This document shows, in pieces, positions 1 through 64,000 of a stretch of 64,000 bases of DNA. A program made the position numbers and the translations under genes. The notes under the pieces are model-generated. The model saw only the letters and a list, made by a program, of their open reading frames with translations. It had not been told where the DNA came from and did no database searches. Source of the stretch: Streptomyces sp. NBC_00878 (lineage in GTDB: Bacteria > Actinomycetota > Actinomycetes > Streptomycetales > Streptomycetaceae); NCBI RefSeq assembly GCF_026341515.1, contig NZ_JAPEOK010000001.1, positions 7,936,001-8,000,000 of the forward strand, read 5' to 3'. Each line of letters opens with the position of its first letter. Within the stretch, counting starts at the first letter, position 1.

Positions 1-429
1 TTTGTAGAGATAGACGATCCCGAGCCGCCGTTGGTCAGAGCCCTGGAAGCTCGCCACCGAGCAGAGCAGCTGCGGCCCGAAGCCGCTGCCCTCCAGTGCG
101 CTGTTGACCGCGTGCAGATCACTCACCAGTGCGGGCAGATCGTCGGGCTCCCGCCGCGAGACCAGCCACGAGTATCCGTACTCGTCCCGGCTGACCTCCA
201 CCGGCGGGCCACCGCGCTCCGCGTCCGCGTCCAGCAGCTCCTGGACCTCCTGACGCGCCTCGGTGAACGCCCCGCCCTCCACGGTCGCGAAGCACACCGC
301 GCCCGTCCCGGTCGGGGTGAACCCGGCGGCCGCCTGCAAGGTGATGGCGGCCGACGGCAGGGCGAAGAGCTGGTCGAGGTCGGGCGCGACCGGTTTGCTG
401 CGCCCCAGCAGGATGTCCAGGAGCCGCAT
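1..429 (-). CDS. pspAB: PspA-associated protein PspAB (C-terminus beyond window edge)
   Basis: The frame runs from an ATG at 429 off the left edge without a stop, giving 143 residues. It begins MRLLDILLGRSK and contains the stretch LQAAAGFTPTGTG and LHAVNSALEGSGFGPQLLC, which I recognise as the actinobacterial PspAB family (cytosolic protein linked to the phage-shock protein PspA). It starts 2 nt after the htpX stop codon, so the two are almost certainly co-transcribed and translationally coupled. Its biochemical role is not known; the link to PspA is by family name and by the htpX neighbour. The C-terminal part lies outside the window. Confidence 0.85.
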   Translation of the reverse strand, partial: MRLLDILLGRSKPVAPDLDQLFALPSAAITLQAAAGFTPTGTGAVCFATVEGGAFTEARQEVQELLDADAERGGPPVEVSRDEYGYSWLVSRREPDDLPALVSDLHAVNSALEGSGFGPQLLCSVASFQGSDQRRLGIVYLYK

Positions 430-431
430 GT

Positions 432-1352
432 TCAGTCGGCCTTCCCCGGGGTCGCCGCCTCACCCAGCTCCGCCGAGATACGTGCCAGTTGTTCGAGCCG
501 CTGCTCCAGGCTCGGGTGGGTGGAGAAGTACTTCGCCACGCCAGGTTCGGCGCCGAGGGCGGGGGTGAAGTAGAAGGCGTTGAAGGCCTGGGCCGTCCGC
601 AGGTCCTTGGTCGGGATCCTGGCGATGTCCCCGGTGACCTTGGTCAGCGCGGACGCCAGCGCCGAGGGCCGCCCGGTGAGCTGGGCCGCGGCCCGGTCGG
701 CGGCCAGCTCGCGGTACCGGGACAGCGCCCGGATCAGCAGGAAACTGATCGCGTACACGGCCGCCGAGACCGTCATGACGGCCATGAACACCAGGGCCGT
801 GTTCTGATCCCTGCGCCCGCCGCCCAGAAGCTGCGAGTAGAAGGCGAACCGGACGATCAGCCCGGCGATCACCCCGAGGAAGGAAGCGACGGTGATCACC
901 GCGACGTCCTTGTGCGCCACGTGCGACAGCTCGTGCGCCAGTACACCTTCGAGCTCATCGGGTTCGAGCCGCCGTAGCAGCCCGGTGGTCACACAGAGCA
1001 CCGCGTGATCGGGGTTCCGCCCGGTCGCGAAGGCGTTGGGCATATCCATATCGGAGACGGCGACGAGCGGCTTCGGCATGTCGGCGACGGCACACAGCCG
1101 GTCGACCACCCCGTGCAGCCGCGGATACTCCTCCCGCTCCACGATCCGCCCACGCATGGCGAACAGTGCGATCCGGTCCGAGAACCAGTACTGCGCGCCG
1201 AGCAGCGCCGCGGCGACGACCACGACCAGTACCCAGGACTTCAGCAGCACGATCAGCGCGGCCACGAACACCACGTACAGCAGTCCGAGCAGGAACAGCG
1301 TGGTTCCCATTCGTACGGTCAGCCGCGGGTCGGCCTGGAAGCGGCTCTGCAT
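432..1352 (-). CDS. htpX: Zinc metalloprotease HtpX
   Basis: Membrane-bound M48 metalloprotease of about 306 residues that degrades misfolded membrane proteins. An N-terminal pair of hydrophobic segments (about residues 15-55) precedes the zinc motif HELSH (about residues 140-144), followed by two more transmembrane segments and the downstream Glu region SRYRELAADRAA. The frame is open for 34 more codons upstream, but the ATG at 1352 (MQSRFQADPRL) is preceded by GAGGTG at good spacing and matches the family N-terminus, so I chose it. Directly followed by pspAB, which suggests a membrane-stress operon. Confidence 0.92.
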   Translation of the reverse strand: MQSRFQADPRLTVRMGTTLFLLGLLYVVFVAALIVLLKSWVLVVVVAAALLGAQYWFSDRIALFAMRGRIVEREEYPRLHGVVDRLCAVADMPKPLVAVSDMDMPNAFATGRNPDHAVLCVTTGLLRRLEPDELEGVLAHELSHVAHKDVAVITVASFLGVIAGLIVRFAFYSQLLGGGRRDQNTALVFMAVMTVSAAVYAISFLLIRALSRYRELAADRAAAQLTGRPSALASALTKVTGDIARIPTKDLRTAQAFNAFYFTPALGAEPGVAKYFSTHPSLEQRLEQLARISAELGEAATPGKAD

Positions 1353-1455
1353 AGCGATCACCTCGAAATCGGGCACTCGTCCCGATTCCAGTGTGCACCC
1401 ACGCATTTCCACGAACAGATCTCGATCAGCCCTCCACCAGGCAAAGAACGACAAA

Positions 1456-1488
1456 GCCCTGTCACTGCCCGAGGGGCGGTGACAGGGC
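1456..1488 (-). terminator. Rho-independent terminator of glnA
   Basis: A perfect 15-bp stem (outer arms GCCCTGTCAC / GTGACAGGGC) closes a 3-nt loop. Read on the minus strand it is followed by TTTGT, so it terminates glnA transcription coming from the right. Confidence 0.75.
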
Positions 1489-1553
1489 GTCGTCGTCAGC
1501 CGTGCGGCGCGCCGGCCGTGAGGCCTACGCGTACGTGACGGCCGTGGGGTCGA

Positions 1554-2963
1554 TCACACGTCGTAGTAGAGCTCGAACTCGTGCGGGTGCGGACGCAGCT
1601 GCAGCGGGGCGATCTCGTTCGTGCGCTTGTAGTCGATCCACGTCTCGATCAGGTCGGACGTGAAGACGTCGCCCTGGAGGAGGAACTCGTGGTCCCGCTC
1701 CAGCGAGTCGAGGACCGCCGGGAGCGAGGTCGGGACCTGGGCGACACCCGCGTGCTCCTCGGGGGCCAGCTCGTAGAGGTCCTTGTCGATCGGCTCGGCC
1801 GGCTCGACCTTGTTCTTGATGCCGTCGAGGCCCGCGAGCAGCAGCGCCGAGAAGGCGAGGTACGGGTTGCCGGAGGAGTCGGGCGCGCGGAACTCGACGC
1901 GCTTGGCCTTCGGGTTCGAGCCCGTGATCGGGATACGCATGGCCGCGGAGCGGTTGCGCTGCGAGTAGACCAGGTTGATCGGCGCCTCGAAGCCCGGGAC
2001 CAGGCGGTGGTACGAGTTCACCGTCGGGTTGGTGAAGGCCAGCAGCGACGGGGCGTGCTTGAGGATGCCGCCGATGTAGTAGCGGGCGGTGTCCGACAGG
2101 CCCGCGTAACCGGCCTCGTCGTAGAACAGCGGGTCGCCGTTCGCCCACAGCGACTGGTGGACGTGCATGCCCGAGCCGTTGTCACCGAAGATCGGCTTCG
2201 GCATGAAGGTCGCGGTCTTGCCGTTGCGCCAGGCGACGTTCTTCACGATGTACTTGAAGAGCTGGAGGTCGTCGGCCGCGGCGAGCAGCGTGTTGAACTT
2301 GTAGTTGATCTCGGCCTGGCCGGCGGTGCCCACCTCGTGGTGCTGGCGCTCGACGTTCAGCCCGGACTTGTTCAGCTCCAGGGAGATCTCGGCGCGCAGG
2401 TCGGCGAAGTGGTCGACCGGCGGGGTCGGGAAGTAACCGCCCTTGTAGCGGACCTTGTAGCCGCGGTTGTCCTCCAGCGCGCCGGTGTTCCAGGCGCCCG
2501 CCTCGGAGTCGACGTGGTAGAACGACTCGTTCGAGGTGGTCTGGAACCGCACGCTGTCGAACACGTAGAACTCGGCCTCGGGGCCGAAGTACGCGGTGTC
2601 GGCGATACCGGTCGACGCGAGGTACGCCTCCGCCTTCTTCGCCACGTTGCGCGGGTCACGGGAGTACTGCTCGCCCGTGATCGGGTCGTGGATGAAGAAG
2701 TTGATGTTGACCGTCTTGTCGCGGCGGAACGGGTCGACGCGCGCGGTGGTCAGGTCGGCGCGGAGCGCCATGTCGGACTCGTGGATGGCCTGGAAGCCGC
2801 GGATCGAGGAGCCGTCGAAGGCCAGTTCCTCGGTCGGGTCGAAGGCCTCTGCCGGCACCGTGAAGTGCTGCATCACACCAGGCAGGTCGCAGAAGCGGAC
2901 GTCGACGAACTTGACGTCCTCGTCCGCGATGAACTTCTTGGCCTCGTCGGCGTTCTGGAACAT
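1554..2963 (-). CDS. glnA: Type I glutamine synthetase
   Basis: ATP-dependent amidation of glutamate with ammonium; the main nitrogen-assimilation enzyme, cytosolic dodecamer. The 469-residue product starts [12 protein letters not shown] at an ATG preceded by GGAGGAG. It carries FDGSSIRGF, the ATP/metal motif region [12 protein letters not shown], and the adenylylation loop DLYELAPEE whose tyrosine is residue 397, so activity is likely tuned by GlnE adenylylation. The frame stays open 37 codons further upstream, but those do not match the family. A GlnR operator lies about 100-135 bp upstream and a strong terminator follows the gene. Confidence 0.97.
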
Positions 2964-3061
2964 CCAGCTCCTCCTACTCCCGACCATGTCCGACCGGGGT
3001 GGTAGTTCGTTCGTGCGGCCAGTGCGGTGGCACACGCTGAACCCGACCTTAGGGACGGGTG

Positions 3062-3099
3062 ATTTCTCAAGCATGACCCATTTGTTTCGACCAAGTTAA
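3062..3099 (-). promoter_or_regulatory. GlnR binding site upstream of glnA
   Basis: On the minus strand the site reads TTAAC-n6-GAAAC-n6-GTCAT-n6-GAAAT, an exact-spacing match to the actinobacterial GlnR consensus gTnAC-n6-GaAAC repeated twice. It lies about 100 bp upstream of the glnA start. Known biology: GlnR controls glnA in Streptomyces. The site itself is seen directly; binding is inferred. Confidence 0.85.
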
Positions 3100-3162
3100 C
3101 CGGACCCGATCCGGAACACCCCACCTGTACGCATGCAAAAACGGGCGCAGTACCGTTGACGG

Positions 3163-3630
3163 GTGGACAACAGGCAAGCAATCGGATCGTGGCTCTCCGG
3201 CCCCCGCGCGGCCGCGGAGGAAGCCGGTGCCGACTTCGGATACCGCGGCGAGCAGCTGGGCCTGCCCGAGTCGGGCCCCGGCTCGATCGCCCGCCCGGGC
3301 AGGCGCCTCGGCGCCCTGGCCGTCGACTGGGGCCTGTGCCTCTTGATCGCATACGGCCTGATCACCGACGGCTACGGCCAGGCGACCGGAAACTGGGCGC
3401 TGGCCGTCTTCTTCGTCGTGAGCGTCCTGACCGTCGGCACGATCGGCTTCACCCCGGGCAAGCGCCTGTTCGGCCTCCGCGTCGTCGCCCTGGACACCGG
3501 CACGGTCAACCCGCTCCGCGTCCTCGTGCGCACGGCCCTCCTGTGCGTCGCCCTCCCGGCGCTGATCTGGGACCGCGACGGCAGGGGGCTGCACGACCGC
3601 CTGGCCCGCACGGTCGAGATCAGGACCTGA
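3163..3630 (+). CDS. RDD family membrane protein
   Basis: A 155-residue protein. The N-terminal ~40 residues are soluble (MDNRQAIGSWLSGP...), followed by the RDD signature region RPGRRLGALAVDWGL and two or three hydrophobic segments (about 52-70 and 80-100), ending DRDGRGLHDRLARTVEI, typical of RDD domains. Function of the family is not established. The GTG start at 3163 has no evident Shine-Dalgarno sequence and follows closely on TACCGTTGAC, so a leaderless transcript is possible. Divergent from glnA and convergent with the DUF4191 gene, with a strong bidirectional hairpin downstream. Confidence 0.85.
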   Translation: MDNRQAIGSWLSGPRAAAEEAGADFGYRGEQLGLPESGPGSIARPGRRLGALAVDWGLCLLIAYGLITDGYGQATGNWALAVFFVVSVLTVGTIGFTPGKRLFGLRVVALDTGTVNPLRVLVRTALLCVALPALIWDRDGRGLHDRLARTVEIRT

Positions 3631-3701
3631 GGATTCCGTACGACGATCTGTCGGTTCCGTAGGGCGACCGGACAGGTCCTGACGGCGATCGGACAGTTCC
3701 C

Positions 3702-3749
3702 TACGACGATGGGGGCGCCCGGAGTGATCCGGGCGCCCCCATCGTCGTA
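3702..3749. terminator. Bidirectional terminator, 21-bp perfect stem
   Basis: A perfectly complementary 21-bp stem (TACGACGATGGGGGCGCCCGG is the left arm, trimmed here to its G-rich core GGGGGCGCCC) closes a 6-nt loop AGTGAT. It sits between the convergent RDD and DUF4191 genes, as expected for a shared terminator. No T-tract is evident, as is common in Streptomyces. Confidence 0.7.
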
Positions 3750-3781
3750 CGCGCAGTGTGTCTTCGTCGTACGGGAGTGTG

Positions 3782-4483
3782 TCAGCGCATTTTCGGGCCG
3801 CCGCGCGGCATCCGCATGCCCTTGGGCATCGGGCCCTTCGGGAGGGGCATGTTGGACATCAGGTCGCCAAGGGCCCGCAGCCGGTCGTTGGTCGCGGTGA
3901 CCTGGGGGCCGGTCAGGACGCGGGGCAGCTTCAGCATCGTCGTCCGGAGCTTCTTGAGCTCGACCTGACCCTCGCCCGTGCCGACGAGGATGTCGTGCAC
4001 CGGCACGTCCGCGACGATGCGGGCCATCTTCTTCTTCTCGGCCGCCACCAGGCTCTTCACCCGGTTCGGGTTGCCCTCGGCGACCAGCACGATGCCGGCC
4101 TTGCCGACGGCCCGGTGGACCACGTCCTGGCTGCGGTTCATCGCCACCGCCGGGGTGGTCGTCCAGCCGCGCCCGACATTGTCGAGCACCGCGGCGGCCG
4201 CGCCCGGCTGGCCCTCCATCTGCCCGAACGCCGCCCGCTCGGCCCGGCGTCCGAAGACGATCGCCATCGCGAGGAAGGCGAGCAGGAAGCCGAGAATGCC
4301 CAGATAGACCGGGTGGCCGATCAAGAAGCCGATCGCGAGGAAGACACCAAGGGTGACGATTCCGACAGCCGCGAGTACAAGACCGATCTTTGAGTCGGCC
4401 TTGCGGGTCATCTTGTAAGTCAGGGCGATCTGCTTGAGTCGCCCGGGGTTCGCAGCGTCCGCTGCGGGTTCCTTCCTCGCCAT
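3782..4483 (-). CDS. DUF4191 family membrane protein
   Basis: A 233-residue protein with an N-terminal cytosolic stretch (MARKEPAADAANPGRLKQI), two adjacent transmembrane segments (about residues 33-72, IGLVLAAVGIVTLGVFLAIG and a following one), and a cytosolic C-terminal domain with conserved RGWTTTPAVAMNRSQD and VLTGPQVTATNDRLRAL. This matches the actinobacterial DUF4191 family, always found near lipA; function unknown. It ends in a Gly/Met/Pro-rich tail (PLPKGPMPKGMRMPRGGP). Confidence 0.85.
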   Translation of the reverse strand: MARKEPAADAANPGRLKQIALTYKMTRKADSKIGLVLAAVGIVTLGVFLAIGFLIGHPVYLGILGFLLAFLAMAIVFGRRAERAAFGQMEGQPGAAAAVLDNVGRGWTTTPAVAMNRSQDVVHRAVGKAGIVLVAEGNPNRVKSLVAAEKKKMARIVADVPVHDILVGTGEGQVELKKLRTTMLKLPRVLTGPQVTATNDRLRALGDLMSNMPLPKGPMPKGMRMPRGGPKMR

Positions 4484-4628
4484 GCCGAGAAGTCTACGTG
4501 GCGTGGGAAGCGCCGACGACGGCGGTGCCGGGTCGGCCCTCGCCGACCGGCTTCCGGTGCCGTACTTCGGCGACTTGGCGACGCGGGCGCGATGACTCGG
4601 CGACGCGACGCCTCAGCAATCCAGCGAC

Positions 4629-4829
4629 TCAGGGGCGAGCGATGAAGCTCTGCTCCAGGACGCGCTGTGCCTCGACCCGGTCCTTGGCGCGACGGCGGTC
4701 CTCCAGGACGGAGGTCCAGGCGTTGCGGCGAGCGGTGCGCTGGCCGCTGCTCATGAGCAGTGACTCGACGGCACGGAGTGCATCGGTGAACGACGGGATC
4801 GCGGTGGCGCGTACGGGCGCGGCCTGCAT
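4629..4829 (-). CDS. SCO2195-type small GlnR-regulon protein
   Basis: A 66-residue, mostly helical, basic protein (MQAAPVRATAIPSFTDALRA...). I recognise it as the small conserved Streptomyces protein lying between the DUF4191 gene and lipA, named in annotations as a GlnR-regulated family after S. coelicolor SCO2195. The ATG is preceded by a GGAACC-like purine stretch. Biochemical role unknown. A possible GlnR site lies 75-115 bp upstream. Without that family memory, a protein this short would be weak as a call; its GC3 pattern and conserved place support it. Confidence 0.7.
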   Translation of the reverse strand: MQAAPVRATAIPSFTDALRAVESLLMSSGQRTARRNAWTSVLEDRRRAKDRVEAQRVLEQSFIARP

Positions 4830-4904
4830 GATGGAGGTTCCCCCTCGGGATCGGCGGCTCTGGCTAGGGCTCTACGTGGCGTAAGACCAGGGTCACTGAA
4901 TGGT

Positions 4905-4944
4905 GTTACCAGGGCGTGACCGACCGGTCAAACGCCAATGAAAC
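4905..4944. promoter_or_regulatory. Possible GlnR site upstream of the SCO2195-type gene
   Basis: Read on the plus strand, pentamers with the 11-nt GlnR period are present: GTTAC-n6-GTGAC-n6-GTCAA, then ATGAA/GAAAC. The first and third match gTnAC well; the even-numbered half-sites match GaAAC poorly. The location, about 75-115 bp upstream of the small GlnR-regulon gene, fits. Much weaker than the glnA site. Confidence 0.4.
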
Positions 4945-4968
4945 CTTGATGCGTGGGCCGAAAACGCC

Positions 4969-5018
4969 GACGCGGCCCTGATGGGGCCCCCATCTGCGGG
5001 GACGGTCAGGACCGCGTC
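4969..5018 (-). terminator. Probable lipA terminator
   Basis: An imperfect inverted repeat (GACGCGG...CCGCGTC arms with one bulge) encloses the palindrome GGGGCCCC. On the minus strand it is followed by CGGCGTTTTC. It lies about 120 bp beyond the lipA stop. The rest of the 4830-5134 gap holds only the candidate GlnR site. Confidence 0.5.
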
Positions 5019-5134
5019 GTATCGGCCACTACCGGCGGGTAGTCGCTTGTGCTCAGATTCACACGCTCGGGGTGGCACTGCGTGCCATCGCGCAGGTCGC
5101 GCGACGTGCCGAGCGACCCCCCTCTCGCCTCGTC

Positions 5135-6100
5135 TCAGACGGCCTGCGAGGCGACGTACGAGCCACGCTTCTCGATCGCCATCTGGTACAGGCGGCCCGC
5201 GCGGTACGAGGAGCGGACCAGCGGGCCCGACATGACTCCGGAGAAGCCGATCTGGTCGGCCTCGTCCTTCAGTTCGACGAACTCGTGCGGCTTCACCCAG
5301 CGCTCCACGGGGTGGTGGCGCACGGACGGCCGCAGGTACTGCGTGATGGTGACGAGCTCGCAGCCCGCCTCGTGCAGCTGGCGCAGGGCCTCGCTGACCT
5401 CCTCGCGGGTCTCGCCCATGCCGAGGATCAGGTTCGACTTGGTGACGAGCCCGTAGTCGCGGGCGGCCGTGATGACCTTCAGTGAACGCTCGTAGCGGAA
5501 GCCCGGGCGGATGCGCTTGAAGATGCGGGGGACCGTCTCGACGTTGTGCGCGAAGACCTCCGGCCGGGAGGAGAAGACCTCGGCCAGCTGTTCGGGGACG
5601 GCGTTGAAGTCGGGGGCGAGGAGTTCGACCTTGGTGGGGCCGCTCTCGCGGTTCGCCGTCTGTGCGTGGATCTGGCGCACGGTCTCGGCGTACAGCCAGG
5701 CGCCGCCGTCCTCGAGGTCGTCGCGGGCGACGCCTGTGATGGTCGCGTAGTTGAGATCCATGGTGACCACGGACTCGCCCACGCGGCGCGGTTCGTCGCG
5801 GTCCAGGGCCTCCGGCTTGCCCGTGTCGATCTGGCAGAAGTCGCAGCGCCTCGTGCACTGGTCACCGCCGATGAGGAAGGTCGCCTCGCGGTCCTCCCAG
5901 CACTCGTAGATGTTGGGGCAGCCGGCTTCCTGGCAGACGGTGTGCAGGCCCTCGCTCTTCACGAGGTTCTGCATTTTCGTGTACTCGGGGCCCATTTTCG
6001 CCCGGGTCTTGATCCACTCGGGCTTGCGCTCGATGGGGGTCTGGGCGTTCCGGACCTCCAGGCGCAGCATCTTGCGTCCGTCGGGTGCGACTGCGGACAC
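5135..6100 (-). CDS. lipA: Lipoyl synthase
   Basis: Radical-SAM enzyme that inserts two sulfurs into octanoyl groups on E2/GcvH lipoyl domains. The auxiliary cluster cysteines are C-x4-C-x5-C ([12 protein letters not shown], residues 56-67), the radical-SAM cluster is CTRRCDFC (82-89), and the C-terminal RSSYRAG is present. I chose the GTG at 6100 (product 321 residues), preceded by GGGAG; 12 more upstream codons are open but lack family similarity. lipB lies 226 bp upstream on the same strand. The cluster is close to aceE/sucB, whose lipoyl domains are its substrates. Confidence 0.96.
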
Positions 6101-6225
6101 ATCGGCTCCCTGTAGCTTCGATTCTTCGGCGTACACCAGGGTACGCCCGTTCGCTTCTCGGCCCCCGGGGTGGGCAACCTTCGGGAACGGGGGTGCATTC
6201 CCGGGGGGTTTTCTCGCCCCCGCTG

Positions 6226-6291
6226 AATTTCAGCCTCTCCGGCGTTTGAGGAGCGGGGGTTCGGGGGCGGAGCCCCCGAGGAAGTGACGGG
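6226..6291. repeat. Intergenic GC-rich repeat, family 2
   Basis: Contains the phrase CCGGCGTTTGAGGAGC followed by a palindrome GGGGGCGGAGCCCCCG, then ACGGG and TAGGGGCGG-type words. Related sequence recurs at 47568-47640 and about 53078-53106 in this window. It fills the lipA-lipB gap and could form a hairpin. Confidence 0.6.
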
Positions 6292-6326
6292 ATCGGGTAG
6301 GGGCGGAGGGGGCGGAAAAAGGGCCC

Positions 6327-7124
6327 CTACGCCACCACCCGCGCCCTCAACTCCGCGTTCGCTAGAACATCCCGCAGATGCCGCTCAGCCACCGGCAGGA
6401 CCTCCGCGATGGTGAGGTCGCGGCCCAACTCGTGGGCCAGCGACGTGACGCCGGCGTCACGGATCCCGCAAGGGATGATCTTGTCGAAGCTGGATGTGTC
6501 CGGGTTCACGTTCAGGGCGAAGCCATGCATCGTGACGCCCTTGGCGACCCGGATACCCATGGCACAGATCTTGCGGTCCTCACGCCGCTGCCCCGCATTG
6601 GACGGCGCGTACTCGGGCCCGTTCAACCGTGGATCGAACTCCTCGTCCGCCAGCCGCGGATCGAAGTCGAGCGAGAGCCCGCCGAGAGACCCGCCGAGAG
6701 GCGGCCGCTCGGCCACCGGGTCACCGAGGACCCAGACGCCGGCCCGCCCCTCCACCCGGCTCGTCTCGACACCGAACTCCGCGCAGACCCGGATCATCGC
6801 GTCTTCGAGACGGCGGAGATGCGCGACGACGTCCACCGGCCGCGGCAGCTTCTGGATCGGGTAGCCGACCAGCTGCCCCGGACCGTGCCAGGTGATCTTG
6901 CCGCCACGGTCCACGTCGACGACGGGCGTGCCGTCGAGGGGCCGCTCGCTGTCCGCGGTGCGCCGCCCCGCCGTGTAGACCGGCGGGTGTTCCAGGAGCA
7001 GGCACGTGTCGGGGATCTCGTCCTCGAAACGGGCGGCGTGGACGCGGCGCTGCTCGTCCCAGGCCTCCTGGTACTCGACGGCGTCCGCACCGAAACCCAT
7101 GCGGGTGAACCGCAGCTCACTCAC
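6327..7124 (-). CDS. lipB: Octanoyl-[acyl carrier protein]:protein octanoyltransferase
   Basis: Transfers octanoyl from ACP to lipoyl domains, the step before LipA. The 265-residue product has [11 protein letters not shown], the catalytic lysine in [12 protein letters not shown] (K195) and catalytic cysteine in IIPCGIRD (C219). A ~45-residue insertion between the halves (around 140-185, [17 protein letters not shown]...) is longer than in E. coli LipB and is typical of streptomycetes. GTG at 7124 is preceded by AGGGAGG; the longer frame upstream is rejected. Confidence 0.95.
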
Positions 7125-7383
7125 GGCAAGCGCCTCCCTGAATGTGTTGTAAGGCTCGTACCAGCCCCACGCCACTGTACGTCCGGTCCGGCCTCGTCAG
7201 CCCTGGGGGCAATCCTCACACGATCGGATGAATGCGCGGAGAAGTCTGTGATCGCACGCTTACGGACCGCTACATTCGCGCCGTTCACGAGGCTTTCAAG
7301 GGCTGCTCAAGGCACGGCGGCCGACCTCGCCCGGGCCTGTTCGTGCAGGCCCCCAGCCCGGAAGGCAGGAGTTCGCACCGCAG

Positions 7384-8823
7384 ATGACGGAACGACCCGC
7401 GCAGCGCACCCCCAACCGTCAGCTCGCCGCACTAATCGCAGAAGCGGGGTTCTCCAACGCGGGGCTGGCCCGCCGAGTGGACCAGCTCGGCCTCGAACAC
7501 GGGCTCGATCTCAGATACGACAAGACATCCGTGACCCGCTGGCTGCGCGGCCAGCAGCCCAGGGGCACCACACCCGCGCTGATCGCCGAGGTCTTCACCC
7601 GCCGCCTCGGCCGCCGGCTCAGCGCGCAGGATCTCGGACTCGACGCGTGCGCCCCCGTGTACGCCGGGCTCGAATTCGCGGCCACCCCCGAGGAGGCAGT
7701 CGACATCGTCGGCGGGCTGTGGCGCAAGGACTCCGGAAGCCATGCGGAGCTCCGCAAGATCGCGTTCACCCCGGCCGGGCTCGTCGTGCCCAGCCGGGAC
7801 TGGCTGATCGGCCGGGCCGACGACCGGGTGGGCCGCGGCGACCCCGGTGCCGTACGGATCCCCGTACAGGGCCGCCCCGCCGTGCCCCGGCAGCGCACGC
7901 AGACCGAGCGCGGTCCCGGGCAGCGGGTGACCGCGGGCGACATCGCGGCGCTGCGCTCGGTCGGGGAACTCTTCCGCGCGCTCGACAACGCGTACGGCGG
8001 AGGGCATGCCCGACAGGCCCTCGTGCGGTACCTGGAGCACGAACTGGAGCCGATGCTGCGCGGCACGTACGGGGAGCAGACGGGGCGCCGCCTGTTCGCC
8101 GCCGCCTCCGATCTGACCCGGCTGGCGGGCTGGACCTCGTACGACATCGCCGCGCACGGGCTGGCCCAGCGGTACTTCGTCCAGGCGCTGCGGCTCTCGC
8201 AGGCGGCGGGGGACCGGGCGTACGGCTCGTACGTGCTCGTGACGATGAGTCGACAAGCCGTCTATCTGGGGCACGGCCGGGAGGCGGTGCAGCTGGCCCG
8301 GGTCGCCCAGCAGGGCGTGGGCTCGTCGGCGCCGCCCGTCGTCCAGGCGCTGCTGTACGCGGTCGAGGCGCGGGGGCACGGCGTTCTCGGAGAGGTACGC
8401 GCGGCCACGGCCTCGCTGGTACGGGCCGAGCGGGCCCTGGAGACCTCCCGGCCCGGCGACGAAGTGCCGTACTGGGCACGGTTCTTCGACGAGGCGCAGC
8501 TCGCCGACGAGTTCGGACACTGCCACCGAGACCTCCAGCAGTACCGCGCGGCCGCCCAGCACGCCGAGCGCTCCCTGCAGTTGCGCGCGCCCGGCTACGC
8601 CCGCAGCCGTCTCTTCTGCCGGGTCGTCCTGGCCTCGGCCCGGCTCGGACTCGGCGAACTCGACCAGGCCTGCCAGTTGGGTGCCGAGGCGGCGGCCCAG
8701 GCTTCGGAGATGCGGTCGGTGCGGGCGTTGGAGTACGTGCGGGACTTCGAGCGGCGGTTGGAGCCGTACAAGGACGCGCCGCCGGTCAGGGGGTATCGCG
8801 ACAAGGTCGCTGCGCTCGGCTGA
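7384..8823 (+). CDS. Large HTH transcriptional regulator with TPR-like domain
   Basis: A 479-residue protein. The N-terminal ~85 residues look like a helix-turn-helix domain (NRQLAALIAEAGFSNAGLARR ... TSVTRWLRGQQPRG), the arrangement seen in NsdA-like Streptomyces regulators. The C-terminal two-thirds is alanine/arginine-rich helical repeat (TPR-like; YAVEARGHGVLGEVRAATAS, LGLGELDQACQLGAEAA). It probably senses or scaffolds protein partners; target genes are unknown. Divergent from lipB across a 259-bp gap that holds possible promoters for both (TACATT near 7271 as a -10 candidate). Confidence 0.8.
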   Translation: MTERPAQRTPNRQLAALIAEAGFSNAGLARRVDQLGLEHGLDLRYDKTSVTRWLRGQQPRGTTPALIAEVFTRRLGRRLSAQDLGLDACAPVYAGLEFAATPEEAVDIVGGLWRKDSGSHAELRKIAFTPAGLVVPSRDWLIGRADDRVGRGDPGAVRIPVQGRPAVPRQRTQTERGPGQRVTAGDIAALRSVGELFRALDNAYGGGHARQALVRYLEHELEPMLRGTYGEQTGRRLFAAASDLTRLAGWTSYDIAAHGLAQRYFVQALRLSQAAGDRAYGSYVLVTMSRQAVYLGHGREAVQLARVAQQGVGSSAPPVVQALLYAVEARGHGVLGEVRAATASLVRAERALETSRPGDEVPYWARFFDEAQLADEFGHCHRDLQQYRAAAQHAERSLQLRAPGYARSRLFCRVVLASARLGLGELDQACQLGAEAAAQASEMRSVRALEYVRDFERRLEPYKDAPPVRGYRDKVAALG

Positions 8824-8854
8824 ACGGCATCACCGGAGGGGTTGTCTTGACGCT

Positions 8855-8930
8855 GCGGGCCGGTTGTGGCTGGTCGCGCCCGCGCGGCGGAGCCGCAAAT
8901 TGATACAGTCCCGCGCCCCTTTGGGGCGCG
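8855..8930. repeat. Intergenic palindromic repeat family 1, copy A
   Basis: Contains the family words GGCTGGTCGCGCC, GCGGAGCCGCAAAT and CCGCGCCCCTTTGGGGCGCG. Lies between convergent genes (HTH regulator and FAD oxidoreductase), where it could serve as a two-way terminator. Confidence 0.75.
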
Positions 8931-8988
8931 TGGATGGGGAGGAGGTCCTGCCCCGTGGCGGGACCTCCACCCCTTGGCACTCGCACGC

Positions 8989-10359
8989 CTAGGCGGCGGT
9001 CGAGGCCGCTAATGGGGCCGCCGTGGGCGCCGCGTTGACACCGAGGTCCCTCAGGAGGGCTGTCGCCGCCCGGTGGCCCGAGTGCAGGGCGCCCTGGACC
9101 GTACTGGTGTCGCGGTGGTCGCCGCAGACGTACAGCCCGGCGAGGAGGCGGACCGGGCGCCGCAGGTCGTGCGGGGGCGGCATCGCGGGAACGGCGTCGC
9201 GGGTGTGGTGGACCGCGAGCAGCTCCCAGCGGTGTGTGGCGGTGCCGTAGAGCGCGGCCAGGTGGGCGCGGACGGCCAGGTCCGTGTCCGCGGGCGGCGC
9301 GCCGAGGATCGTGGACGAGATCAGGGCACGGCCCACGGGGGCGCGGGACGGGTCGACCTGGCTGAGGACCGCGGTGTGGGCCACCGGCCCGCGGCGGTCC
9401 GCGTCCAGGAGCAGCGCAGGCTCCGTCAGGGGCGCCTCGTCGGCCGTGTGGTGCACCACGGTGACCGGGTGGAACGACGGCACCCGCAGGCCCGGCAGCA
9501 GCTCGGCGGCGGCGCGGGCGCCGGTCGCCACCAGGATGGCCCGGCAACGGAGTTGGCCGTGGTCCGCCGTCGTCACCGAGGTCGTGGACACGGACGTGAC
9601 CCGCACCCCGGTGCGGACCGTCCCGGGCGGCAGCGTTCCCGCGAGCAGCTCGGGCAGCGCGTCGGCGCCGCCCTCCGGGACACACAGCCGGCCGGAGGCG
9701 AAGGCGCGCAGCGCGAGGTCCGCGCAGCGGCTGGACGTCGTCAGATCCGGGTCGCAGAGCAGCGCGGCCAGCAGCGGGCGCAGAAAGCCCTCGACCGTAC
9801 GGGCGGGCATGCCGCGGGCCGCGAGCGCGCGCCCCGCCGGTCGCTCGGGCCGGGCCAGCAGCCGTTCCACGGGGACGGTCGCGATCCGTCCGAGGGCCGC
9901 GGCGAGCCGGGCCTGGTCGAGGGTCCCGCCGAGCGGCGGGAACGTGCGTGACACGGGCGGGACGGCGGCCGCCGGTATCTGCCGGGCCCGGCGAGGGGGG
10001 CTCACCAAGGCGCGTGCCGCGTCGAGTGCGCCCCGTGCGCCCCCGGCGCCGGCGGGCTCGCCCGCACGGTGGACGCGGCCGTCGGCGTGGACGAGCACGC
10101 CAGGGGCGAACGGCCGCAGGGCGAGGGCGTCGAGGCCCGGGGTCGTCCGGAGCTCGGGATACGACGTGGAGAGGAGCCGACCGACGCGGTCGAGACGGAA
10201 ACCGTCGATCTTCTCGGTCGTCATACGACCACCCACGTAAGGGGCGGCCTCCAGGACCACGGTCGTTACACCTGCGCTGTTCAGCCGATGGGCGGCGGCG
10301 AGTCCGGAGACTCCGGCCCCCACGATGACGACGTCCGCCTGATACGCGGGCTCAAGCAC
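8989..10359 (-). CDS. FAD-dependent oxidoreductase (amine oxidase/desaturase fold)
   Basis: A 456-residue flavoprotein. The N-terminal dinucleotide-binding motif is VVIVGAGVSGLAAAHRL (about residues 10-26), followed by the acidic end VVLEAAPYVGGRM; the C-terminal FAD motif is LYVCGDHRDTSTVQGALHSG. This is the NAD(P)-binding Rossmann/flavin amine oxidase superfamily, which includes protoporphyrinogen oxidase and phytoene desaturases; substrate cannot be assigned. GTG at 10359 chosen because GGGGAGG precedes it. Flanked by family-1 repeats on both sides. Confidence 0.85.
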   Translation of the reverse strand: MLEPAYQADVVIVGAGVSGLAAAHRLNSAGVTTVVLEAAPYVGGRMTTEKIDGFRLDRVGRLLSTSYPELRTTPGLDALALRPFAPGVLVHADGRVHRAGEPAGAGGARGALDAARALVSPPRRARQIPAAAVPPVSRTFPPLGGTLDQARLAAALGRIATVPVERLLARPERPAGRALAARGMPARTVEGFLRPLLAALLCDPDLTTSSRCADLALRAFASGRLCVPEGGADALPELLAGTLPPGTVRTGVRVTSVSTTSVTTADHGQLRCRAILVATGARAAAELLPGLRVPSFHPVTVVHHTADEAPLTEPALLLDADRRGPVAHTAVLSQVDPSRAPVGRALISSTILGAPPADTDLAVRAHLAALYGTATHRWELLAVHHTRDAVPAMPPPHDLRRPVRLLAGLYVCGDHRDTSTVQGALHSGHRAATALLRDLGVNAAPTAAPLAASTAA

Positions 10360-10532
10360 GTGCCCCTCCCCGAGGTCGCGTGACTGCTGGGGACGTGATG
10401 CCCCCAACGGGCTCCAGGAATACCCGAGTTCGGGACGAGGGTAGGGCCGCGAACGGCCGGTGGAACTCGCGCATGAACAGGGCACGGTCGCACACGGGTC
10501 GCATGGAGGGGGCGGGCCCGCGTCCCTTCCAT

Positions 10533-10598
10533 GGGTGCGGGCTGTATCGATATGCGGCTCTGCCGCGCGGCGCGCCCAGCTCCCACCGGCCCGCAGAT
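10533..10598. repeat. Intergenic palindromic repeat family 1, copy B
   Basis: A degenerate copy: GGGCTGTATCGATATGCGG, CTCTGCCGCGCGGCGCGCCCAGC and TCCCACCGGCCCGCA are recognisable. Lies between the start of the FAD oxidoreductase and the stop of the epimerase. Confidence 0.6.
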
Positions 10599-10623
10599 TG
10601 ATAAACCGCAGCCAGGCCGAGCG

Positions 10624-11520
10624 CTAGCGAACCGCCCTGATCGCCTCCTCGATCCCCGGAAACGCAAAAGTGAACCCCGACTCCAAGAGCCGGACCGGAC
10701 GCACCCGTTGGCTGCCCAGGACCTCCTGGGCCATCTCACCGAGCACGAGCTTCAGCACGGGCGCGGGCACCGCGAAGAGCGTGGGCCGGTGCAGTACGCG
10801 CCCCATCGCGGCCGTGATCTCCCGGTTGGTGAGTGGCTCCGGAGCCGTCAGGTTGAAGGGACCGGACAGCGACTCGGAGTCGAGCAGATACCGCAGCGCG
10901 GCCACGTGGTCGTGCAGCGCGATGTAGCTCCAGTACTGCCGCCCGTTGCCCATCCGCCCGCCGAGACCCGCCTTGAAGAGGGGGAAGAGCCGCCCCCAGG
11001 CGCCGCCCTTCGCGGCCACCACCAGGCCGGTGCGCGCCAAGACGGTCCGTACGCCCGCCTCCTGCGCGGGAGCCGCCGCCTCCTCCCACTCGACGCACAC
11101 CGAGGGCAGGAACCCGCCCGCGGGCGGCGCGCTCTCGTCCACCGCCCGCTCACCGGTGTCTCCGTAGATCCCCATCGCGCTGCCGTTCAGGAAGACCCGT
11201 GGCGGCCGGTCGAGCGAGGCGACGGCCTCCGCCAGCGTGGCCGTGCCGAGCACCCGGCTGTCCCGGATCTTCCGCTTGTACGCGTCCGTCCAGCGGCGGT
11301 CGCCGATCCCGGCGCCCGCGAGGTTCACCACGGCGTCGCAGCCGACGAGCCCCGCCGCGTCGACGTACTGCCGTTCGGGGTCCCACTCGACCTCGTCCTT
11401 CGCCCGGGGCGTACGGCGCACCAGCCGCACCACCTCGTGCCCGTCGGCGGTCAGCGAGCGCACCAGGGCGCTGCCGATGAGACCGGACGCGCCGGCCACG
11501 GCGATTCGGGAAGCATCCAT
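10624..11520 (-). CDS. TIGR01777-type NAD-dependent epimerase/dehydratase
   Basis: A 298-residue extended-SDR protein. N-terminal Rossmann motif VAGASGLIGSALVRSL, then YVDAAGLVGCDAVVNLAGAG, GIYGD, and a C-terminal DUF1731-type region (AAMGRVLHRPTLFAVPAPVLKLVLGE, ending GFTFAFPGIEEAI). This combination marks the YfcH/SulA-like family, whose substrate is unknown. ATG at 11520 is preceded by GAGGATGGAG. It is divergent from the GNAT gene with only 93 bp between them. Confidence 0.9.
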   Translation of the reverse strand: MDASRIAVAGASGLIGSALVRSLTADGHEVVRLVRRTPRAKDEVEWDPERQYVDAAGLVGCDAVVNLAGAGIGDRRWTDAYKRKIRDSRVLGTATLAEAVASLDRPPRVFLNGSAMGIYGDTGERAVDESAPPAGGFLPSVCVEWEEAAAPAQEAGVRTVLARTGLVVAAKGGAWGRLFPLFKAGLGGRMGNGRQYWSYIALHDHVAALRYLLDSESLSGPFNLTAPEPLTNREITAAMGRVLHRPTLFAVPAPVLKLVLGEMAQEVLGSQRVRPVRLLESGFTFAFPGIEEAIRAVR

Positions 11521-11613
11521 GGCTCCATCCTCTGCCAACCGCCCCGGCACCAGGGCGCCGAGGGTGCCCGAAATCTCGGACAGTACCTCGCACGGCGGTC
11601 GTAAAGTGACTGC

Positions 11614-12102
11614 ATGCCAGAGCCATCCATACGCACCGCCCGACGCGACGACGAAGAGGCGCTGGGCCGTCTCGACCGCGCGACCTGGTCCTACCAGCAC
11701 GCCGTCAAGCCCCGGGACCAGCCGCCGTACGAGCCGTTCTTCAACGAGCGCTTCGGCCCCCGCGACCATCTGGTGGCGGAGCTGGACGGGCACATCGTCG
11801 GCTTTGTGCGGATCGGATTCCCCACCCCGCTCGTCTCGAACGCGCACGTACGGCAGATCCTGGGCCTCGCCGTCGCCGTCGAGGCGCGCGGCAACGGCGT
11901 GGGCCGGGCTCTGATCCGCGCGGTCCTCGCGGAGGCCCGCCGCCAGGGTGCGCTCCGGATCACCCTGCGCGTCCTCGGCCACAACACCCCGGCCCGCAAG
12001 CTGTACGAGTCCGAGGGCTTCGTGATCGAGGGGATCCAGCCGGGGGAGTTCTACCTGGACGGGGAGTACGTGGACGACGTCCTCATGGGGCGCAGCCTCT
12101 GA
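11614..12102 (+). CDS. GNAT family N-acetyltransferase
   Basis: A 162-residue acetyltransferase. The acetyl-CoA loop is ILGLAVAVEARGNGVGRALI (R-x-x-G-x-G/A type: ARGNGVG), followed by the β6/α4 region RITLRVLGHNTPARKLYESEGF and GEFYLDGEYVDDVLMGR. Acceptor unknown. Its stop lies in the first unit of a 15-bp tandem repeat that repeats the in-frame stop codon three more times. Confidence 0.9.
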   Translation: MPEPSIRTARRDDEEALGRLDRATWSYQHAVKPRDQPPYEPFFNERFGPRDHLVAELDGHIVGFVRIGFPTPLVSNAHVRQILGLAVAVEARGNGVGRALIRAVLAEARRQGALRITLRVLGHNTPARKLYESEGFVIEGIQPGEFYLDGEYVDDVLMGRSL

Positions 12103-12152
12103 GAGTGCAGCCTTTGAGAGCGCAGCTTTTGAGGGCTCGGCCTCTGAGTGCG
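12094..12152 (+). repeat. 15-bp degenerate tandem repeat across the GNAT stop codon
   Basis: Four units (AGCCTCTGAGAGTGC, AGCCTTTGAGAGCGC, AGCTTTTGAGGGCTC, GGCCTCTGAGTGCG). Because the period is 15 nt, TGA recurs in the same frame at 12100, 12115, 12130 and 12145. Confidence 0.85.
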
Positions 12153-12190
12153 ACGGGAGCGCGGTGCCGAGTCGCCGATCCGCCTGCGGA

Positions 12191-12850
12191 TCAGCTCTTC
12201 TGAGGCTCCGTCAGTAACCGCATCCCGCCCGTCAGTTCCCGCAGACAGCGCACCGCGAGCTCCGCGGGAGAGCCGGGGCCCTCGACGTCCGCGTCCGACT
12301 CGGCCCAGGTCTCCAGGGCGACCCGGATCGCGTCCGTGGCGGCCGCGGCGGCGAGGCGGATCTCCAGCGGGTCGGCGTCGTCGCCCGCCAGCCGGGCCAG
12401 CAGGGGGACGAGCTTGTCCTCGGACTCCTGGTTCACGCGGTACCAGACCGCGCGCAGCGCCGGATCCTCGGCGGCCGCCCGCAGCAGACCCCGGGTCCAG
12501 CGCAGGCCCTCCGCCTTGGCCTCGTGCGGGACGGTCAGCGACGCGGTGACGGCCGACTCCAGCGCCCGGGGGAGTGCGGTACCCGGCTCGGCCGCCGCCA
12601 GCCGCTCGCGCCAGTGGTCGCCGCCGATCGCGAGGAGGGGGCCGACGGCGTCCTGCTTGCTGCGGAAGTAGCGGTAGAAGGTGCGCAGGCCGACACCGGC
12701 GCGTACGGCGATCTCCTCGGCCGTGGTGCCGTCGGGACCGCGCTCGGTGAAGAGCTCGGCGGCGGCGCGGGCGATGTCGAACTGGGTTGCCGCCTTGCGG
12801 CGCTCGGTCAGCGACGGGGTCCTGGCCGCTGCGGACGACTTGGTGCTCAC
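12191..12850 (-). CDS. TetR family transcriptional regulator
   Basis: A 219-residue regulator. The N-terminal HTH is DIARAAAELFTERGPDGTTA through VGLRTFYRYFRSKQDA, classic TetR. The C-terminal ligand domain (~120 residues) has no recognisable signature. The GTG at 12850 (VSTKSSAAARTPS) is chosen over an ATG 75 nt upstream because the upstream stretch runs into low-complexity DNA; neither has a strong ribosome site. No obvious target gene adjacent; the 12851-13140 gap is repeats. Confidence 0.85.
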   Translation of the reverse strand: MSTKSSAAARTPSLTERRKAATQFDIARAAAELFTERGPDGTTAEEIAVRAGVGLRTFYRYFRSKQDAVGPLLAIGGDHWRERLAAAEPGTALPRALESAVTASLTVPHEAKAEGLRWTRGLLRAAAEDPALRAVWYRVNQESEDKLVPLLARLAGDDADPLEIRLAAAAATDAIRVALETWAESDADVEGPGSPAELAVRCLRELTGGMRLLTEPQKS

Positions 12851-12937
12851 GCGGGGAAGCGTACGCCCGACGGCAGACGGGACCGCGTCTTGCCCGGACG
12901 GCAGAGCGGGCGGGCTGGACGGCACAGCGGACCGCCC

Positions 12938-13000
12938 GGGCGGTAGAGCGGACCAGCCGGGCGGTAGAGCGGGCCAGCCGGGCGGTAGAGCGGGCCAGCC
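12938..13000. repeat. 21-bp tandem repeat (3 copies)
   Basis: Three head-to-tail units of GGGCGGTAGAGCGGRCCAGCC (12938, 12959, 12980), preceded by a degenerate half-unit and followed by GCC/AGCC-rich low-complexity DNA to about 13130. Nothing in this stretch looks coding. Confidence 0.85.
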
Positions 13001-13140
13001 GGGCGGAGGTTCGGTCGGTCGGGCCTGGGTGGTCCGCCCGCTTTCGAGCCGTGCCAGCCGAGCCGAGCCGAGCAGTGTCGTGCCGGCTGAGCCCAGTCGG
13101 GCCGGGCCCAGCCGGGCTGAGCCGGACCGGGTTCTACGCC

Positions 13141-13548
13141 ATGGACTGCTACCACCTGGTCGGTGAGGACAAGCTCGCGCGCACGCTCGCCGAAGAGGTG
13201 CTGAGGGTAGGAACGGACTTCGACGGCACCGACCGCTCGCCGATGCGTAACGCTGAAGCTCGCGTCACGCTGGGCGTCACGGCTGCACGCGAGGGCGACC
13301 TGGAGGAGGCGTTGATTATGGGTGCGCGTGCTCTTGAGGGCGACCGCCAATCGGTGCCGTCGCTCATCATGACCAGCCGGGAACTCGCTGCCGAAATGCG
13401 GCGCCTCTACGCCGCGGAACCTGCGGCGCAGGACCACCTCAATCGACTCCGCACCCTGGCGGGGGGAGAAGCCCGGTTTCCTGCCGCGGTGACGGAGCAT
13501 CTGCTTGGCGTGGTGGTCAACTGGCCCTCGGCGTGGCCTGACCGATGA
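13141..13548 (+). pseudogene. C-terminal remnant of an XRE/TPR-type regulator
   Basis: The 135-residue frame (MDCYHLVGEDKLARTLAEEV...) resembles the C-terminal TPR-like part of large Streptomyces HTH regulators: DGTDRSPMRNAEARVTLGV, AREGDLEEAL, ALEGDRQSVPSLIMTSREL. There is no DNA-binding domain, no ribosome site before the ATG, and the similarity begins abruptly next to low-complexity repeats. I read it as a 5'-truncated relic. It could alternatively be a short expressed protein, but that is less likely. Confidence 0.6.
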
Positions 13549-13605
13549 GTTTTGCGCGCCGTGCTGGTCTGTACGCCGAATACCGACTCACGGGAGGCTG
13601 ACGCC

Positions 13606-14169
13606 ATGCGGAAACTGACCTTCGCCATGAACATGAGCCTGGATGGCTACATCGCCGCGCCCGGCGACGATCTCGGCTGGAGTGTGCCGAGCGACGAGCT
13701 GTTCCAGTGGTGGTCCGACCGGGTGGACGCGACGGGCCTGGCGCTGTACGGGCGCAAGCTGTGGGAGACGATGAGCTCCCACTGGCCGACCGCCGACAAG
13801 CAGCCGGATGCCACACCGGCGGCGATCGAGTACGCCGGCCGCTGGCGGGACATGCCGAAGGTGGTGTTCTCCTCTTCGACCATCACGGTCGACTGGAACA
13901 CCCGTCTGGTCACCGGCGACGCGGTCACCGAGATCACCAGGCTCAAGGCCGACGACGGCGGCCCCATGGACATCGCCGGTGCCACACTCGCCGCGGCGGC
14001 CATGCGGGCCGGGCTGATCGACGAGTACGCGATCGCCACCCATCCGGTCCTGGTGGGCGGCGGCACGCCGTTCTTCACAGCCCTGGACAACTGGGTGAAC
14101 CTGAGCCTGGTGGAGACCCGGACGTTTCCCGACGGCGTGTTGATGACCAGGTACGAGACCAGACGCTGA
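13606..14169 (+). CDS. Dihydrofolate reductase family protein (RibD C-terminal domain)
   Basis: A 187-residue RibD_C/DHFR-like protein: N-terminal MRKLTFAMNMSLDGYIAAPG, central ALYGRKLWETMSSHWP, NADPH-binding PMDIAGATLAAAAMRAGLID and TRYETRR end. These stand-alone reductases are common in Streptomyces and have unknown substrates; it is not the housekeeping folA. ATG at 13606 is preceded by GGGAGG. It sits right after the regulator relic, in a region that looks like a small insert. Confidence 0.85.
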   Translation: MRKLTFAMNMSLDGYIAAPGDDLGWSVPSDELFQWWSDRVDATGLALYGRKLWETMSSHWPTADKQPDATPAAIEYAGRWRDMPKVVFSSSTITVDWNTRLVTGDAVTEITRLKADDGGPMDIAGATLAAAAMRAGLIDEYAIATHPVLVGGGTPFFTALDNWVNLSLVETRTFPDGVLMTRYETRR

Positions 14170-14490
14170 CCGCGCGACCGGCGTCCGGGGTCATGCCACG
14201 TCGGAAGGTCGGTCGCCCTGCCTGATCACAGCTCTGAGCAGCATCAAATGCAGCGTCACCGCAACTTCCCGGGGCCAAACAGGGGGCCAAACGTCACAGC
14301 CGCGATCGGACGGTCCTGGACCGTAATGGACAGTGTCGGAGCCGAATAGGCAGGCCAGCGACCCTTGAGGCAAGGCTTAGGCCCCCGTGATCGCGTTGTT
14401 CCGGGTAGTGCCGTGCCGTGCCGTGCCGTGCCGTGCCGTGCCGTGCCGAACGGGCTGAGCCGAGCCGGGTCGGGCCAGGTCGACCCCGGA
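14170..14490. other. Non-coding gap with short direct repeats
   Basis: No gene seen. It holds GGGGCCAAAC twice with a 12-nt period (14271 and 14283) and an eight-copy GTGCC pentanucleotide run (14408-14447), then GCC-rich DNA up to the MarP stop. It may be the edge of a small insertion, but no attachment site or recombinase is visible. Confidence 0.5.
14408..14447. repeat. GTGCC pentanucleotide repeat, 8 copies
   Basis: Eight perfect head-to-tail GTGCC units. Copy number of such tracts is prone to slippage. Confidence 0.95.
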
Positions 14491-15675
14491 TCAGGACGTG
14501 ATGAGGTCGCCCGTGTCCACCGGGGACTCGGCCTTCGCCGCGCGCTGGGCGTCGTTCGCCACCTCGTCGGCCGTCAGGACGTAACCAGTTTCGTTGTCGC
14601 TCGTGGAGCGGGCGAAGACGACGCCGTAGACCTTGCCGGTGGTGGTCAGGAGGGGGCCGCCGGAGTTGCCGGGGCGGACCGTGGAGCGGATCGAGTAGAT
14701 CTCGCGGGTGACCGGGTCGGAGCCGTAGATGTTCTGGCCCCGCGCGTTGATCTTGTTCGCGACGGTGGCCGCCTGGAGGTCGAGGCCGCCGTCCTGCGGG
14801 TAGCCCGCGACCACCGCCGCGTCGCCGCGGGTCGCGCTGGTGTCGAAGGCCAGCACGGGCGCCTCCAGACCCGGCACGTCGAGCACGGCCACGTCCTTCT
14901 GCGGGTCGAAGAGGACGACCTTCGCCTCGTACGCCCTCCCCGTGCCGCCCACCCGTACGGTCGGGTCGTCGATGCCCGCCACCACGTGGGCGTTGGTCAT
15001 CACGCGCTCCCGCGCGTACACGAAACCGCTGCCCTCACGGCCCTGGGTGCCCACCGCGCCCTCGACCTTCACGGTGGAGCGCTGCGCGGCCCGCGTGGCC
15101 GCCGCGGTGACGCTGTCCCCGGACGGCTTCGCGACGCTGGCCGCCGGCTCGTTCTCGAAGGGGTTGAAGACCTGCGGAAAGCCCGCCTCGGTGAGCGCCG
15201 AGGTGGCCCGGGAGAACCAGGCCGGCGTGGCATCCGGCATCGCGTCCTGCACCGCGCCGAGCAGCGCGGAGTTACGGATCGACGAGGTGACCACGGGCGA
15301 GGCGGACGCGCCCAGGACGCTCGCGGCGACCCACGCCACCAGCATCACGGCGACCGCGTTGGCCGCGGCGCCGCCCACTCCGTCGACCGTGCGCAAGGGG
15401 CCCCGGTCCAGTTCGCGGCGGAGTTTCACCGCCAGCCGGCCCGCCAGCTCGTGGCCCGCGGCGGCGGGCAGCAGCACCGTGAGCACCGCCGTGACCGTCG
15501 CCGCCGTGGTCCCCGCCTCCACCAGGTCCATCACCCAGGGCAGCACCCACACGCCGATCACGGCGCCGCCCACGAAGCCGGCCAGGGAGACACAGCCCGC
15601 GACGAGCCCGCGCCGGTAACCGGACGCCGCATAGCCGAGGATCACCAGCAACAGCAGGATGTCGAGCAGGTCCAC
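14491..15675 (-). CDS. MarP-like membrane serine protease
   Basis: A 394-residue protein with an N-terminal CvpA-like four-helix membrane domain (about residues 1-120) and a C-terminal periplasm-side chymotrypsin-fold protease. Triad candidates are His in MTNAHVVAG, Asp in DPQKDVAVLDV and Ser in TVRPGNSGGPLL. The M. tuberculosis relative MarP protects against acid and oxidative stress by cleaving a peptidoglycan hydrolase; a similar envelope role is inferred. GTG at 15675 follows GGGAG. The neighbour across the divergent gap is a peptidoglycan amidase, which fits an envelope link. Confidence 0.88.
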   Translation of the reverse strand: MDLLDILLLLVILGYAASGYRRGLVAGCVSLAGFVGGAVIGVWVLPWVMDLVEAGTTAATVTAVLTVLLPAAAGHELAGRLAVKLRRELDRGPLRTVDGVGGAAANAVAVMLVAWVAASVLGASASPVVTSSIRNSALLGAVQDAMPDATPAWFSRATSALTEAGFPQVFNPFENEPAASVAKPSGDSVTAAATRAAQRSTVKVEGAVGTQGREGSGFVYARERVMTNAHVVAGIDDPTVRVGGTGRAYEAKVVLFDPQKDVAVLDVPGLEAPVLAFDTSATRGDAAVVAGYPQDGGLDLQAATVANKINARGQNIYGSDPVTREIYSIRSTVRPGNSGGPLLTTTGKVYGVVFARSTSDNETGYVLTADEVANDAQRAAKAESPVDTGDLITS

Positions 15676-15864
15676 GGAGCTCCCTTTCTCTTGGGTCTCC
15701 TAGTACGTGCCGGGAGGGCCCAGTGATCAGGTACGCGCACGTGGAAACCGGCCAACCGGAACGCGTGCGTGGACCTGTAGAAACGTCTCGGACCGGGACG
15801 TTGGTTCCACCGGGTGGCACACCACACATCGCGGACGGCTTCAGTGTCCCGGAGAGTGGATCTC

Positions 15865-16941
15865 ATGTGCGCCGATCGAACCCCTCCTCCACGCCGCGAA
15901 CGGGGCGTGTCGTGGGGGATTCGCGCACGGTGGCGAAGGGGGCTCCGGCGTTCCGGGCCCGACGCCGGCGTCACCGTTGACGCCAACATCGACGCCGACA
16001 TCGACGCCGACGCCGACATCGACGCCGACGCCGACATCGACGGTGACGCCGACATGGACGGTGATGCCGGCGTCGACATGGACGGTGATGCCGGCGTCGA
16101 CATGGACGGTGATGCCGGCGTCGACATGGACGGTGATGCCGGCGTCGACATGGACGGTGACAGCGGGCCGCGTCCGTCGGTCGTGGACCGCATACCCCGG
16201 CCCGCGCGCATCGCCCTCGCCTGTGCTCCCGGCCTGATGGCCGTCGTCGGGCTGGTCCTGTGCACCATGGAGGTCGACCGGACGCCGGGGGAGTCCAGGC
16301 GTCCCGTCGCGGCGCGGGCCGCCGCGGGGCAGGCCACCCGGCCCGCCATCGTGCCGAGGGAACGCTGGCTGGCCGACGCCGCCTACACCCGGCCGCCGAC
16401 CCGGTACGCCAACCGCGTGTCCGCCGTGTTCGTGCACCACACCGACTCCCCGAACGGTTACGACTGCGCCGACGTGCCCCGGATCATCCGCTACCTGTAC
16501 GCGGGACAGGCCGGAGGCCGGCACTGGGACGACATCGGCTACAACTTCCTCGTCGACCGCTGCGGCACGATCTACGAGGGCCGGGCGGGCGGCACCGACC
16601 GCGCCGTCGTCGGCGCGCACACGCAGGGCTTCAACGTGGGCACGACGGGCATCGCGGCGATAGGGACGTTCACGGCGGGCGTGCCGGTGCCGAAGGCCAT
16701 GACCGACGCCATCGCGGCCGTCGCCGCCTGGAAACTCGGCCTCGTGGGCATCGACCCGCGCGCGGAGGTACAACTCGTCTCCACCAACAGCCTGAGCAAG
16801 TACGCGGCCGGCACCCGCGGGACCTTCACCGCCGTCTCCGGCCACACCGACGGCTACTGGACCGCCTGCCCGGGCGCCGCCCTGATGGCCAGGCTGCCCG
16901 AGATCAGAGAGCACGCGGCCCGTCTCCAGGGCAGGCGGTAG
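15865..16941 (+). CDS. Membrane-anchored PGRP-type N-acetylmuramoyl-L-alanine amidase
   Basis: About 358 residues. Order: basic N-terminus, Asp-rich repeat (33-100), one transmembrane helix (113-133, IALACAPGLMAVVGLVLC), then an amidase_2/PGRP domain. Zinc ligands are likely in VFVHHTDS (His 191/192), SGHTDGYW and TACPG; the catalytic Tyr region is WDDIGYNF. It should cleave the stem peptide from muramic acid outside the membrane. The start is uncertain: ATG 15865 has GGAG upstream, while an in-frame ATG at 15814 and GTG at 15958 region are alternatives. Topology predicts the Asp-rich part inside the cell unless the anchor is inverted. Confidence 0.85.
   Translation: MCADRTPPPRRERGVSWGIRARWRRGLRRSGPDAGVTVDANIDADIDADADIDADADIDGDADMDGDAGVDMDGDAGVDMDGDAGVDMDGDAGVDMDGDSGPRPSVVDRIPRPARIALACAPGLMAVVGLVLCTMEVDRTPGESRRPVAARAAAGQATRPAIVPRERWLADAAYTRPPTRYANRVSAVFVHHTDSPNGYDCADVPRIIRYLYAGQAGGRHWDDIGYNFLVDRCGTIYEGRAGGTDRAVVGAHTQGFNVGTTGIAAIGTFTAGVPVPKAMTDAIAAVAAWKLGLVGIDPRAEVQLVSTNSLSKYAAGTRGTFTAVSGHTDGYWTACPGAALMARLPEIREHAARLQGRR
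15973..16164 (+). repeat. In-frame Asp-rich coding repeat
   Basis: First a degenerate GACGCCGACATC-type hexamer/9-mer repeat, then 4.75 perfect 24-bp units (start GACATGGACGGTGATGCC) at 16051, 16075, 16099, 16123 and 16147. Each encodes DMDGDAGV; the length keeps frame whatever the copy number. Confidence 0.95.
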
Positions 16942-17074
16942 GGCCTGTCGTCCAACTCCCCACTGTCCCGCGAGCTCCCGTCACGTCTCACAGGTACGCC
17001 ACAGCCGACTCACGGATCACCCCGAGCCACGCCTTCTAGCGTCGAGGTACGCACTGACCGGAGGGGTGGGGATC

Positions 17075-17347
17075 ATGAGCAGTCTGAGCAGTCGCAAGGA
17101 GCAGCGGACCCAGGGGGCGTCGCGGTGGGCGCGGGCGGTACGCGGCCCGTGGACCGTGGCCTGTGTGGTGGCCGCCGTCGTGGTGGGGCCGTCCGCCGTC
17201 ACCGCGTCCGCGCTGGACCGGGCGAACGCGGCGCCGCCGCTCAGCGCGCGGAAGGAGAGCCCGCCCGCTGCCGCCGCCTGGCCCGCCGCCGTGGTCGCCC
17301 CCGTGCACCAGATCCGCACGGCCGGTCCGCGCGGCGCCTCCTGGTGA
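17075..17347 (+). CDS. Small secreted or membrane protein of unknown function
   Basis: A 90-residue product: basic N-terminus (SSRKEQRTQGASRWARAVR), hydrophobic core (VACVVAAVVVGPSAVTASA, about 28-46) and Pro/Ala-rich C-terminus ending RGASW. This looks like a signal peptide with a short exported tail. GGAGGGG precedes the ATG at 17075; a GTG nine nucleotides upstream is the alternative. I do not recognise the family. Confidence 0.6.
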   Translation: MSSLSSRKEQRTQGASRWARAVRGPWTVACVVAAVVVGPSAVTASALDRANAAPPLSARKESPPAAAAWPAAVVAPVHQIRTAGPRGASW

Positions 17348-17407
17348 CACGGACCGGTGATGCGAACCGGTGACACGGACCGGTGACGCGGACTGGTGAC
17401 GCGTACC
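17343..17407. repeat. 13-bp tandem repeat, 5 units
   Basis: Five units of GGTGACRCGGACC with 1-2 substitutions each, starting inside the last codons of the small secreted protein. It ends short of the DUF4240 stop. Confidence 0.85.
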
Positions 17408-17463
17408 GGCCGTTTGGACTGGGCGTATGGACTGGCCGTACGGACAGCTGGTGGGACCGCGCG

Positions 17464-17982
17464 TCAGTCCGCGAACCGGTCCCACAGCCGCGGCAGACGC
17501 TCCGCCAGCAGCGTCTGGTTCTCCAGGTTCAGCGCGGTGCCCAGCGGTTCGGGCGGCGCGGCCGGAATCCCGAGGTCCGGGGCGACCGTACCGGTGAGCT
17601 GCTCGTACGCCTCGTCCGCCGCGTAGCCCAGTTCCTCACCGTCCCCGTCGACCTCGTCGTCGAAGTCCACGAGGAGGTCGGCCAGCTTGTCGGGATCGTG
17701 CACGGCACCCTCGTACACCTCCCGGCCCTGGCCGATCAGCCAGCAGCGGAAGAAGTCGAAGGCGTCGTCGCTGGCCCCGTCGAGCAGGATCCAGGCCGCG
17801 CCCCACAGGTCCCACATGTACGCGCGGTTGTAGCGGGCCTCGAAGTGACGGGCGAAGTCCAGGACCATCTCGGGGTCCAACCGGACGAGCCGCTCCACAA
17901 GCAGGTCGGCCTGCTCCTCGGGGTCGCCCTCGGCGGCCTCGCGGGTCGCGTCCACCAGCTCCCAGAACTCCGTCTCGTCCAT
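17464..17982 (-). CDS. DUF4240 domain protein
   Basis: A 172-residue acidic protein: MDETEFWELVDATREAAEGD at the N-terminus, AYMWDLWGAAWILLDGASDDAF and FFRCWLIGQGREVYEGAV in the middle. These are DUF4240 hallmarks, a family often tied to toxin-immunity-like or regulatory contexts but without known function. ATG 17982 is the natural family start; no clear ribosome site is seen. Divergent from the SDR gene. Confidence 0.85.
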   Translation of the reverse strand: MDETEFWELVDATREAAEGDPEEQADLLVERLVRLDPEMVLDFARHFEARYNRAYMWDLWGAAWILLDGASDDAFDFFRCWLIGQGREVYEGAVHDPDKLADLLVDFDDEVDGDGEELGYAADEAYEQLTGTVAPDLGIPAAPPEPLGTALNLENQTLLAERLPRLWDRFAD

Positions 17983-18104
17983 CACGGGACAAGCATCGGG
18001 CCTCGACCCGGCCCGCGCACCCGGGGACAGGCAGATCGTTATGCGCGCACATGCCCGCGGAAAGTCCGACAGCAGATGTCGGCATTCGGCGGGATGCTCG
18101 CACC

Positions 18105-19076
18105 ATGGAGACGACAGCACAGAACACAGCCCAGAAGCCCGGCCGACAACTCGAAGGAAAGGTCGCCCTGGTCGCGGGCGCCACCCGCGGCGCCGGACGG
18201 GCCATGGCGGTGGAACTGGGCCGCGCCGGAGCCACGGTGTACGTGACCGGACGCACGACCCGCGACCACGTCAGCGAGGTCGGCCGGACCACCGAGACCA
18301 TCGAGGAGACGGCCGAACTGGTCGACGCGGCGGCGGGCACCCCCGGGCGGGGCATCGCCGTACCGACGGACCACCTGGAACCCGAACAGGTCCGGACCCT
18401 CGTCGACCGTATCGACCGCGAACAGGGCCGCCTCGACATCCTCGTCAACGACATGTGGGGCGGCGACGTCTTCCTCGACTGGTCGGCGGAGAAGCAGCCC
18501 GACATGTGGGACATGGACCTCGACAAGGGGCTGCGGATCATGCGTCTCGGCATCGAGTCGCACATCGTCACCAGCCACACCGCGCTGCCGCTCCTCGTCC
18601 GCAATCCCGGCGGGCTGCTCGTCGAGGTCACCGACGGCACCGAGGAGTACAACCGCCGCTACCGCAAACCCTTCTTCTACGACCTCGCCAAGACGACCCC
18701 CCTCCGCATGGCCCAGGACCTCGGGGAGGAGCTCAAGGAGCGCGGCTGCACTGCCGTCTGCCTCACCCCGGGCTGGCTGCGCTCCGAGACGATGCTCGAC
18801 ACCGCCTTCAAGGTCACCGAGGAGAACTGGCGGGACGCCTGCGCGTACGTCCCGCACTTCGCGATCTCCGAGACGCCCACCTACGTCGGGCGGGCCCTGG
18901 TCGCCCTCGCCGCCGACCCCGACGCGGCCCGCTGGAACGGCCAGTCGCTGTCCAGCGGCGGCCTCGCCCAGGAGTACGGCTTCACGGACGTCGACGGCTC
19001 GGCGCCCGACGCCTGGCGCTACATGATCGAGGTGGAGTCGCAGGGCAAGCCGGCGGACGTCACGGGCTACCGGTAG
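18105..19076 (+). CDS. Short-chain dehydrogenase/reductase
   Basis: A 323-residue SDR. Cofactor motif is ATRGAGRAMA after VALVAGA, favouring NAD(P)H; DILVNDMWGGD takes the place of the usual NNAG, and the catalytic pair is Y-x3-K in FFYDLAKTTPLR. Product and substrate unknown. The frame extends 18 codons upstream, but METTAQ at 18105 is the better start. Its last 17 nt overlap the end of the convergent WYL regulator gene, a pairing often seen between SDRs and WYL regulators in Streptomyces. Confidence 0.88.
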   Translation: METTAQNTAQKPGRQLEGKVALVAGATRGAGRAMAVELGRAGATVYVTGRTTRDHVSEVGRTTETIEETAELVDAAAGTPGRGIAVPTDHLEPEQVRTLVDRIDREQGRLDILVNDMWGGDVFLDWSAEKQPDMWDMDLDKGLRIMRLGIESHIVTSHTALPLLVRNPGGLLVEVTDGTEEYNRRYRKPFFYDLAKTTPLRMAQDLGEELKERGCTAVCLTPGWLRSETMLDTAFKVTEENWRDACAYVPHFAISETPTYVGRALVALAADPDAARWNGQSLSSGGLAQEYGFTDVDGSAPDAWRYMIEVESQGKPADVTGYR

Positions 19077-20073
19077 CCCCGGCGCCGCCTCCCCAGTCGC
19101 GTGTGTCGTAGTACGCCGCCGTCCGGGCCGTCGCCTCGGCGAAGCGCTCACGGAGCCCGGACGGTTCCAGGACCTCCACCTCGGGGCCGAGGGAGAGGAG
19201 CTGGGTGTACGCGACGTCGTACGACTCGACCGGCAGCGTGAGAGTCACCCGGCCCGCGTCGTCGGGCGGGCCGGCCACGGCCAGGGCCTCCTGCGCGGAG
19301 CGCGCATCGACGGTGTGTCTCAGCCGCAGCGTGCCCGCCTCGGTGAGCCGCACCACGACCGTCGCCCGCAGGATCGAGCGTGCGAACTGCGCCGCCCGTT
19401 CCGCCCAGAAGCCCGGCAGGTCGAACTCCTCGTCGCGACCGAAGCGTTCCTCGCCGGGCTCGACCGACGTGAACCGGTCGATGCGGTAGACGCGGAAGGA
19501 CCCGGCATCGGTGACACGGGCGCACACATACCAGACGCCCGCCTTGAGGACGAGCCCGTACGGCTCCAACTCGCGCTCCACGTCGGCCTCCTGGCGCCGG
19601 TAGCGCGCGGTGATCCGACGGTCGTCCCACACCGCCTCCGCGACCGCGGGCAGCAACTCGGGCGTCTTCGGGTCGGCGAACCACGCGGGGGCGTCCAGCA
19701 GGAAGCGCTGGGCCGCGGTGCGGGAGGCGTCCTTGAGGGAGGGGAGAAGGGCCGCCGACACCTTCAGCCGGGCGGCGGAGGCGGCGTCTTCAAGACCCAT
19801 CTCCCGCAGGGCTCCCGGTACTCCGGAGAGGAACAGCGCCTCGGCCTCGCTCCGGGCGAGCCCCGTCAGTCGGGTCCGGTACCCGCCGATCAACCGGTAT
19901 CCACCGGCCCGCCCCCGGTCCGCGTACACCGGGACCCCCGCCTCCGACAGGGCCTGCGCGTCCCGGGTGATCGTCCGCTCGGACACCTCCAACTCCCGAG
20001 CGAGCTCGGCGGCGGTCATGGAGGGCCGGGACTGGAGCAGCAACACCATCTTGATCAGCCGGGCAGCGCGCAT
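19060..20073 (-). CDS. YafY-type HTH/WYL domain transcriptional regulator
   Basis: A 337-residue regulator. The N-terminal DeoR-like HTH reads RAARLIKMVLLLQSRPSMTA through ELEVSERTITRDAQAL; a WYL domain follows (ITARYRR ... LEPYGLVLKAGVWYVCA...FRVYRIDRF), then the WCX extension. WYL domains bind nucleic-acid-type or other small ligands. ATG at 20073 (MRAARLIKM) chosen over an upstream ATG that lies within a family-1 repeat. Likely to control the convergent SDR gene, by context only. Confidence 0.9.
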   Translation of the reverse strand: MRAARLIKMVLLLQSRPSMTAAELARELEVSERTITRDAQALSEAGVPVYADRGRAGGYRLIGGYRTRLTGLARSEAEALFLSGVPGALREMGLEDAASAARLKVSAALLPSLKDASRTAAQRFLLDAPAWFADPKTPELLPAVAEAVWDDRRITARYRRQEADVERELEPYGLVLKAGVWYVCARVTDAGSFRVYRIDRFTSVEPGEERFGRDEEFDLPGFWAERAAQFARSILRATVVVRLTEAGTLRLRHTVDARSAQEALAVAGPPDDAGRVTLTLPVESYDVAYTQLLSLGPEVEVLEPSGLRERFAEATARTAAYYDTRDWGGGAGATGSP

Positions 20074-20098
20074 GTCTTCATGATGCCGGGTGGGTTGG

Positions 20099-20305
20099 TG
20101 CGGGTCGGTGGGGGCTGGTCGCGCAGTTCCCCGCGCCCCTGAAAGCGGGGCTGCGCCCCTGGCTTTCATCTTTTAGGGGCGCGGGGCTGTGACATTTGCG
20201 GCTCCGCCGCGATGGGGGTCCCCCCGCTCATGGGGGTCCCCCCGCTCGAGCGAAGCCGAGAGCGGGGGAGAAGCCGAGAGTGGGGGAGCGACCAGCCACA
20301 GCTCA
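20099..20305. repeat. Intergenic palindromic repeat family 1, copy C, with nested element
   Basis: Long copy between the WYL start and the aceE stop. Outer arms GGCTGGTCGCGCAGTTCCCC and GGGGCGCGGGGC pair in part. Within it a nested block shows ATGGGGGTCCCCCCGCTC twice in tandem, then CGAGCGAAGCCGAGAG, AGTGGGGGAG. It likely acts as the aceE terminator. Confidence 0.85.
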
Positions 20306-20317
20306 CCGGCAGCCGAA

Positions 20318-23023
20318 CTACAACCCGTACCTCTCCCGCGCCTCCTTCACCGCGGAAGCCGGCACCTCACCCCGCCGCGCGAGCTGCGCCAACGCCGCCA
20401 CGACGATCGACTGCGCGTCGACACCGAAGTGGCGGCGAGCGGCCTCACGGGTGTCGGACAGACCGAACCCGTCCGCGCCGAGCGACGTGTAGTCCTGCTC
20501 CACCCACTGCGCGATCTGGTCGGGCACCTGCCGCATGTAGTCGGAGACGGCGAGGACGGGCCCTTCGGCACCGTGCAGCGCCTGCCGTACGAACGGCACC
20601 CGGTCCTCGCCGCGCAGCAGCGCCGCGTCGGCCTCCAGGGCGTCCCGCCGCAGCTCCGTCCAGGACGTGGCGGACCAGACGTCCGCGGCCACGCCCCACT
20701 CCTCGGCGAGCAGCCGCTGCGCCTCCAGGACCCAGTGGATCGCCGTACCCGAACCGAGCAGCTGGATGCGCGCGGCGTTGGCGGCGCTCACGTTCAGCCC
20801 GGCCGACTCCGCCGTGTTGAAGCGGTAGAGGCCCTTGACGATGCCCTCGTCGATACCGAGACCCGTCGGCTTCGCGGGCTGCGGGATCGGCTCGTTGTAG
20901 ACGGTGAGGTAGTAGAAGACGTTCTGGTCCTCGCCGGGCGCCGCCTCGCCGTACATCCGGCGCAGCCCGTCCTTGACGATCGTCGCGACCTCGTACGCGA
21001 ACGCCGGGTCGTAGGAGAGGGCCGCCGGGTTCGTCGCCGCGATGACCGGCGAGTGCCCGTCCGCGTGCTGGAGGCCCTCGCCCGTCAGCGTCGTACGGCC
21101 CGCCGTGGCGCCGATGAGGAAGCCGCGGCCGAGCTGGTCGCCGAGCTGCCACATCTGGTCGGCCGTGCGCTGCCAGCCGAACATCGAGTAGAAGATGTAG
21201 AACGGGATCATCACCTCGCCGTGCGTGGCGTACGCGGTGGACGCGGCGATGAAGTCGGCCATCGAACCGGCCTCGGTGATCCCCTCGTTGAGGATCTGGC
21301 CGTCCTCGGCCTCCTTGTAGTACATCAGCTGGTCGCGGTCGACCGGCTCGTACGTCTGGCCCTTCGGCGAGTAGATGCCGAGGGACGGGAAGAGGCTCTC
21401 CATACCGAAGGTGCGCGCCTCGTCGGGGACGATCGGCACCCAGCGCTTCCCGGACTGCTTGTCGCGGACCAGGTCCTTGACCAGGCGTACGAAGGCCATG
21501 GTCGTCGCCACGTTCTGCGAGCCGGAGCCCTTGTCGAACGAGGTGAACGTCTTGTCGGCGGGGGCGGGGAGGGGAGTCAGCGTGTGCGTACGGCGAGCGG
21601 GGGCCGGGCCGCCGAGGGCCGCGCGGCGCTCCTGGAGGTAGCGGACCTCGGGGGAGTCGGCGCCCGGGTGGCCGTAGGGGACCACACCGTCGACGAAGTC
21701 GCTGTCCTTGATGGGCAGTTCGAGCAGGTCACGCATCTGCTTGAACTCGTCCGTCGACAGCTTCTTCATCTGGTGGTTGGCGTTCTTCGACGCGAAGCCC
21801 TGGCCCAGAGTGTGGCCCTTGACCGTCTGCGCCAGGATCACCGTCGGCGCACCCTTGAACTCCACGGCCGCCTTGTACGCGGCGTACACCTTGCGCGCCT
21901 CGTGGCCTCCGCGGGAGAGGTGGAAGCACTCCAGGATCTTGTCGTCGCTCAACAGCTTCGCCAGCTCGACGAGCGCCGGGTCGGAGCCGAAGAAGTCCTG
22001 GCGGATGTAGGCGGCGTCACGGGTCTGGTACGTCTGCACCTGCGCGTCCGGTACCTCACGGAGGCGGCGGACGAGGGCGCCGGTGGTGTCGAGCCGGAAC
22101 AGCTCGTCCCAGGCGTTGCCCCACAGCGACTTGATGACGTTCCAGCCGGCGCCGCGGAACTGGGCCTCAAGCTCCTGCACGATCTTGAAGTTCGCGCGGA
22201 CCGGGCCGTCGAGGCGCTGGAGGTTGCAGTTGATGACGAAGGTGAGGTTGTCGAGACCCTCGCGGGAGGCGAGTGAGAGGGCCGCCGTCGACTCCGGCTC
22301 GTCCATCTCGCCGTCGCCGAGGAACGCCCAGACGTGCGACTGCGATACGTCCTTGATGCCGCGGTTGGTCAGATAGCGGTTGAAGCGCGCCTGGTAGATG
22401 GCCGACAGCGGGCCGAGGCCCATCGAGACCGTCGGGAACTCCCAGAGCCAGGGCAGGCGCCGCGGGTGCGGGTAGGAGGGCAGGCCGTTGCCGCCCGATT
22501 CCTGACGGAAGTTGTCCAGGTGCTGCTCGGACAGCCGGCCGTCGAGGAAGGCGCGGGCGTAGATGCCGGGGGAGGCGTGGCCCTGGATGTAGAGCTGGTC
22601 GCCGGATCCGTCGGCTTCCTTGCCCTTGAAGAAGTGGTTGAAGCCGGTCTCGTAGAGCCAGGCCGCGGAGGCGAAGGTGGCGATGTGGCCGCCGACGCCG
22701 TGTTTCGCGCCCCGGGTCACCATCGCGGCCGCGTTCCAGCGGTTCCACGCGGTGATCCGGCGCTCCATCGCCTCGTCACCGGGCGCGGACGGCTCGGCGG
22801 CGGTCGGGATGGTGTTGACGTAGTCCGTCTCCAGCAGCTTGGGCAGCGCGAGGCCGTTGCCCTCGGCGCGTTCCAGTGTGCGGCGCATCAGGTACGCGGC
22901 ACGGTGCGGCCCGGCCGCCTTGGTGACGGCGTCCAGGGAGGCCTGCCATTCGGCGGTCTCCTCCGGGTCGCGGTCCGGGAGCTGGTCGAGCTCGCTCGGC
23001 TGGATTGCGGTGGGGTCGGTCAT
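20318..23023 (-). CDS. aceE: Pyruvate dehydrogenase E1 component (homodimeric)
   Basis: Thiamin-diphosphate-dependent decarboxylation of pyruvate and reductive acetylation of lipoyl-E2. The 901-residue length fits the homodimeric E1 class (E. coli AceE 887). The ThDP motif GDGEMDEPE ... NCNLQRLDGP is near residue 230, and AGRTTLTGEGLQHADGHS is the conserved C-terminal-domain element. ATG at 23023 follows GAAGGCGG. No aceF is adjacent; the E2 and E3 partners are probably sucB and lpdA, a few kb away on the same strand. The 335-bp upstream gap contains twin palindromes that may be operators. Confidence 0.96.
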   Translation of the reverse strand: MTDPTAIQPSELDQLPDRDPEETAEWQASLDAVTKAAGPHRAAYLMRRTLERAEGNGLALPKLLETDYVNTIPTAAEPSAPGDEAMERRITAWNRWNAAAMVTRGAKHGVGGHIATFASAAWLYETGFNHFFKGKEADGSGDQLYIQGHASPGIYARAFLDGRLSEQHLDNFRQESGGNGLPSYPHPRRLPWLWEFPTVSMGLGPLSAIYQARFNRYLTNRGIKDVSQSHVWAFLGDGEMDEPESTAALSLASREGLDNLTFVINCNLQRLDGPVRANFKIVQELEAQFRGAGWNVIKSLWGNAWDELFRLDTTGALVRRLREVPDAQVQTYQTRDAAYIRQDFFGSDPALVELAKLLSDDKILECFHLSRGGHEARKVYAAYKAAVEFKGAPTVILAQTVKGHTLGQGFASKNANHQMKKLSTDEFKQMRDLLELPIKDSDFVDGVVPYGHPGADSPEVRYLQERRAALGGPAPARRTHTLTPLPAPADKTFTSFDKGSGSQNVATTMAFVRLVKDLVRDKQSGKRWVPIVPDEARTFGMESLFPSLGIYSPKGQTYEPVDRDQLMYYKEAEDGQILNEGITEAGSMADFIAASTAYATHGEVMIPFYIFYSMFGWQRTADQMWQLGDQLGRGFLIGATAGRTTLTGEGLQHADGHSPVIAATNPAALSYDPAFAYEVATIVKDGLRRMYGEAAPGEDQNVFYYLTVYNEPIPQPAKPTGLGIDEGIVKGLYRFNTAESAGLNVSAANAARIQLLGSGTAIHWVLEAQRLLAEEWGVAADVWSATSWTELRRDALEADAALLRGEDRVPFVRQALHGAEGPVLAVSDYMRQVPDQIAQWVEQDYTSLGADGFGLSDTREAARRHFGVDAQSIVVAALAQLARRGEVPASAVKEARERYGL

Positions 23024-23146
23024 TGCGCCGCCTTCCGGATGCGGAGGGGGGTTCCCTCGTCGGTAAGGGGTTTCGGGGGTGCCCTTGGTCTTTGGCAGGA
23101 CAGGGCGGCAGGCTCTGGTGGGAGCCCGCGGTGACTGTAACTCGCT

Positions 23147-23237
23147 GATCGATGATCGATCAAAGGGTTCCCGGGCAAAAACTCTTGATCACGAGAAAGT
23201 AGGCACGGGGTGCCTTGACGGCAGGCACCAGGTGCCT
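23147..23237. promoter_or_regulatory. Candidate operators in the aceE upstream region
   Basis: Two 15-bp palindromes, AGGCACGGGGTGCCT (23201-23215) and AGGCACCAGGTGCCT (23223-23237), share arms AGGCAC/GTGCCT and are spaced 22 bp start to start, i.e. two helical turns. Nearer to aceE is the separate dyad GATCGATGATCGATC (23147-23161). They lie in the only gap between the GntR-regulator gene and aceE, which suggests regulation of aceE. Binding protein not proven. Confidence 0.6.
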
Positions 23238-23358
23238 TGTTTTCGCAGGTGAGGGTGCGTATGAGCAGGGTGTCGCTCTGCTGCTCGGAGTCGCTGGGGC
23301 TCGCTTGCCCAAGGTCAGGAGGGCCTGCTTGGCCACGACCAGGAGGGCTCGTTCGCGG

Positions 23359-23997
23359 TCAGGAAGGCTCGCTGCCCGTCCTTGGCGCGCAGCCCAGTAC
23401 GTGTGCCTTCACCAGTTCCGCGATCAGCGGGTCCCGGCGGCGGAACGCCTCCACCAGGGCCTCGTGCTCCTCCGCGTACGACTGCTGGACCGTGCCCAGC
23501 CAGCGGATCGACAGGGCCGTGAAGACCTCGATGCCGAGGCCCTCCCAGGTGTGCAGCAGCACGGAGTTGCCCGCGGCGCGCACCAGCTCGCGGTGGAAGG
23601 CCACCGTGTGGCGGACCTGGCCGGTGCCGTCGGCCTTGCGGTCGGCCTCGTACAGGGCGGTGACGTGCGGTTCCAGTGCCGAGCAGTCGGCCGCGAGCCG
23701 CTCGGCGGCCAGCTCGGCCGCGATGGCCTCCAGACCGGCCCGTACGGGGTAGCTCTCCTCCAGGTCCGCCGCGGTGAGATTGCGTACGCGTACGCCCTTG
23801 TTGGGGGCCGACTCGATCAGGCGCAGCGACTCCAGCTCGCGCAGGGCCTCCCGCACGGGCGTCTGGCTGACCTCCAGCTCGGTGGCGATCCGGCGCTCCA
23901 CGATCCGCTCGCCCGGCTTCCAGCGGCCGCTCACGATCCCCTCCACGATGTGCTCGCGGATCTGTTCGCGGAGCGAGTGGACGACGGGCGCGGTCAT
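23359..23997 (-). CDS. GntR (FadR-subfamily) transcriptional regulator
   Basis: A 212-residue regulator. The N-terminal winged helix (LREQIREHIVEGIVSGRWKP ... SQTPVREALRELESLRLIES) is typical GntR, and the all-helical C-terminal FCD domain carries the metal/ligand His region (TVAFHRELVRAAGNSVLLH). ATG at 23997 follows AAGGAG. It lies just upstream of aceE on the same strand, like PdhR beside aceEF in E. coli; a role in controlling pyruvate dehydrogenase is a reasonable inference. Confidence 0.88.
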   Translation of the reverse strand: MTAPVVHSLREQIREHIVEGIVSGRWKPGERIVERRIATELEVSQTPVREALRELESLRLIESAPNKGVRVRNLTAADLEESYPVRAGLEAIAAELAAERLAADCSALEPHVTALYEADRKADGTGQVRHTVAFHRELVRAAGNSVLLHTWEGLGIEVFTALSIRWLGTVQQSYAEEHEALVEAFRRRDPLIAELVKAHVLGCAPRTGSEPS

Positions 23998-24162
23998 TGA
24001 AGCTCCTTGGGTAGGGGCGCTCCGGCCCCGAGGGCGTTGACTTCTAGACAATAAGGCCGGGTTCGGCGTGGGGAGTGGTGCCGGGGGTGCTTTCGTGCAG
24101 GTGAGACGAGACTTACATGCGGTGGCGGTGTGCTGGGTTGCGCCGTGGGGCTGGTGGTTGTT

Positions 24163-24311
24163 CGCAGGCTGCCGGCCGTCCGTGGCTGGTCGCGCCCCGA
24201 TGGGGGTCCCCCCGCTCGAGCGAAGCCGAGAGTGGGGGAGGAGCCGCAAATGTCACGGCCCCGCGCCCCTGAAAGCGGGGCTGCGCCCCTGCTTTTGTCG
24301 GCCCGCAGCCT
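24163..24311. repeat. Intergenic palindromic repeat family 1, copy D, with nested element
   Basis: GGCTGGTCGCGCC, the nested GGGGGTCCCCCCGCTCGAGC ... AGTGGGGGAG, GAGCCGCAAATGTCACGG and CCGCGCCCCTGAAAGCGGGG are all present, here in opposite order to copy C. With the sucB terminator it accounts for most of the 390-bp gap between the GntR start and sucB stop. Confidence 0.85.
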
Positions 24312-24324
24312 GGCCGCAACGCAA

Positions 24325-24360
24325 AGGTGCCCCCGCCCGGAGAACCGGGCAGGGGCACCT
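24325..24360 (-). terminator. sucB terminator
   Basis: Sixteen-nt arms starting AGGTGCCCC and ending GGGGCACCT with a single C/A mismatch and an AGAA loop; on the minus strand it is followed by TTGCGTTGC. About 28 bp beyond the sucB stop. Confidence 0.75.
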
Positions 24361-24387
24361 CGTCGTGCGGTGTGGCGGCGGTGGAGC

Positions 24388-26193
24388 CTACAGGCCGAGC
24401 TCGACCTCGAACTCGCCCGCCTCCAGGATCGCCTTGACCGCCGTCAGGTAGCGGGCGGCGTCGGCGCCGTCCACCAGGCGGTGGTCGTAGGAGAGCGTCA
24501 GGTAGGTCATGTCGCGGATGCCGATGACCGTACCCTCCTCCGTCTCGATGACGGCCGGACGCTTGACCGTGGCACCGATGCCCAGGATCGCGACCTGGTT
24601 CGGCGGCACGATGATCGTGTCGAAGAGCGCGCCGCGCGAGCCGGTGTTCGAGATGGTGAAGGTCGCGCCGGACAGCTCGTCCGGCGTGATCTTGTTGGCC
24701 CGGACCTTGCCCGCCAGGTCGGCGGTGGCCTTGGCGATGCCGGCGATGTTCAGGTCGCCCGCGTGCTTGATGACCGGGGTCATCAGGCCCTTCTCGGAGT
24801 CCACCGCGATACCGACGTTCTCGGTGTCGAAGTAGGTGATCGTGCCCTCTTCGACGTTGATCCGGGCGTTGACGGCCGGGTGGGCCTTCAGCGCCTGGGC
24901 CGCCGCCTTCACGAAGAACGGCATCGGGGAGAGCTTGACGCCCTCGCGGGCCGCGAAGGAGTCCTTCGCCTTCCCGCGCAGCTTCATCAGGCGGGTGACG
25001 TCGACCTCGACGACCGAGGACAGCTGGGCCTGCTCGTGCAGGGCCTTGACCATGTTGTCGCCGATGACCTTGCGGATGCGGGGCATCTTGACGGTCTGGC
25101 CGCGGAGGGGAGAGGCCTCCAGGGCCGGCGCCTTCTTGGCGGTGCTCGGGGCTGCCGCGGCCGGAGCCGGAGCGGCCGCGGCGGCCTTCGCCGCCTCGGC
25201 GGCGGCGAGGACGTCCTGCTTGCGGATACGACCGCCGACGCCGGTGCCCTTGACGGCGGCCAGGTCGACGCCGTTCTCGGCGGCGAGCTTGCGCACCAGC
25301 GGGGTCACGTACGCGCCGTCGTCACCGGAGGTCGCGGCGGGAGCCGGGGCCGGGGTGACGGGAGCGGCCGCGACCGGCGCGGGAGCAGCCGGGGCAGGCT
25401 TCGGAGCGGGAGCGGCGGGCTGGACCGGAGCCGGTGCGGCTGCGGCCGGAGCGGCCGGAGCAGCGGGCGCCGGGGCCGGGGCCGCGGGAGCTGCCGGGGC
25501 CGGAGCCGGAGCAGCGGCGGCGGGGGCCGGGGCTGCCGGAGCCGGTGCGGCGGCCGGAGCCGCGCCCGGGGCGCCGATGACGGCGAGCTTCGCGCCGACC
25601 TCGGCGGTCTCGTCCTCGGCGACCACGATCTCCAGCAGTACGCCGGCGACCGGCGCGGGGATCTCGGTGTCGACCTTGTCCGTGGAGACCTCGAGCAGCG
25701 GCTCGTCCTCCGCGACCTCCTCGCCGACCTCCTTGAGCCACCGGGTGACGGTGCCCTCGGTGACCGACTCGCCCAGTGCGGGCAGCACGACGTCGGTACC
25801 GGAGGCGCCACCGGCAGGGGCGGCGGGGGCGGGCGCGGGCTCGGCGGCGGGCGCCGGAGCCGCGGGGGCCTCGGCGACCGGAGCCGGGGCGGGCTCGGCG
25901 ACCGGGGCCGGAGCCTCGGCGGCGGCCGGGGCAGGGGCGGCGACGGGCGCGCCCGTGCCGTCGTCGATGACGGCCAGTTCGGCGCCGACCTCGACGGTCT
26001 CGTCCTCGGCGACCTTGATGGAGGCGAGCACACCGGCGGCAGGGGAGGGGATCTCGGTGTCGACCTTGTCGGTGGACACCTCGAGCAGCGGCTCGTCGGC
26101 CTCGACGTGCTCGCCCTCGGCCTTCAGCCAGCGGGTGACAGTGCCCTCGGTGACGCTCTCGCCGAGCGCCGGAAGGGTTACGGAAACCGCCAT
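24388..26193 (-). CDS. sucB: 2-oxoacid dehydrogenase E2 (dihydrolipoamide acyltransferase)
   Basis: Core acyltransferase of the 2-oxoglutarate and probably also pyruvate dehydrogenase complex. 601 residues: two lipoyl domains with modified lysines K43 and K173 (each in [12 protein letters not shown]), long Ala/Pro linkers, an E3-binding domain ([14 protein letters not shown] ... [16 protein letters not shown]), and a catalytic domain with [17 protein letters not shown] at 26193. Transcribed with lpdA (70-bp gap). The E2 class (SucB) fits better than AceF by sequence feel, but in Actinobacteria the E2 may be shared. Confidence 0.93.
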
Positions 26194-26263
26194 GGTTTCG
26201 GTTGCTCCTTACGAATTGCGGAAGTCTGTGTCGTCGCGGCGATGTGTTTCGACCGAGGGTCGG

Positions 26264-27652
26264 TCAGTCGTGCGAGTGCAGCGGCTTGCCGGCCAGGGCC
26301 AGGTGGGCCTCGCCCATCGCTTCGTTCTGGGTCGGGTGGGCGTGGATGAGCTGCGCGACCTCGGCGGGCAGCGCCTCCCAGTTGTAGATCAGCTGGGCCT
26401 CGCCCACCTGCTCGCCCATGCGGTCGCCGACCATGTGGACGCCGACCACGGCACCGTCCTTGACCTGGACGAGCTTGATCTCGCCCGCGGTCTTGAGGAT
26501 CTTGCTCTTGCCGTTGCCCGCGAGGTTGTACTTCAGAGCGACGACCTTGTCCGCACCGTAGATCTCCTTGGCCTTGGCCTCGGTGATCCCCACGGAGGCG
26601 ACCTCGGGGTGGCAGTACGTCACCCGCGGCACGCCGTCGTAGTCGATCGGAACGGTCTTCAGACCGGCGAGACGCTCCGCCACCAGGATGCCCTCGGCGA
26701 AGCCGACGTGCGCGAGCTGGAGCGTCGGGACCAGGTCACCGACCGCCGAGATGGTCGGTACGTTCGTGCGCATGTACTCGTCGACGAGGACGTAGCCGCG
26801 GTCCATCGCGACGCCCTGCTCCTCGTAGCCGAGACCGGCGGAGACCGGGCCGCGGCCGATGGCGACCAGGAGGATCTCGGCCTCGAAGGTCTTGCCGTCG
26901 GCGAGGGTCACGCGCACGCCGTCCTGCGTGTACTCGGCCTTCTCGAAGAACGTGCCGAGGTTGAACTTGATGCCGCGCTTGCGGAAGGCGCGCTCAAGAA
27001 GCTTGGAGCTGTTGTCGTCCTCGACCGGGACGAGGTGCTTGAGGCCCTCGATGACCGTGACGTCGGTGCCGAAGGACTTCCACGCGGAGGCGAACTCGAC
27101 GCCGATGACGCCGCCGCCCAGCACGATCGCGGACTGCGGGACGCGGTCCAGCTTCAGCGCGTGGTCCGAGGAGACGATGCGGTCGCCGTCGATGTCCAGG
27201 CCCGGCAGCGACTTCGGCACGGAGCCGGTCGCCAGGAGCACGTGGCGGCCCTGGATGCGCTGGCCGTTGACGTCCACGGTGGTCGGGGACGACAGACGGC
27301 CCTCGCCCTCGATGTACGTCACCTTGCGCGAGGCCACCAGGCCCTGCAGGCCCTTGTAGAGGCCGCTGATCACGTCGTCCTTGTACTTGTGGACGGCGTT
27401 GATGTCGATGCCCTGGAACGTTGTCAGGACACCGTACTGGTCCGCCTCGCGTGCCTGGTCGGCGATCTCGCCGGCGTGCAGCAGGGCCTTGGTGGGAATG
27501 CAGCCGTTGTGCAGGCAGGTGCCGCCGAGCTTGTTCTTCTCGATCAGGGCGACGTCCAGGCCCAGCTGCGCTCCGCGCAGGGCCGCGGCGTAGCCGCCGC
27601 TACCACCGCCGAGGATCACTAGGTCGAAAACGGTGCTGGCGTCGTTCGCCAC
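26264..27652 (-). CDS. lpdA: Dihydrolipoyl dehydrogenase
   Basis: FAD-dependent E3 that reoxidises dihydrolipoamide with NAD+. 462 residues: FAD motif LVILGGGSGGYAAALRGA, redox-active disulfide GGTCLHNGC (C46/C51), NAD motif IVLGGGVIGVEFA, and the C-terminal His-Glu pair HAHPTQNEAMGE. GTG at 27652 follows GGAGG; the open frame 348 nt further upstream is mostly repeat DNA. Upstream gene of the lpdA-sucB pair. Confidence 0.96.
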   Translation of the reverse strand: MANDASTVFDLVILGGGSGGYAAALRGAQLGLDVALIEKNKLGGTCLHNGCIPTKALLHAGEIADQAREADQYGVLTTFQGIDINAVHKYKDDVISGLYKGLQGLVASRKVTYIEGEGRLSSPTTVDVNGQRIQGRHVLLATGSVPKSLPGLDIDGDRIVSSDHALKLDRVPQSAIVLGGGVIGVEFASAWKSFGTDVTVIEGLKHLVPVEDDNSSKLLERAFRKRGIKFNLGTFFEKAEYTQDGVRVTLADGKTFEAEILLVAIGRGPVSAGLGYEEQGVAMDRGYVLVDEYMRTNVPTISAVGDLVPTLQLAHVGFAEGILVAERLAGLKTVPIDYDGVPRVTYCHPEVASVGITEAKAKEIYGADKVVALKYNLAGNGKSKILKTAGEIKLVQVKDGAVVGVHMVGDRMGEQVGEAQLIYNWEALPAEVAQLIHAHPTQNEAMGEAHLALAGKPLHSHD

Positions 27653-27837
27653 GTCACGTCCTCCATGCATGTGCGCCGTACGCCGGTCTTCAGTGACCGG
27701 GCGGCGGCTGGTGTCCGGCCGCTCTTTCTTCGGCCCTGTGGTGGGCCCTGTCCTGCCGAGAACCCATCTTCGCACTTGTCGACGGCAGGCGGGACGCCGG
27801 GCCGGGCTGTGAGACGTCTGATCGATCACACGGCCGG

Positions 27838-28000
27838 ACCGGCGCCCCTTCGGGGGCGCGAGGCTGCATCGATATGCGGCTCCGCCGCGATGGGGGTCCC
27901 CCCGCTCATGGGGGTCCCCCCGCTCGAGCGAAGCCGAGAGTGGGGGAGAAGCCGAGAGTGGGGGAGCGATCGGCCCCCACCGGCCCCCACCGGCCCGCAC
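27838..28000. repeat. Intergenic palindromic repeat family 1, copy E, with nested element
   Basis: Carries GGCTGCATCGATATGCGG, CTCCGCCGCGATGGGGGTCC twice in tandem form, AGTGGGGGAG, and CGGCCCCCACCGG repeated. It occupies most of the 387-bp gap between the lpdA start and the pepA stop; the remainder (27653-27837) should hold the lpdA promoter. Confidence 0.85.
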
Positions 28001-28039
28001 CCGCCGTCCGACGGTCCGAACCGAGTCAGTGGGCGAACC

Positions 28040-29587
28040 TCAGCCCAAATCACCCGCGGCCGTGATCTCCGCCAGCCGCACCAGAGTCCGTACGGCAGAC
28101 CCCGTCCCGCCCTTGGGCGTGTAGCCGAACGGCCCCTGCTCATTGAAGGCGGGCCCCGCGATGTCGAGGTGCGCCCACGTGATCCCCTCGCCCACGAACT
28201 CCTTGAGGAAGAGTCCGGCGACCAGGCCGCCGCCGTACCGCTCGCCCATGTTGGCGATGTCGGCGGTCGGGGAGTCCATCCCCTTCTTCAGGTGCTCCGG
28301 CAGCGGCATCGGCCAGGCGGCCTCGCCGACCTCCTCGGCGGCCTCGTGCACCGCCGTACGGAACGCGTCGTCGTTCGCCATGACGCCGAACGTCCGGTTC
28401 CCGAGGGCGAGCATCATCGCCCCGGTCAGCGTCGCGACGTCGACGATCGCGTCCGGGGTCTCCTCGGAGGCCTTGGCGAGCGCGTCGGCGAGGACGAGCC
28501 GGCCCTCGGCGTCGGTGTTGAGGACCTCGACGGTCTTGCCGCTGTACATGCGCAGCACGTCGCCGGGGCGGGTGGCGGAACCGGAGGGCATGTTCTCGGC
28601 CAGCGCGAGCCAGCCGGTCACGTTGACATCGAGGCCCAGCCGCGAGGCGGCGACGACCGCGGCGAACACGGCGGCGGCGCCGCTCATGTCGCACTTCATC
28701 GTCTCGTTGTGCCCGGCGGGCTTCAGCGAGATGCCGCCCGAGTCGTAGGTGATGCCCTTGCCGACGAAGGCGAGGTGCTTCTTCGCCTTGGAGGAGGTGT
28801 ACGACAGCTTCACCAGGCGGGGCGCGGACTCGGAGCCGGCGCCGACGCCGAGGATGCCGCCGTACCCGCCCTTCTCCAGGGCCTTCTCGTCGAGCACCTG
28901 CACCTTGATGCCGTGCTCCTTGGCCGCGGCCTGCGCGACGGCCGCGAAGGCCTCGGGGTTGAGGTCGTTCGGCGGGGTGTTGACGAGGTCACGGGCGCGG
29001 TTCAGCTCCTCGGACACGGCGGTGGCACGCTCGATCGCCGCCTTGAACGCCTTGTCGCGGGGCTTGCCGCCGAGCAGCGTGGCCTCGACGAGCGGGGCCT
29101 TGCCGTTCTTGGCGTCCTTCCCGCCGTCGGTCTTGGCGGTCTCCTTGTACGCGTCGAAGGAGTACGCGCCGAGCAGCGCGCCCTCGCCGACGGCGCCCGC
29201 GTCGGCGGCGTCCTCGATCGGCAGGGCGAACGCGGCCTTCTTCGTACCGGCGAGGGCGCGCGCGGCGGCACCGGCCGCGCGGCGCAGGGTCTCCCCGGAG
29301 AAGGAACCGTCCTTCGCGGGCAGCGCACCGAGACCGACCGCCAGCACGAGCGGTGCCTTGAAACCGGACGGTGCCGGCAGCTTCGTCACCTCGCCCTCGC
29401 CGCCCGAGGCGCCGAGGGTCTCCAGAACGCCGGCGAGCCTGCCGTCGTACGCCTTGTCCACGGCCTCGGCGCCCGGTGCCACGACCAGGTCCCCGGACTT
29501 GGGCCCGGTGCCCTTGGCGACACCGACGACGATGGCGTCGACCCGCAGGCCGGGCGCCGCGGCGGTGCTGAGAGTGAGAGCAGTCAC
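28040..29587 (-). CDS. pepA: Leucyl (cytosol M17) aminopeptidase
   Basis: Two-metal exopeptidase releasing N-terminal residues from peptides in the cytosol. 515 residues with an N-terminal macro-like domain and a C-terminal M17 domain: GKGITYDSGGISLKPAG, MKCDMSGAAAV and the signature NTDAEGRLVLADALA. The family is hexameric and uses Zn/Mn. GTG at 29587 (VTALTLSTAAAPG) is the start judged by family N-terminus; an ATG 105 nt upstream is in less plausible sequence. Convergent with none; divergent from the polysaccharide locus across 282 bp. Confidence 0.94.
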   Translation of the reverse strand: MTALTLSTAAAPGLRVDAIVVGVAKGTGPKSGDLVVAPGAEAVDKAYDGRLAGVLETLGASGGEGEVTKLPAPSGFKAPLVLAVGLGALPAKDGSFSGETLRRAAGAAARALAGTKKAAFALPIEDAADAGAVGEGALLGAYSFDAYKETAKTDGGKDAKNGKAPLVEATLLGGKPRDKAFKAAIERATAVSEELNRARDLVNTPPNDLNPEAFAAVAQAAAKEHGIKVQVLDEKALEKGGYGGILGVGAGSESAPRLVKLSYTSSKAKKHLAFVGKGITYDSGGISLKPAGHNETMKCDMSGAAAVFAAVVAASRLGLDVNVTGWLALAENMPSGSATRPGDVLRMYSGKTVEVLNTDAEGRLVLADALAKASEETPDAIVDVATLTGAMMLALGNRTFGVMANDDAFRTAVHEAAEEVGEAAWPMPLPEHLKKGMDSPTADIANMGERYGGGLVAGLFLKEFVGEGITWAHLDIAGPAFNEQGPFGYTPKGGTGSAVRTLVRLAEITAAGDLG

Positions 29588-29869
29588 GGTGGTGAAATCT
29601 CGCTTCCATAGAGTTGCTGTGGCCGTCGGGGGTGAGGGCGGCCGGGGCGGTGGAGTACCGGGCACGAGCCTACGCGCGGTCGCGTGTTTCACTCATTCCA
29701 GCGGGGATTCATCCCCGCTTGGCCGCCTGGCCACTTCTCACCCCTCACTCCTGTGACCTGAGCCACACTCCTTGTATTTGCGGTGGGTAAACGGTTCATC
29801 GCTTTGCATCATTTCCACGGAACCTCCTCGAATCGACCGTGAGGGGGATCCGGTGGGGGAGGGGCGAAC

Positions 29870-31906
29870 ATGGCGCAGAGAGCGCCCAGATGGAGAAACG
29901 CGGCCGCTGTCATGGCGGCCGCCGGTCTGCTGGCCCTGGGGCTGGGAACCCCCGGGGCGTCGGCGGCGGAAGAGCCGCGCATCGATCTGAGGGTGCTCGT
30001 CGTCGACAACGGCGACAGCCCCGTGGAAGCCGTCACGGAGGAGCTGAAGACCACCGGCGTCCCGTATACGACCGTCGACCTGAACGACTCGGGGCGCCCG
30101 ACGATCAACGAGGCGTTCCTGAGCGACACGGTGGACGGCACGCCGCGTGCCAAGTACCAGGGCGTCGTACTGCCCAACGAGGCGCCGTTCGGGGCGGGTT
30201 CGGCCGAGCAGACCGCCCTTGAGGCGTACGAGCGGACCTTCGGCATCCCCCAGGTCGACGCCTACACCTGGGCGCACCCCGGGGTCGGCCTCGACTACAC
30301 GAACGCGGGCGGCTGGGCCGGCACGCTCGACGGCCGTGAGGCGGCGGTCACCGCGGCGGGCGGGGCGGGGTATTTCGGCTATCTCGACGGGCCGCTGACG
30401 TTCGAGGACAACTCGGCTTCCGTCCAGGAGAGTTACGGCTTCGTGGCCCGGCCGCGCGAGGGCTTCACCAGCTACGTGGACATGGCCGTGCCCGGCGGGA
30501 CGGGCCGCGGCAGCCTGGTCGGCGAGTACGCGCACGACGGGCGCCGCGAACTCGTCGTGACCTTCGCGTACAACCACTACCAGCAGCAGTTCCGCGTTCT
30601 TGCCCGTGGCATTGTCGAATGGCTGACTCAGGGCGTACACCTGGGTCAGAACAGGAACTATTTTTCTGTCCATGTCGATGATGTGTTCGCACCCGACAGC
30701 CGCTGGGACACCGAACGCAACTGCACACCCGGCGACTTCGACTGCGTGGGCGGTGACGGTGAGGGAACCACGCCGATCCGTATGACCGCGGCCGACGCGG
30801 TGTACGCCGCCCAGTGGCAGCGGGACAGCGGCTTCACCCTCGACATGGTCTACAACGCCGGAGCGGGCGAGGAGTGGAAGAGCGAGAACGGCAACGTGGA
30901 CGCGCTGGCCGACCAACTCCTCGCGGACAAGGGCGAGTACCGCTGGGTCAACCACACCTACACGCACCCCTTCCTCGGCTGCGTCCAGGACACCAGCACC
31001 GTGCCGTGGAGCTGTGCGAAGAACACCGACGGCTCGACCCAGTACGTGAGCCGCGCCGACATCTCGGCGGAGATCCGCGACAACAACCTGTGGGCGGCGA
31101 GCCACGGACTGCCCGTCGACACCAGCGAGTTGGTGACCGGCGAGCACTCCGGCCTCAAGAGCCTGCCGCAGCAGCCGGACGACAACCCGAACCTCGCCGG
31201 CGCCCTCGCGGACAACGGAGCCGAGTGGACCGCCTCCGACAACTCCCGTGAACCGCAGCAGCGTTCGGTGGGCGGCGCCCTGACAGTGCCCCGCTACCCG
31301 ATGAACGTGTACTACAACACCGGCACGGCCGAGGAGATGGCCGACGAGTACAACTGGATCTACACCTCGACGGCCGACGGCGGCAGCGGCATCTGCGAGA
31401 ACAACCCGACCTCGACCTGCCTCGACGAGCCGCTGGACGGGGCGACCGGCTACGCGTCGTACATCGTCCCGCAGGAGGCGCGCACCGCCCTCGGCCACGC
31501 CGTGGGCAACGACCCGCGCCCGCACTACGTGCACCAGTCCAACCTGGCCGAGGACCGGCTGTTCTACCCGGTCGTGGACAAGGTGCTCGCCGACTACCGC
31601 GCGCTCTACGCCGACAACGCACCGCTGGAGAACCCGCGGCAGAGCGCCATCGGCACCGAGCTGAAGAATCGTGCCGCCTGGCAGCAGTCCGTCGCCGACG
31701 GTGAGGTCACGGCGTACCGCGTCGGCACCACCGTCACTGTCACCGCACCGTCCGGGACCCGGATCCCGGTCACCGCACCGGAAGGAACGCTCAAGCAACT
31801 CCTGCTCGGCACCACCGCGTTCGGGACGCCCTACGCGGGGGAGCGCTCGGCCTGGACCACGCCGGACGCTCTGCAGACCGCCCTCACCCTGAAACTGCCC
31901 GCATAA
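29870..31906 (+). CDS. Secreted Agd3-like (CE18-type) polysaccharide deacetylase
   Basis: 678 residues with a signal peptide (RRW-less but clear: WRNAAAVMAAAGLLALGLG, AxA-type end GASAAEE). The N-terminal ~230 residues are a β-rich/Rossmann-like domain as in Agd3; then FSVHVDDVF (Asp270/Asp271) and HTYTHP (His362-366) give the Asp-His-His metal triad of polysaccharide deacetylases. Fungal Agd3 deacetylates galactosaminogalactan (GAG) GalNAc. Here the enzyme would act outside the cell on the polymer made by the next genes. ATG follows GGAGGGG. A patch around the HVDD motif uses AT-rich codons unlike the rest. Family is known; substrate is inferred. Confidence 0.75.
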   Translation: MAQRAPRWRNAAAVMAAAGLLALGLGTPGASAAEEPRIDLRVLVVDNGDSPVEAVTEELKTTGVPYTTVDLNDSGRPTINEAFLSDTVDGTPRAKYQGVVLPNEAPFGAGSAEQTALEAYERTFGIPQVDAYTWAHPGVGLDYTNAGGWAGTLDGREAAVTAAGGAGYFGYLDGPLTFEDNSASVQESYGFVARPREGFTSYVDMAVPGGTGRGSLVGEYAHDGRRELVVTFAYNHYQQQFRVLARGIVEWLTQGVHLGQNRNYFSVHVDDVFAPDSRWDTERNCTPGDFDCVGGDGEGTTPIRMTAADAVYAAQWQRDSGFTLDMVYNAGAGEEWKSENGNVDALADQLLADKGEYRWVNHTYTHPFLGCVQDTSTVPWSCAKNTDGSTQYVSRADISAEIRDNNLWAASHGLPVDTSELVTGEHSGLKSLPQQPDDNPNLAGALADNGAEWTASDNSREPQQRSVGGALTVPRYPMNVYYNTGTAEEMADEYNWIYTSTADGGSGICENNPTSTCLDEPLDGATGYASYIVPQEARTALGHAVGNDPRPHYVHQSNLAEDRLFYPVVDKVLADYRALYADNAPLENPRQSAIGTELKNRAAWQQSVADGEVTAYRVGTTVTVTAPSGTRIPVTAPEGTLKQLLLGTTAFGTPYAGERSAWTTPDALQTALTLKLPA

Positions 31907-31999
31907 CGGAGAGCAGCGCCACAGCACGACGCGCGTCCCGGCCAAGACCGGCCGGGGCGCGCCACCGAGCCGTAAGAAATGTTCCAGGGGGGAACACGC

Positions 32000-33523
32000 A
32001 TGATGAGCACAGGCCGTCATGTCACCATGCTCACGGAGGGCACGTATCCACTGGTCCACGGCGGGGTCAGCACCTGGTGCGACCAACTCGTGAAGGGGAT
32101 GCCCGAAGTCGAGTTCAACGTCGTCTCACTGTCCGGCAACGGCCGCGAACCCGTGACCTGGGAGCTGCCGAACAACGTCTACCAGCACACGTCCGTACCG
32201 CTGTGGGGCACGCTGCAGGGATCCCGGCGCGCACCGCGCGGCCCCGCCCGCCGCCGCTTCATCGACACCTATGAGCGGTTCCTGCTGTCGTTCCTCGACC
32301 CCGAGGCGCACTGCGACTTCGGCGAGGCGTTCTACGAACTGGCCCAACTCGCGCGTGACGGACGGCTGTCGGCCGCCCTGCGCACCGAGGCCGCCCTGCG
32401 CTCGCTGATGTGGATCTGGACCATGCCGCATCTGCCGACCGCCCGGGCCCGCCCCACCGTGCACGACGCGCTGACGGCGACCGACCTGCTGGAGCACGCG
32501 CTGCGCCCGCTGAGCGTCCGGCTGCCCGAGGACTCCGTCTCGCACGCCACCGGCAGCGGCCTGGCCACGCTCCCGGCCCTGGCCGCACGGCAGTTGGACG
32601 GCATCCCGTTCCTGCTCACCGAGCACGGCATCTATCTGCGTGAGCGCTACCTCGGCTACCGCAGCGACGCACAGCGCTGGCCCGTCAAGGCCCTGATGCT
32701 CGGCTTCTACCGCGAGCTCAACACCCTCGGCTACCAGACGGCCGACCTGATCACCCCGTGCAACCAGTACAACCGCCGCTGGGAGGAGCGCGGCGGCGCC
32801 GACCCCGACAAGATCCGTACCGTCTACAACGGCGTCGACCCCGCCGCCTTCCCGCACGCCGGACCCGAACCGGACGTCCCCACGCTCACCTGGTGCGGTC
32901 GCGTCGACCCCATCAAGGACCTCGAGACGCTGCTACGCGCGTACGGCATGGTGCGCGCCGAACTCCCCGAGACCAGGCTGCGGTTGTTCGGCCCGGTACC
33001 GCCCGGCGGCGAGGCGTACAAGACCAGGCTGGAGAAGCTCGGCGCCGAGCTGGGCGTCACGGACGGGCTCACCTTCGAGGGCCGGATCAGCGAGGTGTGG
33101 CGGGCCTACGCGGCCGGGCACGTCGTGATGCTCTCCTCCATCTCCGAGGGCTTCCCCTTCTCGATCATCGAGGCCATGTCCTGCGGCCGGACCACGGTCT
33201 CCACCGACGTGGGCGGCGTCAGCGAGGCGGTCGGCGACACCGGGCTCGTGGTGCCGCCGCGCGAGCCCGAGAAGATGGCCGCGGCCGCGCTCGTCCTGCT
33301 GAAGGACGACGAACGCCGCCTGGAACTGGGCCAGTTGTCCCGCCAGCGCGTCATCGAGCGCTTCACGCTGCGCCGCTCCGTGGACGCTTTCCGGACGATC
33401 TACCAGGAGCTCGCGGGCCTGCCCGAGGTGTACGAGCCCACGCTGGAGACCGTCGCCGACTGGACCCTCGAACTGCGCGACCCCTGGTACCAGGCCGTCG
33501 CGACGGACGGGACCGGCTGGTGA
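32000..33523 (+). CDS. pelF: PelF-type GT4 glycosyltransferase
   Basis: 507 residues, the same length as Pseudomonas PelF. N-terminal DUF3492 region MLTEGTYPLVHGGVSTWCDQ, central TEHGIYLRER, then the GT-B C-terminal half with YNGVDPAAFP and the E-x7-E motif of retaining GT4 enzymes (E383/E391 in SEGFPFSIIEAM). PelF polymerises UDP-GalNAc/GlcNAc in Pel synthesis. ATG at 32000 follows AGGGGGG; the next gene starts inside its stop (GTGA), so the two are coupled. Cytosolic, probably associated with the membrane protein that follows. Confidence 0.88.
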   Translation: MMSTGRHVTMLTEGTYPLVHGGVSTWCDQLVKGMPEVEFNVVSLSGNGREPVTWELPNNVYQHTSVPLWGTLQGSRRAPRGPARRRFIDTYERFLLSFLDPEAHCDFGEAFYELAQLARDGRLSAALRTEAALRSLMWIWTMPHLPTARARPTVHDALTATDLLEHALRPLSVRLPEDSVSHATGSGLATLPALAARQLDGIPFLLTEHGIYLRERYLGYRSDAQRWPVKALMLGFYRELNTLGYQTADLITPCNQYNRRWEERGGADPDKIRTVYNGVDPAAFPHAGPEPDVPTLTWCGRVDPIKDLETLLRAYGMVRAELPETRLRLFGPVPPGGEAYKTRLEKLGAELGVTDGLTFEGRISEVWRAYAAGHVVMLSSISEGFPFSIIEAMSCGRTTVSTDVGGVSEAVGDTGLVVPPREPEKMAAAALVLLKDDERRLELGQLSRQRVIERFTLRRSVDAFRTIYQELAGLPEVYEPTLETVADWTLELRDPWYQAVATDGTGW

Positions 33524-35043
33524 GCGGATCGATCCGAATGCCGCCCGGCTCGCGGCCCGACATGCTCCCCTATGTGCCGCGCCAGCGCCGTCCCAGCTGG
33601 GCGGAACCCGACCCGGTGGACGAACTCGCCACGCGACTGGAGGAGTTCATAGCCGCCGCCGTCCACCCGGACGAGATAGCCGCGATCCTGGAGTCCGACG
33701 GCATGTCGGACGACCAGATACGCGAGAAGTACGGCTGCAAGGACTCCTTCTCGCTCGCCGAGGAGCTGTACGAGCGCGTCGAGCGCCGCCACCCCGAACC
33801 CTCGGGACCGGCCCACGACCCGTGGCAAATCGGCCTGCTGGGCTGCCTGTTGAGAGGCGTCGTCTTCGCGCTGCCCGGCCTCGGCTACGTCCTCGGGGCG
33901 CCCCTCCTCGCGGGCCCGCAGGACGGCTTCGGGCTCCCCGCCGGTACGGTCCCGCTGCTGGCCGGCGCCCTGTGCGGCTGGGCCTGGAACCAAGGCCTCG
34001 CCTATCGGGCGTACTCCTGGCTGGGGTTGGGCGACAAGGGGGCCGCCCGCCGCTCGCTCCTCGTCGGGGCACCCGTGGGCGCACTGCTCGGCTCGCTCGT
34101 CGCCCTGGCCGTCGCCCCCGGTCACCTCGGCGCGGTCGCCTTCGCCGCGGGCCAGTCCTGCTACCTCGCGGCGGCCACCGTACTCCTGGTCATGGCCCGT
34201 GAACGGGCCCTGCTCGCCGCGCTGTTGCCCATGGCGGCCGGTGCCGTACTGGCCATGGCCCAGTCGGTCCCGGAGGCCGCGAGACTGGGCCTGCTGCTCG
34301 GCTCGCTCGGTATCGTCGGCGCCCTCGCCGCCATCGAAGTCGCCCCGGCCGTACGGCAGTCGGGAGACGGGACGCGGATCGGCTGGTCCGCCGGGCTCGC
34401 GGCGCTGCTGCCCTTCGGCGGCACCCAGGACACCAAACGGCCGCGCAGCGCGTCGCCCGGGCTCGCCGACGCCCTGCCGTACGCCTTCTTCGGCCTCGGC
34501 AGCGGCGTCCTCGTCGTGTACGTGGCGCTCGGCGACGTCCTGGCCGACGGCTCGACGAGCGCCGCGGTCGCCGCCCCCGCCGCGGTGGCGCTCACGCTGA
34601 GCATGGGGCCGGCCGAGTGGCTGCTCTATCGCTTCCGCAGCGGAAGCCTCGCCGGACTGCGCTCCAGCAGTACGTCACGCGACTTCTGGCGGACCACCGC
34701 GGTCACGCTCGTCAAATGCCTCAGCGGCTACTTGGCCGCGCTGTTCCTGCTCAGCCTCGCCACGGCCGCGCTGTGGCCGCACGCGCCCGGCCTGAGCGGT
34801 GTCCGCCTGACCGCCCTGCTGCTCCTCGGGGTCGTCCTCTGGACCGGCCTGCTGCTCCAGTCGTTCGGCGCCGTCCTGAGTGCCGCGGTGATCTGCTGCG
34901 CGGCGGGGCTCGCCCAGACCGGGGCGCTGCTCGTGGACGGGGTGAGCCCGCACCTGGTCGGCCTCTTCGTCTACGGCGCGGCGGCCGGCGTACTGGCGAC
35001 CCTGGTCTGCTGGCAACTGGGAAGGGCGACCGCCCACAGATGA
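33520..35043 (+). CDS. Polytopic membrane protein, PelG-like by position
   Basis: 507 residues. A ~95-residue cytosolic N-terminus (DELATRLEEFIAAAVHPDEI, MSDDQIREKYGCKDSFSLAE) precedes about 11-12 hydrophobic segments, e.g. LLGCLLRGVVFALPGLGYVL, SLLVGAPVGALLGSLVALAV, SGVRLTALLLLGVVLWTG. Placed between PelF and the spherulin-4 gene with 4-nt overlaps on both sides, it is the natural candidate for the polysaccharide exporter/partner of PelF (PelG role). I see no conclusive sequence signature of PelG itself, so the name is by context. Confidence 0.6.
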   Translation: MSGSIRMPPGSRPDMLPYVPRQRRPSWAEPDPVDELATRLEEFIAAAVHPDEIAAILESDGMSDDQIREKYGCKDSFSLAEELYERVERRHPEPSGPAHDPWQIGLLGCLLRGVVFALPGLGYVLGAPLLAGPQDGFGLPAGTVPLLAGALCGWAWNQGLAYRAYSWLGLGDKGAARRSLLVGAPVGALLGSLVALAVAPGHLGAVAFAAGQSCYLAAATVLLVMARERALLAALLPMAAGAVLAMAQSVPEAARLGLLLGSLGIVGALAAIEVAPAVRQSGDGTRIGWSAGLAALLPFGGTQDTKRPRSASPGLADALPYAFFGLGSGVLVVYVALGDVLADGSTSAAVAAPAAVALTLSMGPAEWLLYRFRSGSLAGLRSSSTSRDFWRTTAVTLVKCLSGYLAALFLLSLATAALWPHAPGLSGVRLTALLLLGVVLWTGLLLQSFGAVLSAAVICCAAGLAQTGALLVDGVSPHLVGLFVYGAAAGVLATLVCWQLGRATAHR

Positions 35044-35684
35044 GCACCCTCCTCGTCCCGTACTACGAGCACCCGTCCGTCCGCCCCTCGGAGTGGGAGG
35101 CGATCGTGGCGGCGGCACCCCGCCTCTACGGGGTCGTACTGAACCCGGCCAGCGGCCCCGGCGACCGCCCCGACCCGGCCTTCGCCGAGATCGCCGAGCG
35201 GCTGCGAGGGAGGGACGTCCGGGTGCTCGGCTACACCGACACCGACTACGGCCGCAGGTCTCGCGCGGAGGTCGTCCAGGACCTCACGCGGTACCGCGAC
35301 TGGTACGGCACGGACGGCGCGTTCTTCGACCAAGTCACGTCAGGGCTGGGCGACTTCGGCCACTACCAGCGGCTCGCCTCGTCGGCCTGGGGCGCGGGCT
35401 GCACCACCATCGCCCTCAACCACGGGGCGCCGCCACACCCCGCGTACGCCCGCCTGGCCGACGTCCTGGTCACCTTCGAGGGAACCTGGGACGCGTACCG
35501 CAGCTTCCGCCCGGCCCCCTTCACGGCAGGCCGCACGCGCCAGTGCCACCTGGTCCACGGCGTCCCACCGGGCGCCCCCGTGGGCGACCTGGCCCGCACC
35601 CGGGGCGCCACGATCCACTGCGCGGTCCCGGGCGAGGGGGCGCACCCGTGGGGCACGCTGCCGTGTGCCTTGCAGGCGGGCTGA
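35040..35684 (+). CDS. Spherulation-specific family 4 (Sph3/PelA-like) glycoside hydrolase
   Basis: 214 residues starting at the ATG of an ATGA overlap. Family hallmarks: LLVPYYEHPS, GVVLNPASGPG, VLGYTDTDYG and WYGTDGAFFDQ. In fungal Sph3 (GH135) and PelA, an Asp and a distant Glu are essential; the equivalents appear to be D97 and E147 (TFEGTWDAY). The residue after D97 is Gln, not the Glu found in Sph3. No signal peptide is visible, so it looks cytosolic, unlike Sph3 and PelA. It may trim chains inside the cell or be exported by another route. Confidence 0.78.
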   Translation: MSTLLVPYYEHPSVRPSEWEAIVAAAPRLYGVVLNPASGPGDRPDPAFAEIAERLRGRDVRVLGYTDTDYGRRSRAEVVQDLTRYRDWYGTDGAFFDQVTSGLGDFGHYQRLASSAWGAGCTTIALNHGAPPHPAYARLADVLVTFEGTWDAYRSFRPAPFTAGRTRQCHLVHGVPPGAPVGDLARTRGATIHCAVPGEGAHPWGTLPCALQAG

Positions 35685-35698
35685 GCTTTCTTTTGCCT

Positions 35699-35912
35699 GC
35701 GGGCTGGTGGGGGCTGGTCGCGCCCACGCGGCGGAGCCGCAAATCGGTACAGCCCCGCGCCCCTGAAAGACGGGCTGCGCCCGCTTTCAGGGGCGGGCGG
35801 GGCAGTGGGCATGGGGCGCGCGGAGCGGTGCGCTTTTCGGGCGGGCGGGACCGTGGGCTTTTAGGGGCGCGGGGAACTGCGCGACCAGCCCCCACCGGGC
35901 CGCACTGTGAAG
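35699..35912. repeat. Intergenic palindromic repeat family 1, copy F
   Basis: Full palindromic copy between the convergent spherulin-4 and cobS genes: GGGGGCTGGTCGCGCCC and, about 190 bp on, GCGCGACCAGCCCCC reading back. Inside are GCGGAGCCGCAAATCGG, GCGCCCCTGAAAG and a GGGGCGGGCGG/TTTTCGGGCGGGCGG stretch peculiar to this copy. Confidence 0.85.
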
Positions 35913-35929
35913 ACAACCCCCGGCCCCCC

Positions 35930-36736
35930 TCACCCAAGGGCCAGCACCACCAGCGTCGCGGTAGCGGCAGTTTCGGCCAAGGCTCCGAAGATGTCCCCGG
36001 TGATCCCGCCGAAGCGGCGGACGCTGTGTCGAAGCAGCAGCTCGGCGCAGCCGCACGCCGTAACCACGGCGAGCACGGCGAGCACGCCGTGGACAGGACC
36101 GTACGCCCCGAAGCCCGCCCCCGCCGCGAGCGCGGTGACGCCGACCGTCACCAGAACCGCCCCCCGCAGGGGCACCGTGCCGGCCACCGCCGCCCCCAAC
36201 CCCTCCGGCCGAGCCGGCGGCACGCCCACCCTCGCGGCCAGTGTGAGCGCGAGCCGGGCCGCGACCGCCGATACGACGGTCGCCAACGCACCCCGCCCCC
36301 AAGAGCCGCCGTAGGCCTCCGAGAGCGCCGCCACCTGGCCGAACAGCACGAACACGAGGGTGATGACACCGAACGGCCCGATGTCCGACCGCTTCATGAT
36401 GCGCAACGCGTCCTCGGCGGGCTTGCCGCTGCCCAGCCCGTCCGCGGTGTCGGCGAGCCCGTCGAGATGGAGGCCGCGCGTCAGCACCGCGGGCACCGCC
36501 GCCCCCGCCACGGCCGCGAGCAGCGGACCCGCGCCGAGGACCAGCAGGAACAGGCCGACCGCCGCGGCGGCCAGACCCACCACCAGCCCGGCGACGGGCG
36601 CGCACAGCATCCCGGCCCGCGCGGCCTCGCGGTCCCACCGCGTCACCTCGACCGGCAGCACGGTGAGCGTGCCGAAGGCGAAACGGAGGCCGTCGGGCCA
36701 GGAGGCCGGGGTGGTTTCCGGCGGGGGCTTGGACAC
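35930..36736 (-). CDS. cobS: Adenosylcobinamide-GDP ribazoletransferase
   Basis: Last step of cobalamin nucleotide-loop assembly, joining AdoCbi-GDP and α-ribazole at the membrane. 268 residues, multi-pass, with RGLHLDGLADTADGLG (the family's HLDGLAD motif), RIMKRSDIGPFGV and RFGGITGDIFGAL near the C-terminus. GTG start without clear ribosome site. cobT and the cobU fusion lie 3.6 and 6.1 kb away on the same strand, separated by unrelated genes. Confidence 0.93.
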   Translation of the reverse strand: MSKPPPETTPASWPDGLRFAFGTLTVLPVEVTRWDREAARAGMLCAPVAGLVVGLAAAAVGLFLLVLGAGPLLAAVAGAAVPAVLTRGLHLDGLADTADGLGSGKPAEDALRIMKRSDIGPFGVITLVFVLFGQVAALSEAYGGSWGRGALATVVSAVAARLALTLAARVGVPPARPEGLGAAVAGTVPLRGAVLVTVGVTALAAGAGFGAYGPVHGVLAVLAVVTACGCAELLLRHSVRRFGGITGDIFGALAETAATATLVVLALG

Positions 36737-36815
36737 CGGCGCAGATTACCCGGCGGCCCGAGAGCCCCTGTGAGCCGCCCACGGCAGCCATGGACAAAGT
36801 GGATAAAGTGCGCGC

Positions 36816-37583
36816 ATGGGTCACTGGTGGACACGGAACATCACCGAACCGGGAAAGCTGCCGCTCCTGCTGGCGCTCGCCTCCTTCGTACTGACCTTTT
36901 TGATCACCCGGACCGTCGTCCGGATGATCCGCGCGGGCAAGGGCCCCTTCGGCAACGTCGAGGCGGGCGGCGTCCACATCCACCACGTGGTCCCCGGCGT
37001 CGTCCTGACCGTGATCGGCGGCTTCGGCGCGGTGGCCAGCGGCCGGCACGGCTTCGGCTCGGCCGTGTTCGCCGTGGTGTTCGGCATCGGCGCGGGTCTC
37101 GTCCTCGACGAGTTCGCGCTGATCCTGCACCTCGACGACGTCTACTGGAGCGAGGAGGGCCGCAAGAGCGTCGAGGTCGTGGTGCTCACCGCGGCCCTGG
37201 TGGGCCTGATGCTCAGCGGTTTCCTGCCGTTCGGCGTCAACGACCTCTCGGAGGACGAACTGCAGGACCGCGCGGGCGTGATGGTGAGCATCGCCGTGAA
37301 CTTCCTCATCTCGCTGCTGGCCCTGAGCAAGGGCAAGACACGTATGGCGATCTTCGGCGTGATCGTTCCGCTCGTCGCCCTGGTCGGCGCGATCCGCCTC
37401 GCCCGCCCCGGCTCCCCGTGGGCCAAGCGCTTCTACCGCAACCGGCACCGCGCCCGGGCCAAGTCCCGGCTGCGGGCCTACCACCACGACCGCCGCTGGG
37501 CGGGCCCCCGCCGCAGGATTCAGGACTGGATCGGCGGCAAACCGGATCCGGAACCCGTCCGGTCCCTGCCCGGCGGCCGGTGA
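36816..37583 (+). CDS. Actinobacterial integral membrane protein
   Basis: 255 residues with about five to six transmembrane segments (LLLALASFVLTFLITRTVV, VVPGVVLTVIGGFGAV, AVFAVVFGIGAGLVLDEFAL, LTAALVGLMLSGFLPFG, IAVNFLISLLALS, IFGVIVPLVALVGA), a conserved His cluster GGVHIHHVVPG and a basic C-terminal tail (RNRHRARAKSRLRAYHHDRR). Found in many Streptomyces; function unknown. Its last 64 nt overlap the end of the convergent rhomboid-like gene. Confidence 0.8.
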   Translation: MGHWWTRNITEPGKLPLLLALASFVLTFLITRTVVRMIRAGKGPFGNVEAGGVHIHHVVPGVVLTVIGGFGAVASGRHGFGSAVFAVVFGIGAGLVLDEFALILHLDDVYWSEEGRKSVEVVVLTAALVGLMLSGFLPFGVNDLSEDELQDRAGVMVSIAVNFLISLLALSKGKTRMAIFGVIVPLVALVGAIRLARPGSPWAKRFYRNRHRARAKSRLRAYHHDRRWAGPRRRIQDWIGGKPDPEPVRSLPGGR

Positions 37584-38239
37584 CGGAGTCCGGAGATCGC
37601 GCACAGCACCAGCACGGCCGCGATCGCGGCCAGATGCTCCTTGCCCGCCAGGTTCTCCTTGAACAGCACCTCGACCACCATGGCCGCGACGACGACCCCC
37701 ACGGTGACGTACGCGCGATACCGCAGGCCGAGGAAGACCGCGAGCCCGACCACGGCCGCCGACGGCCCGGTGTCCACGACCCACGCGTCCGAGGCGGGCA
37801 GCCCCAGCGGGCCGTGCGGGCCGAGCGCGACGCCCACGCGCGCGTAGAGCGTGCCGGCCAGCGTGGCGACGTACGCGACGACGAGCGTGCGCCACCAGCC
37901 CAGGCAGATCTCGGCGATCCCGAACACGATCAGTATCTGCGCGAGCGCGCCCCACACGGGCAGGTCCAGGGCCGGTACGAAGAGGGAGAGCGGGGTGCGC
38001 AGAAGGGCGAGCCAGAGCGCGTCCTCGGCGCGGACGGCACCGATGTCCTGGACGAACCGGTAGCCCCAGGGCTGGTTCTGCACGAACTGCATGACCGTCG
38101 TCAGACACACCCCGGCGACGGTCATGGGGACCGCCCGCCACCGCCTCACGACGAGGCCCGCACGCACGGTCGCGTACAGCGGCCCCCATTCGGCGCGGGC
38201 GAACCGGGCCGGTCGGGCCAGGCGGGCGGGGGTGGTCAT
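37520..38239 (-). CDS. Rhomboid-like membrane protein
   Basis: 239 residues, six hydrophobic segments. The segment VDTGPSAAVVGLAVFLGL holds a GPSA motif resembling the catalytic G-x-S of rhomboid proteases and a later segment has GKEHLAAIAAVLVLC with a His, so it may be an active or degenerate intramembrane protease. Start at ATG 38239 is uncertain (the frame is open to 38308 and beyond). It precedes a lysyl-PG synthase-like gene on the same strand; a working relationship is possible, as the two sit next to each other. Confidence 0.65.
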   Translation of the reverse strand: MTTPARLARPARFARAEWGPLYATVRAGLVVRRWRAVPMTVAGVCLTTVMQFVQNQPWGYRFVQDIGAVRAEDALWLALLRTPLSLFVPALDLPVWGALAQILIVFGIAEICLGWWRTLVVAYVATLAGTLYARVGVALGPHGPLGLPASDAWVVDTGPSAAVVGLAVFLGLRYRAYVTVGVVVAAMVVEVLFKENLAGKEHLAAIAAVLVLCAISGLRHRPPGRDRTGSGSGLPPIQS

Positions 38240-38314
38240 GGGCGGGCGACCACGAGCTCGTACGAGCTCATGTGCCCTATGTTCCGATCCCTGATCTGTC
38301 TCATCCACGCGTAC

Positions 38315-40129
38315 TCATCTGTGTGACTCCAGGTGCTTGCGGTGCAGCCATTTCGGCAGGCCCGGCGCCTCCAGGAACCCCTCCGCGCGGGCCGCGGCGA
38401 GGCCGATGCGCGGTAGGTCACCGCTCTTCTCGAAGAGCAGGAACCGGGGTTCCCAGATGGGCCGGTACTTGGCGTTGGCGCGGTACAGCGACTCGATCTG
38501 CCACCAGCGCGAGAAGAAGCTGAGGAGTGACCTCCACAGCCGCAGTACCGGGCCCGCGCCGAGACGCGCCCCACGTTCGAAGACGGAACGGAACATGGCG
38601 AAGTTGAGCGAGACCTGCGTGATCCCGATCTCGGGGGCCCGCTGGAGGAGCTCGATGACCATGAACTCCATCAGCCCGTTCTCGGAGTCCCGGTCCCGCC
38701 GCATGAGGTCGAGCGAGAGCCCGTGCGGCCCCCAGGGCACGAAGGAGAGCACCGCCCTCAACTCGCCCTCCCCATAGGTGCATTCGAGCATCACGCACCG
38801 CCCGTCACCCGGATCCCCGAGCCGCCCGAGCGCCATGCTGAAGCCCCGCTCGGTCGCCCCGTCCCGCCAGTCGTCGGCACGCTTCAGGAGGTACGCCATC
38901 TCGTCGGCCGGGATGTCCTCGTGGCGCCGGACGCGGACCTGGTAGCCCGCGCGCTGGACGCGGTTGTAGGCCTGGCGGACGGTCCGCATGGCCCGCCCCT
39001 CCAGCGTGAACTCGGCCGTCTCGACGATCGCCTCGTCTCCCAGCTCCAGCGCGTCGAGGCCGTGGCGCGCGTAGATGGTCCCCGCCTCCTCGCTCGCGCC
39101 CATCACCGCCGGAATCCAGCCATGTACGCGCGCCTCGGCGAGCCAGGGGCCGATGGCGCCGGGCCACGCCTCGGGATCGCCGATGGGGTCGCCGGAGGCC
39201 AGCGAGACACCGCTCACGACGCGGTAGACGACGGCTGCCTTGCCGGTCGGGGACCACACCACGCTCTTCTCGCGGCGCAGCGCGAAGTAGCCGAGGGAGT
39301 CGCGGTCGCCGTTCTTGTCGAGCAGCGCGCGCAGCCGCCGCTCGTCGTCCTCGGTGAGCGGGTCGACGGCGCGGCGGGAACGGAAGGCCGCGTAGAACAC
39401 GGCGAGGACCAGCAGGGTGCTGAGGACGTTGATGGCGACGTTCACCCAGTTGGGAGTGGTGACGCCGGGGAAGTGGGAGTCGTCGGCGGCGACCGAGATC
39501 AGCCGCAGGGTGCCGTAGCGCCAGCGGTCCGGGAACGTCGAGGGGTGCGCGTCGTGCGCGTTGTTCGTGACGGTCACCAGGAGTGCGGCGAGCAGTGAGC
39601 AGAGCAGCAGTCCGCCGACCGCGACGGCGGCCGCCAGCTTCGGGTTCGAGCGGTCGCCCTTCGCGTAGAACTCGCGCCGGCCGATGACGAGGGATGCCAC
39701 GAAGGCGGCCGTGAGGGCGAGGGAGATCCAGTTCTGCGGGTACTGGCGGATCTCCGGGAAGGCCATCGCGAAGGCGAACAGCAGGAGGAAGAGCCCGCTG
39801 AGTACGAGGTTGAGGATCCAGGCCGCTCGTTTGCGACGGCGCATCGTGATCGCCAGGAACATCGTGAACGCACCCGACGCGAAGCCTGCCGTCAGGAGAT
39901 ACGGGGTGAAGTAGTCCTCGGTGTTGTGGCGGCGCACGTCCTGGCCGAGGGAGACCCATGCGGCGCTCAGGAAGTTGAGGAACGTGACGACGCGGAGGTA
40001 CCACACGGCGAACGCGGTGGCGCGCCGCGAGGCGGGGGTGGTTGGGCGGGCGCCGTCGCCGGTGCGGGCGGGGGCCCGCGCTGGCTCCGGGGCCGGGTTG
40101 TGCACGACGGCAATTCGGGCGGGTCCCAT
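38315..40129 (-). CDS. Phosphatidylglycerol lysyltransferase-type membrane protein (DUF2156)
   Basis: 604 residues: about seven transmembrane segments in the N-terminal third, then a cytosolic double-GNAT-like DUF2156 domain (SGVSLASGDPIGDPEAWP, GLSLDLMRRDRDSENGLMEF, ISLNFAMF-like VSLNFAMFRSVFERGA). This is the MprF/LysX-type aminoacyl-transfer domain without a lysyl-tRNA synthetase domain. It could add an amino acid from aminoacyl-tRNA to phosphatidylglycerol, altering surface charge. Start from ATG 40129; no ribosome site is visible. Confidence 0.8.
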   Translation of the reverse strand: MGPARIAVVHNPAPEPARAPARTGDGARPTTPASRRATAFAVWYLRVVTFLNFLSAAWVSLGQDVRRHNTEDYFTPYLLTAGFASGAFTMFLAITMRRRKRAAWILNLVLSGLFLLLFAFAMAFPEIRQYPQNWISLALTAAFVASLVIGRREFYAKGDRSNPKLAAAVAVGGLLLCSLLAALLVTVTNNAHDAHPSTFPDRWRYGTLRLISVAADDSHFPGVTTPNWVNVAINVLSTLLVLAVFYAAFRSRRAVDPLTEDDERRLRALLDKNGDRDSLGYFALRREKSVVWSPTGKAAVVYRVVSGVSLASGDPIGDPEAWPGAIGPWLAEARVHGWIPAVMGASEEAGTIYARHGLDALELGDEAIVETAEFTLEGRAMRTVRQAYNRVQRAGYQVRVRRHEDIPADEMAYLLKRADDWRDGATERGFSMALGRLGDPGDGRCVMLECTYGEGELRAVLSFVPWGPHGLSLDLMRRDRDSENGLMEFMVIELLQRAPEIGITQVSLNFAMFRSVFERGARLGAGPVLRLWRSLLSFFSRWWQIESLYRANAKYRPIWEPRFLLFEKSGDLPRIGLAAARAEGFLEAPGLPKWLHRKHLESHR

Positions 40130-40198
40130 GAAAAGTGATGATATGGGGCGTTTTTACGTATGGGCGCCTATGGGGAGGGGCGGTTCTGTTGGGCGGCG

Positions 40199-40371
40199 AG
40201 TGCGGGTGGGTGGGGGCTGGTCGCGCAGTTCCCCGCGCCCCTGAAAAGCAGGGGGCTGCGCCCCGCAGACAAAAGACATGGGGCGCAGCCCCGTCTTTCA
40301 GGGGCGCGGGGCTGTGTCTATTTGCGGCTCCGCCGCGGGGCGCGACCAGCCCCCACCCACCCGCACCCGAC
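40199..40371. repeat. Intergenic palindromic repeat family 1, copy G (near-complete palindrome)
   Basis: The best view of the complete unit: GTGGGGGCTGGTCGCGCAG at the left end and GGGCGCGACCAGCCCCCAC at the right end are inverted repeats, with GCCCCTGAAAAGC/GTCTTTCAGGGGC inside. No nested element. Sits between the DUF2156 start and the cobT stop. Confidence 0.85.
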
Positions 40372-40388
40372 GAACTACCCCCAGGCCG

Positions 40389-41462
40389 CTATTCCTTCTC
40401 GGGGTCCTCAGAGTCCTCGGTGCCCTCCGGGATCTCCGCCGCCAACGCGGCAGCCGCCTGCACCAGTGGCAAGGCGAGCAACGCCCCCGCCCCCTCCCCG
40501 ACCGTCACCCCGTGATCGAGCAGAGGCTCGAGCGCCATCCGGTCGAACGCCTTCGCCTGCGCCGGCTCGCCGCTGGTCTGGCCCGCCAGCCACCAGTCCG
40601 GCGCCCGGAAGGCAACCCGCTGCCCGACCAGCGCACACGCGGCCGAGACGACCCCGTCAAGGATCACCGGCGTCTTCCGCGCCGCACTCTGCAACAGGAA
40701 CCCGGTGATCGCGGCCAGGTCGGCCCCGCCCACGGTCGCGAGCAGCTGAAGCTGATCGCCGAGCACGGGCCGAGCGCGACGCAGCGCGTCGCGAACCGCC
40801 GCACACTTGCGCATCCAGGCGAGGTCGTCGATCGCCCGCCCGCCACGCCCGGTGACAACCGACGCATCGGTGCCGCACAGCGCGGCGATCAGCACGGCCG
40901 CGGCCGTGGTCCCCCCGACGCTCACGTCCCCGAGCACGACGAGATCGGTCCCGGAGTCCGCCTCCTCGTCCGCGACGGCGACCCCCGCGCGGAACGCGGC
41001 CTCCGCCTCCTCCAGGGACAGCGCGTCCTCCACGTCGATCCGCCCGGACCCACGCCGCACCCGATGCCGTACGACCTCGTCGGGCAGGCTCTCCGGCTCG
41101 CAGTCGAGTGCCATGTCCACCACCCGCACGGGCACCCCGAGCCGCCGGGCCAGCACGGCGGCGGGGCTCACGCCGTCCAGCACGGCACGCACCAGCTCGT
41201 CCGCGCTTCCCGCGGGCCGCGCCGACACCCCCAGTTCGGCGACCCCGTGGTCACCCGCGAACAGCACCACACGCGGACGCTCGATCGCCCGCACCGGCAC
41301 GGCGGCCTGCGCCGCCGCCAGCCACTCACCGAGTTCGTCGAGGCGCCCCAGGGACCCGGGCGGCACGACCTGCCGCTCCCGGCGCGCCTCGGCGTCACGC
41401 CGTACGCCACCGTCGGGGCGCTCGATCAGATCGGTGAAGTCGTCGAGATTAAGCGAGCTCAT
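40389..41462 (-). CDS. cobT: Nicotinate-nucleotide-dimethylbenzimidazole phosphoribosyltransferase
   Basis: Makes α-ribazole phosphate from NaMN and DMB for the lower cobalamin ligand. 357 residues: VVPPGSLGRLDELG, VVLFAGDHGVAE, LGDVSVGGTTAAAVL, and the catalytic region HGVTVGEGAGALLALPLV. ATG 41462 (MSSLNLDDFTDLI). The C-terminus is an acidic tail (EGTEDSEDPEKE). Confidence 0.93.
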   Translation of the reverse strand: MSSLNLDDFTDLIERPDGGVRRDAEARRERQVVPPGSLGRLDELGEWLAAAQAAVPVRAIERPRVVLFAGDHGVAELGVSARPAGSADELVRAVLDGVSPAAVLARRLGVPVRVVDMALDCEPESLPDEVVRHRVRRGSGRIDVEDALSLEEAEAAFRAGVAVADEEADSGTDLVVLGDVSVGGTTAAAVLIAALCGTDASVVTGRGGRAIDDLAWMRKCAAVRDALRRARPVLGDQLQLLATVGGADLAAITGFLLQSAARKTPVILDGVVSAACALVGQRVAFRAPDWWLAGQTSGEPAQAKAFDRMALEPLLDHGVTVGEGAGALLALPLVQAAAALAAEIPEGTEDSEDPEKE

Positions 41463-41581
41463 TCGCCGAACAGTACCGGCAGTGATCGGGCCGGTCTCCT
41501 GACGGTCGGTCAGTGCGCTTCACAGGGTCGTTGCATCGAAGATCGCTATCCCATACGTTCCGGTTTGCAGTGGATTGTCAT

Positions 41582-41601
41582 ACCGGTTTGTATCGACCGG
41601 T
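41582..41601. promoter_or_regulatory. Possible operator or promoter element upstream of a methyltransferase
   Basis: ACCGGT occurs twice with 8 nt between (41582-41587 and 41596-41601), surrounded by AT-richer DNA (TTGTCATACC, TTTGTATCG, TATCAGCC) that stands out in this GC-rich gap. It lies 60-80 bp upstream of the methyltransferase start. Confidence 0.35.
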
Positions 41602-41662
41602 AGTAGCTCATATCAGCCTCTACAGGGTCGTACCGCGTCGGACCGGCAGGAGCAGACAGACC

Positions 41663-42808
41663 ATGCCCCCCACACCCGCCACATCACCCACGCCCGCCAC
41701 ACCGCCCGCACAGCCCGCGCCTCCCGTACAGCAGACCGTCGCCCGGCGCCGCGCCGCGTACCTCAGCGAACTCGCCCAGGGCACCGACCACTTCCACGAG
41801 CCCCGCCGGCCCGACTGCCCCTGGTGCGGCTCCCCGCGGCTGCGCACCCGCCTGCGCACCCCGGACCTGCTCCAGCACAAGCCCGGCACCTTCGTCGTCG
41901 ACGAGTGCGAGGACTGCGCCCACGCCTTCCAGAACCCCCGCCTCACCGCCCAGGGCCTCGCCTTCTACTACCGGGACTTCTACGAGGGCCACGAGAGCCG
42001 GCAGAGCCACGAGAACTTCGCCGAGCGGCGCCTGCACGCCCGGGCGCGACGCAGACGCCACGAGGCCGCCGCCCGCGCCATGCTCCCGTTCCCCGAGCCC
42101 GAGAGCTGGCTGGACGTCGGCACCGGCCACGGCCACTTCCCGGCGGCGGCCAAGGAGTTGTACACCTACACGTCCTTCGACGGGCTCGACCCCACCTCGC
42201 GCGTCGAGAAGGCGCGGACGGCGGGCCGCGTCGAGGAGGCGCACCACGGACGGCTGCCCGACCTCGTCGACCGGCTGCGCGCCCGCTACGACGTGGTCAG
42301 CATGTTCCACCATCTGGAGCACAGCCCCGACCCGCGCGAGGAACTGCGCGCCGCGCTCGCCGTGCTGCGCCCCGGCGGGCACCTGCTCGTCGAAGTCCCG
42401 GACCCGGACTGCGCGTTCGGCGCGCTGCTCGGCAAGTGGTGGGTGTCGTACTGCCAGCCGCAGCACCTCCACCTCATGCCGCTGCGCAACCTGCTCGACG
42501 AACTGGACGAACTCGGCTGCTCGGTCGTCTCCACCGACCGCCGCGAACCGCACATCCCGTACGACCTGACGGGCGCCCTCGCCCTCGCGATCGGCAACCG
42601 GCTGCCCGGCGGTGACGAGCCCTGGCGCCCCGTCCCGCCGACCGACCTCCAGCGCACCCTCCGTACGGCCCTGACCCGGGCCACCGCCCCGCTGCTCGCC
42701 TCGGCCCAGGTCCTGGACCATGCCCTGGCCCCGCTCCTGCGCCGCACCCGCTTCTCGAACGCGTACCGGATCATCGCCCGCAAGACGACGAAGAGGCCCT
42801 CCCCCTAG
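41663..42808 (+). CDS. Class I SAM-dependent methyltransferase with N-terminal zinc-finger-like motif
   Basis: 381 residues. N-terminal Pro/Thr-rich linker, then CPWCGSPRLRTR ... VDECEDCAHAFQNPRLT (two CxxC pairs, the Methyltransf_13-like zinc-binding module), SAM motif SWLDVGTGHGHFPAAA, and FHHLEHSPDPREELRAALAVL. Similar proteins act on sugars or lipid-linked saccharides. AGGAG precedes ATG 41663; a start further left at 41513 is possible but lacks support. Lies in opposite orientation between cobT and cobU. Confidence 0.82.
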   Translation: MPPTPATSPTPATPPAQPAPPVQQTVARRRAAYLSELAQGTDHFHEPRRPDCPWCGSPRLRTRLRTPDLLQHKPGTFVVDECEDCAHAFQNPRLTAQGLAFYYRDFYEGHESRQSHENFAERRLHARARRRRHEAAARAMLPFPEPESWLDVGTGHGHFPAAAKELYTYTSFDGLDPTSRVEKARTAGRVEEAHHGRLPDLVDRLRARYDVVSMFHHLEHSPDPREELRAALAVLRPGGHLLVEVPDPDCAFGALLGKWWVSYCQPQHLHLMPLRNLLDELDELGCSVVSTDRREPHIPYDLTGALALAIGNRLPGGDEPWRPVPPTDLQRTLRTALTRATAPLLASAQVLDHALAPLLRRTRFSNAYRIIARKTTKRPSP

Positions 42809-42844
42809 GCCTCCCGAAAAGGTTCCCTTACCCCCTGTCGCCCT

Positions 42845-44074
42845 TCAGTCTCTGTCGCCTCTGTCGCCCTTCAGGGTGAGGGCCTGGCCCGCCACCACCA
42901 GCAGCACGTGCTCGCACTCGGTCGCGAACGCCGCGTTGAGGCGGCCGAGTTCGTCGCGGTAGCGACGGCCGGAGGGGGTGGCGGGGACGATGCCGGAGCC
43001 GACCTCGTTCGAGACGGCGACCACCGTGCGGCGGGTCTCGCGGACGGCGGCCGTCAGCTCCTCGATCCGGGCCCGCAGCGCGCGTTCGCCGCCGCCGGCC
43101 CACTCGTCGTCGTCCCACGCGTTCACCGAGTCCATCGCGTCCGTCAGCCACAACGACAGACAGTCGACGAGCAGCGGCGCCCCGTCGTCCTTCAGCAGGG
43201 GCACGAGGTCACAGGTCTCGGTGGTACGCCACGAACCGGGCCGCCGCTCCCGGTGGGCGTGCACGCGGGCGGCCCACTCGCCGTCCCCGTTCCGCGTCCC
43301 GCCGGTGGCCACGTACAGCACATCGGGAAAGGCCTCCAGCCTCCGCTCGGCCTCCACCGACTTCCCGGACCGCGCCCCGCCGAGCACCAGAGTCCGCCGG
43401 GGCACGTCGGGCACGTCCTCGTACACCCCCACGGTCAGCGTCGTACCGTCCGGCACGGCCCGTGCCCCCGCCGCCGCGAGCCGCCGCCGCAGCTCCCGGC
43501 CCGGCGGCACATCGTGGTCGAGGTGCACCGCGATCACGTCCGTGGTCGGCCCGACGGCTCCCGCCATCCGCAGCCGGGCCAGCGCGTCCGGCCGCCCGAC
43601 GACATCGGCGAGCACCATGTCGTACGTCCCGGACGTCCCGGCCGCCGCCTCGTCCAGCCCCGCGGGCGCCGCGCCCGGCGGCAGGTACAGCAGCCGCTGC
43701 CCGTCGGGTCCCGTCACCGCGTACCCGGTCCCCGGCGCGTCCATCGGCACCGCCCGCACCCGATGCCCCGTCAGCAGCGCGAGCTCCCGCCCGTCGGGCA
43801 CCCGCCCCGGCTGCGGCAGCCCGGCCGGCACCTCCACCGCGGGCCCGTCGTGCGGATGCGACAACAACACCTGCCGCACCCCACCCAACGAATGCCCGGC
43901 CCGAGCCGCGGCAAAGGCCGCCCCCGGCGTCAGGTCCAGCAACAGGGCCCCGTCAACCAACAGAGCGGCAGCCGCCCGAGCATCCACACCAAGCGCCACC
44001 GCACAAGCGGCACAGGCACAGTCGGGGCGGGGCAGCCCCGAGGGCCCACCGGTACCAAGCAAAGTAACTTCCAC
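42845..44074 (-). CDS. cobU: MBL-fold domain fused to adenosylcobinamide kinase/guanylyltransferase
   Basis: 409 residues. Residues ~1-210 are metallo-β-lactamase-like (VEVTLLGTGGPSG, VLLSHPHDGPAVE, VIAVHLDHDVPPG); residues ~225-409 are CobU: Walker A LVLGGARSGKSVEAE, YVATGGTRNGDGEWAARVHAHRERR, VDCLSLWLTD. CobU phosphorylates and guanylylates cobinamide. The MBL-like half lacks the full HxHxDH set (HPHDGP), so hydrolase activity is doubtful. GTG 44074 chosen; weak ribosome site. The bifunctional layout is known in Streptomyces. Confidence 0.9.
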   Translation of the reverse strand: MEVTLLGTGGPSGLPRPDCACAACAVALGVDARAAAALLVDGALLLDLTPGAAFAAARAGHSLGGVRQVLLSHPHDGPAVEVPAGLPQPGRVPDGRELALLTGHRVRAVPMDAPGTGYAVTGPDGQRLLYLPPGAAPAGLDEAAAGTSGTYDMVLADVVGRPDALARLRMAGAVGPTTDVIAVHLDHDVPPGRELRRRLAAAGARAVPDGTTLTVGVYEDVPDVPRRTLVLGGARSGKSVEAERRLEAFPDVLYVATGGTRNGDGEWAARVHAHRERRPGSWRTTETCDLVPLLKDDGAPLLVDCLSLWLTDAMDSVNAWDDDEWAGGGERALRARIEELTAAVRETRRTVVAVSNEVGSGIVPATPSGRRYRDELGRLNAAFATECEHVLLVVAGQALTLKGDRGDRD

Positions 44075-44130
44075 GGATCCAATTTTTCCGCGTCGCTCCG
44101 GGTCCTGCGCGTCAGGGGACACGATGCCCC

Positions 44131-44280
44131 GCCTTTCTTTCAGGGGCGCGGGGCTGTGACATTCGCGGCTCCGCCGCGATGGGGGTCCCCCCGCTCATGG
44201 GGGTCCCCCCGCTCGAGCGAAGCCGAGAGTGGGGGAGAAGCCGAGAGTGGGGGAGCGACAAGCCCCCACCAACCCGCAGA
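44131..44280. repeat. Intergenic palindromic repeat family 1, copy H, with nested element
   Basis: TTCAGGGGCGCGGGGCTGTG, TCGCGGCTCCGCCGCG, tandem ATGGGGGTCCCCCCGCTC, CGAGCGAAGCCGAGAG, AGTGGGGGAG then CAAGCCCCCACC. Unlike most copies it is in a divergent gap (cobU start and small-protein start). Confidence 0.85.
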
Positions 44281-44387
44281 CAGCACACAACGGTTCACGA
44301 CCTGCACCTTTGAACACCGCACAACCAGCGGAGCGCCTAGGCTTCAGGGCGAGAGCCCGATCTTGCTGGGAACTTTGGGAGGCTGAC

Positions 44388-44600
44388 ATGGCGGCATGGA
44401 CGTGGCGGTTCGAGAAGACCGACGGGACGGAAGTCCAGCCCGCGGTCCAGCCCGAGGAGTTCACCACCCAGGGCGACGCGGAGTCCTGGCTCGGCGAACA
44501 CTGGAAGGCGCTGTCCGAAGGGGGAGCGGACCAGGTCCGGATCTTCGAGGACGCCACGGAGATCTACGGCCCGATGAGCCTGCACGCCGAGGCTACCTAG
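44388..44600 (+). CDS. Conserved small Streptomyces protein, function unknown
   Basis: 70 residues, acidic: MAAWTWRFEKTDGTEVQPAV, EFTTQGDAESWLGEHWKALSE, IFEDATEIYGPMSLHAEA. GGGAGG is 7 nt before the ATG. I recognise it as a small protein conserved at this place in Streptomyces. No known domain; cytosolic. A strong terminator follows. Confidence 0.8.
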   Translation: MAAWTWRFEKTDGTEVQPAVQPEEFTTQGDAESWLGEHWKALSEGGADQVRIFEDATEIYGPMSLHAEAT

Positions 44601-44620
44601 GCCCGTAGCCCATACGTGTG

Positions 44621-44653
44621 AGGGCCGCTGTCGTAACGAACGACAGCGGCCCT
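44621..44653. terminator. Bidirectional terminator
   Basis: Perfect 13-bp stem AGGGCCGCTGTCG / CGACAGCGGCCCT with a 7-nt loop, between convergent genes (small protein and methyltransferase). A short CTTCCACTGC tandem (44652-44681) follows. Confidence 0.8.
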
Positions 44654-44694
44654 TCCACTGCCTTCCACTGCCTTCCGCCGCCCTCCGCGGGGCC

Positions 44695-45483
44695 TCAGCC
44701 CCGTACGCCGCACAGGTGAAGCAGGGCCGCCACCCGGCGGTACGGATCCGTGCGCCCGGCCCGCTCCTCGGCGGCCAGCAGCGTCTCCACGTCGTCCGGG
44801 ACGGCCGCGTCGTCCGCGGCGGTGTCCGTGAAGACCCGCACCCCGTACCAGGCGTGCAAGGGTGCCCCGATCCCGGCGAGTGTGCCGGTGAGCGCGTCGA
44901 GCCGGTCGGCCCGTACGTCGAGCCCGAGCCGGTTCGTGTACGTGGTGCTGTCGAAGGACGTCAGCGTGTTCGCCCAGTCGCCGGCCAGCCCGGGCCGCAT
45001 GGCCAGCGCGTCGGCGTTCCGTACGAGCAGGGACAGCAGTCCGCCGGGGGCCAGCATCCGGCCAAGTCCGGCGAGCAGGGGGTCGGGCTCCTGGACGTAC
45101 ATCAGCACGCCGTGGCACAGCACCACGTCGAAGGCGCCCGGCAGGAAGTGGACGCCGGTGTCCCGTCCGTCGCTCTCGACGAGCCGCACCCGGCTCCGGA
45201 TCCCCTCCGGCTCGGCGGCGAGGGCCTCACGCGCGACGTCGATCATCCTGGCGTCCTGCTCGACCCCGGTGACCTGATGGCCGGCCCGGGCCAGTCGCAG
45301 CGCCTGCGTGCCCTGGCCCATGCCCACGTCGAGCACGCGCAGCCGCTGCCCGACCGGGAACCGGCCGGCTATCTGCTCGTCGAGCTGCCGGGCGACCAGC
45401 TCCTGCCGTACGACGTCACGCAGGCTGCCCAGCTTGCTCAGCCAGGCCTCGGCGGCGCCCCCTGCGAAGGATGCCGCGCTCAG
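44695..45483 (-). CDS. Class I SAM-dependent methyltransferase
   Basis: About 262 residues. SAM motif I LRVLDVGMGQGTQALRLA, then VTGVEQDARMIDVA, FDVVLCHGVLMYV and APGGLLSLLVRNADALAM, close to the SmtA/CmoM-like group. The start is unclear: no ATG/GTG occurs between the upstream gene's stop and the conserved core. A CTG at 45483 overlapping that stop (CTGA) gives LSAASFAGGAAEAWLSK and is my best guess; it would be translationally coupled to the DUF3043 gene. Substrate unknown. Confidence 0.75.
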   Translation of the reverse strand: MSAASFAGGAAEAWLSKLGSLRDVVRQELVARQLDEQIAGRFPVGQRLRVLDVGMGQGTQALRLARAGHQVTGVEQDARMIDVAREALAAEPEGIRSRVRLVESDGRDTGVHFLPGAFDVVLCHGVLMYVQEPDPLLAGLGRMLAPGGLLSLLVRNADALAMRPGLAGDWANTLTSFDSTTYTNRLGLDVRADRLDALTGTLAGIGAPLHAWYGVRVFTDTAADDAAVPDDVETLLAAEERAGRTDPYRRVAALLHLCGVRG

Positions 45484-46076
45484 GGCCGCTCTCCGCGCTT
45501 GACCTGCGGCTTCGGCAGCCGGAGGCGACGCATCTGGAGGCTGCGCATCAGCGCGTAGGCGACCGCGCCGCGCTTGGGCACGTCCGGGAAGCGCGCGGCC
45601 AGCTGCTTCTTCAGGCGGATCGCGATGCCGATCGAGTCGACCACGATCATCACGATCACGAAGAGCCACAGCAGCAGTGCCACGTTCTGCAGCTGGGCGA
45701 TCCGGACCATGCTCAGTACGAGGATGATCACGGCCAGTGGCAGGAAGAACTCGGCGATGCAGAAGCGCGAGTCGATGAAGTCGCGCGCGAACTTCCGCAC
45801 GGGACCCTTGTCCCGGGCGGGTAGATAGCGCTCGTCACCACTGGCCAGCGCTTCGCGCTGCTTGGCCATGCTGGTACGGCGCTCGTCGCGCTGCCGCTTG
45901 GCGGCCTCCTTGCGCGTCGTCGGCGTATTGGCCACGCTGCGGCGCTGGGACTGGGCCTCACTGCGCTTGGGCGTGGGCCGACCCTTGGGGGCCTGCGGGT
46001 CACGGGGCTGATTGGAGTCGGTCACCGGCGCCTTGTCGGCGTGGGCCTTCTCATCCTTGGCACGGCTACGGAACAC
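45480..46076 (-). CDS. DUF3043 membrane protein
   Basis: 198 residues: hydrophilic, basic N-terminus (VFRSRAKDEKAHADKA, KGRPTPKRSEAQSQRR), DERYLPARDKGPVRKFARDF, two transmembrane segments (EFFLPLAVIILVLSMVRI and LLLWLFVIVMIVVDSIGIAI) and a basic C-terminus. This is the actinobacterial DUF3043 family, conserved upstream of pspA in divergent orientation. GTG at 46076; function unknown. Confidence 0.85.
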   Translation of the reverse strand: MFRSRAKDEKAHADKAPVTDSNQPRDPQAPKGRPTPKRSEAQSQRRSVANTPTTRKEAAKRQRDERRTSMAKQREALASGDERYLPARDKGPVRKFARDFIDSRFCIAEFFLPLAVIILVLSMVRIAQLQNVALLLWLFVIVMIVVDSIGIAIRLKKQLAARFPDVPKRGAVAYALMRSLQMRRLRLPKPQVKRGERP

Positions 46077-46123
46077 AAAACCCAAGGGTACGGGGTGCAG
46101 AGGCATGGACGTCCGCCCAGGGG

Positions 46124-46150
46124 GGAACGATCCGGCAACACCGGTCGTCT
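46124..46150 (+). promoter_or_regulatory. Candidate sigma-E (ECF) promoter upstream of pspA
   Basis: GGAAC (46124-46128) and CGTCT (46146-46150) with a 17-nt spacer match the GGAAC...CGTCT consensus of cell-envelope-stress ECF sigma factors such as SigE. It points toward pspA, ~235 bp before its start codon. The 46077-46384 gap has no gene. Assignment by pattern only. Confidence 0.5.
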
Positions 46151-46384
46151 CTAGGGGGCAGAGGAGCCTGAAAAAGGGGTGGCCGCCCACGGTTTTCCCG
46201 GCCGACCCCGGGGAGAACCCCGGGGGACACCTACTCCCTACGCCGGAGCAAGATCCTTCGTAGTCGTCCTTGGGGATGAGCGCATCGGTCCCCGAACAGT
46301 GCGGTAATGGATGCAGGGCCCGTACTGTGGGTTCTGTTGCAGTCGCTGGAGCTGAAGTCCGTCAGAAGGGGGCGCGCGAAGCCC

Positions 46385-47179
46385 ATGAGCGGTGTCATGA
46401 AGCGTATGGGGATGATCTTCCGCGCGAAGGCGAACAAGGCCCTTGACCGGGCCGAGGACCCGCGCGAAACCCTCGACTACTCGTACCAGAAGCAGCTGGA
46501 GCTGCTGCAGAAAGTGCGCCGGGGTGTCGCCGACGTGGCGACCTCCCGCAAGCGCCTGGAGCTGCAGCTGAACCAGCTCCAGAGCCAGTCCTCCAAGCTG
46601 GAGGACCAGGGCCGCAAGGCGCTCGCGCTCGGCCGGGAGGACCTGGCCCGTGAGGCGCTGTCGCGCCGTGCCGCGCTCCAGCAGCAGGTCACCGACCTGG
46701 AGACGCAGCACCAGACCCTCCAGGGCGAGGAGGAGAAGCTCACCCTCGCGGCGCAGCGGCTCCAGGCCAAGGTCGACGCCTTCCGGACCAAGAAGGAAAC
46801 GATCAAGGCGACGTACACGGCCGCCCAGGCGCAGACCCGGATCGGGGAGGCCTTCTCCGGCATCTCCGAGGAGATGGGCGACGTCGGCATGGCCATCCAG
46901 CGCGCCGAGGACAAGACCGCGCAGCTCCAGGCGCGCGCCGGTGCCATCGACGAGCTGCTCGCCTCCGGCGCCCTCGACGACTCCTCCGGGCTCGCCAAGG
47001 ACGACATCCAGACCGAGCTCGACCGGCTCTCCGGCGGCACGGACGTGGAGCTGGAGCTCCAGCGCATGAAGGCCGAGCTGGCCGGCGGGTCCTCCTCCCA
47101 GCAGGCGATCGAGGGCGGCAAGGGTCAGACTCAGTCCCAGCAGCAGCCGAAGGACACTCCGCGCTTCGACAAGCAGTAG
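46385..47179 (+). CDS. pspA: Phage shock protein A homologue
   Basis: 264 residues, almost entirely coiled coil (about 25-225): MKRMGMIFRAKANKALDRAE, YSYQKQLELLQKVRRGVADV, IGEAFSGISEEMGDVGMAIQ. ESCRT-III superfamily protein that coats damaged inner membranes. ATG 46385 (MSGVMKRMG) matches the S. coelicolor protein; the frame is open 26 codons upstream. A Gln/Gly-rich tail ends the protein. Downstream pspAA is 48 bp away. Confidence 0.95.
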   Translation: MSGVMKRMGMIFRAKANKALDRAEDPRETLDYSYQKQLELLQKVRRGVADVATSRKRLELQLNQLQSQSSKLEDQGRKALALGREDLAREALSRRAALQQQVTDLETQHQTLQGEEEKLTLAAQRLQAKVDAFRTKKETIKATYTAAQAQTRIGEAFSGISEEMGDVGMAIQRAEDKTAQLQARAGAIDELLASGALDDSSGLAKDDIQTELDRLSGGTDVELELQRMKAELAGGSSSQQAIEGGKGQTQSQQQPKDTPRFDKQ

Positions 47180-47227
47180 GCCGGAGGCAGTAGCCGCAGG
47201 CAGTGGTCCCACGCCGAGGAGGGCGTC

Positions 47228-47506
47228 ATGATCGTACGGATCATGGGGGAGGGACAGGTGAGGCTGGACGACGGCCACCTCACCGAACTGAACAAGCTGG
47301 ACGACGAGCTCCTGGCGGAGATGGAGTCCGGTGACGAGGAGGGCTTCCGGCGCACGCTGGGGGCGCTCCTCGACGCGGTCCGCCACCTTGGCACGCCACT
47401 CCCTGACGCCGCCCTCGAACCCTCCGAGCTGATCCTCCCGTCCCCGGACGCGACGCTCACCGAGGTCCGGGAGATGCTGAACGACGACGGCTTGATCCCG
47501 GGCTGA
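47228..47506 (+). CDS. pspAA: PspA-associated protein PspAA
   Basis: 92 residues: MIVRIMGEGQVRLDDGHLTELNKLDDELLA... and a conserved EVREMLNDDGLIPG end. Matches the PspAA family that follows pspA in actinobacteria. A GGAGG sits upstream of the ATG. Probably modulates PspA; mechanism unknown. Its partner PspAB lies at the left edge of this window. Confidence 0.9.
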   Translation: MIVRIMGEGQVRLDDGHLTELNKLDDELLAEMESGDEEGFRRTLGALLDAVRHLGTPLPDAALEPSELILPSPDATLTEVREMLNDDGLIPG

Positions 47507-47511
47507 CTGTC

Positions 47512-47566
47512 TTTAGGGGCGCGGGGAACCGCGCGACCAGCCACACCCAACCCGCACCCGACGACC
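47512..47566. repeat. Intergenic palindromic repeat family 1, copy I (half unit)
   Basis: Only one arm: TTTAGGGGCGCGGGGAACCG followed by CGCGACCAGCCACACC. It is followed at 47568-47640 by a family-2 piece (GGTCTGGGGCGGAGCCCCAG and GGGACGGGTAAGGGCGGCGG). Lies just after pspAA. Confidence 0.75.
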
Positions 47567-47701
47567 CGCCAGACGGGGTCTGGGGCGGAGCCCCAGATGG
47601 ATGGGACGGGTAAGGGCGGCGGGGGCGAAAACCCTGGCCGCGCCCCGATTCCCGTCGGCACCAGTTCCGCCCCCTGCAAGGGCCCCGTACCGTAAACAGG
47701 T

Positions 47702-49099
47702 GTGAGCACACTGGAGCGAGCCCGGAACCGCCTGCGGGCATACCCGCTGCTGGTGGACGGCGCCCTCGCGGCCGCAGTCCTCGCCTGCATGCTCGTCGGC
47801 TCGTTCGCGGACCCGAACGGCCGACACGGCGGCCCGGACTGGGGCGCCCGCACCCCCGACATCCCCAGCCTCGCGCTCATGCTGCTGGCCGCCACGGCCC
47901 TGGTCTTCCGCCGCCGCCACCCCCTGAGGGTCCTCGCCGCGACGAGCGCCCTGTCCGCCGTGGAGTTCGTGACGGGCGACCCCAGGGCCCCCGTCGCGAT
48001 GTCAGCCGTCGTCGCCCTCTACACGGTGGCGTCGGCGACCGACCGGCCCACCACCTGGCGCGTGGGCCTGCTCACCATGACCGTGCTGACAGGGATCGCC
48101 ATGCTCGCCGGCCCCCTGCCCTGGTACGCACAGGAGAACCTCGGCATCTTCGCCTGGACCGGCATGGCCGCCGCCGCGGGCGACGCGGTCCGCAGCCGCC
48201 GCGCCTTCGTACACGCCATACGCGAACGAGCCGAGCGCGCCGAGCGCACACGCGAGGAGGAGGCCCGCCGCCGCGTCGCCGAGGAACGCCTCCGGATCGC
48301 CCGCGACCTGCACGACGTCGTCGCCCACCACATCGCACTCGTCAACGTGCAGGCCGGAGTGGCCGCGCACGTCATGGACAAGCGTCCGGACCAGGCCAAG
48401 GAAGCCCTCGCCCACGTCCGCGAGGCCAGCCGCTCCGCGCTCAACGAACTCCGGGCGACCGTGGGCCTGTTGAGGCAGTCCGGCGACCCCGAGGCGCCCA
48501 CCGAACCCGCCCCGGGCCTGCACCGCCTCGAAGAGCTCGTCGGTACCTTCCGCAGCGCGGGCCTGCCCGTGGAAGTGGCCCGCACCGACCACGGCACCGC
48601 CCTCCCCGCGGCCGTCGACCTGGCCGCGTACCGCGTCATCCAGGAAGCCCTCACCAATGTGCGCAAGCACGCGGGCCCGGACGCGAGGGCCGAGGTCAGC
48701 GTCGTACGCGTGGGGCCGAACGTGGAGATCACCGTCCTCGACAACGGGCCGGGCGACGACGCCGAGGCCCGGCTGGAGGAGAACGGCGGCCACGGGCTTC
48801 TCGGTATGCGCGAGCGGGTCACGGCCCTGAACGGCGTCTGCACCGCCGGACCCCGATACGGAGGCGGCTTCCGGGTCCATGCGATCCTGCCGGTCAAGAG
48901 CCGCACCGGAAGCGCCGCGTCCACAGTGGCGTCCGCATCAGCGGCATCCACGCCAGCGGCATCCACGCCAGCGGCATCCACGCCAGCGGCATCCGCACCG
49001 GCGGCAGCGGCCACCGCATCAACCACCGCATCGCCCACCGCATCGCCCACCGCATCGCCCACCGCATCGCCCAAGGCACCCACGGGGGACCCCGCATGA
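47702..49099 (+). CDS. NarL-type sensor histidine kinase
   Basis: 465 residues. Four to five N-terminal transmembrane segments (about 15-150), a coiled stretch (RERAERAERTREEEARRRV), HisKA_3 with the phospho-acceptor His204 in RDLHDVVAHHIA, and HATPase with DNGPGDD and GGHGLLGMRER. The C-terminal ~60 residues are Ala/Ser/Thr/Pro repeats from tandem 15-bp and 12-bp DNA repeats. Start codon GTG 47702 close to a TACCGTAAACAGGT stretch without ribosome site, perhaps leaderless. Overlaps the response regulator by 4 nt. Confidence 0.93.
   Translation: MSTLERARNRLRAYPLLVDGALAAAVLACMLVGSFADPNGRHGGPDWGARTPDIPSLALMLLAATALVFRRRHPLRVLAATSALSAVEFVTGDPRAPVAMSAVVALYTVASATDRPTTWRVGLLTMTVLTGIAMLAGPLPWYAQENLGIFAWTGMAAAAGDAVRSRRAFVHAIRERAERAERTREEEARRRVAEERLRIARDLHDVVAHHIALVNVQAGVAAHVMDKRPDQAKEALAHVREASRSALNELRATVGLLRQSGDPEAPTEPAPGLHRLEELVGTFRSAGLPVEVARTDHGTALPAAVDLAAYRVIQEALTNVRKHAGPDARAEVSVVRVGPNVEITVLDNGPGDDAEARLEENGGHGLLGMRERVTALNGVCTAGPRYGGGFRVHAILPVKSRTGSAASTVASASAASTPAASTPAASTPAASAPAAAATASTTASPTASPTASPTASPKAPTGDPA
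48945..49075 (+). repeat. In-frame tandem repeats in the kinase tail
   Basis: About four GCCAGCGGCATCCAC 15-bp units (48950-48997) and five ACCGCATCGCCC 12-bp units (49022-49074). All lengths are multiples of three, so copy changes keep the frame. Confidence 0.85.
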
Positions 49100-49776
49100 C
49101 CATCCGCGTCCTGCTCGCCGACGATCAGGCACTGCTGCGCAGCGCGTTCCGCGTCCTGGTCGACTCCGAGCCCGACATGGAGGTCGTCGGAGAAGCCTCG
49201 GACGGGGCGGAGGCGGTGCGCCTGGCCCGCGAGGAACGGGCCGACATCGTGCTCATGGACATCCGCATGCCCGGCACCGACGGTCTCGCCGCGACCCGGC
49301 TCATCAGCGCCGACCCGGGCCTCGCCCACGTACGCGTCGTCATGCTGACGACCTTCGAGGTCGACGAGTACGTGGTGCAGTCGCTGCGCGCCGGAGCCTC
49401 CGGGTTCCTCGGCAAGGGCTCCGAGCCGGACGAACTGCTCAACGCGATCCGGATCGCGGCGGGCGGCGAGGCGCTGTTGTCGCCGGCCGCCACCAAGGGG
49501 CTGATCGCGAAGTTCCTCGCGCAGGGGGACGGCGACGACGACCGGGACCCCGCTCGCGCCGAACGCCTCGAAGCGCTGACCGTCCGGGAGCGCGAGGTCC
49601 TCGTCCAGGTCGCCGGCGGCCACTCGAACGACGAGATCGCCGAGCGCCTCGCGGTCAGCCCGCTCACGGTGAAGACTCACGTCAACCGGGCCATGGCCAA
49701 GCTGGGCGCCCGCGACCGGGCCCAACTGGTGGTTATCGCGTACGAGTCGGGACTGGTACGCCCAAGGGTGGAGTGA
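49096..49776 (+). CDS. NarL/LuxR-type response regulator
   Basis: 226 residues: receiver domain with DD at 9-10, phospho-acceptor D55 (IVLMDIRMPG), K in GFLGKGSEP; C-terminal LuxR HTH LTVREREVLVQVAGGHSNDE ... SPLTVKTHVNRAMAKLGARD. ATG overlaps the kinase stop (ATGA). The RND permease gene 165 bp downstream may be a target. Confidence 0.95.
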   Translation: MTIRVLLADDQALLRSAFRVLVDSEPDMEVVGEASDGAEAVRLAREERADIVLMDIRMPGTDGLAATRLISADPGLAHVRVVMLTTFEVDEYVVQSLRAGASGFLGKGSEPDELLNAIRIAAGGEALLSPAATKGLIAKFLAQGDGDDDRDPARAERLEALTVREREVLVQVAGGHSNDEIAERLAVSPLTVKTHVNRAMAKLGARDRAQLVVIAYESGLVRPRVE

Positions 49777-49940
49777 GCTCCACCCGCGCATACTGCGGTC
49801 GCGGTATGCGCGGCGTAAGGAAACGGGACCTGGGGGCGAGGGGACGGCCTCACCCATGGCTCAGAGTGATAGGCAGACGCTCACATGAGCCCATTCTGCC
49901 GCTCCGCAGCCTCAAGCCACAGAAGAGAGACTCGTCACCC

Positions 49941-52900
49941 ATGTCCTGGCTGTCCCGCTTCAGCCTCGCCCAACGTGCCCTCATCGGCCTGATGTCGATC
50001 ATCGCCCTGGCCTTCGGGGCGATAGCCATCCCGCAGCTCAAGCAACAGCTGCTGCCCACCATCGAATTACCCATGGTGTCGGTCCTGGCGCCGTACCAGG
50101 GCGCGTCCCCCGACGTGGTCGAGAAGCAGGTCGTCGAGCCCCTTGAGGACACCCTCGAAGCAGTCGACGGGATCTCGGGCCTCACCTCCACGGCCAGCGA
50201 GGGCAACGCCCTCGTCATGGTCTCCTTCGACTACGGCAACAACGCCGACCGGATCGTCGCCGACGTCCAGCAGGCCGTGAGCCGCGCCCGTACGCAGCTC
50301 CCGGACACCGTGGACCCGCAGGTCGTCGCCGGCTCCACCGACGACATCCCGACCGTGGTCCTCGCCGTCACCTCCGACAAGGACCAGCAGGCCCTCTCGG
50401 ACCAGCTTGACCGCACGGTCGTGCCCGGGCTGAAGGACATCGACGGCGTCGGCCAGGTCACCGTCGACGGCGTGCGGGACCTGGAGGTCGCGGTCACGCC
50501 CGACGACGCGAAGCTGGCGAAGGCGGGGCTGACCACGGCCGCGCTCGGCCAGGCCCTCCAGGCGGGCGGCGCGACCGTCCCGGCCGGCTCCTTCGACGAG
50601 GACGGCAGCAACCGCACGGTCCAGGTCGGCGGCGGCTTCACCGCGCTGAAGCAGATCGAGGACCTGATGGTCACGGGCGAGGGCGGCAAGAAGCCCGTAC
50701 GCCTCGGTGCCGTCGCCACCGTCGAGGAGAAGCCCGCCCGGACGGAGTCCATCACGCGGACGAACGGCAGGCCCAGCCTCGCGGTCGCCGTCACCATGGA
50801 CCACGACGGCAGCGCGGTCGCGGTCTCCGACGCGGTCCAGGACAAGCTGCCCGGCATGCGCAAGGACCTCGGCTCCGGCGCCACGCTCACGGTCGTCAGC
50901 GACCAGGGCCCGGCCGTCTCCAAGTCCATCAAGGGCCTGACCACCGAAGGCGCGCTCGGTCTGCTCTTCGCGGTCCTGGTCATCCTGGTCTTCCTGGCGT
51001 CGATCCGCTCGACGCTGGTCACCGCGGTCTCCATCCCGCTCTCGGTCGTCCTCGCGCTCATCGTGCTGTGGACCCGCGACGAGTCGCTCAACATCCTGAC
51101 GCTGGGCGCCCTGACCATCGCCATCGGCCGGGTCGTCGACGACTCGATCGTGGTCCTGGAGAACATCAAGCGTCACCTCGGCTACGGCGAGGAGCGCCAG
51201 GAGGCGATCCTCAAGGCCGTACGCGAGGTCGCGGGCGCGGTCACCTCCTCGACGCTCACCACGGTCGCGGTGTTCCTGCCCATCGGTCTGACCGGCGGCA
51301 TGGTCGGCGAGCTCTTCGGCTCGTTCTCCCTGACCGTCACGGCGGCCCTGCTGGCCTCGCTGCTCGTCTCGCTGACGGTCGTACCGGTGCTCTCGTACTG
51401 GTTCCTGCGTGCCCCCAAGGACGTGCGCGGCGTCGACCCGGACGAGGCGCGCCGCAAGGCCGAGGAGAAGGAGGCGCGCAGCCGCCTCCAGCGCTTCTAC
51501 GTTCCCGTCCTGCGCTTCGCCACCCGCCGCCGCCTCACCAGCGTGGCGATCGCGGCGGCCGTCCTCATCGGTACGTTCGGCATGGCGCCCCTGCTGAAGA
51601 CGAACTTCTTCGACCAGGGCGAGCAGGAAATCCTCACGGTCAAGCAGGAGTTGAAGCCCGGCACCAGCCTGGCGGCGACCGACGCCGAGACCAAGAAGAT
51701 CGAGAAGATGCTCGACGGCGTCAAGGGCGTCGAGGACTACCAGGTCACGGTCGGTTCCTCCGGCTTCATGGCCGCGTTCGGCGGGGGCACGGACACCAAC
51801 CAGGCCTCCTACACCGTCAAGGTGGACGGCTCGGCCTCCTTCGACGACGTCCAGGACCGCATCGAGGAGGGGCTCGGCAAGCTCTCCGGGATCGGTACGA
51901 CGACGGTCGCGGCCGGTGACGGCTTCGGCAGCCAGGACCTGAGCGTCGTGGTGAAGGCCGCCGACGCCGACGTACTGCGCAAGGCCTCGGAGGAGGTACG
52001 GGACGCGGTCGCCGGGCTCGACGACGTCACCGACGTGACGAGCGACCTCGCCCAGTCCGTGCCGCGGATCTCGGTCAAGGCCAACGACAAGGCCGCCGCG
52101 GCCGGGTTCAACGACACGACCCTCGGCGCTGCCGTCACCCAGGCGGTGCGCGGCACCACCAGCGGCAAGGCGATCCTGGACGACACCGAGCGCGATGTCG
52201 TCATCAAGTCGGCGAAGCCGGCCGAGACGCTGTCCGAGCTGAGGAACCTCAGCCTCGGGTCCGTGAAGCTCGGCGACATCGCCACGGTCCAGCTGGTCGA
52301 CGGTCCGGTCTCGATGACCCGCATCGACGGCCGGCGCGCGGCCACCATCACGGCGAAGCCGACCGGTGACAACACGGGCGCGGTCAGCTCCGACCTCACG
52401 GCGAAGCTCGACGCGCTCAAGCTGCCGGCCGGTGCCACGGCCGACATCGGCGGTGTCTCGCAGGACCAGGAGGACTCGTTCGCGTCCCTCGGTCTGGCGA
52501 TGCTCGCGGCGATCGCGCTCGTCTTCATGCTGCTGGTCGCGACCTTCCGGTCGCTGATCCAGCCGCTGATCCTGCTCGTCTCGATCCCGTTCGCGGCGAC
52601 GGGTGCCATCGGCCTGCTGGTCGTCACCGGTACGCCGTTGGGTGTGCCGTCGATGATCGGCATGCTGATGCTCATCGGCATCGTCGTGACCAACGCGATC
52701 GTGCTGATCGACCTGATCAACCAGTACCGCAAGCAGGGTTACGGCGTCGTCGAGGCCGTGGTGGAAGGCGGCCGGCACCGGCTCCGCCCGATCCTCATGA
52801 CGGCGCTGGCCACCATCTTCGCCCTGCTGCCCATGGCGCTGGGCGTCACCGGCGAGGGCGGCTTCATCGCCAAGCCGCTGGCGGTGGTGGTGATCGGCGG

Positions 52901-53075
52901 TCTGATCACGTCGACGCTGCTGACCCTGCTCCTGGTGCCGACGCTCTACGCGATGGTCGAACTCCGCAAGGAGCGCCGCGCGAAGAAGAAGGCCGCGAAG
53001 CGGGCGAAGAAGGCCGAGGCCTCCGACTCCGATTCCGATTCCGATTCGGACAAGCCGGAGCCCGTGGGGGTGTAG
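49941..53075 (+). CDS. HAE1-type efflux RND permease
   Basis: 1044 residues with the AcrB layout: N-terminal TM (LAQRALIGLMSIIALAFGAI), two large extracytoplasmic loops and two sets of ~6 TM segments; TM4 proton-relay motif VVDDSIVVLENIKRHLG, and TM regions like IVVTNAIVLIDLINQYRKQG. No membrane-fusion or outer-membrane partner is adjacent, as expected in a Gram-positive; it may work alone or with soluble proteins. The C-terminus is cytosolic and basic, then an Ser-Asp repeat. ATG 49941 chosen (weak AAGAGAGA upstream). Substrate unknown. Confidence 0.9.
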   Translation: MSWLSRFSLAQRALIGLMSIIALAFGAIAIPQLKQQLLPTIELPMVSVLAPYQGASPDVVEKQVVEPLEDTLEAVDGISGLTSTASEGNALVMVSFDYGNNADRIVADVQQAVSRARTQLPDTVDPQVVAGSTDDIPTVVLAVTSDKDQQALSDQLDRTVVPGLKDIDGVGQVTVDGVRDLEVAVTPDDAKLAKAGLTTAALGQALQAGGATVPAGSFDEDGSNRTVQVGGGFTALKQIEDLMVTGEGGKKPVRLGAVATVEEKPARTESITRTNGRPSLAVAVTMDHDGSAVAVSDAVQDKLPGMRKDLGSGATLTVVSDQGPAVSKSIKGLTTEGALGLLFAVLVILVFLASIRSTLVTAVSIPLSVVLALIVLWTRDESLNILTLGALTIAIGRVVDDSIVVLENIKRHLGYGEERQEAILKAVREVAGAVTSSTLTTVAVFLPIGLTGGMVGELFGSFSLTVTAALLASLLVSLTVVPVLSYWFLRAPKDVRGVDPDEARRKAEEKEARSRLQRFYVPVLRFATRRRLTSVAIAAAVLIGTFGMAPLLKTNFFDQGEQEILTVKQELKPGTSLAATDAETKKIEKMLDGVKGVEDYQVTVGSSGFMAAFGGGTDTNQASYTVKVDGSASFDDVQDRIEEGLGKLSGIGTTTVAAGDGFGSQDLSVVVKAADADVLRKASEEVRDAVAGLDDVTDVTSDLAQSVPRISVKANDKAAAAGFNDTTLGAAVTQAVRGTTSGKAILDDTERDVVIKSAKPAETLSELRNLSLGSVKLGDIATVQLVDGPVSMTRIDGRRAATITAKPTGDNTGAVSSDLTAKLDALKLPAGATADIGGVSQDQEDSFASLGLAMLAAIALVFMLLVATFRSLIQPLILLVSIPFAATGAIGLLVVTGTPLGVPSMIGMLMLIGIVVTNAIVLIDLINQYRKQGYGVVEAVVEGGRHRLRPILMTALATIFALLPMALGVTGEGGFIAKPLAVVVIGGLITSTLLTLLLVPTLYAMVELRKERRAKKKAAKRAKKAEASDSDSDSDSDKPEPVGV

Positions 53076-53109
53076 GTGGGGCGGGGGCTCCGCCCCCGAA
53101 CCCCCGTTG

Positions 53110-53284
53110 CGCAGTTCCCCGCGCCCCCAATTGGGGGCGCGGGGAACTGCGCAGTCTTTTAGGGGCGCGGGGCTGTATCGATATGCTGCTCCACCGCGAT
53201 GGGGGTCCCCCCGCTCGAGCGAAGCCGAGAGTGGGGGAGAAGCCGAGAGTGGGGGAGCGACCAGCCACGACGAACCCGCAGACG
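53110..53284. repeat. Intergenic palindromic repeat family 1, copy J, with nested element
   Basis: Follows a small family-2 piece at 53078-53106. GCGCAGTTCCCCGCGCCCC / GGGGGCGCGGGGAACTGCGC form a perfect local palindrome; the nested GGGGGTCCCCCCGCTCGAGC block and GCGACCAGCCACGACG follow. Between convergent RND permease and nadA. Confidence 0.85.
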
Positions 53285-53308
53285 AAGCCCAGCCCTTCCG
53301 GCGGAGCC

Positions 53309-54493
53309 CTACGGCAGCGCCAGCATCCGCTCAAGCGCCAGTCTCGCGAACTGCTCCGTCTCCCGGTCCACCTCGATGCGGTTGACGAGGTTGCCCTCGG
53401 CCAGGGACTCCAGGGTCCAGACCAGGTGGGGGAGGTCGATGCGGTTCATGGTCGAGCAGAAGCAGACCGTCTTGTCGAGGAAGACGACCTCCTTGTCCTC
53501 GCTCGCGAAACGGTTCGCCAGCCGCCGTACAAGGTTCAGCTCCGTGCCGATCGCCCACTTGGAACCGGCCGGAGCCGCCTCCAGGGCCTTGATGATGTAC
53601 TCCGTGGAACCCACGTGGTCCGCCGCCTCGACGACCTCGTGCTTGCACTCGGGGTGCACCAGGACGTTGACACCGGGGATCCGGGCGCGCACGTCGTTGA
53701 CCGAGTCGAGCGAGAAGCGGCCGTGCACCGAGCAGTGGCCCCGCCACAGGATCATCTTGGCGTCCCGGAGCTGCTCGGCCGTGAGCCCGCCGTTCGGCTT
53801 GTGGGGGTTGTAGAGGACGCAGTCCTCCAGCGTCATCCCCATGTCACGGACCGCGGTGTTGCGCCCGAGGTGCTGGTCGGGGAGGAACAGCACCTTCGAC
53901 CCCTGCTCGAAGGCCCACTCCAGGGCCCGCTGAGCATTCGACGACGTGCAGATCGTGCCTCCGTGCTTGCCCGTGAACGCCTTGATGTCCGCGGACGAGT
54001 TCATGTACGAGACGGGCACGACCTGCTCGGCTATCCCGGCCTCGGTCAGCACGTCCCAGCACTCGGCGACCTGCTCGGCGGTGGCCATGTCGGCCATCGA
54101 GCAGCCGGCGGCCAGGTCGGGCAGGACCACCTTCTGGTCGTCGGAGGTCAGGATGTCCGCCGACTCGGCCATGAAGTGCACACCGCAGAACACGATGTAC
54201 TCGGCCTCGGGACGCGCGGCGGCGTCCTTGGCGAGCTTGAAGGAGTCCCCCGTGACATCCGCGAACTGGATGACCTCGTCGCGCTGGTAGTGGTGGCCGA
54301 GCACGAAGACCTTGTCCCCGAGCTTCTCCTTGGCCGCGCGGGCGCGCTCGACCAGGTCCGGGTCGGACGGCGAGGGCAGGTCACCGGGACAGTCGACGCC
54401 GCGCTCGCTCCTCGGGTCGGCCTCACGGCCGAGGAGCAGCAGGGCGAGGGGCGTCGGCTGTACGTCGAGTTCCTGGGTCTGGGCGGTGGTCAC
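53309..54493 (-). CDS. nadA: Quinolinate synthase
   Basis: 4Fe-4S enzyme condensing iminoaspartate with DHAP to quinolinate in NAD synthesis. 394 residues: VFVLGHHYQRDEVIQFAD, FCGVHFMAESADIL, NSSADIKAFTGKHGGTIC, PDQHLGRN, VHPECKHEV and VCFCSTMNR; cysteines in FCGVH, PEC and the C-terminal FCSTM region are candidate cluster ligands. GTG 54493 follows AAAGGG. No nadB/nadC is adjacent in the window. Divergent from the A-type Fe-S carrier gene. Confidence 0.95.
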   Translation of the reverse strand: MTTAQTQELDVQPTPLALLLLGREADPRSERGVDCPGDLPSPSDPDLVERARAAKEKLGDKVFVLGHHYQRDEVIQFADVTGDSFKLAKDAAARPEAEYIVFCGVHFMAESADILTSDDQKVVLPDLAAGCSMADMATAEQVAECWDVLTEAGIAEQVVPVSYMNSSADIKAFTGKHGGTICTSSNAQRALEWAFEQGSKVLFLPDQHLGRNTAVRDMGMTLEDCVLYNPHKPNGGLTAEQLRDAKMILWRGHCSVHGRFSLDSVNDVRARIPGVNVLVHPECKHEVVEAADHVGSTEYIIKALEAAPAGSKWAIGTELNLVRRLANRFASEDKEVVFLDKTVCFCSTMNRIDLPHLVWTLESLAEGNLVNRIEVDRETEQFARLALERMLALP

Positions 54494-54574
54494 GACACGC
54501 ACCCTTTCTGTTCTGCGGCCCGCTTGGATCGACCGGCTGGAACGATCAAGCAGAACAAGCCTTTTCGTCGAAAT

Positions 54575-54626
54575 GACGTTATCTATCATAACCGCTTCAT
54601 GTCAGTTTGACGACGGCCATAACGTC
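54575..54626. promoter_or_regulatory. Inverted repeats in the nadA / Fe-S carrier divergent gap
   Basis: GACGTTAT (54575-54582) and ATAACGTC (54619-54626) are inverted repeats; between them is a smaller palindrome GTCAGTTTGAC (54601-54611) and, on the minus strand, TTATGATAGAT as a -10-like sequence for nadA. The rest of the 326-bp gap shows nothing further that I can name. Confidence 0.45.
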
Positions 54627-54819
54627 TATGTGACGTGAATCCCGTGGGGTGGCCGGTGGGGTTGGCCGGGCAGTTGTCCACAGGACGTTTTCCGGTTCCA
54701 ACCGGGTGTGCGAGCATGAAGAGAGAAGCCAAGACACACGCTCGGCCCGGAATGAATCCGCGGCCCCGCCGGTTGCAACCGTCGGCAAGCAGTCTCCGTA
54801 CAACCCGGGAGAGAAGCAG

Positions 54820-55176
54820 ATGTCCGTATCGGACGAGACCACCACCGTGAGCGACGGCATCCTCCTGTCGGACGCCGCCGCGGCCAAGGTCCAGGGCCTG
54901 CTGGAGCAGGAAGGCCGCGACGACCTGGCGCTGCGCGTCGCCGTTCAGCCCGGCGGCTGCTCCGGCCTGCGGTACCAGCTCTTCTTCGACGAGCGCTCCC
55001 TCGACGGCGATGTCGTCAAGGAGTTCGGCAGCGTGAAGGTCGTCACCGACCGCATGAGCGCTCCGTACCTGGGCGGAGCCTCCATCGACTTCGTGGACAC
55101 CATCGAGAAGCAGGGCTTCACGATCGACAACCCGAACGCGACGGGTTCCTGCGCCTGCGGCGACTCGTTCAGCTAA
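54820..55176 (+). CDS. A-type iron-sulfur cluster carrier (ErpA/HesB-like)
   Basis: 118 residues of the HesB/IscA fold: AAAAKVQGLLEQEGRDDLAL, VQPGGCSGLRYQLFFDE (first ligand Cys), and the C-terminal GSCACGDSF with CxC. Passes Fe-S clusters to target enzymes; nadA, its divergent neighbour, is a plausible client. ATG 54820 follows GGAGAG. Confidence 0.92.
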   Translation: MSVSDETTTVSDGILLSDAAAAKVQGLLEQEGRDDLALRVAVQPGGCSGLRYQLFFDERSLDGDVVKEFGSVKVVTDRMSAPYLGGASIDFVDTIEKQGFTIDNPNATGSCACGDSFS

Positions 55177-55231
55177 GCCCCGCTGCTTGCGGTTGACCGA
55201 TGACGGCCGGGTCCGTCGTCCCGAACGACAC

Positions 55232-55270
55232 CGAAAGGCGGCGCCCCCTCCAACAGGGCGCCGCCTTTCG
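55232..55270 (+). terminator. Terminator of the Fe-S carrier gene
   Basis: Perfect 15-bp stem CGAAAGGCGGCGCCC / GGGCGCCGCCTTTCG with a 9-nt loop, about 55 bp after the stop. Confidence 0.85.
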
Positions 55271-55363
55271 CGTACCGGTGGGTGCGCGTCCTCCGCGTAC
55301 CGACAACCCGTGGCCGGGTGTGTCCTCGGCCACCTGGCCCCGGTGGTTACCTGGCCTCGGTGG

Positions 55364-56926
55364 TCATTGGGCCCCGGTCGCGTCCGGCAGGTCCTTCTCC
55401 AGCGGTACCGCCTTGCCGCCCGAGTCGACGATCTTCCGGTCCCCGAGCGGTTCCTTGAGCTCGACCTTCTCGTGGAAGACCTTGGCGATCAGGATGCAGA
55501 CCTGGTCCTTCTTCGACGTCTCGGTCACCCGGACCGTCACCTTGCCGCCGGACTCCGCCGCCGAGGCCTTGTAGTCACTGCACACCCCGCCCGTGAACCG
55601 CACGGTCAGCTTCTTGCCGTCCGCGCTGTAGCCCTCGACGCGGACGTCCTGGGTCACGGTCTCCGGCGCCCCCGTCGTGCCGCCACCGGGCTCGCTCGTC
55701 CGCGGGCTCGGAGCCACCGTCGGGTCGTCGCTCGGGCTGCCGCCCGGAGGCTTCGGCGCGGTCAGATACCGCGGGTCGACCGCGGGATGCGTGACGGTGA
55801 AGCTGTCGCCCGCCCCCGAGGGCCGTACCTCGAAGAGCCACGACGGCACCAGCGCCTGCCGCCCGTCCACGAAGTGCGTGGCCAGACCGAACAAGGCGTC
55901 CTCGACGACGACCGGCGCGGGCTTCGGCGCCACGGTCGACGTCTCGCAGGGCTTCTCGTCCTTGTCCTTCAGCGGTACGGGACTCGCGCAGCCGCCGACG
56001 CCCACCCGCCCGCTGCCCGTCCCGGAGCCGTTCAGCAGGGCGAGCGTCTTCTCGGCACTGATGACGGGGTACGTGTCCCCCTTCACCGGTGTCTTCAACT
56101 GGCCGCTGCCGCCGACCACTTGGCCGTCCGGGCCGATCTGCAGGCCGGTCGACCAGCCGTACGTCGGCAGCCCGCCCACCTTCGGGTCCGCGTTCACCAC
56201 GCGTACGGCGTCCATGAGCTGGCTCGCGTCGAGCTTGGCGTCGTCCTGGCCGACCGTCTTGAGCACGGGCGCGGCGGCCTTCTTGGCCGCGTCCACGCTC
56301 ACCGGTTCGACCTCGGAGTCCTTGGCGCTCCCCGTCTCGGTCCCGGTCCCGCTCGCGCACACCGTGGCGCTCTTGCAGTTGTCGGTGCCGGGCACGAAGC
56401 GGCTGAACGTCCAGGTGCCGGGCGCCTTCTTGGTCACCCGCAGGCCCGGCCCGGAACCGTCCTTCGTGGCTCCGACGATCCAGGCCTCGCCCTCCGCCTT
56501 CGGTGTGCCCTCCACCTCCAGGGCCTTGGCCAGCTTCGCCACCTCGGCCGCGGTGACCTCGCCCTTCGCGCGGTGGACGGCCGCGGAGGAGGGGCCGTCG
56601 GGGAGTTCGCCCTCGGCACGGTAGGTCACGCCGCTCGGGTCGGGCTCGCCGGGCGCGATGCCGGGCGTACCGTCGGTGCCGTTCCCGCCACCCTTGGTGT
56701 ATCCGTCCAGGGCGAGCGGCGGCGGAGTACCGTCACCGCCCGGCGTCCCGGAGCCGTCCTTGCCTCCACCGCCGTGGGACGCGGTGGTGGCGAAGAACGC
56801 CCCGCCGCCCCCGACGAGCAGCACGGCGGCCGCGACCGAGGCGACGACCACCGGCGAATGCCGCCCGCGCGGCTTGTCCTCGTCGGCGGCTCCGGCCGCG
56901 TCGTTGTCGGGTCGCTCGGTGTCCAC
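55364..56926 (-). CDS. Membrane-anchored secreted protein of unknown function
   Basis: 520 residues. Cytosolic N-terminus (VDTERPDNDAAGAADEDKPR), one transmembrane anchor (SPVVVASVAAAVLLVGGGGAFF, about 25-46), Gly-rich spacer, then a large exported region with paired cysteines (DNCKSATVCA, GGCASPV...KPCETS, VCSDY...QVCILIA) that probably form disulfides. Features such as VRVVNADPKVGG and VPSWLFEVRPSG recall Streptomyces cell-surface proteins, but I do not recognise a named domain. GTG 56926 follows AAGGAG. Confidence 0.75.
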   Translation of the reverse strand: MDTERPDNDAAGAADEDKPRGRHSPVVVASVAAAVLLVGGGGAFFATTASHGGGGKDGSGTPGGDGTPPPLALDGYTKGGGNGTDGTPGIAPGEPDPSGVTYRAEGELPDGPSSAAVHRAKGEVTAAEVAKLAKALEVEGTPKAEGEAWIVGATKDGSGPGLRVTKKAPGTWTFSRFVPGTDNCKSATVCASGTGTETGSAKDSEVEPVSVDAAKKAAAPVLKTVGQDDAKLDASQLMDAVRVVNADPKVGGLPTYGWSTGLQIGPDGQVVGGSGQLKTPVKGDTYPVISAEKTLALLNGSGTGSGRVGVGGCASPVPLKDKDEKPCETSTVAPKPAPVVVEDALFGLATHFVDGRQALVPSWLFEVRPSGAGDSFTVTHPAVDPRYLTAPKPPGGSPSDDPTVAPSPRTSEPGGGTTGAPETVTQDVRVEGYSADGKKLTVRFTGGVCSDYKASAAESGGKVTVRVTETSKKDQVCILIAKVFHEKVELKEPLGDRKIVDSGGKAVPLEKDLPDATGAQ

Positions 56927-57080
56927 CGCATCGCTCCTTCTGCCGCACCGCTGTCCCCTCAGCCCCGCCCCGGACCGGGCCGGGGCGCAGAGGGTCGTAT
57001 CCTGCCTCCCCTTTACGGGGGACAGCGATGGGACGCGGCGGGGGAGCGCACGGTTCCCTCCGGGGGGAGCGGGCTGAAAT

Positions 57081-57165
57081 CCGCGGGCCGTCCGTGGCTG
57101 GTCGCGCCCGCGATGGGGGAGGAGCCGCACAATGTCAGAGCCCCACGCTCCTTCGGGGGCGCGAA
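57081..57165. repeat. Intergenic palindromic repeat family 1, copy K, with apparent scar of the nested element
   Basis: GGCTGGTCGCGCCCGCGATG directly followed by GGGGGAGGAGCCGCAC, i.e. the outer words of the nested element remain but its middle is missing. Lies between the start of the 520-residue protein and the stop of the 69-residue protein. Confidence 0.75.
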
Positions 57166-57375
57166 CTAGTCGCCGTAGTCCGACATCGCGTCCAGGAGGC
57201 GGGCGGACGCCGGCGGCACCGTCACGCCGTGGATGAGCGACGGGGAGATGGGGAGGGCGGTGATCCTGGCGGGAGCCGACCAGTGCGGAACCATGCGCGC
57301 GCAGTCGCCCCGCAACTCCGCGAGACCGCCTTCGAGGTCGAGCGACGGGCCGCCATGGATCTTGAGATTCGTCAT
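57166..57375 (-). CDS. Small protein of unknown function
   Basis: 69 residues: MTNLKIHGGPSLDLEGGLAE, ARITALPISPSLIHGVTVPP, ending LLDAMSDYGD. Good Streptomyces codon use and an ATG placed in a gap divergent from the adenosine kinase gene. No domain or signal recognised; it looks soluble. Confidence 0.65.
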   Translation of the reverse strand: MTNLKIHGGPSLDLEGGLAELRGDCARMVPHWSAPARITALPISPSLIHGVTVPPASARLLDAMSDYGD

Positions 57376-57508
57376 AACGGAACCGTAGGCACCGGATGCC
57401 CTACGAAAAAAGCCCTACTATTGGGTAGTTTTGGCTGCTTCGAAGTAACGGGGTCGAACCGATAGCGTTAGATGTCAATCCCCCTCCTCGCAGGAGCGTG
57501 TCCTAGCC

Positions 57509-58483
57509 GTGCGTATCGCAGTCTCGGGCTCCATCGCCACCGATCACCTCATGACCTTCCCCGGCCGCTTCGCCGACCAGCTGGTCGCGGATCAGCTGCA
57601 CACGGTCTCCCTCTCCTTCCTCGTCGACAACCTGGACGTACGCCGGGGAGGTGTGGGAGCGAACATCGCCTTCGGCATGGGCCAGCTCGGCTCCTCGCCC
57701 ATCCTGGTCGGGGCGGCGGGCTCCGACTTCGACGAGTACCGGGCCTGGCTGGACCGGCACGGCGTCGACACCGCGTCCGTACGGATCTCCGAGGTGCTGC
57801 ACACCGCGCGCTTCGTCTGCACCACGGACGCCGACCACAACCAGATCGGCTCCTTCTATACCGGCGCCATGAGCGAGGCCCGCCTCATCGAGCTCAAGGC
57901 CGTCGCCGACCGTGTGGGCGGACTCGACCTGGTCCTGATCGGCGCGGACGACCCCGAGGGGATGCTCCGGCACACCGAGGAGTGCCGGACCCGCTCGATC
58001 CCCTTCGCCGCCGACTTCTCCCAGCAGATCGCGCGCATGAACGGCGACGAGATCCGTCTGCTCCTCGACGGGGCGACGTACCTCTTCTCGAACGAGTACG
58101 AGAAGGGGCTCATCGAGTCCAAGACCGGCTGGAGCGATGCGGAGATCCTCGCCAAGGTCGGGCACCGGGTGACGACCCTCGGGGCTCGCGGGGTGCGGAT
58201 CGAGAGTGTGGACGGGGATCCGATCGAGGTCGGTGTGCCGGAGGAGACGGCGAAGGTCGACCCCACCGGGGTCGGGGACGCCTTCCGGGCGGGCTTCCTG
58301 TCGGGACTGGCCTGGGGGGTCTCGCACGAGCGGGCCGCACAGGTCGGGTGCATGCTCGCGACGCTCGTCATCGAGACGAAGGGCACGCAGGAGTACCAGT
58401 TGAAGCGGTCGCACTTCTTGGACCGGTTCACGAAGGCGTACGGGCATGACGCCGCGACGGAGGTCCAAGGGCACCTGGCTTAG
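57509..58483 (+). CDS. PfkB-family kinase, likely adenosine kinase
   Basis: 324 residues, closely similar along the length to mycobacterial AdoK: IAVSGSIATDHLMTFPGRF, GGVGANIAFGMGQLG, FYTGAMSEARLIELK, FAADFSQQIARM, and the PfkB C-terminal signature DPTGVGDAFRAGFLSG with catalytic D257. Phosphorylates adenosine to AMP in purine salvage; related sugar kinases are less likely. GTG 57509 with GGAG upstream. Confidence 0.82.
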   Translation: MRIAVSGSIATDHLMTFPGRFADQLVADQLHTVSLSFLVDNLDVRRGGVGANIAFGMGQLGSSPILVGAAGSDFDEYRAWLDRHGVDTASVRISEVLHTARFVCTTDADHNQIGSFYTGAMSEARLIELKAVADRVGGLDLVLIGADDPEGMLRHTEECRTRSIPFAADFSQQIARMNGDEIRLLLDGATYLFSNEYEKGLIESKTGWSDAEILAKVGHRVTTLGARGVRIESVDGDPIEVGVPEETAKVDPTGVGDAFRAGFLSGLAWGVSHERAAQVGCMLATLVIETKGTQEYQLKRSHFLDRFTKAYGHDAATEVQGHLA

Positions 58484-58526
58484 TGCTGGTGCCCTTTCGA
58501 CCGGGGCGCTTCGGTTCGTTTGTGTC

Positions 58527-58606
58527 CGCGGGTGCGTGGGGGCTGGTCGCGCCCACGCGGCCGAGCCGCACATGGATGCAGCCCCGCGCCCCTAAAAGCA
58601 AGGGGT
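58527..58606. repeat. Intergenic palindromic repeat family 1, copy L
   Basis: GTGGGGGCTGGTCGCGCCCA, CGGCCGAGCCGCACATGG and GCCCCGCGCCCCTAAAAGC. No nested element. It is followed by a 19-bp direct duplication (58600-58618 and 58619-58637) that runs into the stop codon of the next gene. Between convergent genes. Confidence 0.8.
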
Positions 58607-58633
58607 GCACCCTCTTACAAGGGGTGCACCCCC

Positions 58634-60028
58634 TTACATCGTGATGCGGCGGACCACGTATGCCGTTCCGCCCTCTGCCGGTTCCTCGCCCACGTACTCC
58701 TGGCCCCGCATCTCGCACCACGCCGGGATGTCCAGGCGGGCCGCCTCGTCGTCGGAGAGGACGCGGACCGTGCCGCCGACCGGGACGTCGGTGATCACCT
58801 TGGCGAGTTCGATCACCGGGATCGGGCAGCGCTTGCCGAGGGTGTCCACGACGAGGGAGGCGGGGGAGCCGTCCTCGACGGTCACCTTGGGGGCGGTCGT
58901 GGGGGCGCCCAGCTTCTCGCGAACCGCCGCGACCGTGCGGGGCAGCACGTCCAGGAAGCGGTCCACGTCCTTTGCCGGGGTGCCGAGGGGGAGGGACACC
59001 CTGACGTTGCCCTCGCTCAGTACGCCCATCGCCTTCAGGACATGGCTCGGAGTCAGCGTGCTGCTCGTACAGGACGATCCGGACGACACCGAGAAACCCT
59101 CACGGTCCAGCTCGTGCAGCAGTGTCTCTCCGTCGACATAGAGACAGGAGAAGGTGAGGAGATGGGGGAGCCGGCGCACCGGGTCGCCCACCACCTCCAC
59201 GTCCGGGACGAGTTCCGGCACCCGCGCGCGGATCCGGTCCGTCAGCTCCCGCAGCCGGGCCGACTCGGCGGCGGCCTCCGCCCGTACGGCCCGCAGGGAG
59301 GCCGCCGCGGCGACGATCCCGGGGATGTTCTCGAAGCCGGGAGCCCGCCCCGACTCCCGTTCGTCGGCCGGGCCTTGAGGGGCGTACCGCACTCCCTTGC
59401 GTACGGCGAGCAGCCCGACCCCGGCGGGCCCGCCCCACTTGTGGGCGCTGCCGGTCAGCAGTGACCAGCCGCCCTCGACCGGCCCCCAGGCCAGCGACTG
59501 TGCCGCGTCCACCAGAAGCGGCACGCCCGCCGCACGGCACGCCTCGGCGACGGCGGCCACCGGCTGCTCCGTACCCACCTCGTGGTTGGCGGACTGGAGG
59601 CAGGCGAGCGCGGTGTCGGGGCGCAGGGTCTCGGCGTACACGCCTGGGGAGACCGCACCCGTGCGCAGAACGGGCACTTCGGACACCGTGCCGCCCTGGT
59701 TCCGGTGGACCTCTGCGGAATGGAGCACCGAAGAATGTTCGACCGCGGACACGATCAGGTGGCGTCCGACGCGGTGGCGTCCCGCGAGCGCGCCGGCGAT
59801 TCCGGTGTGGACCGCCCGTGTGCCGGAGGTGGTGAACACCAGCTCGTCCGGACGGCAGCCGATCGCCTCGGCGGCGGCCTCGCGGGCGGCGTCCAGGAGG
59901 AGCCGCGCCCGCCGTCCCTCCCGGTAGAGGCGGGCCGGGTCGGCCCAGCCCTCGTCCAGGGAGGCCTGGAGGGCCTGGCGGGCCACGGGGTGGAGGGGGG
60001 CGGAGGATGCGGCGTCGAAGTAGGACAC
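58634..60028 (-). CDS. Cysteine desulfurase-like protein fused to a TusA sulfur carrier
   Basis: 464 residues. Residues ~1-370 are a class V aminotransferase-fold desulfurase: VEHSSVLHSA, LLVDAAQSLAWGP, PLP lysine K197 in GSAHKWGGP, and active-site Cys320 in SSGSSCTSS. Residues ~381-464 are a TusA/SirA domain with the carrier Cys401 in LGKRCPIPVIELAKVI. Sulfur mobilised from cysteine can be passed directly to the attached carrier. GTG 60028. Target pathway (tRNA thiolation, cofactor or metabolite) unknown. Confidence 0.88.
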   Translation of the reverse strand: MSYFDAASSAPLHPVARQALQASLDEGWADPARLYREGRRARLLLDAAREAAAEAIGCRPDELVFTTSGTRAVHTGIAGALAGRHRVGRHLIVSAVEHSSVLHSAEVHRNQGGTVSEVPVLRTGAVSPGVYAETLRPDTALACLQSANHEVGTEQPVAAVAEACRAAGVPLLVDAAQSLAWGPVEGGWSLLTGSAHKWGGPAGVGLLAVRKGVRYAPQGPADERESGRAPGFENIPGIVAAAASLRAVRAEAAAESARLRELTDRIRARVPELVPDVEVVGDPVRRLPHLLTFSCLYVDGETLLHELDREGFSVSSGSSCTSSTLTPSHVLKAMGVLSEGNVRVSLPLGTPAKDVDRFLDVLPRTVAAVREKLGAPTTAPKVTVEDGSPASLVVDTLGKRCPIPVIELAKVITDVPVGGTVRVLSDDEAARLDIPAWCEMRGQEYVGEEPAEGGTAYVVRRITM

Positions 60029-60076
60029 GACCTCACGCTATGCGGTCTGGGCGGGTACGGGAGCATGGGGCTTGAT

Positions 60077-60203
60077 CGTCGGGTGCGGGCCGGTGGGGGC
60101 CGGGCGCGCAGTTCCCCGCGCCCCTAAAGGCACTGGTGCGGAGCCGCAAAAGATGAAAGACAGGGGCGCGGGGAACTGCGCGATCAGCCCCCACCGGCCC
60201 GCA
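60077..60203. repeat. Intergenic palindromic repeat family 1, copy M
   Basis: GTGGGGGCCGGGCGCGCAG ... CCCCGCGCCCCTAAAGGCAC, then GGGGCGCGGGGAACTGCGCG and ATCAGCCCCCACCGG read back. In a divergent 427-bp gap (sulfurtransferase start and ctaC start); the part 60204-60455 should hold the ctaC promoter, with CCAGTAGGGT near 60345 as a possible -10. Confidence 0.85.
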
Positions 60204-60455
60204 CTCGCCGACGAACAGAACCCCCGAGTTCACAGGCGCCCCGCGACGGGCCGTCACATACGTCCCGGAGCCCCGCATTCCACCCCATCGGGGTGGGGGG
60301 CGGCGCGTTGGGGACCCTCCCCGCGCGACCCCAAAAAGCGTCCAGTAGGGTTTGGTCCGCATAAACATCCAAACCCCTGCCCGACGCAGGGCGGCGACCG
60401 ACCAGCGAGAAGGCCGCAGCCAACAGCGCGGGCGAGACTCTCGGGAAGGCGCTAC

Positions 60456-61448
60456 GTGAGTCCCAACGGCTCCGACCTCCCCCACGCCCTGGGGGGCGCG
60501 GGCGGTACCCCCACGCCGCGGCGCCCGATGCGGCGGAAGCTGCTGCAGGCGATGACTGCGGGCCTGGTCCTGGCGACCGCCACCGGTTGCACATACGAGG
60601 ACTTCCCGCGCCTTGGTATGCCCACCCCGACCACGGAAGAGGCTCCGCGGATCCTCTCCCTGTGGCAGGGCTCGTGGGCGGCAGCGCTCGCCACGGGCGT
60701 GCTGGTCTGGGCCCTGATCCTGTGGAGTGCGTTCTTCCACCGGCGCAGCCGCACCAAGGTCGAAGTTCCTCCGCAGACCCGGTACAACATGCCCATCGAG
60801 GCGCTGTACACGGTGGTCCCGCTCATCATCGTCTCGGTGCTCTTCTACTTCACGGCCCGCGATGAGACGAAGCTCCTCAGTCTCGACGAGAAGCCCGACG
60901 TCACGGTCAACGTGGTCGGCTTCCAGTGGAGCTGGGGCTTCAACTACATCGCGGACGTCGACGGCTCGACCGGTGACGCGGCGACCGACAAGAACCTGGA
61001 CGCGATTCCGAACAGGTTCAAGGAGCAGTTCCCGGCGAACGCCGGCGGTGTCTACGACGTCGGTACGCCCGCCACGAAGAACCTGCAGACGGGCAACCCC
61101 GGTCCGACCCTCTGGCTCCCCAAGGGCAAGACGGTCCGCTTCATCCTCACTTCGCGTGACGTCATCCACTCCTTCTGGGTGGTGCCGTTCCTCATGAAGC
61201 AGGACGTCATCCCGGGACACACCAACTCCTTCCAGGTGACTCCCAACAAGGAGGGCACCTTCCTGGGCAAGTGCGCCGAACTCTGCGGCGTCGACCACTC
61301 CCGGATGCTCTTCAACGTGAAGGTCGTCTCTCCCGAGCGCTACGAGGCCCACCTCAAGGAGCTCGCCGAGAAGGGTCAGACCGGTTACGTCCCGGCCGGC
61401 ATCGAGCAGACGGACCACGAGAAGAACCGGGAGACGAACAACCTGTGA
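60456..61448 (+). CDS. ctaC: Cytochrome c oxidase subunit II
   Basis: 330 residues, lipoprotein-type N-terminus ([13 protein letters not shown], lipobox ATGC), two transmembrane segments (about 65-85 and 105-125) and the CuA domain with [10 protein letters not shown] (His), then [12 protein letters not shown] holding the remaining CuA ligands. Accepts electrons from the cytochrome bcc complex in the aa3 branch. GTG 60456 follows GGGAAGG; the frame is open far upstream through repeat DNA. Overlaps ctaD by 4 nt. Confidence 0.96.
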
Positions 61449-63190
61449 GCATCCTCAACGAACCTCAGGGTGCCGCCGCGGCCGAAGACTCGTACGAGAA
61501 CGAGCTACCGGTACGGCGTAAGCAGCCCGGCAATGTCGTGGTCAAGTGGCTCACCACCACGGACCACAAGACGATCGGTACGTTGTACCTGGTCACGTCG
61601 TTCGCGTTCTTCGTCATCGGCGGCGTGATGGCACTGCTGATGCGCGCCGAACTGGCCCGTCCCGGCAACCAGCTCATGTCGAACGAGCAGTTCAACCAGG
61701 CGTTCACGATGCACGGCACGATCATGCTGCTGATGTTCGCGACGCCGCTGTTCGCCGGCTTCACCAACTGGATCATGCCGCTGCAGATCGGCGCGCCCGA
61801 CGTGGCGTTCCCGCGGCTGAACATGTTCGCCTACTGGCTGTACCTGTTCGGCTCGCTGATCGCGGTGGGCGGTTTCCTCACCCCGCAGGGTGCGGCCGAC
61901 TTCGGCTGGTTCGCCTACTCCCCGCTGTCGGACGCGGTCCGCTCGCCGGGCATCGGCGCCGACATGTGGATCATGGGTCTGGCGTTCTCCGGCTTCGGCA
62001 CCATCCTGGGCGCGGTCAACTTCATCACCACCATCATCTGCATGCGCGCGCCGGGCATGACGATGTTCCGCATGCCGATCTTCGTGTGGAACGTGCTGCT
62101 CACTGCGGTCCTCGTCCTGCTGGCCTTCCCCGTGCTCGCCGCCGCGCTGTTCGCGCTGGAGGCGGATCGGAAATTCGGGGCACACATCTTCGATGCCGCA
62201 AATGGTGGTGCCTTGCTGTGGCAGCACCTCTTCTGGTTCTTCGGGCATCCAGAGGTGTACATCATCGCCCTGCCGTTCTTCGGGATCATCTCCGAGGTCA
62301 TCCCGGTCTTCTCCCGCAAGCCGATGTTCGGCTACATGGGCCTGATCGGCGCGACGATCGCCATCGCCGGCCTGTCGGTGACGGTGTGGGCGCACCACAT
62401 GTACGTCACCGGCGGTGTGCTGCTGCCGTTCTTCTCCTTCATGACGTTCCTCATCGCCGTGCCGACGGGCGTGAAGTTCTTCAACTGGATCGGCACGATG
62501 TGGAAGGGGTCCCTGTCGTTCGAGACCCCGATGCTGTGGGCGACCGGCTTCCTGATCACCTTCACGTTCGGTGGTCTGACCGGTGTCATCCTGGCCTCGC
62601 CGCCGATGGACTTCCATGTGTCGGACTCGTACTTCGTCGTGGCGCACTTCCACTACGTGGTGTTCGGCACGGTGGTGTTCGCGATGTTCTCCGGCTTCCA
62701 CTTCTGGTGGCCGAAGTTCACCGGCAAGATGCTCGACGAACGCCTCGGCAAGATCACCTTCTGGACGCTGTTCATCGGCTTCCACGGCACCTTCCTCGTC
62801 CAGCACTGGCTGGGCGCCGAGGGCATGCCCCGTCGTTACGCGGACTACCTCGCGGCCGACGGCTTCACCGCCCTGAACACGATCTCGACGATCAGCTCGT
62901 TCGTGCTCGGCCTGTCGCTCCTTCCCTTCATGTACAACGTGTGGAAGACGGCCAAGTACGGCAAGAAGGTCGAGGTCGACGACCCGTGGGGCTACGGCCG
63001 CTCGCTGGAGTGGGCGACCTCCTGCCCGCCGCCGCGGCACAACTTCCTCACGCTGCCCCGGATCCGTTCCGAATCCCCGGCCTTCGACCTGCACCACCCG
63101 GAGATCGCCGCTCTCGACCAGCTCGAGAACGCTGGACACGGGGACACCAATAAAGCCGTCCTCGCTGGTGGCAAGGAGGCCGGCAAGTGA
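61445..63190 (+). CDS. ctaD: Cytochrome c oxidase subunit I
   Basis: 581 residues, 12 transmembrane helices. Heme and CuB ligands: [20 protein letters not shown] (His-Tyr crosslink region), [10 protein letters not shown] and [10 protein letters not shown]. Terminal oxidase that reduces O2 and pumps protons. GTG 61445 overlaps the ctaC stop; ctaF starts inside its own stop, so the three genes form one tightly coupled operon. Confidence 0.97.
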
Positions 63191-63585
63191 AGGTCCAAGG
63201 CAAGATGTTCCTCTGGCTGGCGTTCTTCGTGCTGGCCATGGCGATCGTCTACGGCGTGTGGTCCAAGGAGCCCGCCGGAACCACGGCGCTCTTCCTGGGC
63301 TTCGGCCTGTGCGTCATGATCGGCTACTACCTGGCCTTCACGGCCCGTCGTGTCGACGTGGGCGCCCAGGACAACAAGGAGGCCGACGTCGCCGACGACG
63401 CCGGTGAGGTCGGTTTCTTCAGCCCGCACAGCTGGCAGCCGCTCTCCCTCGGCATCGGCGGAGCGCTCGCCTTCATGGGCGTGATCTTCGGCTGGTGGCT
63501 GCTCTACTTCTCGGCCCCGATCATCATGATCGGCCTGTGGGGCTGGGTCTTCGAGTACTACCGCGGAGAAAGCCAGAACCAGTAA
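63187..63585 (+). CDS. ctaF: Cytochrome c oxidase subunit IV (actinobacterial)
   Basis: 132 residues with four hydrophobic segments ([66 protein letters not shown]). Small structural subunit of the bcc-aa3 supercomplex. GTG 63187 overlaps the ctaD stop. Confidence 0.94.
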
Positions 63586-63600
63586 CACGCGCACAGACGC

Positions 63601-63645
63601 GGAAGCCCGGACACTCCGTCAGGAGGTCCGGGCTTCCCTCTTTTG
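63601..63645 (+). terminator. cta operon terminator
   Basis: Stem GGAAGCCCGGAC / GTCCGGGCTTCC with a 13-nt loop, followed by CTCTTTTG. Directly after ctaF. Confidence 0.9.
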
Positions 63646-63715
63646 CCACGTCTTCCGTCCCTCACACGGCCTAATCGCCGCGCCGGGTGCCGACAACGGT
63701 TCCTACGTTGAGGTC

Positions 63716-64000
63716 ATGAGCCACTCACCGAGAACCCGCACCGTCGTCAGCTGCACTGTGCTGTTGGTCGCCATAGGCGTCGGCGTCACGGCCTGTGGCT
63801 CCGACGGCCACCCTCTCTCGGCCAAGCCCTACGACGCGGCGGACGACATCTCCTTCAACGTCTCCGCGGACGACGGCAAGAAGGCCGACCCCGACAAGCC
63901 GCTGGAGATCACCGCGGACGACTCCGACGGCCGCATCACCGACGTGACGGCCACGGACGCCGCAGGACGCTTCGTGGCGGGCGAACTGTCCGCCGACGGG
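63716..64000 (+). CDS. Lipoprotein, probable Ig-like L,D-transpeptidase (N-terminus only)
   Basis: Starts ATG 63716 and runs off the right edge (95 residues). Lipoprotein signal: TVVSCTVLLVAIGVGV followed by lipobox VTAC. The exported part ISFNVSADDGKKADPDKPLE and GRITDVTATDAAGRFVAGEL resembles the Ig-like first domain of actinobacterial L,D-transpeptidases, often found next to the cta genes. The catalytic YkuD domain would be beyond the window, so the enzyme call is provisional. Confidence 0.65.
   Translation, partial: MSHSPRTRTVVSCTVLLVAIGVGVTACGSDGHPLSAKPYDAADDISFNVSADDGKKADPDKPLEITADDSDGRITDVTATDAAGRFVAGELSADG

Follow-up and report, generated by a model that had tools for sequence, protein, structure and literature searches.

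A four-gene Streptomyces locus with the probable makings of a reduced Pel/GAG-type exopolysaccharide system

Four plus-strand genes in the window, a 64-kb stretch of an 11.1-Mb Streptomyces genome, likely constitute a reduced Pel/GAG-type exopolysaccharide system in which a deacetylase (ORF1), a glycosyltransferase (ORF2), a membrane exporter (ORF3) and a Spherulin4 protein (ORF4) would divide the labour (Table 1). That the locus makes a secreted Pel/GAG-like polymer, as a first-pass annotation of this DNA had proposed, is well supported by the PelF-like glycosyltransferase, the Agd3 fold and conserved synteny. The genes are coupled from the second one on by the 4-nt overlaps described in that annotation (GTGA between ORF2 and ORF3, ATGA between ORF3 and ORF4), and 72 nt separate ORF1 from ORF2, for which a start at 32000 appears likelier than the tabulated 31979. 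The downstream flanking gene, called cobS here, scores at best 157 bits against the NCBIfam adenosylcobinamide-GDP ribazoletransferase models (cut-off 282) and 101.2 bits against TIGR00317 cobS (cut-off 110). No RNA regulator was found between 29500 and 36000 by Rfam at gathering score, and a defence role was rejected, as PADLOC gave no match to the four proteins. Among the best 120 homologues of ORF1 and of ORF3, the closest named ones belong to S. phaeochromogenes (ORF1 92%, ORF3 93%), and the named genomes are Streptomyces for ORF1 and ORF3 alike.

Table 1. Features of the locus and its borders, in window coordinates.
Feature	Position	Strand	Basis
pepA (leucyl aminopeptidase), upstream border of the conserved site	28040..29587	-	NCBIfam 664.8 vs cut-off 432 bits; synteny
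ORF1, secreted Agd3-type (CE18-like) polysaccharide N-deacetylase, 678 aa	29870..31906	+	AF2 model, Foldseek, profile search
ORF1 probable Sec-type signal peptide, ~32 aa	29870..29965	+	sequence reading; cleavage site guessed
ORF2, PelF-type GT4 glycosyltransferase	31979..33523	+	DUF3492, NCBIfam PelF equivalog, E-x7-E motif
ORF3, MOP-superfamily exporter fold, ~12 TM helices, proposed PelG-equivalent, 507 aa	33520..35043	+	predicted fold
ORF3 N-terminal cytosolic helical domain, ~residues 30-90	33607..33789	+	model helices 32-86; conserved residues
ORF4, Spherulin4/GH135-type TIM-barrel protein, probably cytosolic, 214 aa	35040..35684	+	Pfam, family profile, residue counts, hydropathy
cobalamin synthase-like gene (cobS here), bordering many type-A loci downstream	35930..36736	-	synteny

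ORF2 scores 195.2 bits against DUF3492 (cut-off 23.3) and 163.3 bits against the NCBIfam PelF equivalog (cut-off 100), and its E-x7-E motif, EGFPFSIIE, lies at residues 390-398; the initial assignment to PelF-like GT4 enzymes with a DUF3492 start thus holds, and nothing places the protein outside them.

ORF1 has an Agd3 deacetylase fold in its AF2 model, which was built from a 37-row alignment with a pLDDT of 89.4. The top Foldseek match of this model is Agd3 itself (6nwz, TM 0.69/0.70, E 4.3e-28), followed by human NDST1, a heparan sulfate N-deacetylase whose substrate is GlcNAc. In sequence searches, a single-sequence PDB search up to E 1 found no chain, and a five-row profile (A1) searched under the same limit returned 6nwz as its sole match (E 3.2e-11). 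The Pfam Agd3_CE score of 20.1 bits stays below the gathering cut-off of 27.6, and only one ORF1 homologue among the 120 listed (P0136) carries a precomputed Agd3_CE domain; the likeness of ORF1 to CE18 shows in its fold and its catalytic residues, and not in the Pfam score. The HVDD (D270/D271) and HTYTH (H362/H366) motifs seen at first reading are both present, and by its predicted fold the protein sits, as then claimed, among the polysaccharide deacetylases. The catalytic residues given for Agd3 in the text of PMC7229062 (D377, D378, H510, H514, R613 and H668) map by motif alignment to D270, D271, H362, H366, R475 and H555. All but the arginine are invariant across the 37-row alignment A4; at R475, the CM3 position, 23 rows including the window have R, 13 have D and one has C, the D and C rows being type D proteins. 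Met666 of CM4 in Agd3 corresponds to Tyr553.

For ORF3 the case rests on fold and position. The predicted model contains about 12 membrane helices, in line with the earlier estimate, and over its membrane part Foldseek identifies a MOP fold, with low TM-scores (0.34-0.49 across 32 MOP rows) and with WzxE and MurJ among the matches; the gene directly follows a PelF-type gene. At the sequence level no significant link to PelG emerges. Pfam PelG does not match ORF3 at E up to 1, the best score in the window's own genome being 25.1 bits, outside ORF3 and below the cut-off of 29, and a profile comparison by hhalign between ORF3 and a set of three PelG sequences gives no significant result (probability 1.1%, E 0.048). 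For three distant, bridging relatives (L220, L223, L224), the alignment to the ORF3 profile covers residues 32-346 (98.7%, E 3.1e-16), and that to PelG is not significant (0.8%, E 0.074); one of them reaches 20.8 bits against Pfam PelG (L220:7304-8914, below 29) and the other two have no match. We therefore reject ORF3 as a proven PelG homologue on the hhalign result and retain fold and position only. The data support a MOP fold and a position equivalent to that of PelG, and they do no more than hint at descent from it; judged from the model, ORF3 is probably a PelG-equivalent MOP exporter. The first-pass annotation had recognized the ~12 TM helices and missed this probable identity. The VIA list does not name PelG, an observation that counts neither for nor against equating ORF3 with PelG.

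The N-terminal cytosolic domain, a possible marker of the ORF3 family, is conserved (L36, V48, L57, E58, G61 and F77 are invariant in alignment A3), and the type C paralogue in the same genome matches ORF3 solely over residues 14-131, which span it; ORF3 as a whole has no Pfam match. In a search of 296 genomes from the phylum, 16 match the ORF3 profile and 21 match DUF3492 (19 above cut-off). The two occur together in 15 of the 16 ORF3-positive genomes, nine of these 15 being from the window's own genus, and lie within 4 kb of each other on one contig in 14 and on two contigs in G232; G222 has an ORF3 match (E 9.7e-4) and no DUF3492. A PelG search of ten chosen genomes (G000, G067, G101, G111, G140, G266, G298, G379, G388 and G389) found the family above cut-off in G111, G140 and G379, each time directly after a PelF-type glycosyltransferase, and these three have strong DUF3492 matches and no match to the ORF3 profile. 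G000, G067 and G101 give only sub-threshold PelG matches, and there is no match in G298, G388, G266 and G389, the last of which has a strong DUF3492 match and matches neither ORF3 nor PelG.

Two of the PelG-bearing genomes, G140 and G111, cluster with a named Rubrobacter in the ORF1 tree and combine the two kinds of machinery. Two membrane genes are followed there by PelF, PelG and an Agd3-like gene, and on the opposite strand lies a Spherulin4-like gene whose product has a hydrophobic N-terminus and keeps the DE motif. In G140, Pfam identifies a GAF + GGDEF gene, a TPR/HEAT gene, DUF3492 (323 bits), PelG (475 bits), Agd3_CE and CBM87 (85.8 and 45.1 bits, both above 27.6) and Spherulin4 (155 bits). 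The Rubrobacteraceae-clade operon (L225, L226) shares PelF, an Agd3-type deacetylase and Spherulin4 with the window's locus, and differs from it in its GAF/GGDEF and TPR genes, its true PelG, and a Spherulin4 protein that, unlike ORF4, has the hydrophobic N-terminus and DE. Pel operons in Rubrobacteria have been noted previously (PMC7112194, in the part available); the union of Pel, Agd3 and Spherulin4 in them was not found in the literature searched, most subscription papers lying outside it. The PelD_GGDEF model matches nowhere, not even in G140, and an argument for PelD absence from Pfam was dropped for that reason; no PelD-like or PelE-like gene was recognized among the four genes. PelB and PelC, as outer-membrane components, would not be expected in a Gram-positive organism.

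Conservation of the locus was surveyed across the genus (101 genomes, counting the window's own); ORF1 matches 53 of them, ORF3 68, ORF4 97 and DUF3492 96. We fetched 65 loci (full-length ORF1 matches in G014:C160 and G028 were left out), called genes with a simple script based on codon position, and took gene names from BLAST against our own references. Type A, defined by ORF1 together with pepA, has the order ORF1-ORF2-ORF3-ORF4, often with GH114. The full four-gene set is present in 28 of the 34 fetched type-A loci, two of the six incomplete ones (L079, L083) ending with their contigs, and L082 and L088 retain ORF1 alone at the pepA site; GH114 is present in 20 of the 34, and cobS or its neighbour lies downstream in 22, three of the misses being contig ends. 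An in-frame ORF3 start overlapping the glycosyltransferase stop by 4 nt occurs in 29 of 30 testable type-A loci, and an ORF4 start overlapping the ORF3 stop in the same way in 13 of 28. Conservation of the four genes exceeds chance, and the synteny anticipated by the first-pass annotation is thus found within the genus.

Sister loci differ chiefly in their sugar genes. Type B reads ORF1-GT-ORF3-LegB-like-nucleotidyltransferase-SDR-ORF4, often with GH114; its LegB-like SDR scores 447.9 bits against TIGR04180 (cut-off 475), its nucleotidyltransferase is of the sugar-1-phosphate kind, and the SDR after it is a second one. GH114 scores 291.2 bits (cut-off 27). Type C, seen beside moeZ in two genomes (the window's own, L064, and L075), reads GT-ORF3-SDR-ORF4 and lacks ORF1; the ORF4 and DUF3492 counts suggest that it is nearly genus-wide. 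Type D has one or two ORF1 genes, a GT, ORF3, a nucleotidyltransferase, an SDR and a nucleotide-sugar dehydrogenase (TIGR03026, 296.3 vs 189.8 bits), often GH114 and mostly no ORF4. Among the relatives listed (the best 80 of 453), type D occurs in Pseudonocardiaceae, Micromonosporaceae and rarely Streptomyces (L069/L131, L130), Dactylosporangium (L162, L169) has a type-A-like gene set, and Actinomadura L150, L155 and the incomplete L202 are type B. In the counts of gene sets and overlaps, the B group of 24 includes one type D (L069) and one broken locus (L128), and the remaining group of seven comprises the two type C loci, L073 (complete, on a stretch without pepA) and L087, L113, L126 and L127, which are fragments, lack a called ORF1 or are broken. 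In an ORF1 tree of 50 chosen rows, for which the tool warns of long branches, the 13 Streptomyces type A rows form one clade (93/93, not starred) adjoining Streptomyces type B, in a wider group with Actinomadura type B and with Dactylosporangium outside it; loss of the sugar genes on the path to Streptomyces type A is plausible.

ORF4 raises the question of whether it is an enzyme at all. It scores 104.3 bits against Pfam Spherulin4 (cut-off 30.2), and its family profile matches Sph3 (5c5g, E 1.2e-27; 5d6t, E 1.5e-27), so the Sph3/PelA family assignment of the first-pass annotation stands. As a secreted hydrolase of the Sph3 type ORF4 fits poorly: no signal peptide is visible, and Gln stands in place of Glu167. 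The putative catalytic residues of Sph3 are Asp166, Glu167 and Glu222 (PMC10485009, in the text available). ORF4 retains Asp166 and Glu222 as D97 and E147, and Gln98 occupies the Glu167 position. Among the copies counted, window included, Asp is kept in 107 of 107 and Glu167 in none: all 54 script-labelled type A copies have Gln, and the 50 type B copies divide into 26 Gln and 24 Arg. A regulatory or binding pseudo-hydrolase is accordingly a real possibility, which we rate somewhat below even; it would also suit the type C copies that were read, L064 and L075, each of which has lost the acid/base Glu (the third row labelled C in the count still has Glu222 and probably represents L087, a fragmentary type A locus on a contig without ORF1), and the N-terminus, whose hydropathy is not signal-like. 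Against it, none of the 104 counted copies of types A and B has lost the Asp or the Glu222 equivalent; such an Asp/Glu pair is named as nucleophile and acid/base in such hydrolases in the available text of PMC12054363 (which prints the Sph3 Asp as 196, taken here as 166), and the matching double mutation D160A E218A inactivates the PelA hydrolase (PMC12022489, likewise in part). By simple hydropathy, the best N-terminal 11-residue value of ORF4 is 1.01; ORF1 reaches 2.37, and the Rubrobacteraceae-clade copies give 2.70 and 3.33. Type A and B ORF4 medians are 1.30 and 1.43 (maximum 2.05), compared with controls of 2.24 for ORF1 (minimum 0.67) and 0.92 for the GT (maximum 1.39). Secretion from an upstream start was rejected, as the 141 in-frame upstream residues contain no hydrophobic stretch, and ORF4 is probably cytosolic.

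The nature of the polymer admits two further readings. GalNAc as its sugar is unproven because the sister loci include genes for a LegB-like dehydratase, for a nucleotidyltransferase and for an SDR, and the same machinery acting on another amino sugar, e.g. a 6-deoxy-N-acetylhexosamine or GlcNAc, is a tentative alternative that we think doubtful but serious. Besides those type B insertions, it draws on the dehydrogenase and further SDRs of type D, on the position of Streptomyces type A beside type B in the ORF1 tree, within the wider group that includes Actinomadura B, and on the rank of NDST1 as second-best fold match of ORF1; the window's locus, however, has no such sugar genes (and no epimerase), the best LegB match in the genome is not close (36% identity), and GH114 accompanies 20 of the 34 type-A loci. 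In Aspergillus, the GH114 protein Ega3 acts specifically on deacetylated GAG (PMC7229062, in its text). GH114 is absent from the window's locus, and the genome has one distant copy, at C1:561392. Its three GalE proteins above cut-off make a supply of UDP-Gal/UDP-GalNAc possible without local genes. We think it unlikely that ORF3 instead flips a lipid-linked oligosaccharide, as Wzx or MurJ would, toward a glycopolymer that is wall-attached and not free, a reading suggested by WzxE and MurJ among its fold matches and by a weak match (E 0.011) of one ORF3 homologue in 63 to an undecaprenyl-phosphate translocase-like Pfam model. By synteny, S. coelicolor SCO5174 is presumably the type C GT. This putative glycosyltransferase, filed under cell-envelope genes, has mutants with lowered actinorhodin (PMC6585502), which would favour a wall glycan, and it shares one mycelium transcriptome table with SCO5175 and SCO5177 (PMC3610822); both sources were available in part, and the data bear on type C only if this mapping is right. 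Against a wall glycan, none of the four genes matches an initiating phosphoglycosyltransferase or polymerase in Pfam or NCBIfam, and the gene order is better matched by the PelF-PelG pairing.

The kind of locus is already known, so the mixture of Pel and GAG parts in the first-pass annotation is real and had been in print. Bacterial agd3 operons described in the text of PMC7229062 (Bamford et al. 2020) combine an Agd3 homologue, as the window's locus does, with a GT in the cytoplasm and a multi-spanning membrane protein, and some of those in Actinobacteria add spherulin-4; GH114 is frequent in them and missing from the window's locus, and some Gram-negative agd3 genes are placed near Pel genes. 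That text, figures and supplements aside, does not use the terms PelF, PelG or flippase, gives the membrane protein no identity and does not describe the present locus types. The Gram-positive pelDEA(DA)FG operon of B. cereus (PMC7112168, in part) likewise has a PelF-type GT with a membrane exporter after it, and a secreted deacetylase; the window's locus differs in having no recognized PelD-like or PelE-like gene, no PelG by sequence, and an Agd3-type in place of a PelA-type deacetylase. The Aspergillus GAG cluster (gtb3, agd3, ega3, sph3 and uge3, from the available text of PMC10485009) shares the Agd3 fold, the Spherulin4 family and, in sister loci, GH114; the window's locus has a PelF-type GT4 where Aspergillus has a transmembrane synthase, no epimerase, and no visible secretion signal on ORF4. 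What appears new is the exporter fold of ORF3, the family-wide replacement of Glu167 in a protein that is probably cytosolic, and the range of locus types in Streptomyces, for none of which did the literature searched, mostly open-access and without figures or supplements, contain a prior report.

Which genes are present, their families and predicted folds, and the conservation of their order are shown; from these we infer the following pathway for the Pel/GAG-type reading. ORF2 would polymerize a nucleotide-activated N-acetylhexosamine on the cytosolic side, most likely UDP-GalNAc supplied by housekeeping GalE. ORF3, coupled to ORF2, would move the chain across the membrane, its N-terminal domain perhaps docking ORF2 in the role that PelD/PelE have elsewhere, and secreted ORF1 would strip some N-acetyl groups to leave the polymer cationic and sticky. 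ORF4 would trim or bind unexported chains, and the GH114 lipoprotein of many other type-A loci would cut deacetylated stretches. The polymer may serve hyphal adhesion or aggregation, as first suggested; the literature searched contained no product or phenotype data on this locus. More speculatively, and with less confidence than we would need to assert it, ORF3 could represent an unrecognized MOP family, marked by its N-terminal domain, that pairs with an actinobacterial PelF branch and replaces PelD/PelE/PelG in a minimal exporter for Gram-positive polymers, the cytosolic Spherulin4 protein policing unexported chains and the Streptomyces paralogues, with type C nearly genus-wide, making chemically different cationic polymers.

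Streptomyces hyphae form pellets and adhere to surfaces, which limits industrial growth. If a deacetylated hexosamine polymer underlies pelleting and sticking, this locus and its paralogues offer concrete candidates for its source that can be tested. The Rubrobacteraceae-clade operons, by uniting PelF, PelG, Agd3 and Sph3-type genes, connect Pel of bacteria with GAG of fungi, and the Streptomyces locus is what a stripped version of Pel/GAG may look like.

The tree of ORF1, the Agd3-type deacetylase, groups two further loci, L225 and L226, with Rubrobacter; both carry PelF, PelG, an Agd3-like gene, a gene for a Spherulin4-like protein whose N-terminus is hydrophobic, and two membrane genes, which in L225 (genome G140) are GAF/GGDEF and TPR by Pfam. 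ORF1-like genes are duplicated in tandem in 8/8 loci (L132-L139), and in the aligned rows of these proteins the Agd3 CM3 arginine (R475 in the window ORF1) is replaced by Asp.

Loci without ORF1 occur as well. The paralogous locus in the window's own genome (L064) comprises a GT, an ORF3-like gene, an SDR and a Spherulin4 protein, with moeZ adjoining; this Spherulin4 protein has lost the equivalents of both Glu167 and Glu222, two of the putative catalytic residues of Sph3. No ORF1 was found in L220 (G101), L223 (G266) or L224 (G254), where the neighbour of a PelF-like GT and an ORF3-like protein of about 535 aa is a membrane protein of large size: 711 aa in both L220 and L224, while the L223 copy reaches the contig end.

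At L082 and L088, the leucyl aminopeptidase gene pepA is adjoined by ORF1 alone, and GT, ORF3 and ORF4 were not found at this site; type B genes (the four-gene set plus LegB-like, nucleotidyltransferase and SDR genes) are present elsewhere in these genomes (L067, L125).

Downstream of ORF4 in the window, the inverted repeats have arms of 26 nt that are 92% complementary, and the lysylphosphatidylglycerol synthase-type protein matches the bifunctional LysX model over that model's first half only.

Coordinates of the window features and related loci
Feature	Location	Remarks
ORF1-less paralogue of window locus (L064)	own genome, about C1:3618595-3624175	
Combined PelF/PelG/Agd3-like/Spherulin4-like operon	L225 (G140) 4999-14139	
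Combined PelF/PelG/Agd3-like/Spherulin4-like operon	L226 (G111) 5415-14524	
Inverted repeats, long, GC-rich	window 35698-35904	between ORF4 and cobS (cobalamin synthase-like)
Lysylphosphatidylglycerol synthase-type membrane protein	window 38315-40105	LPG_synthase_C 337.6 bits
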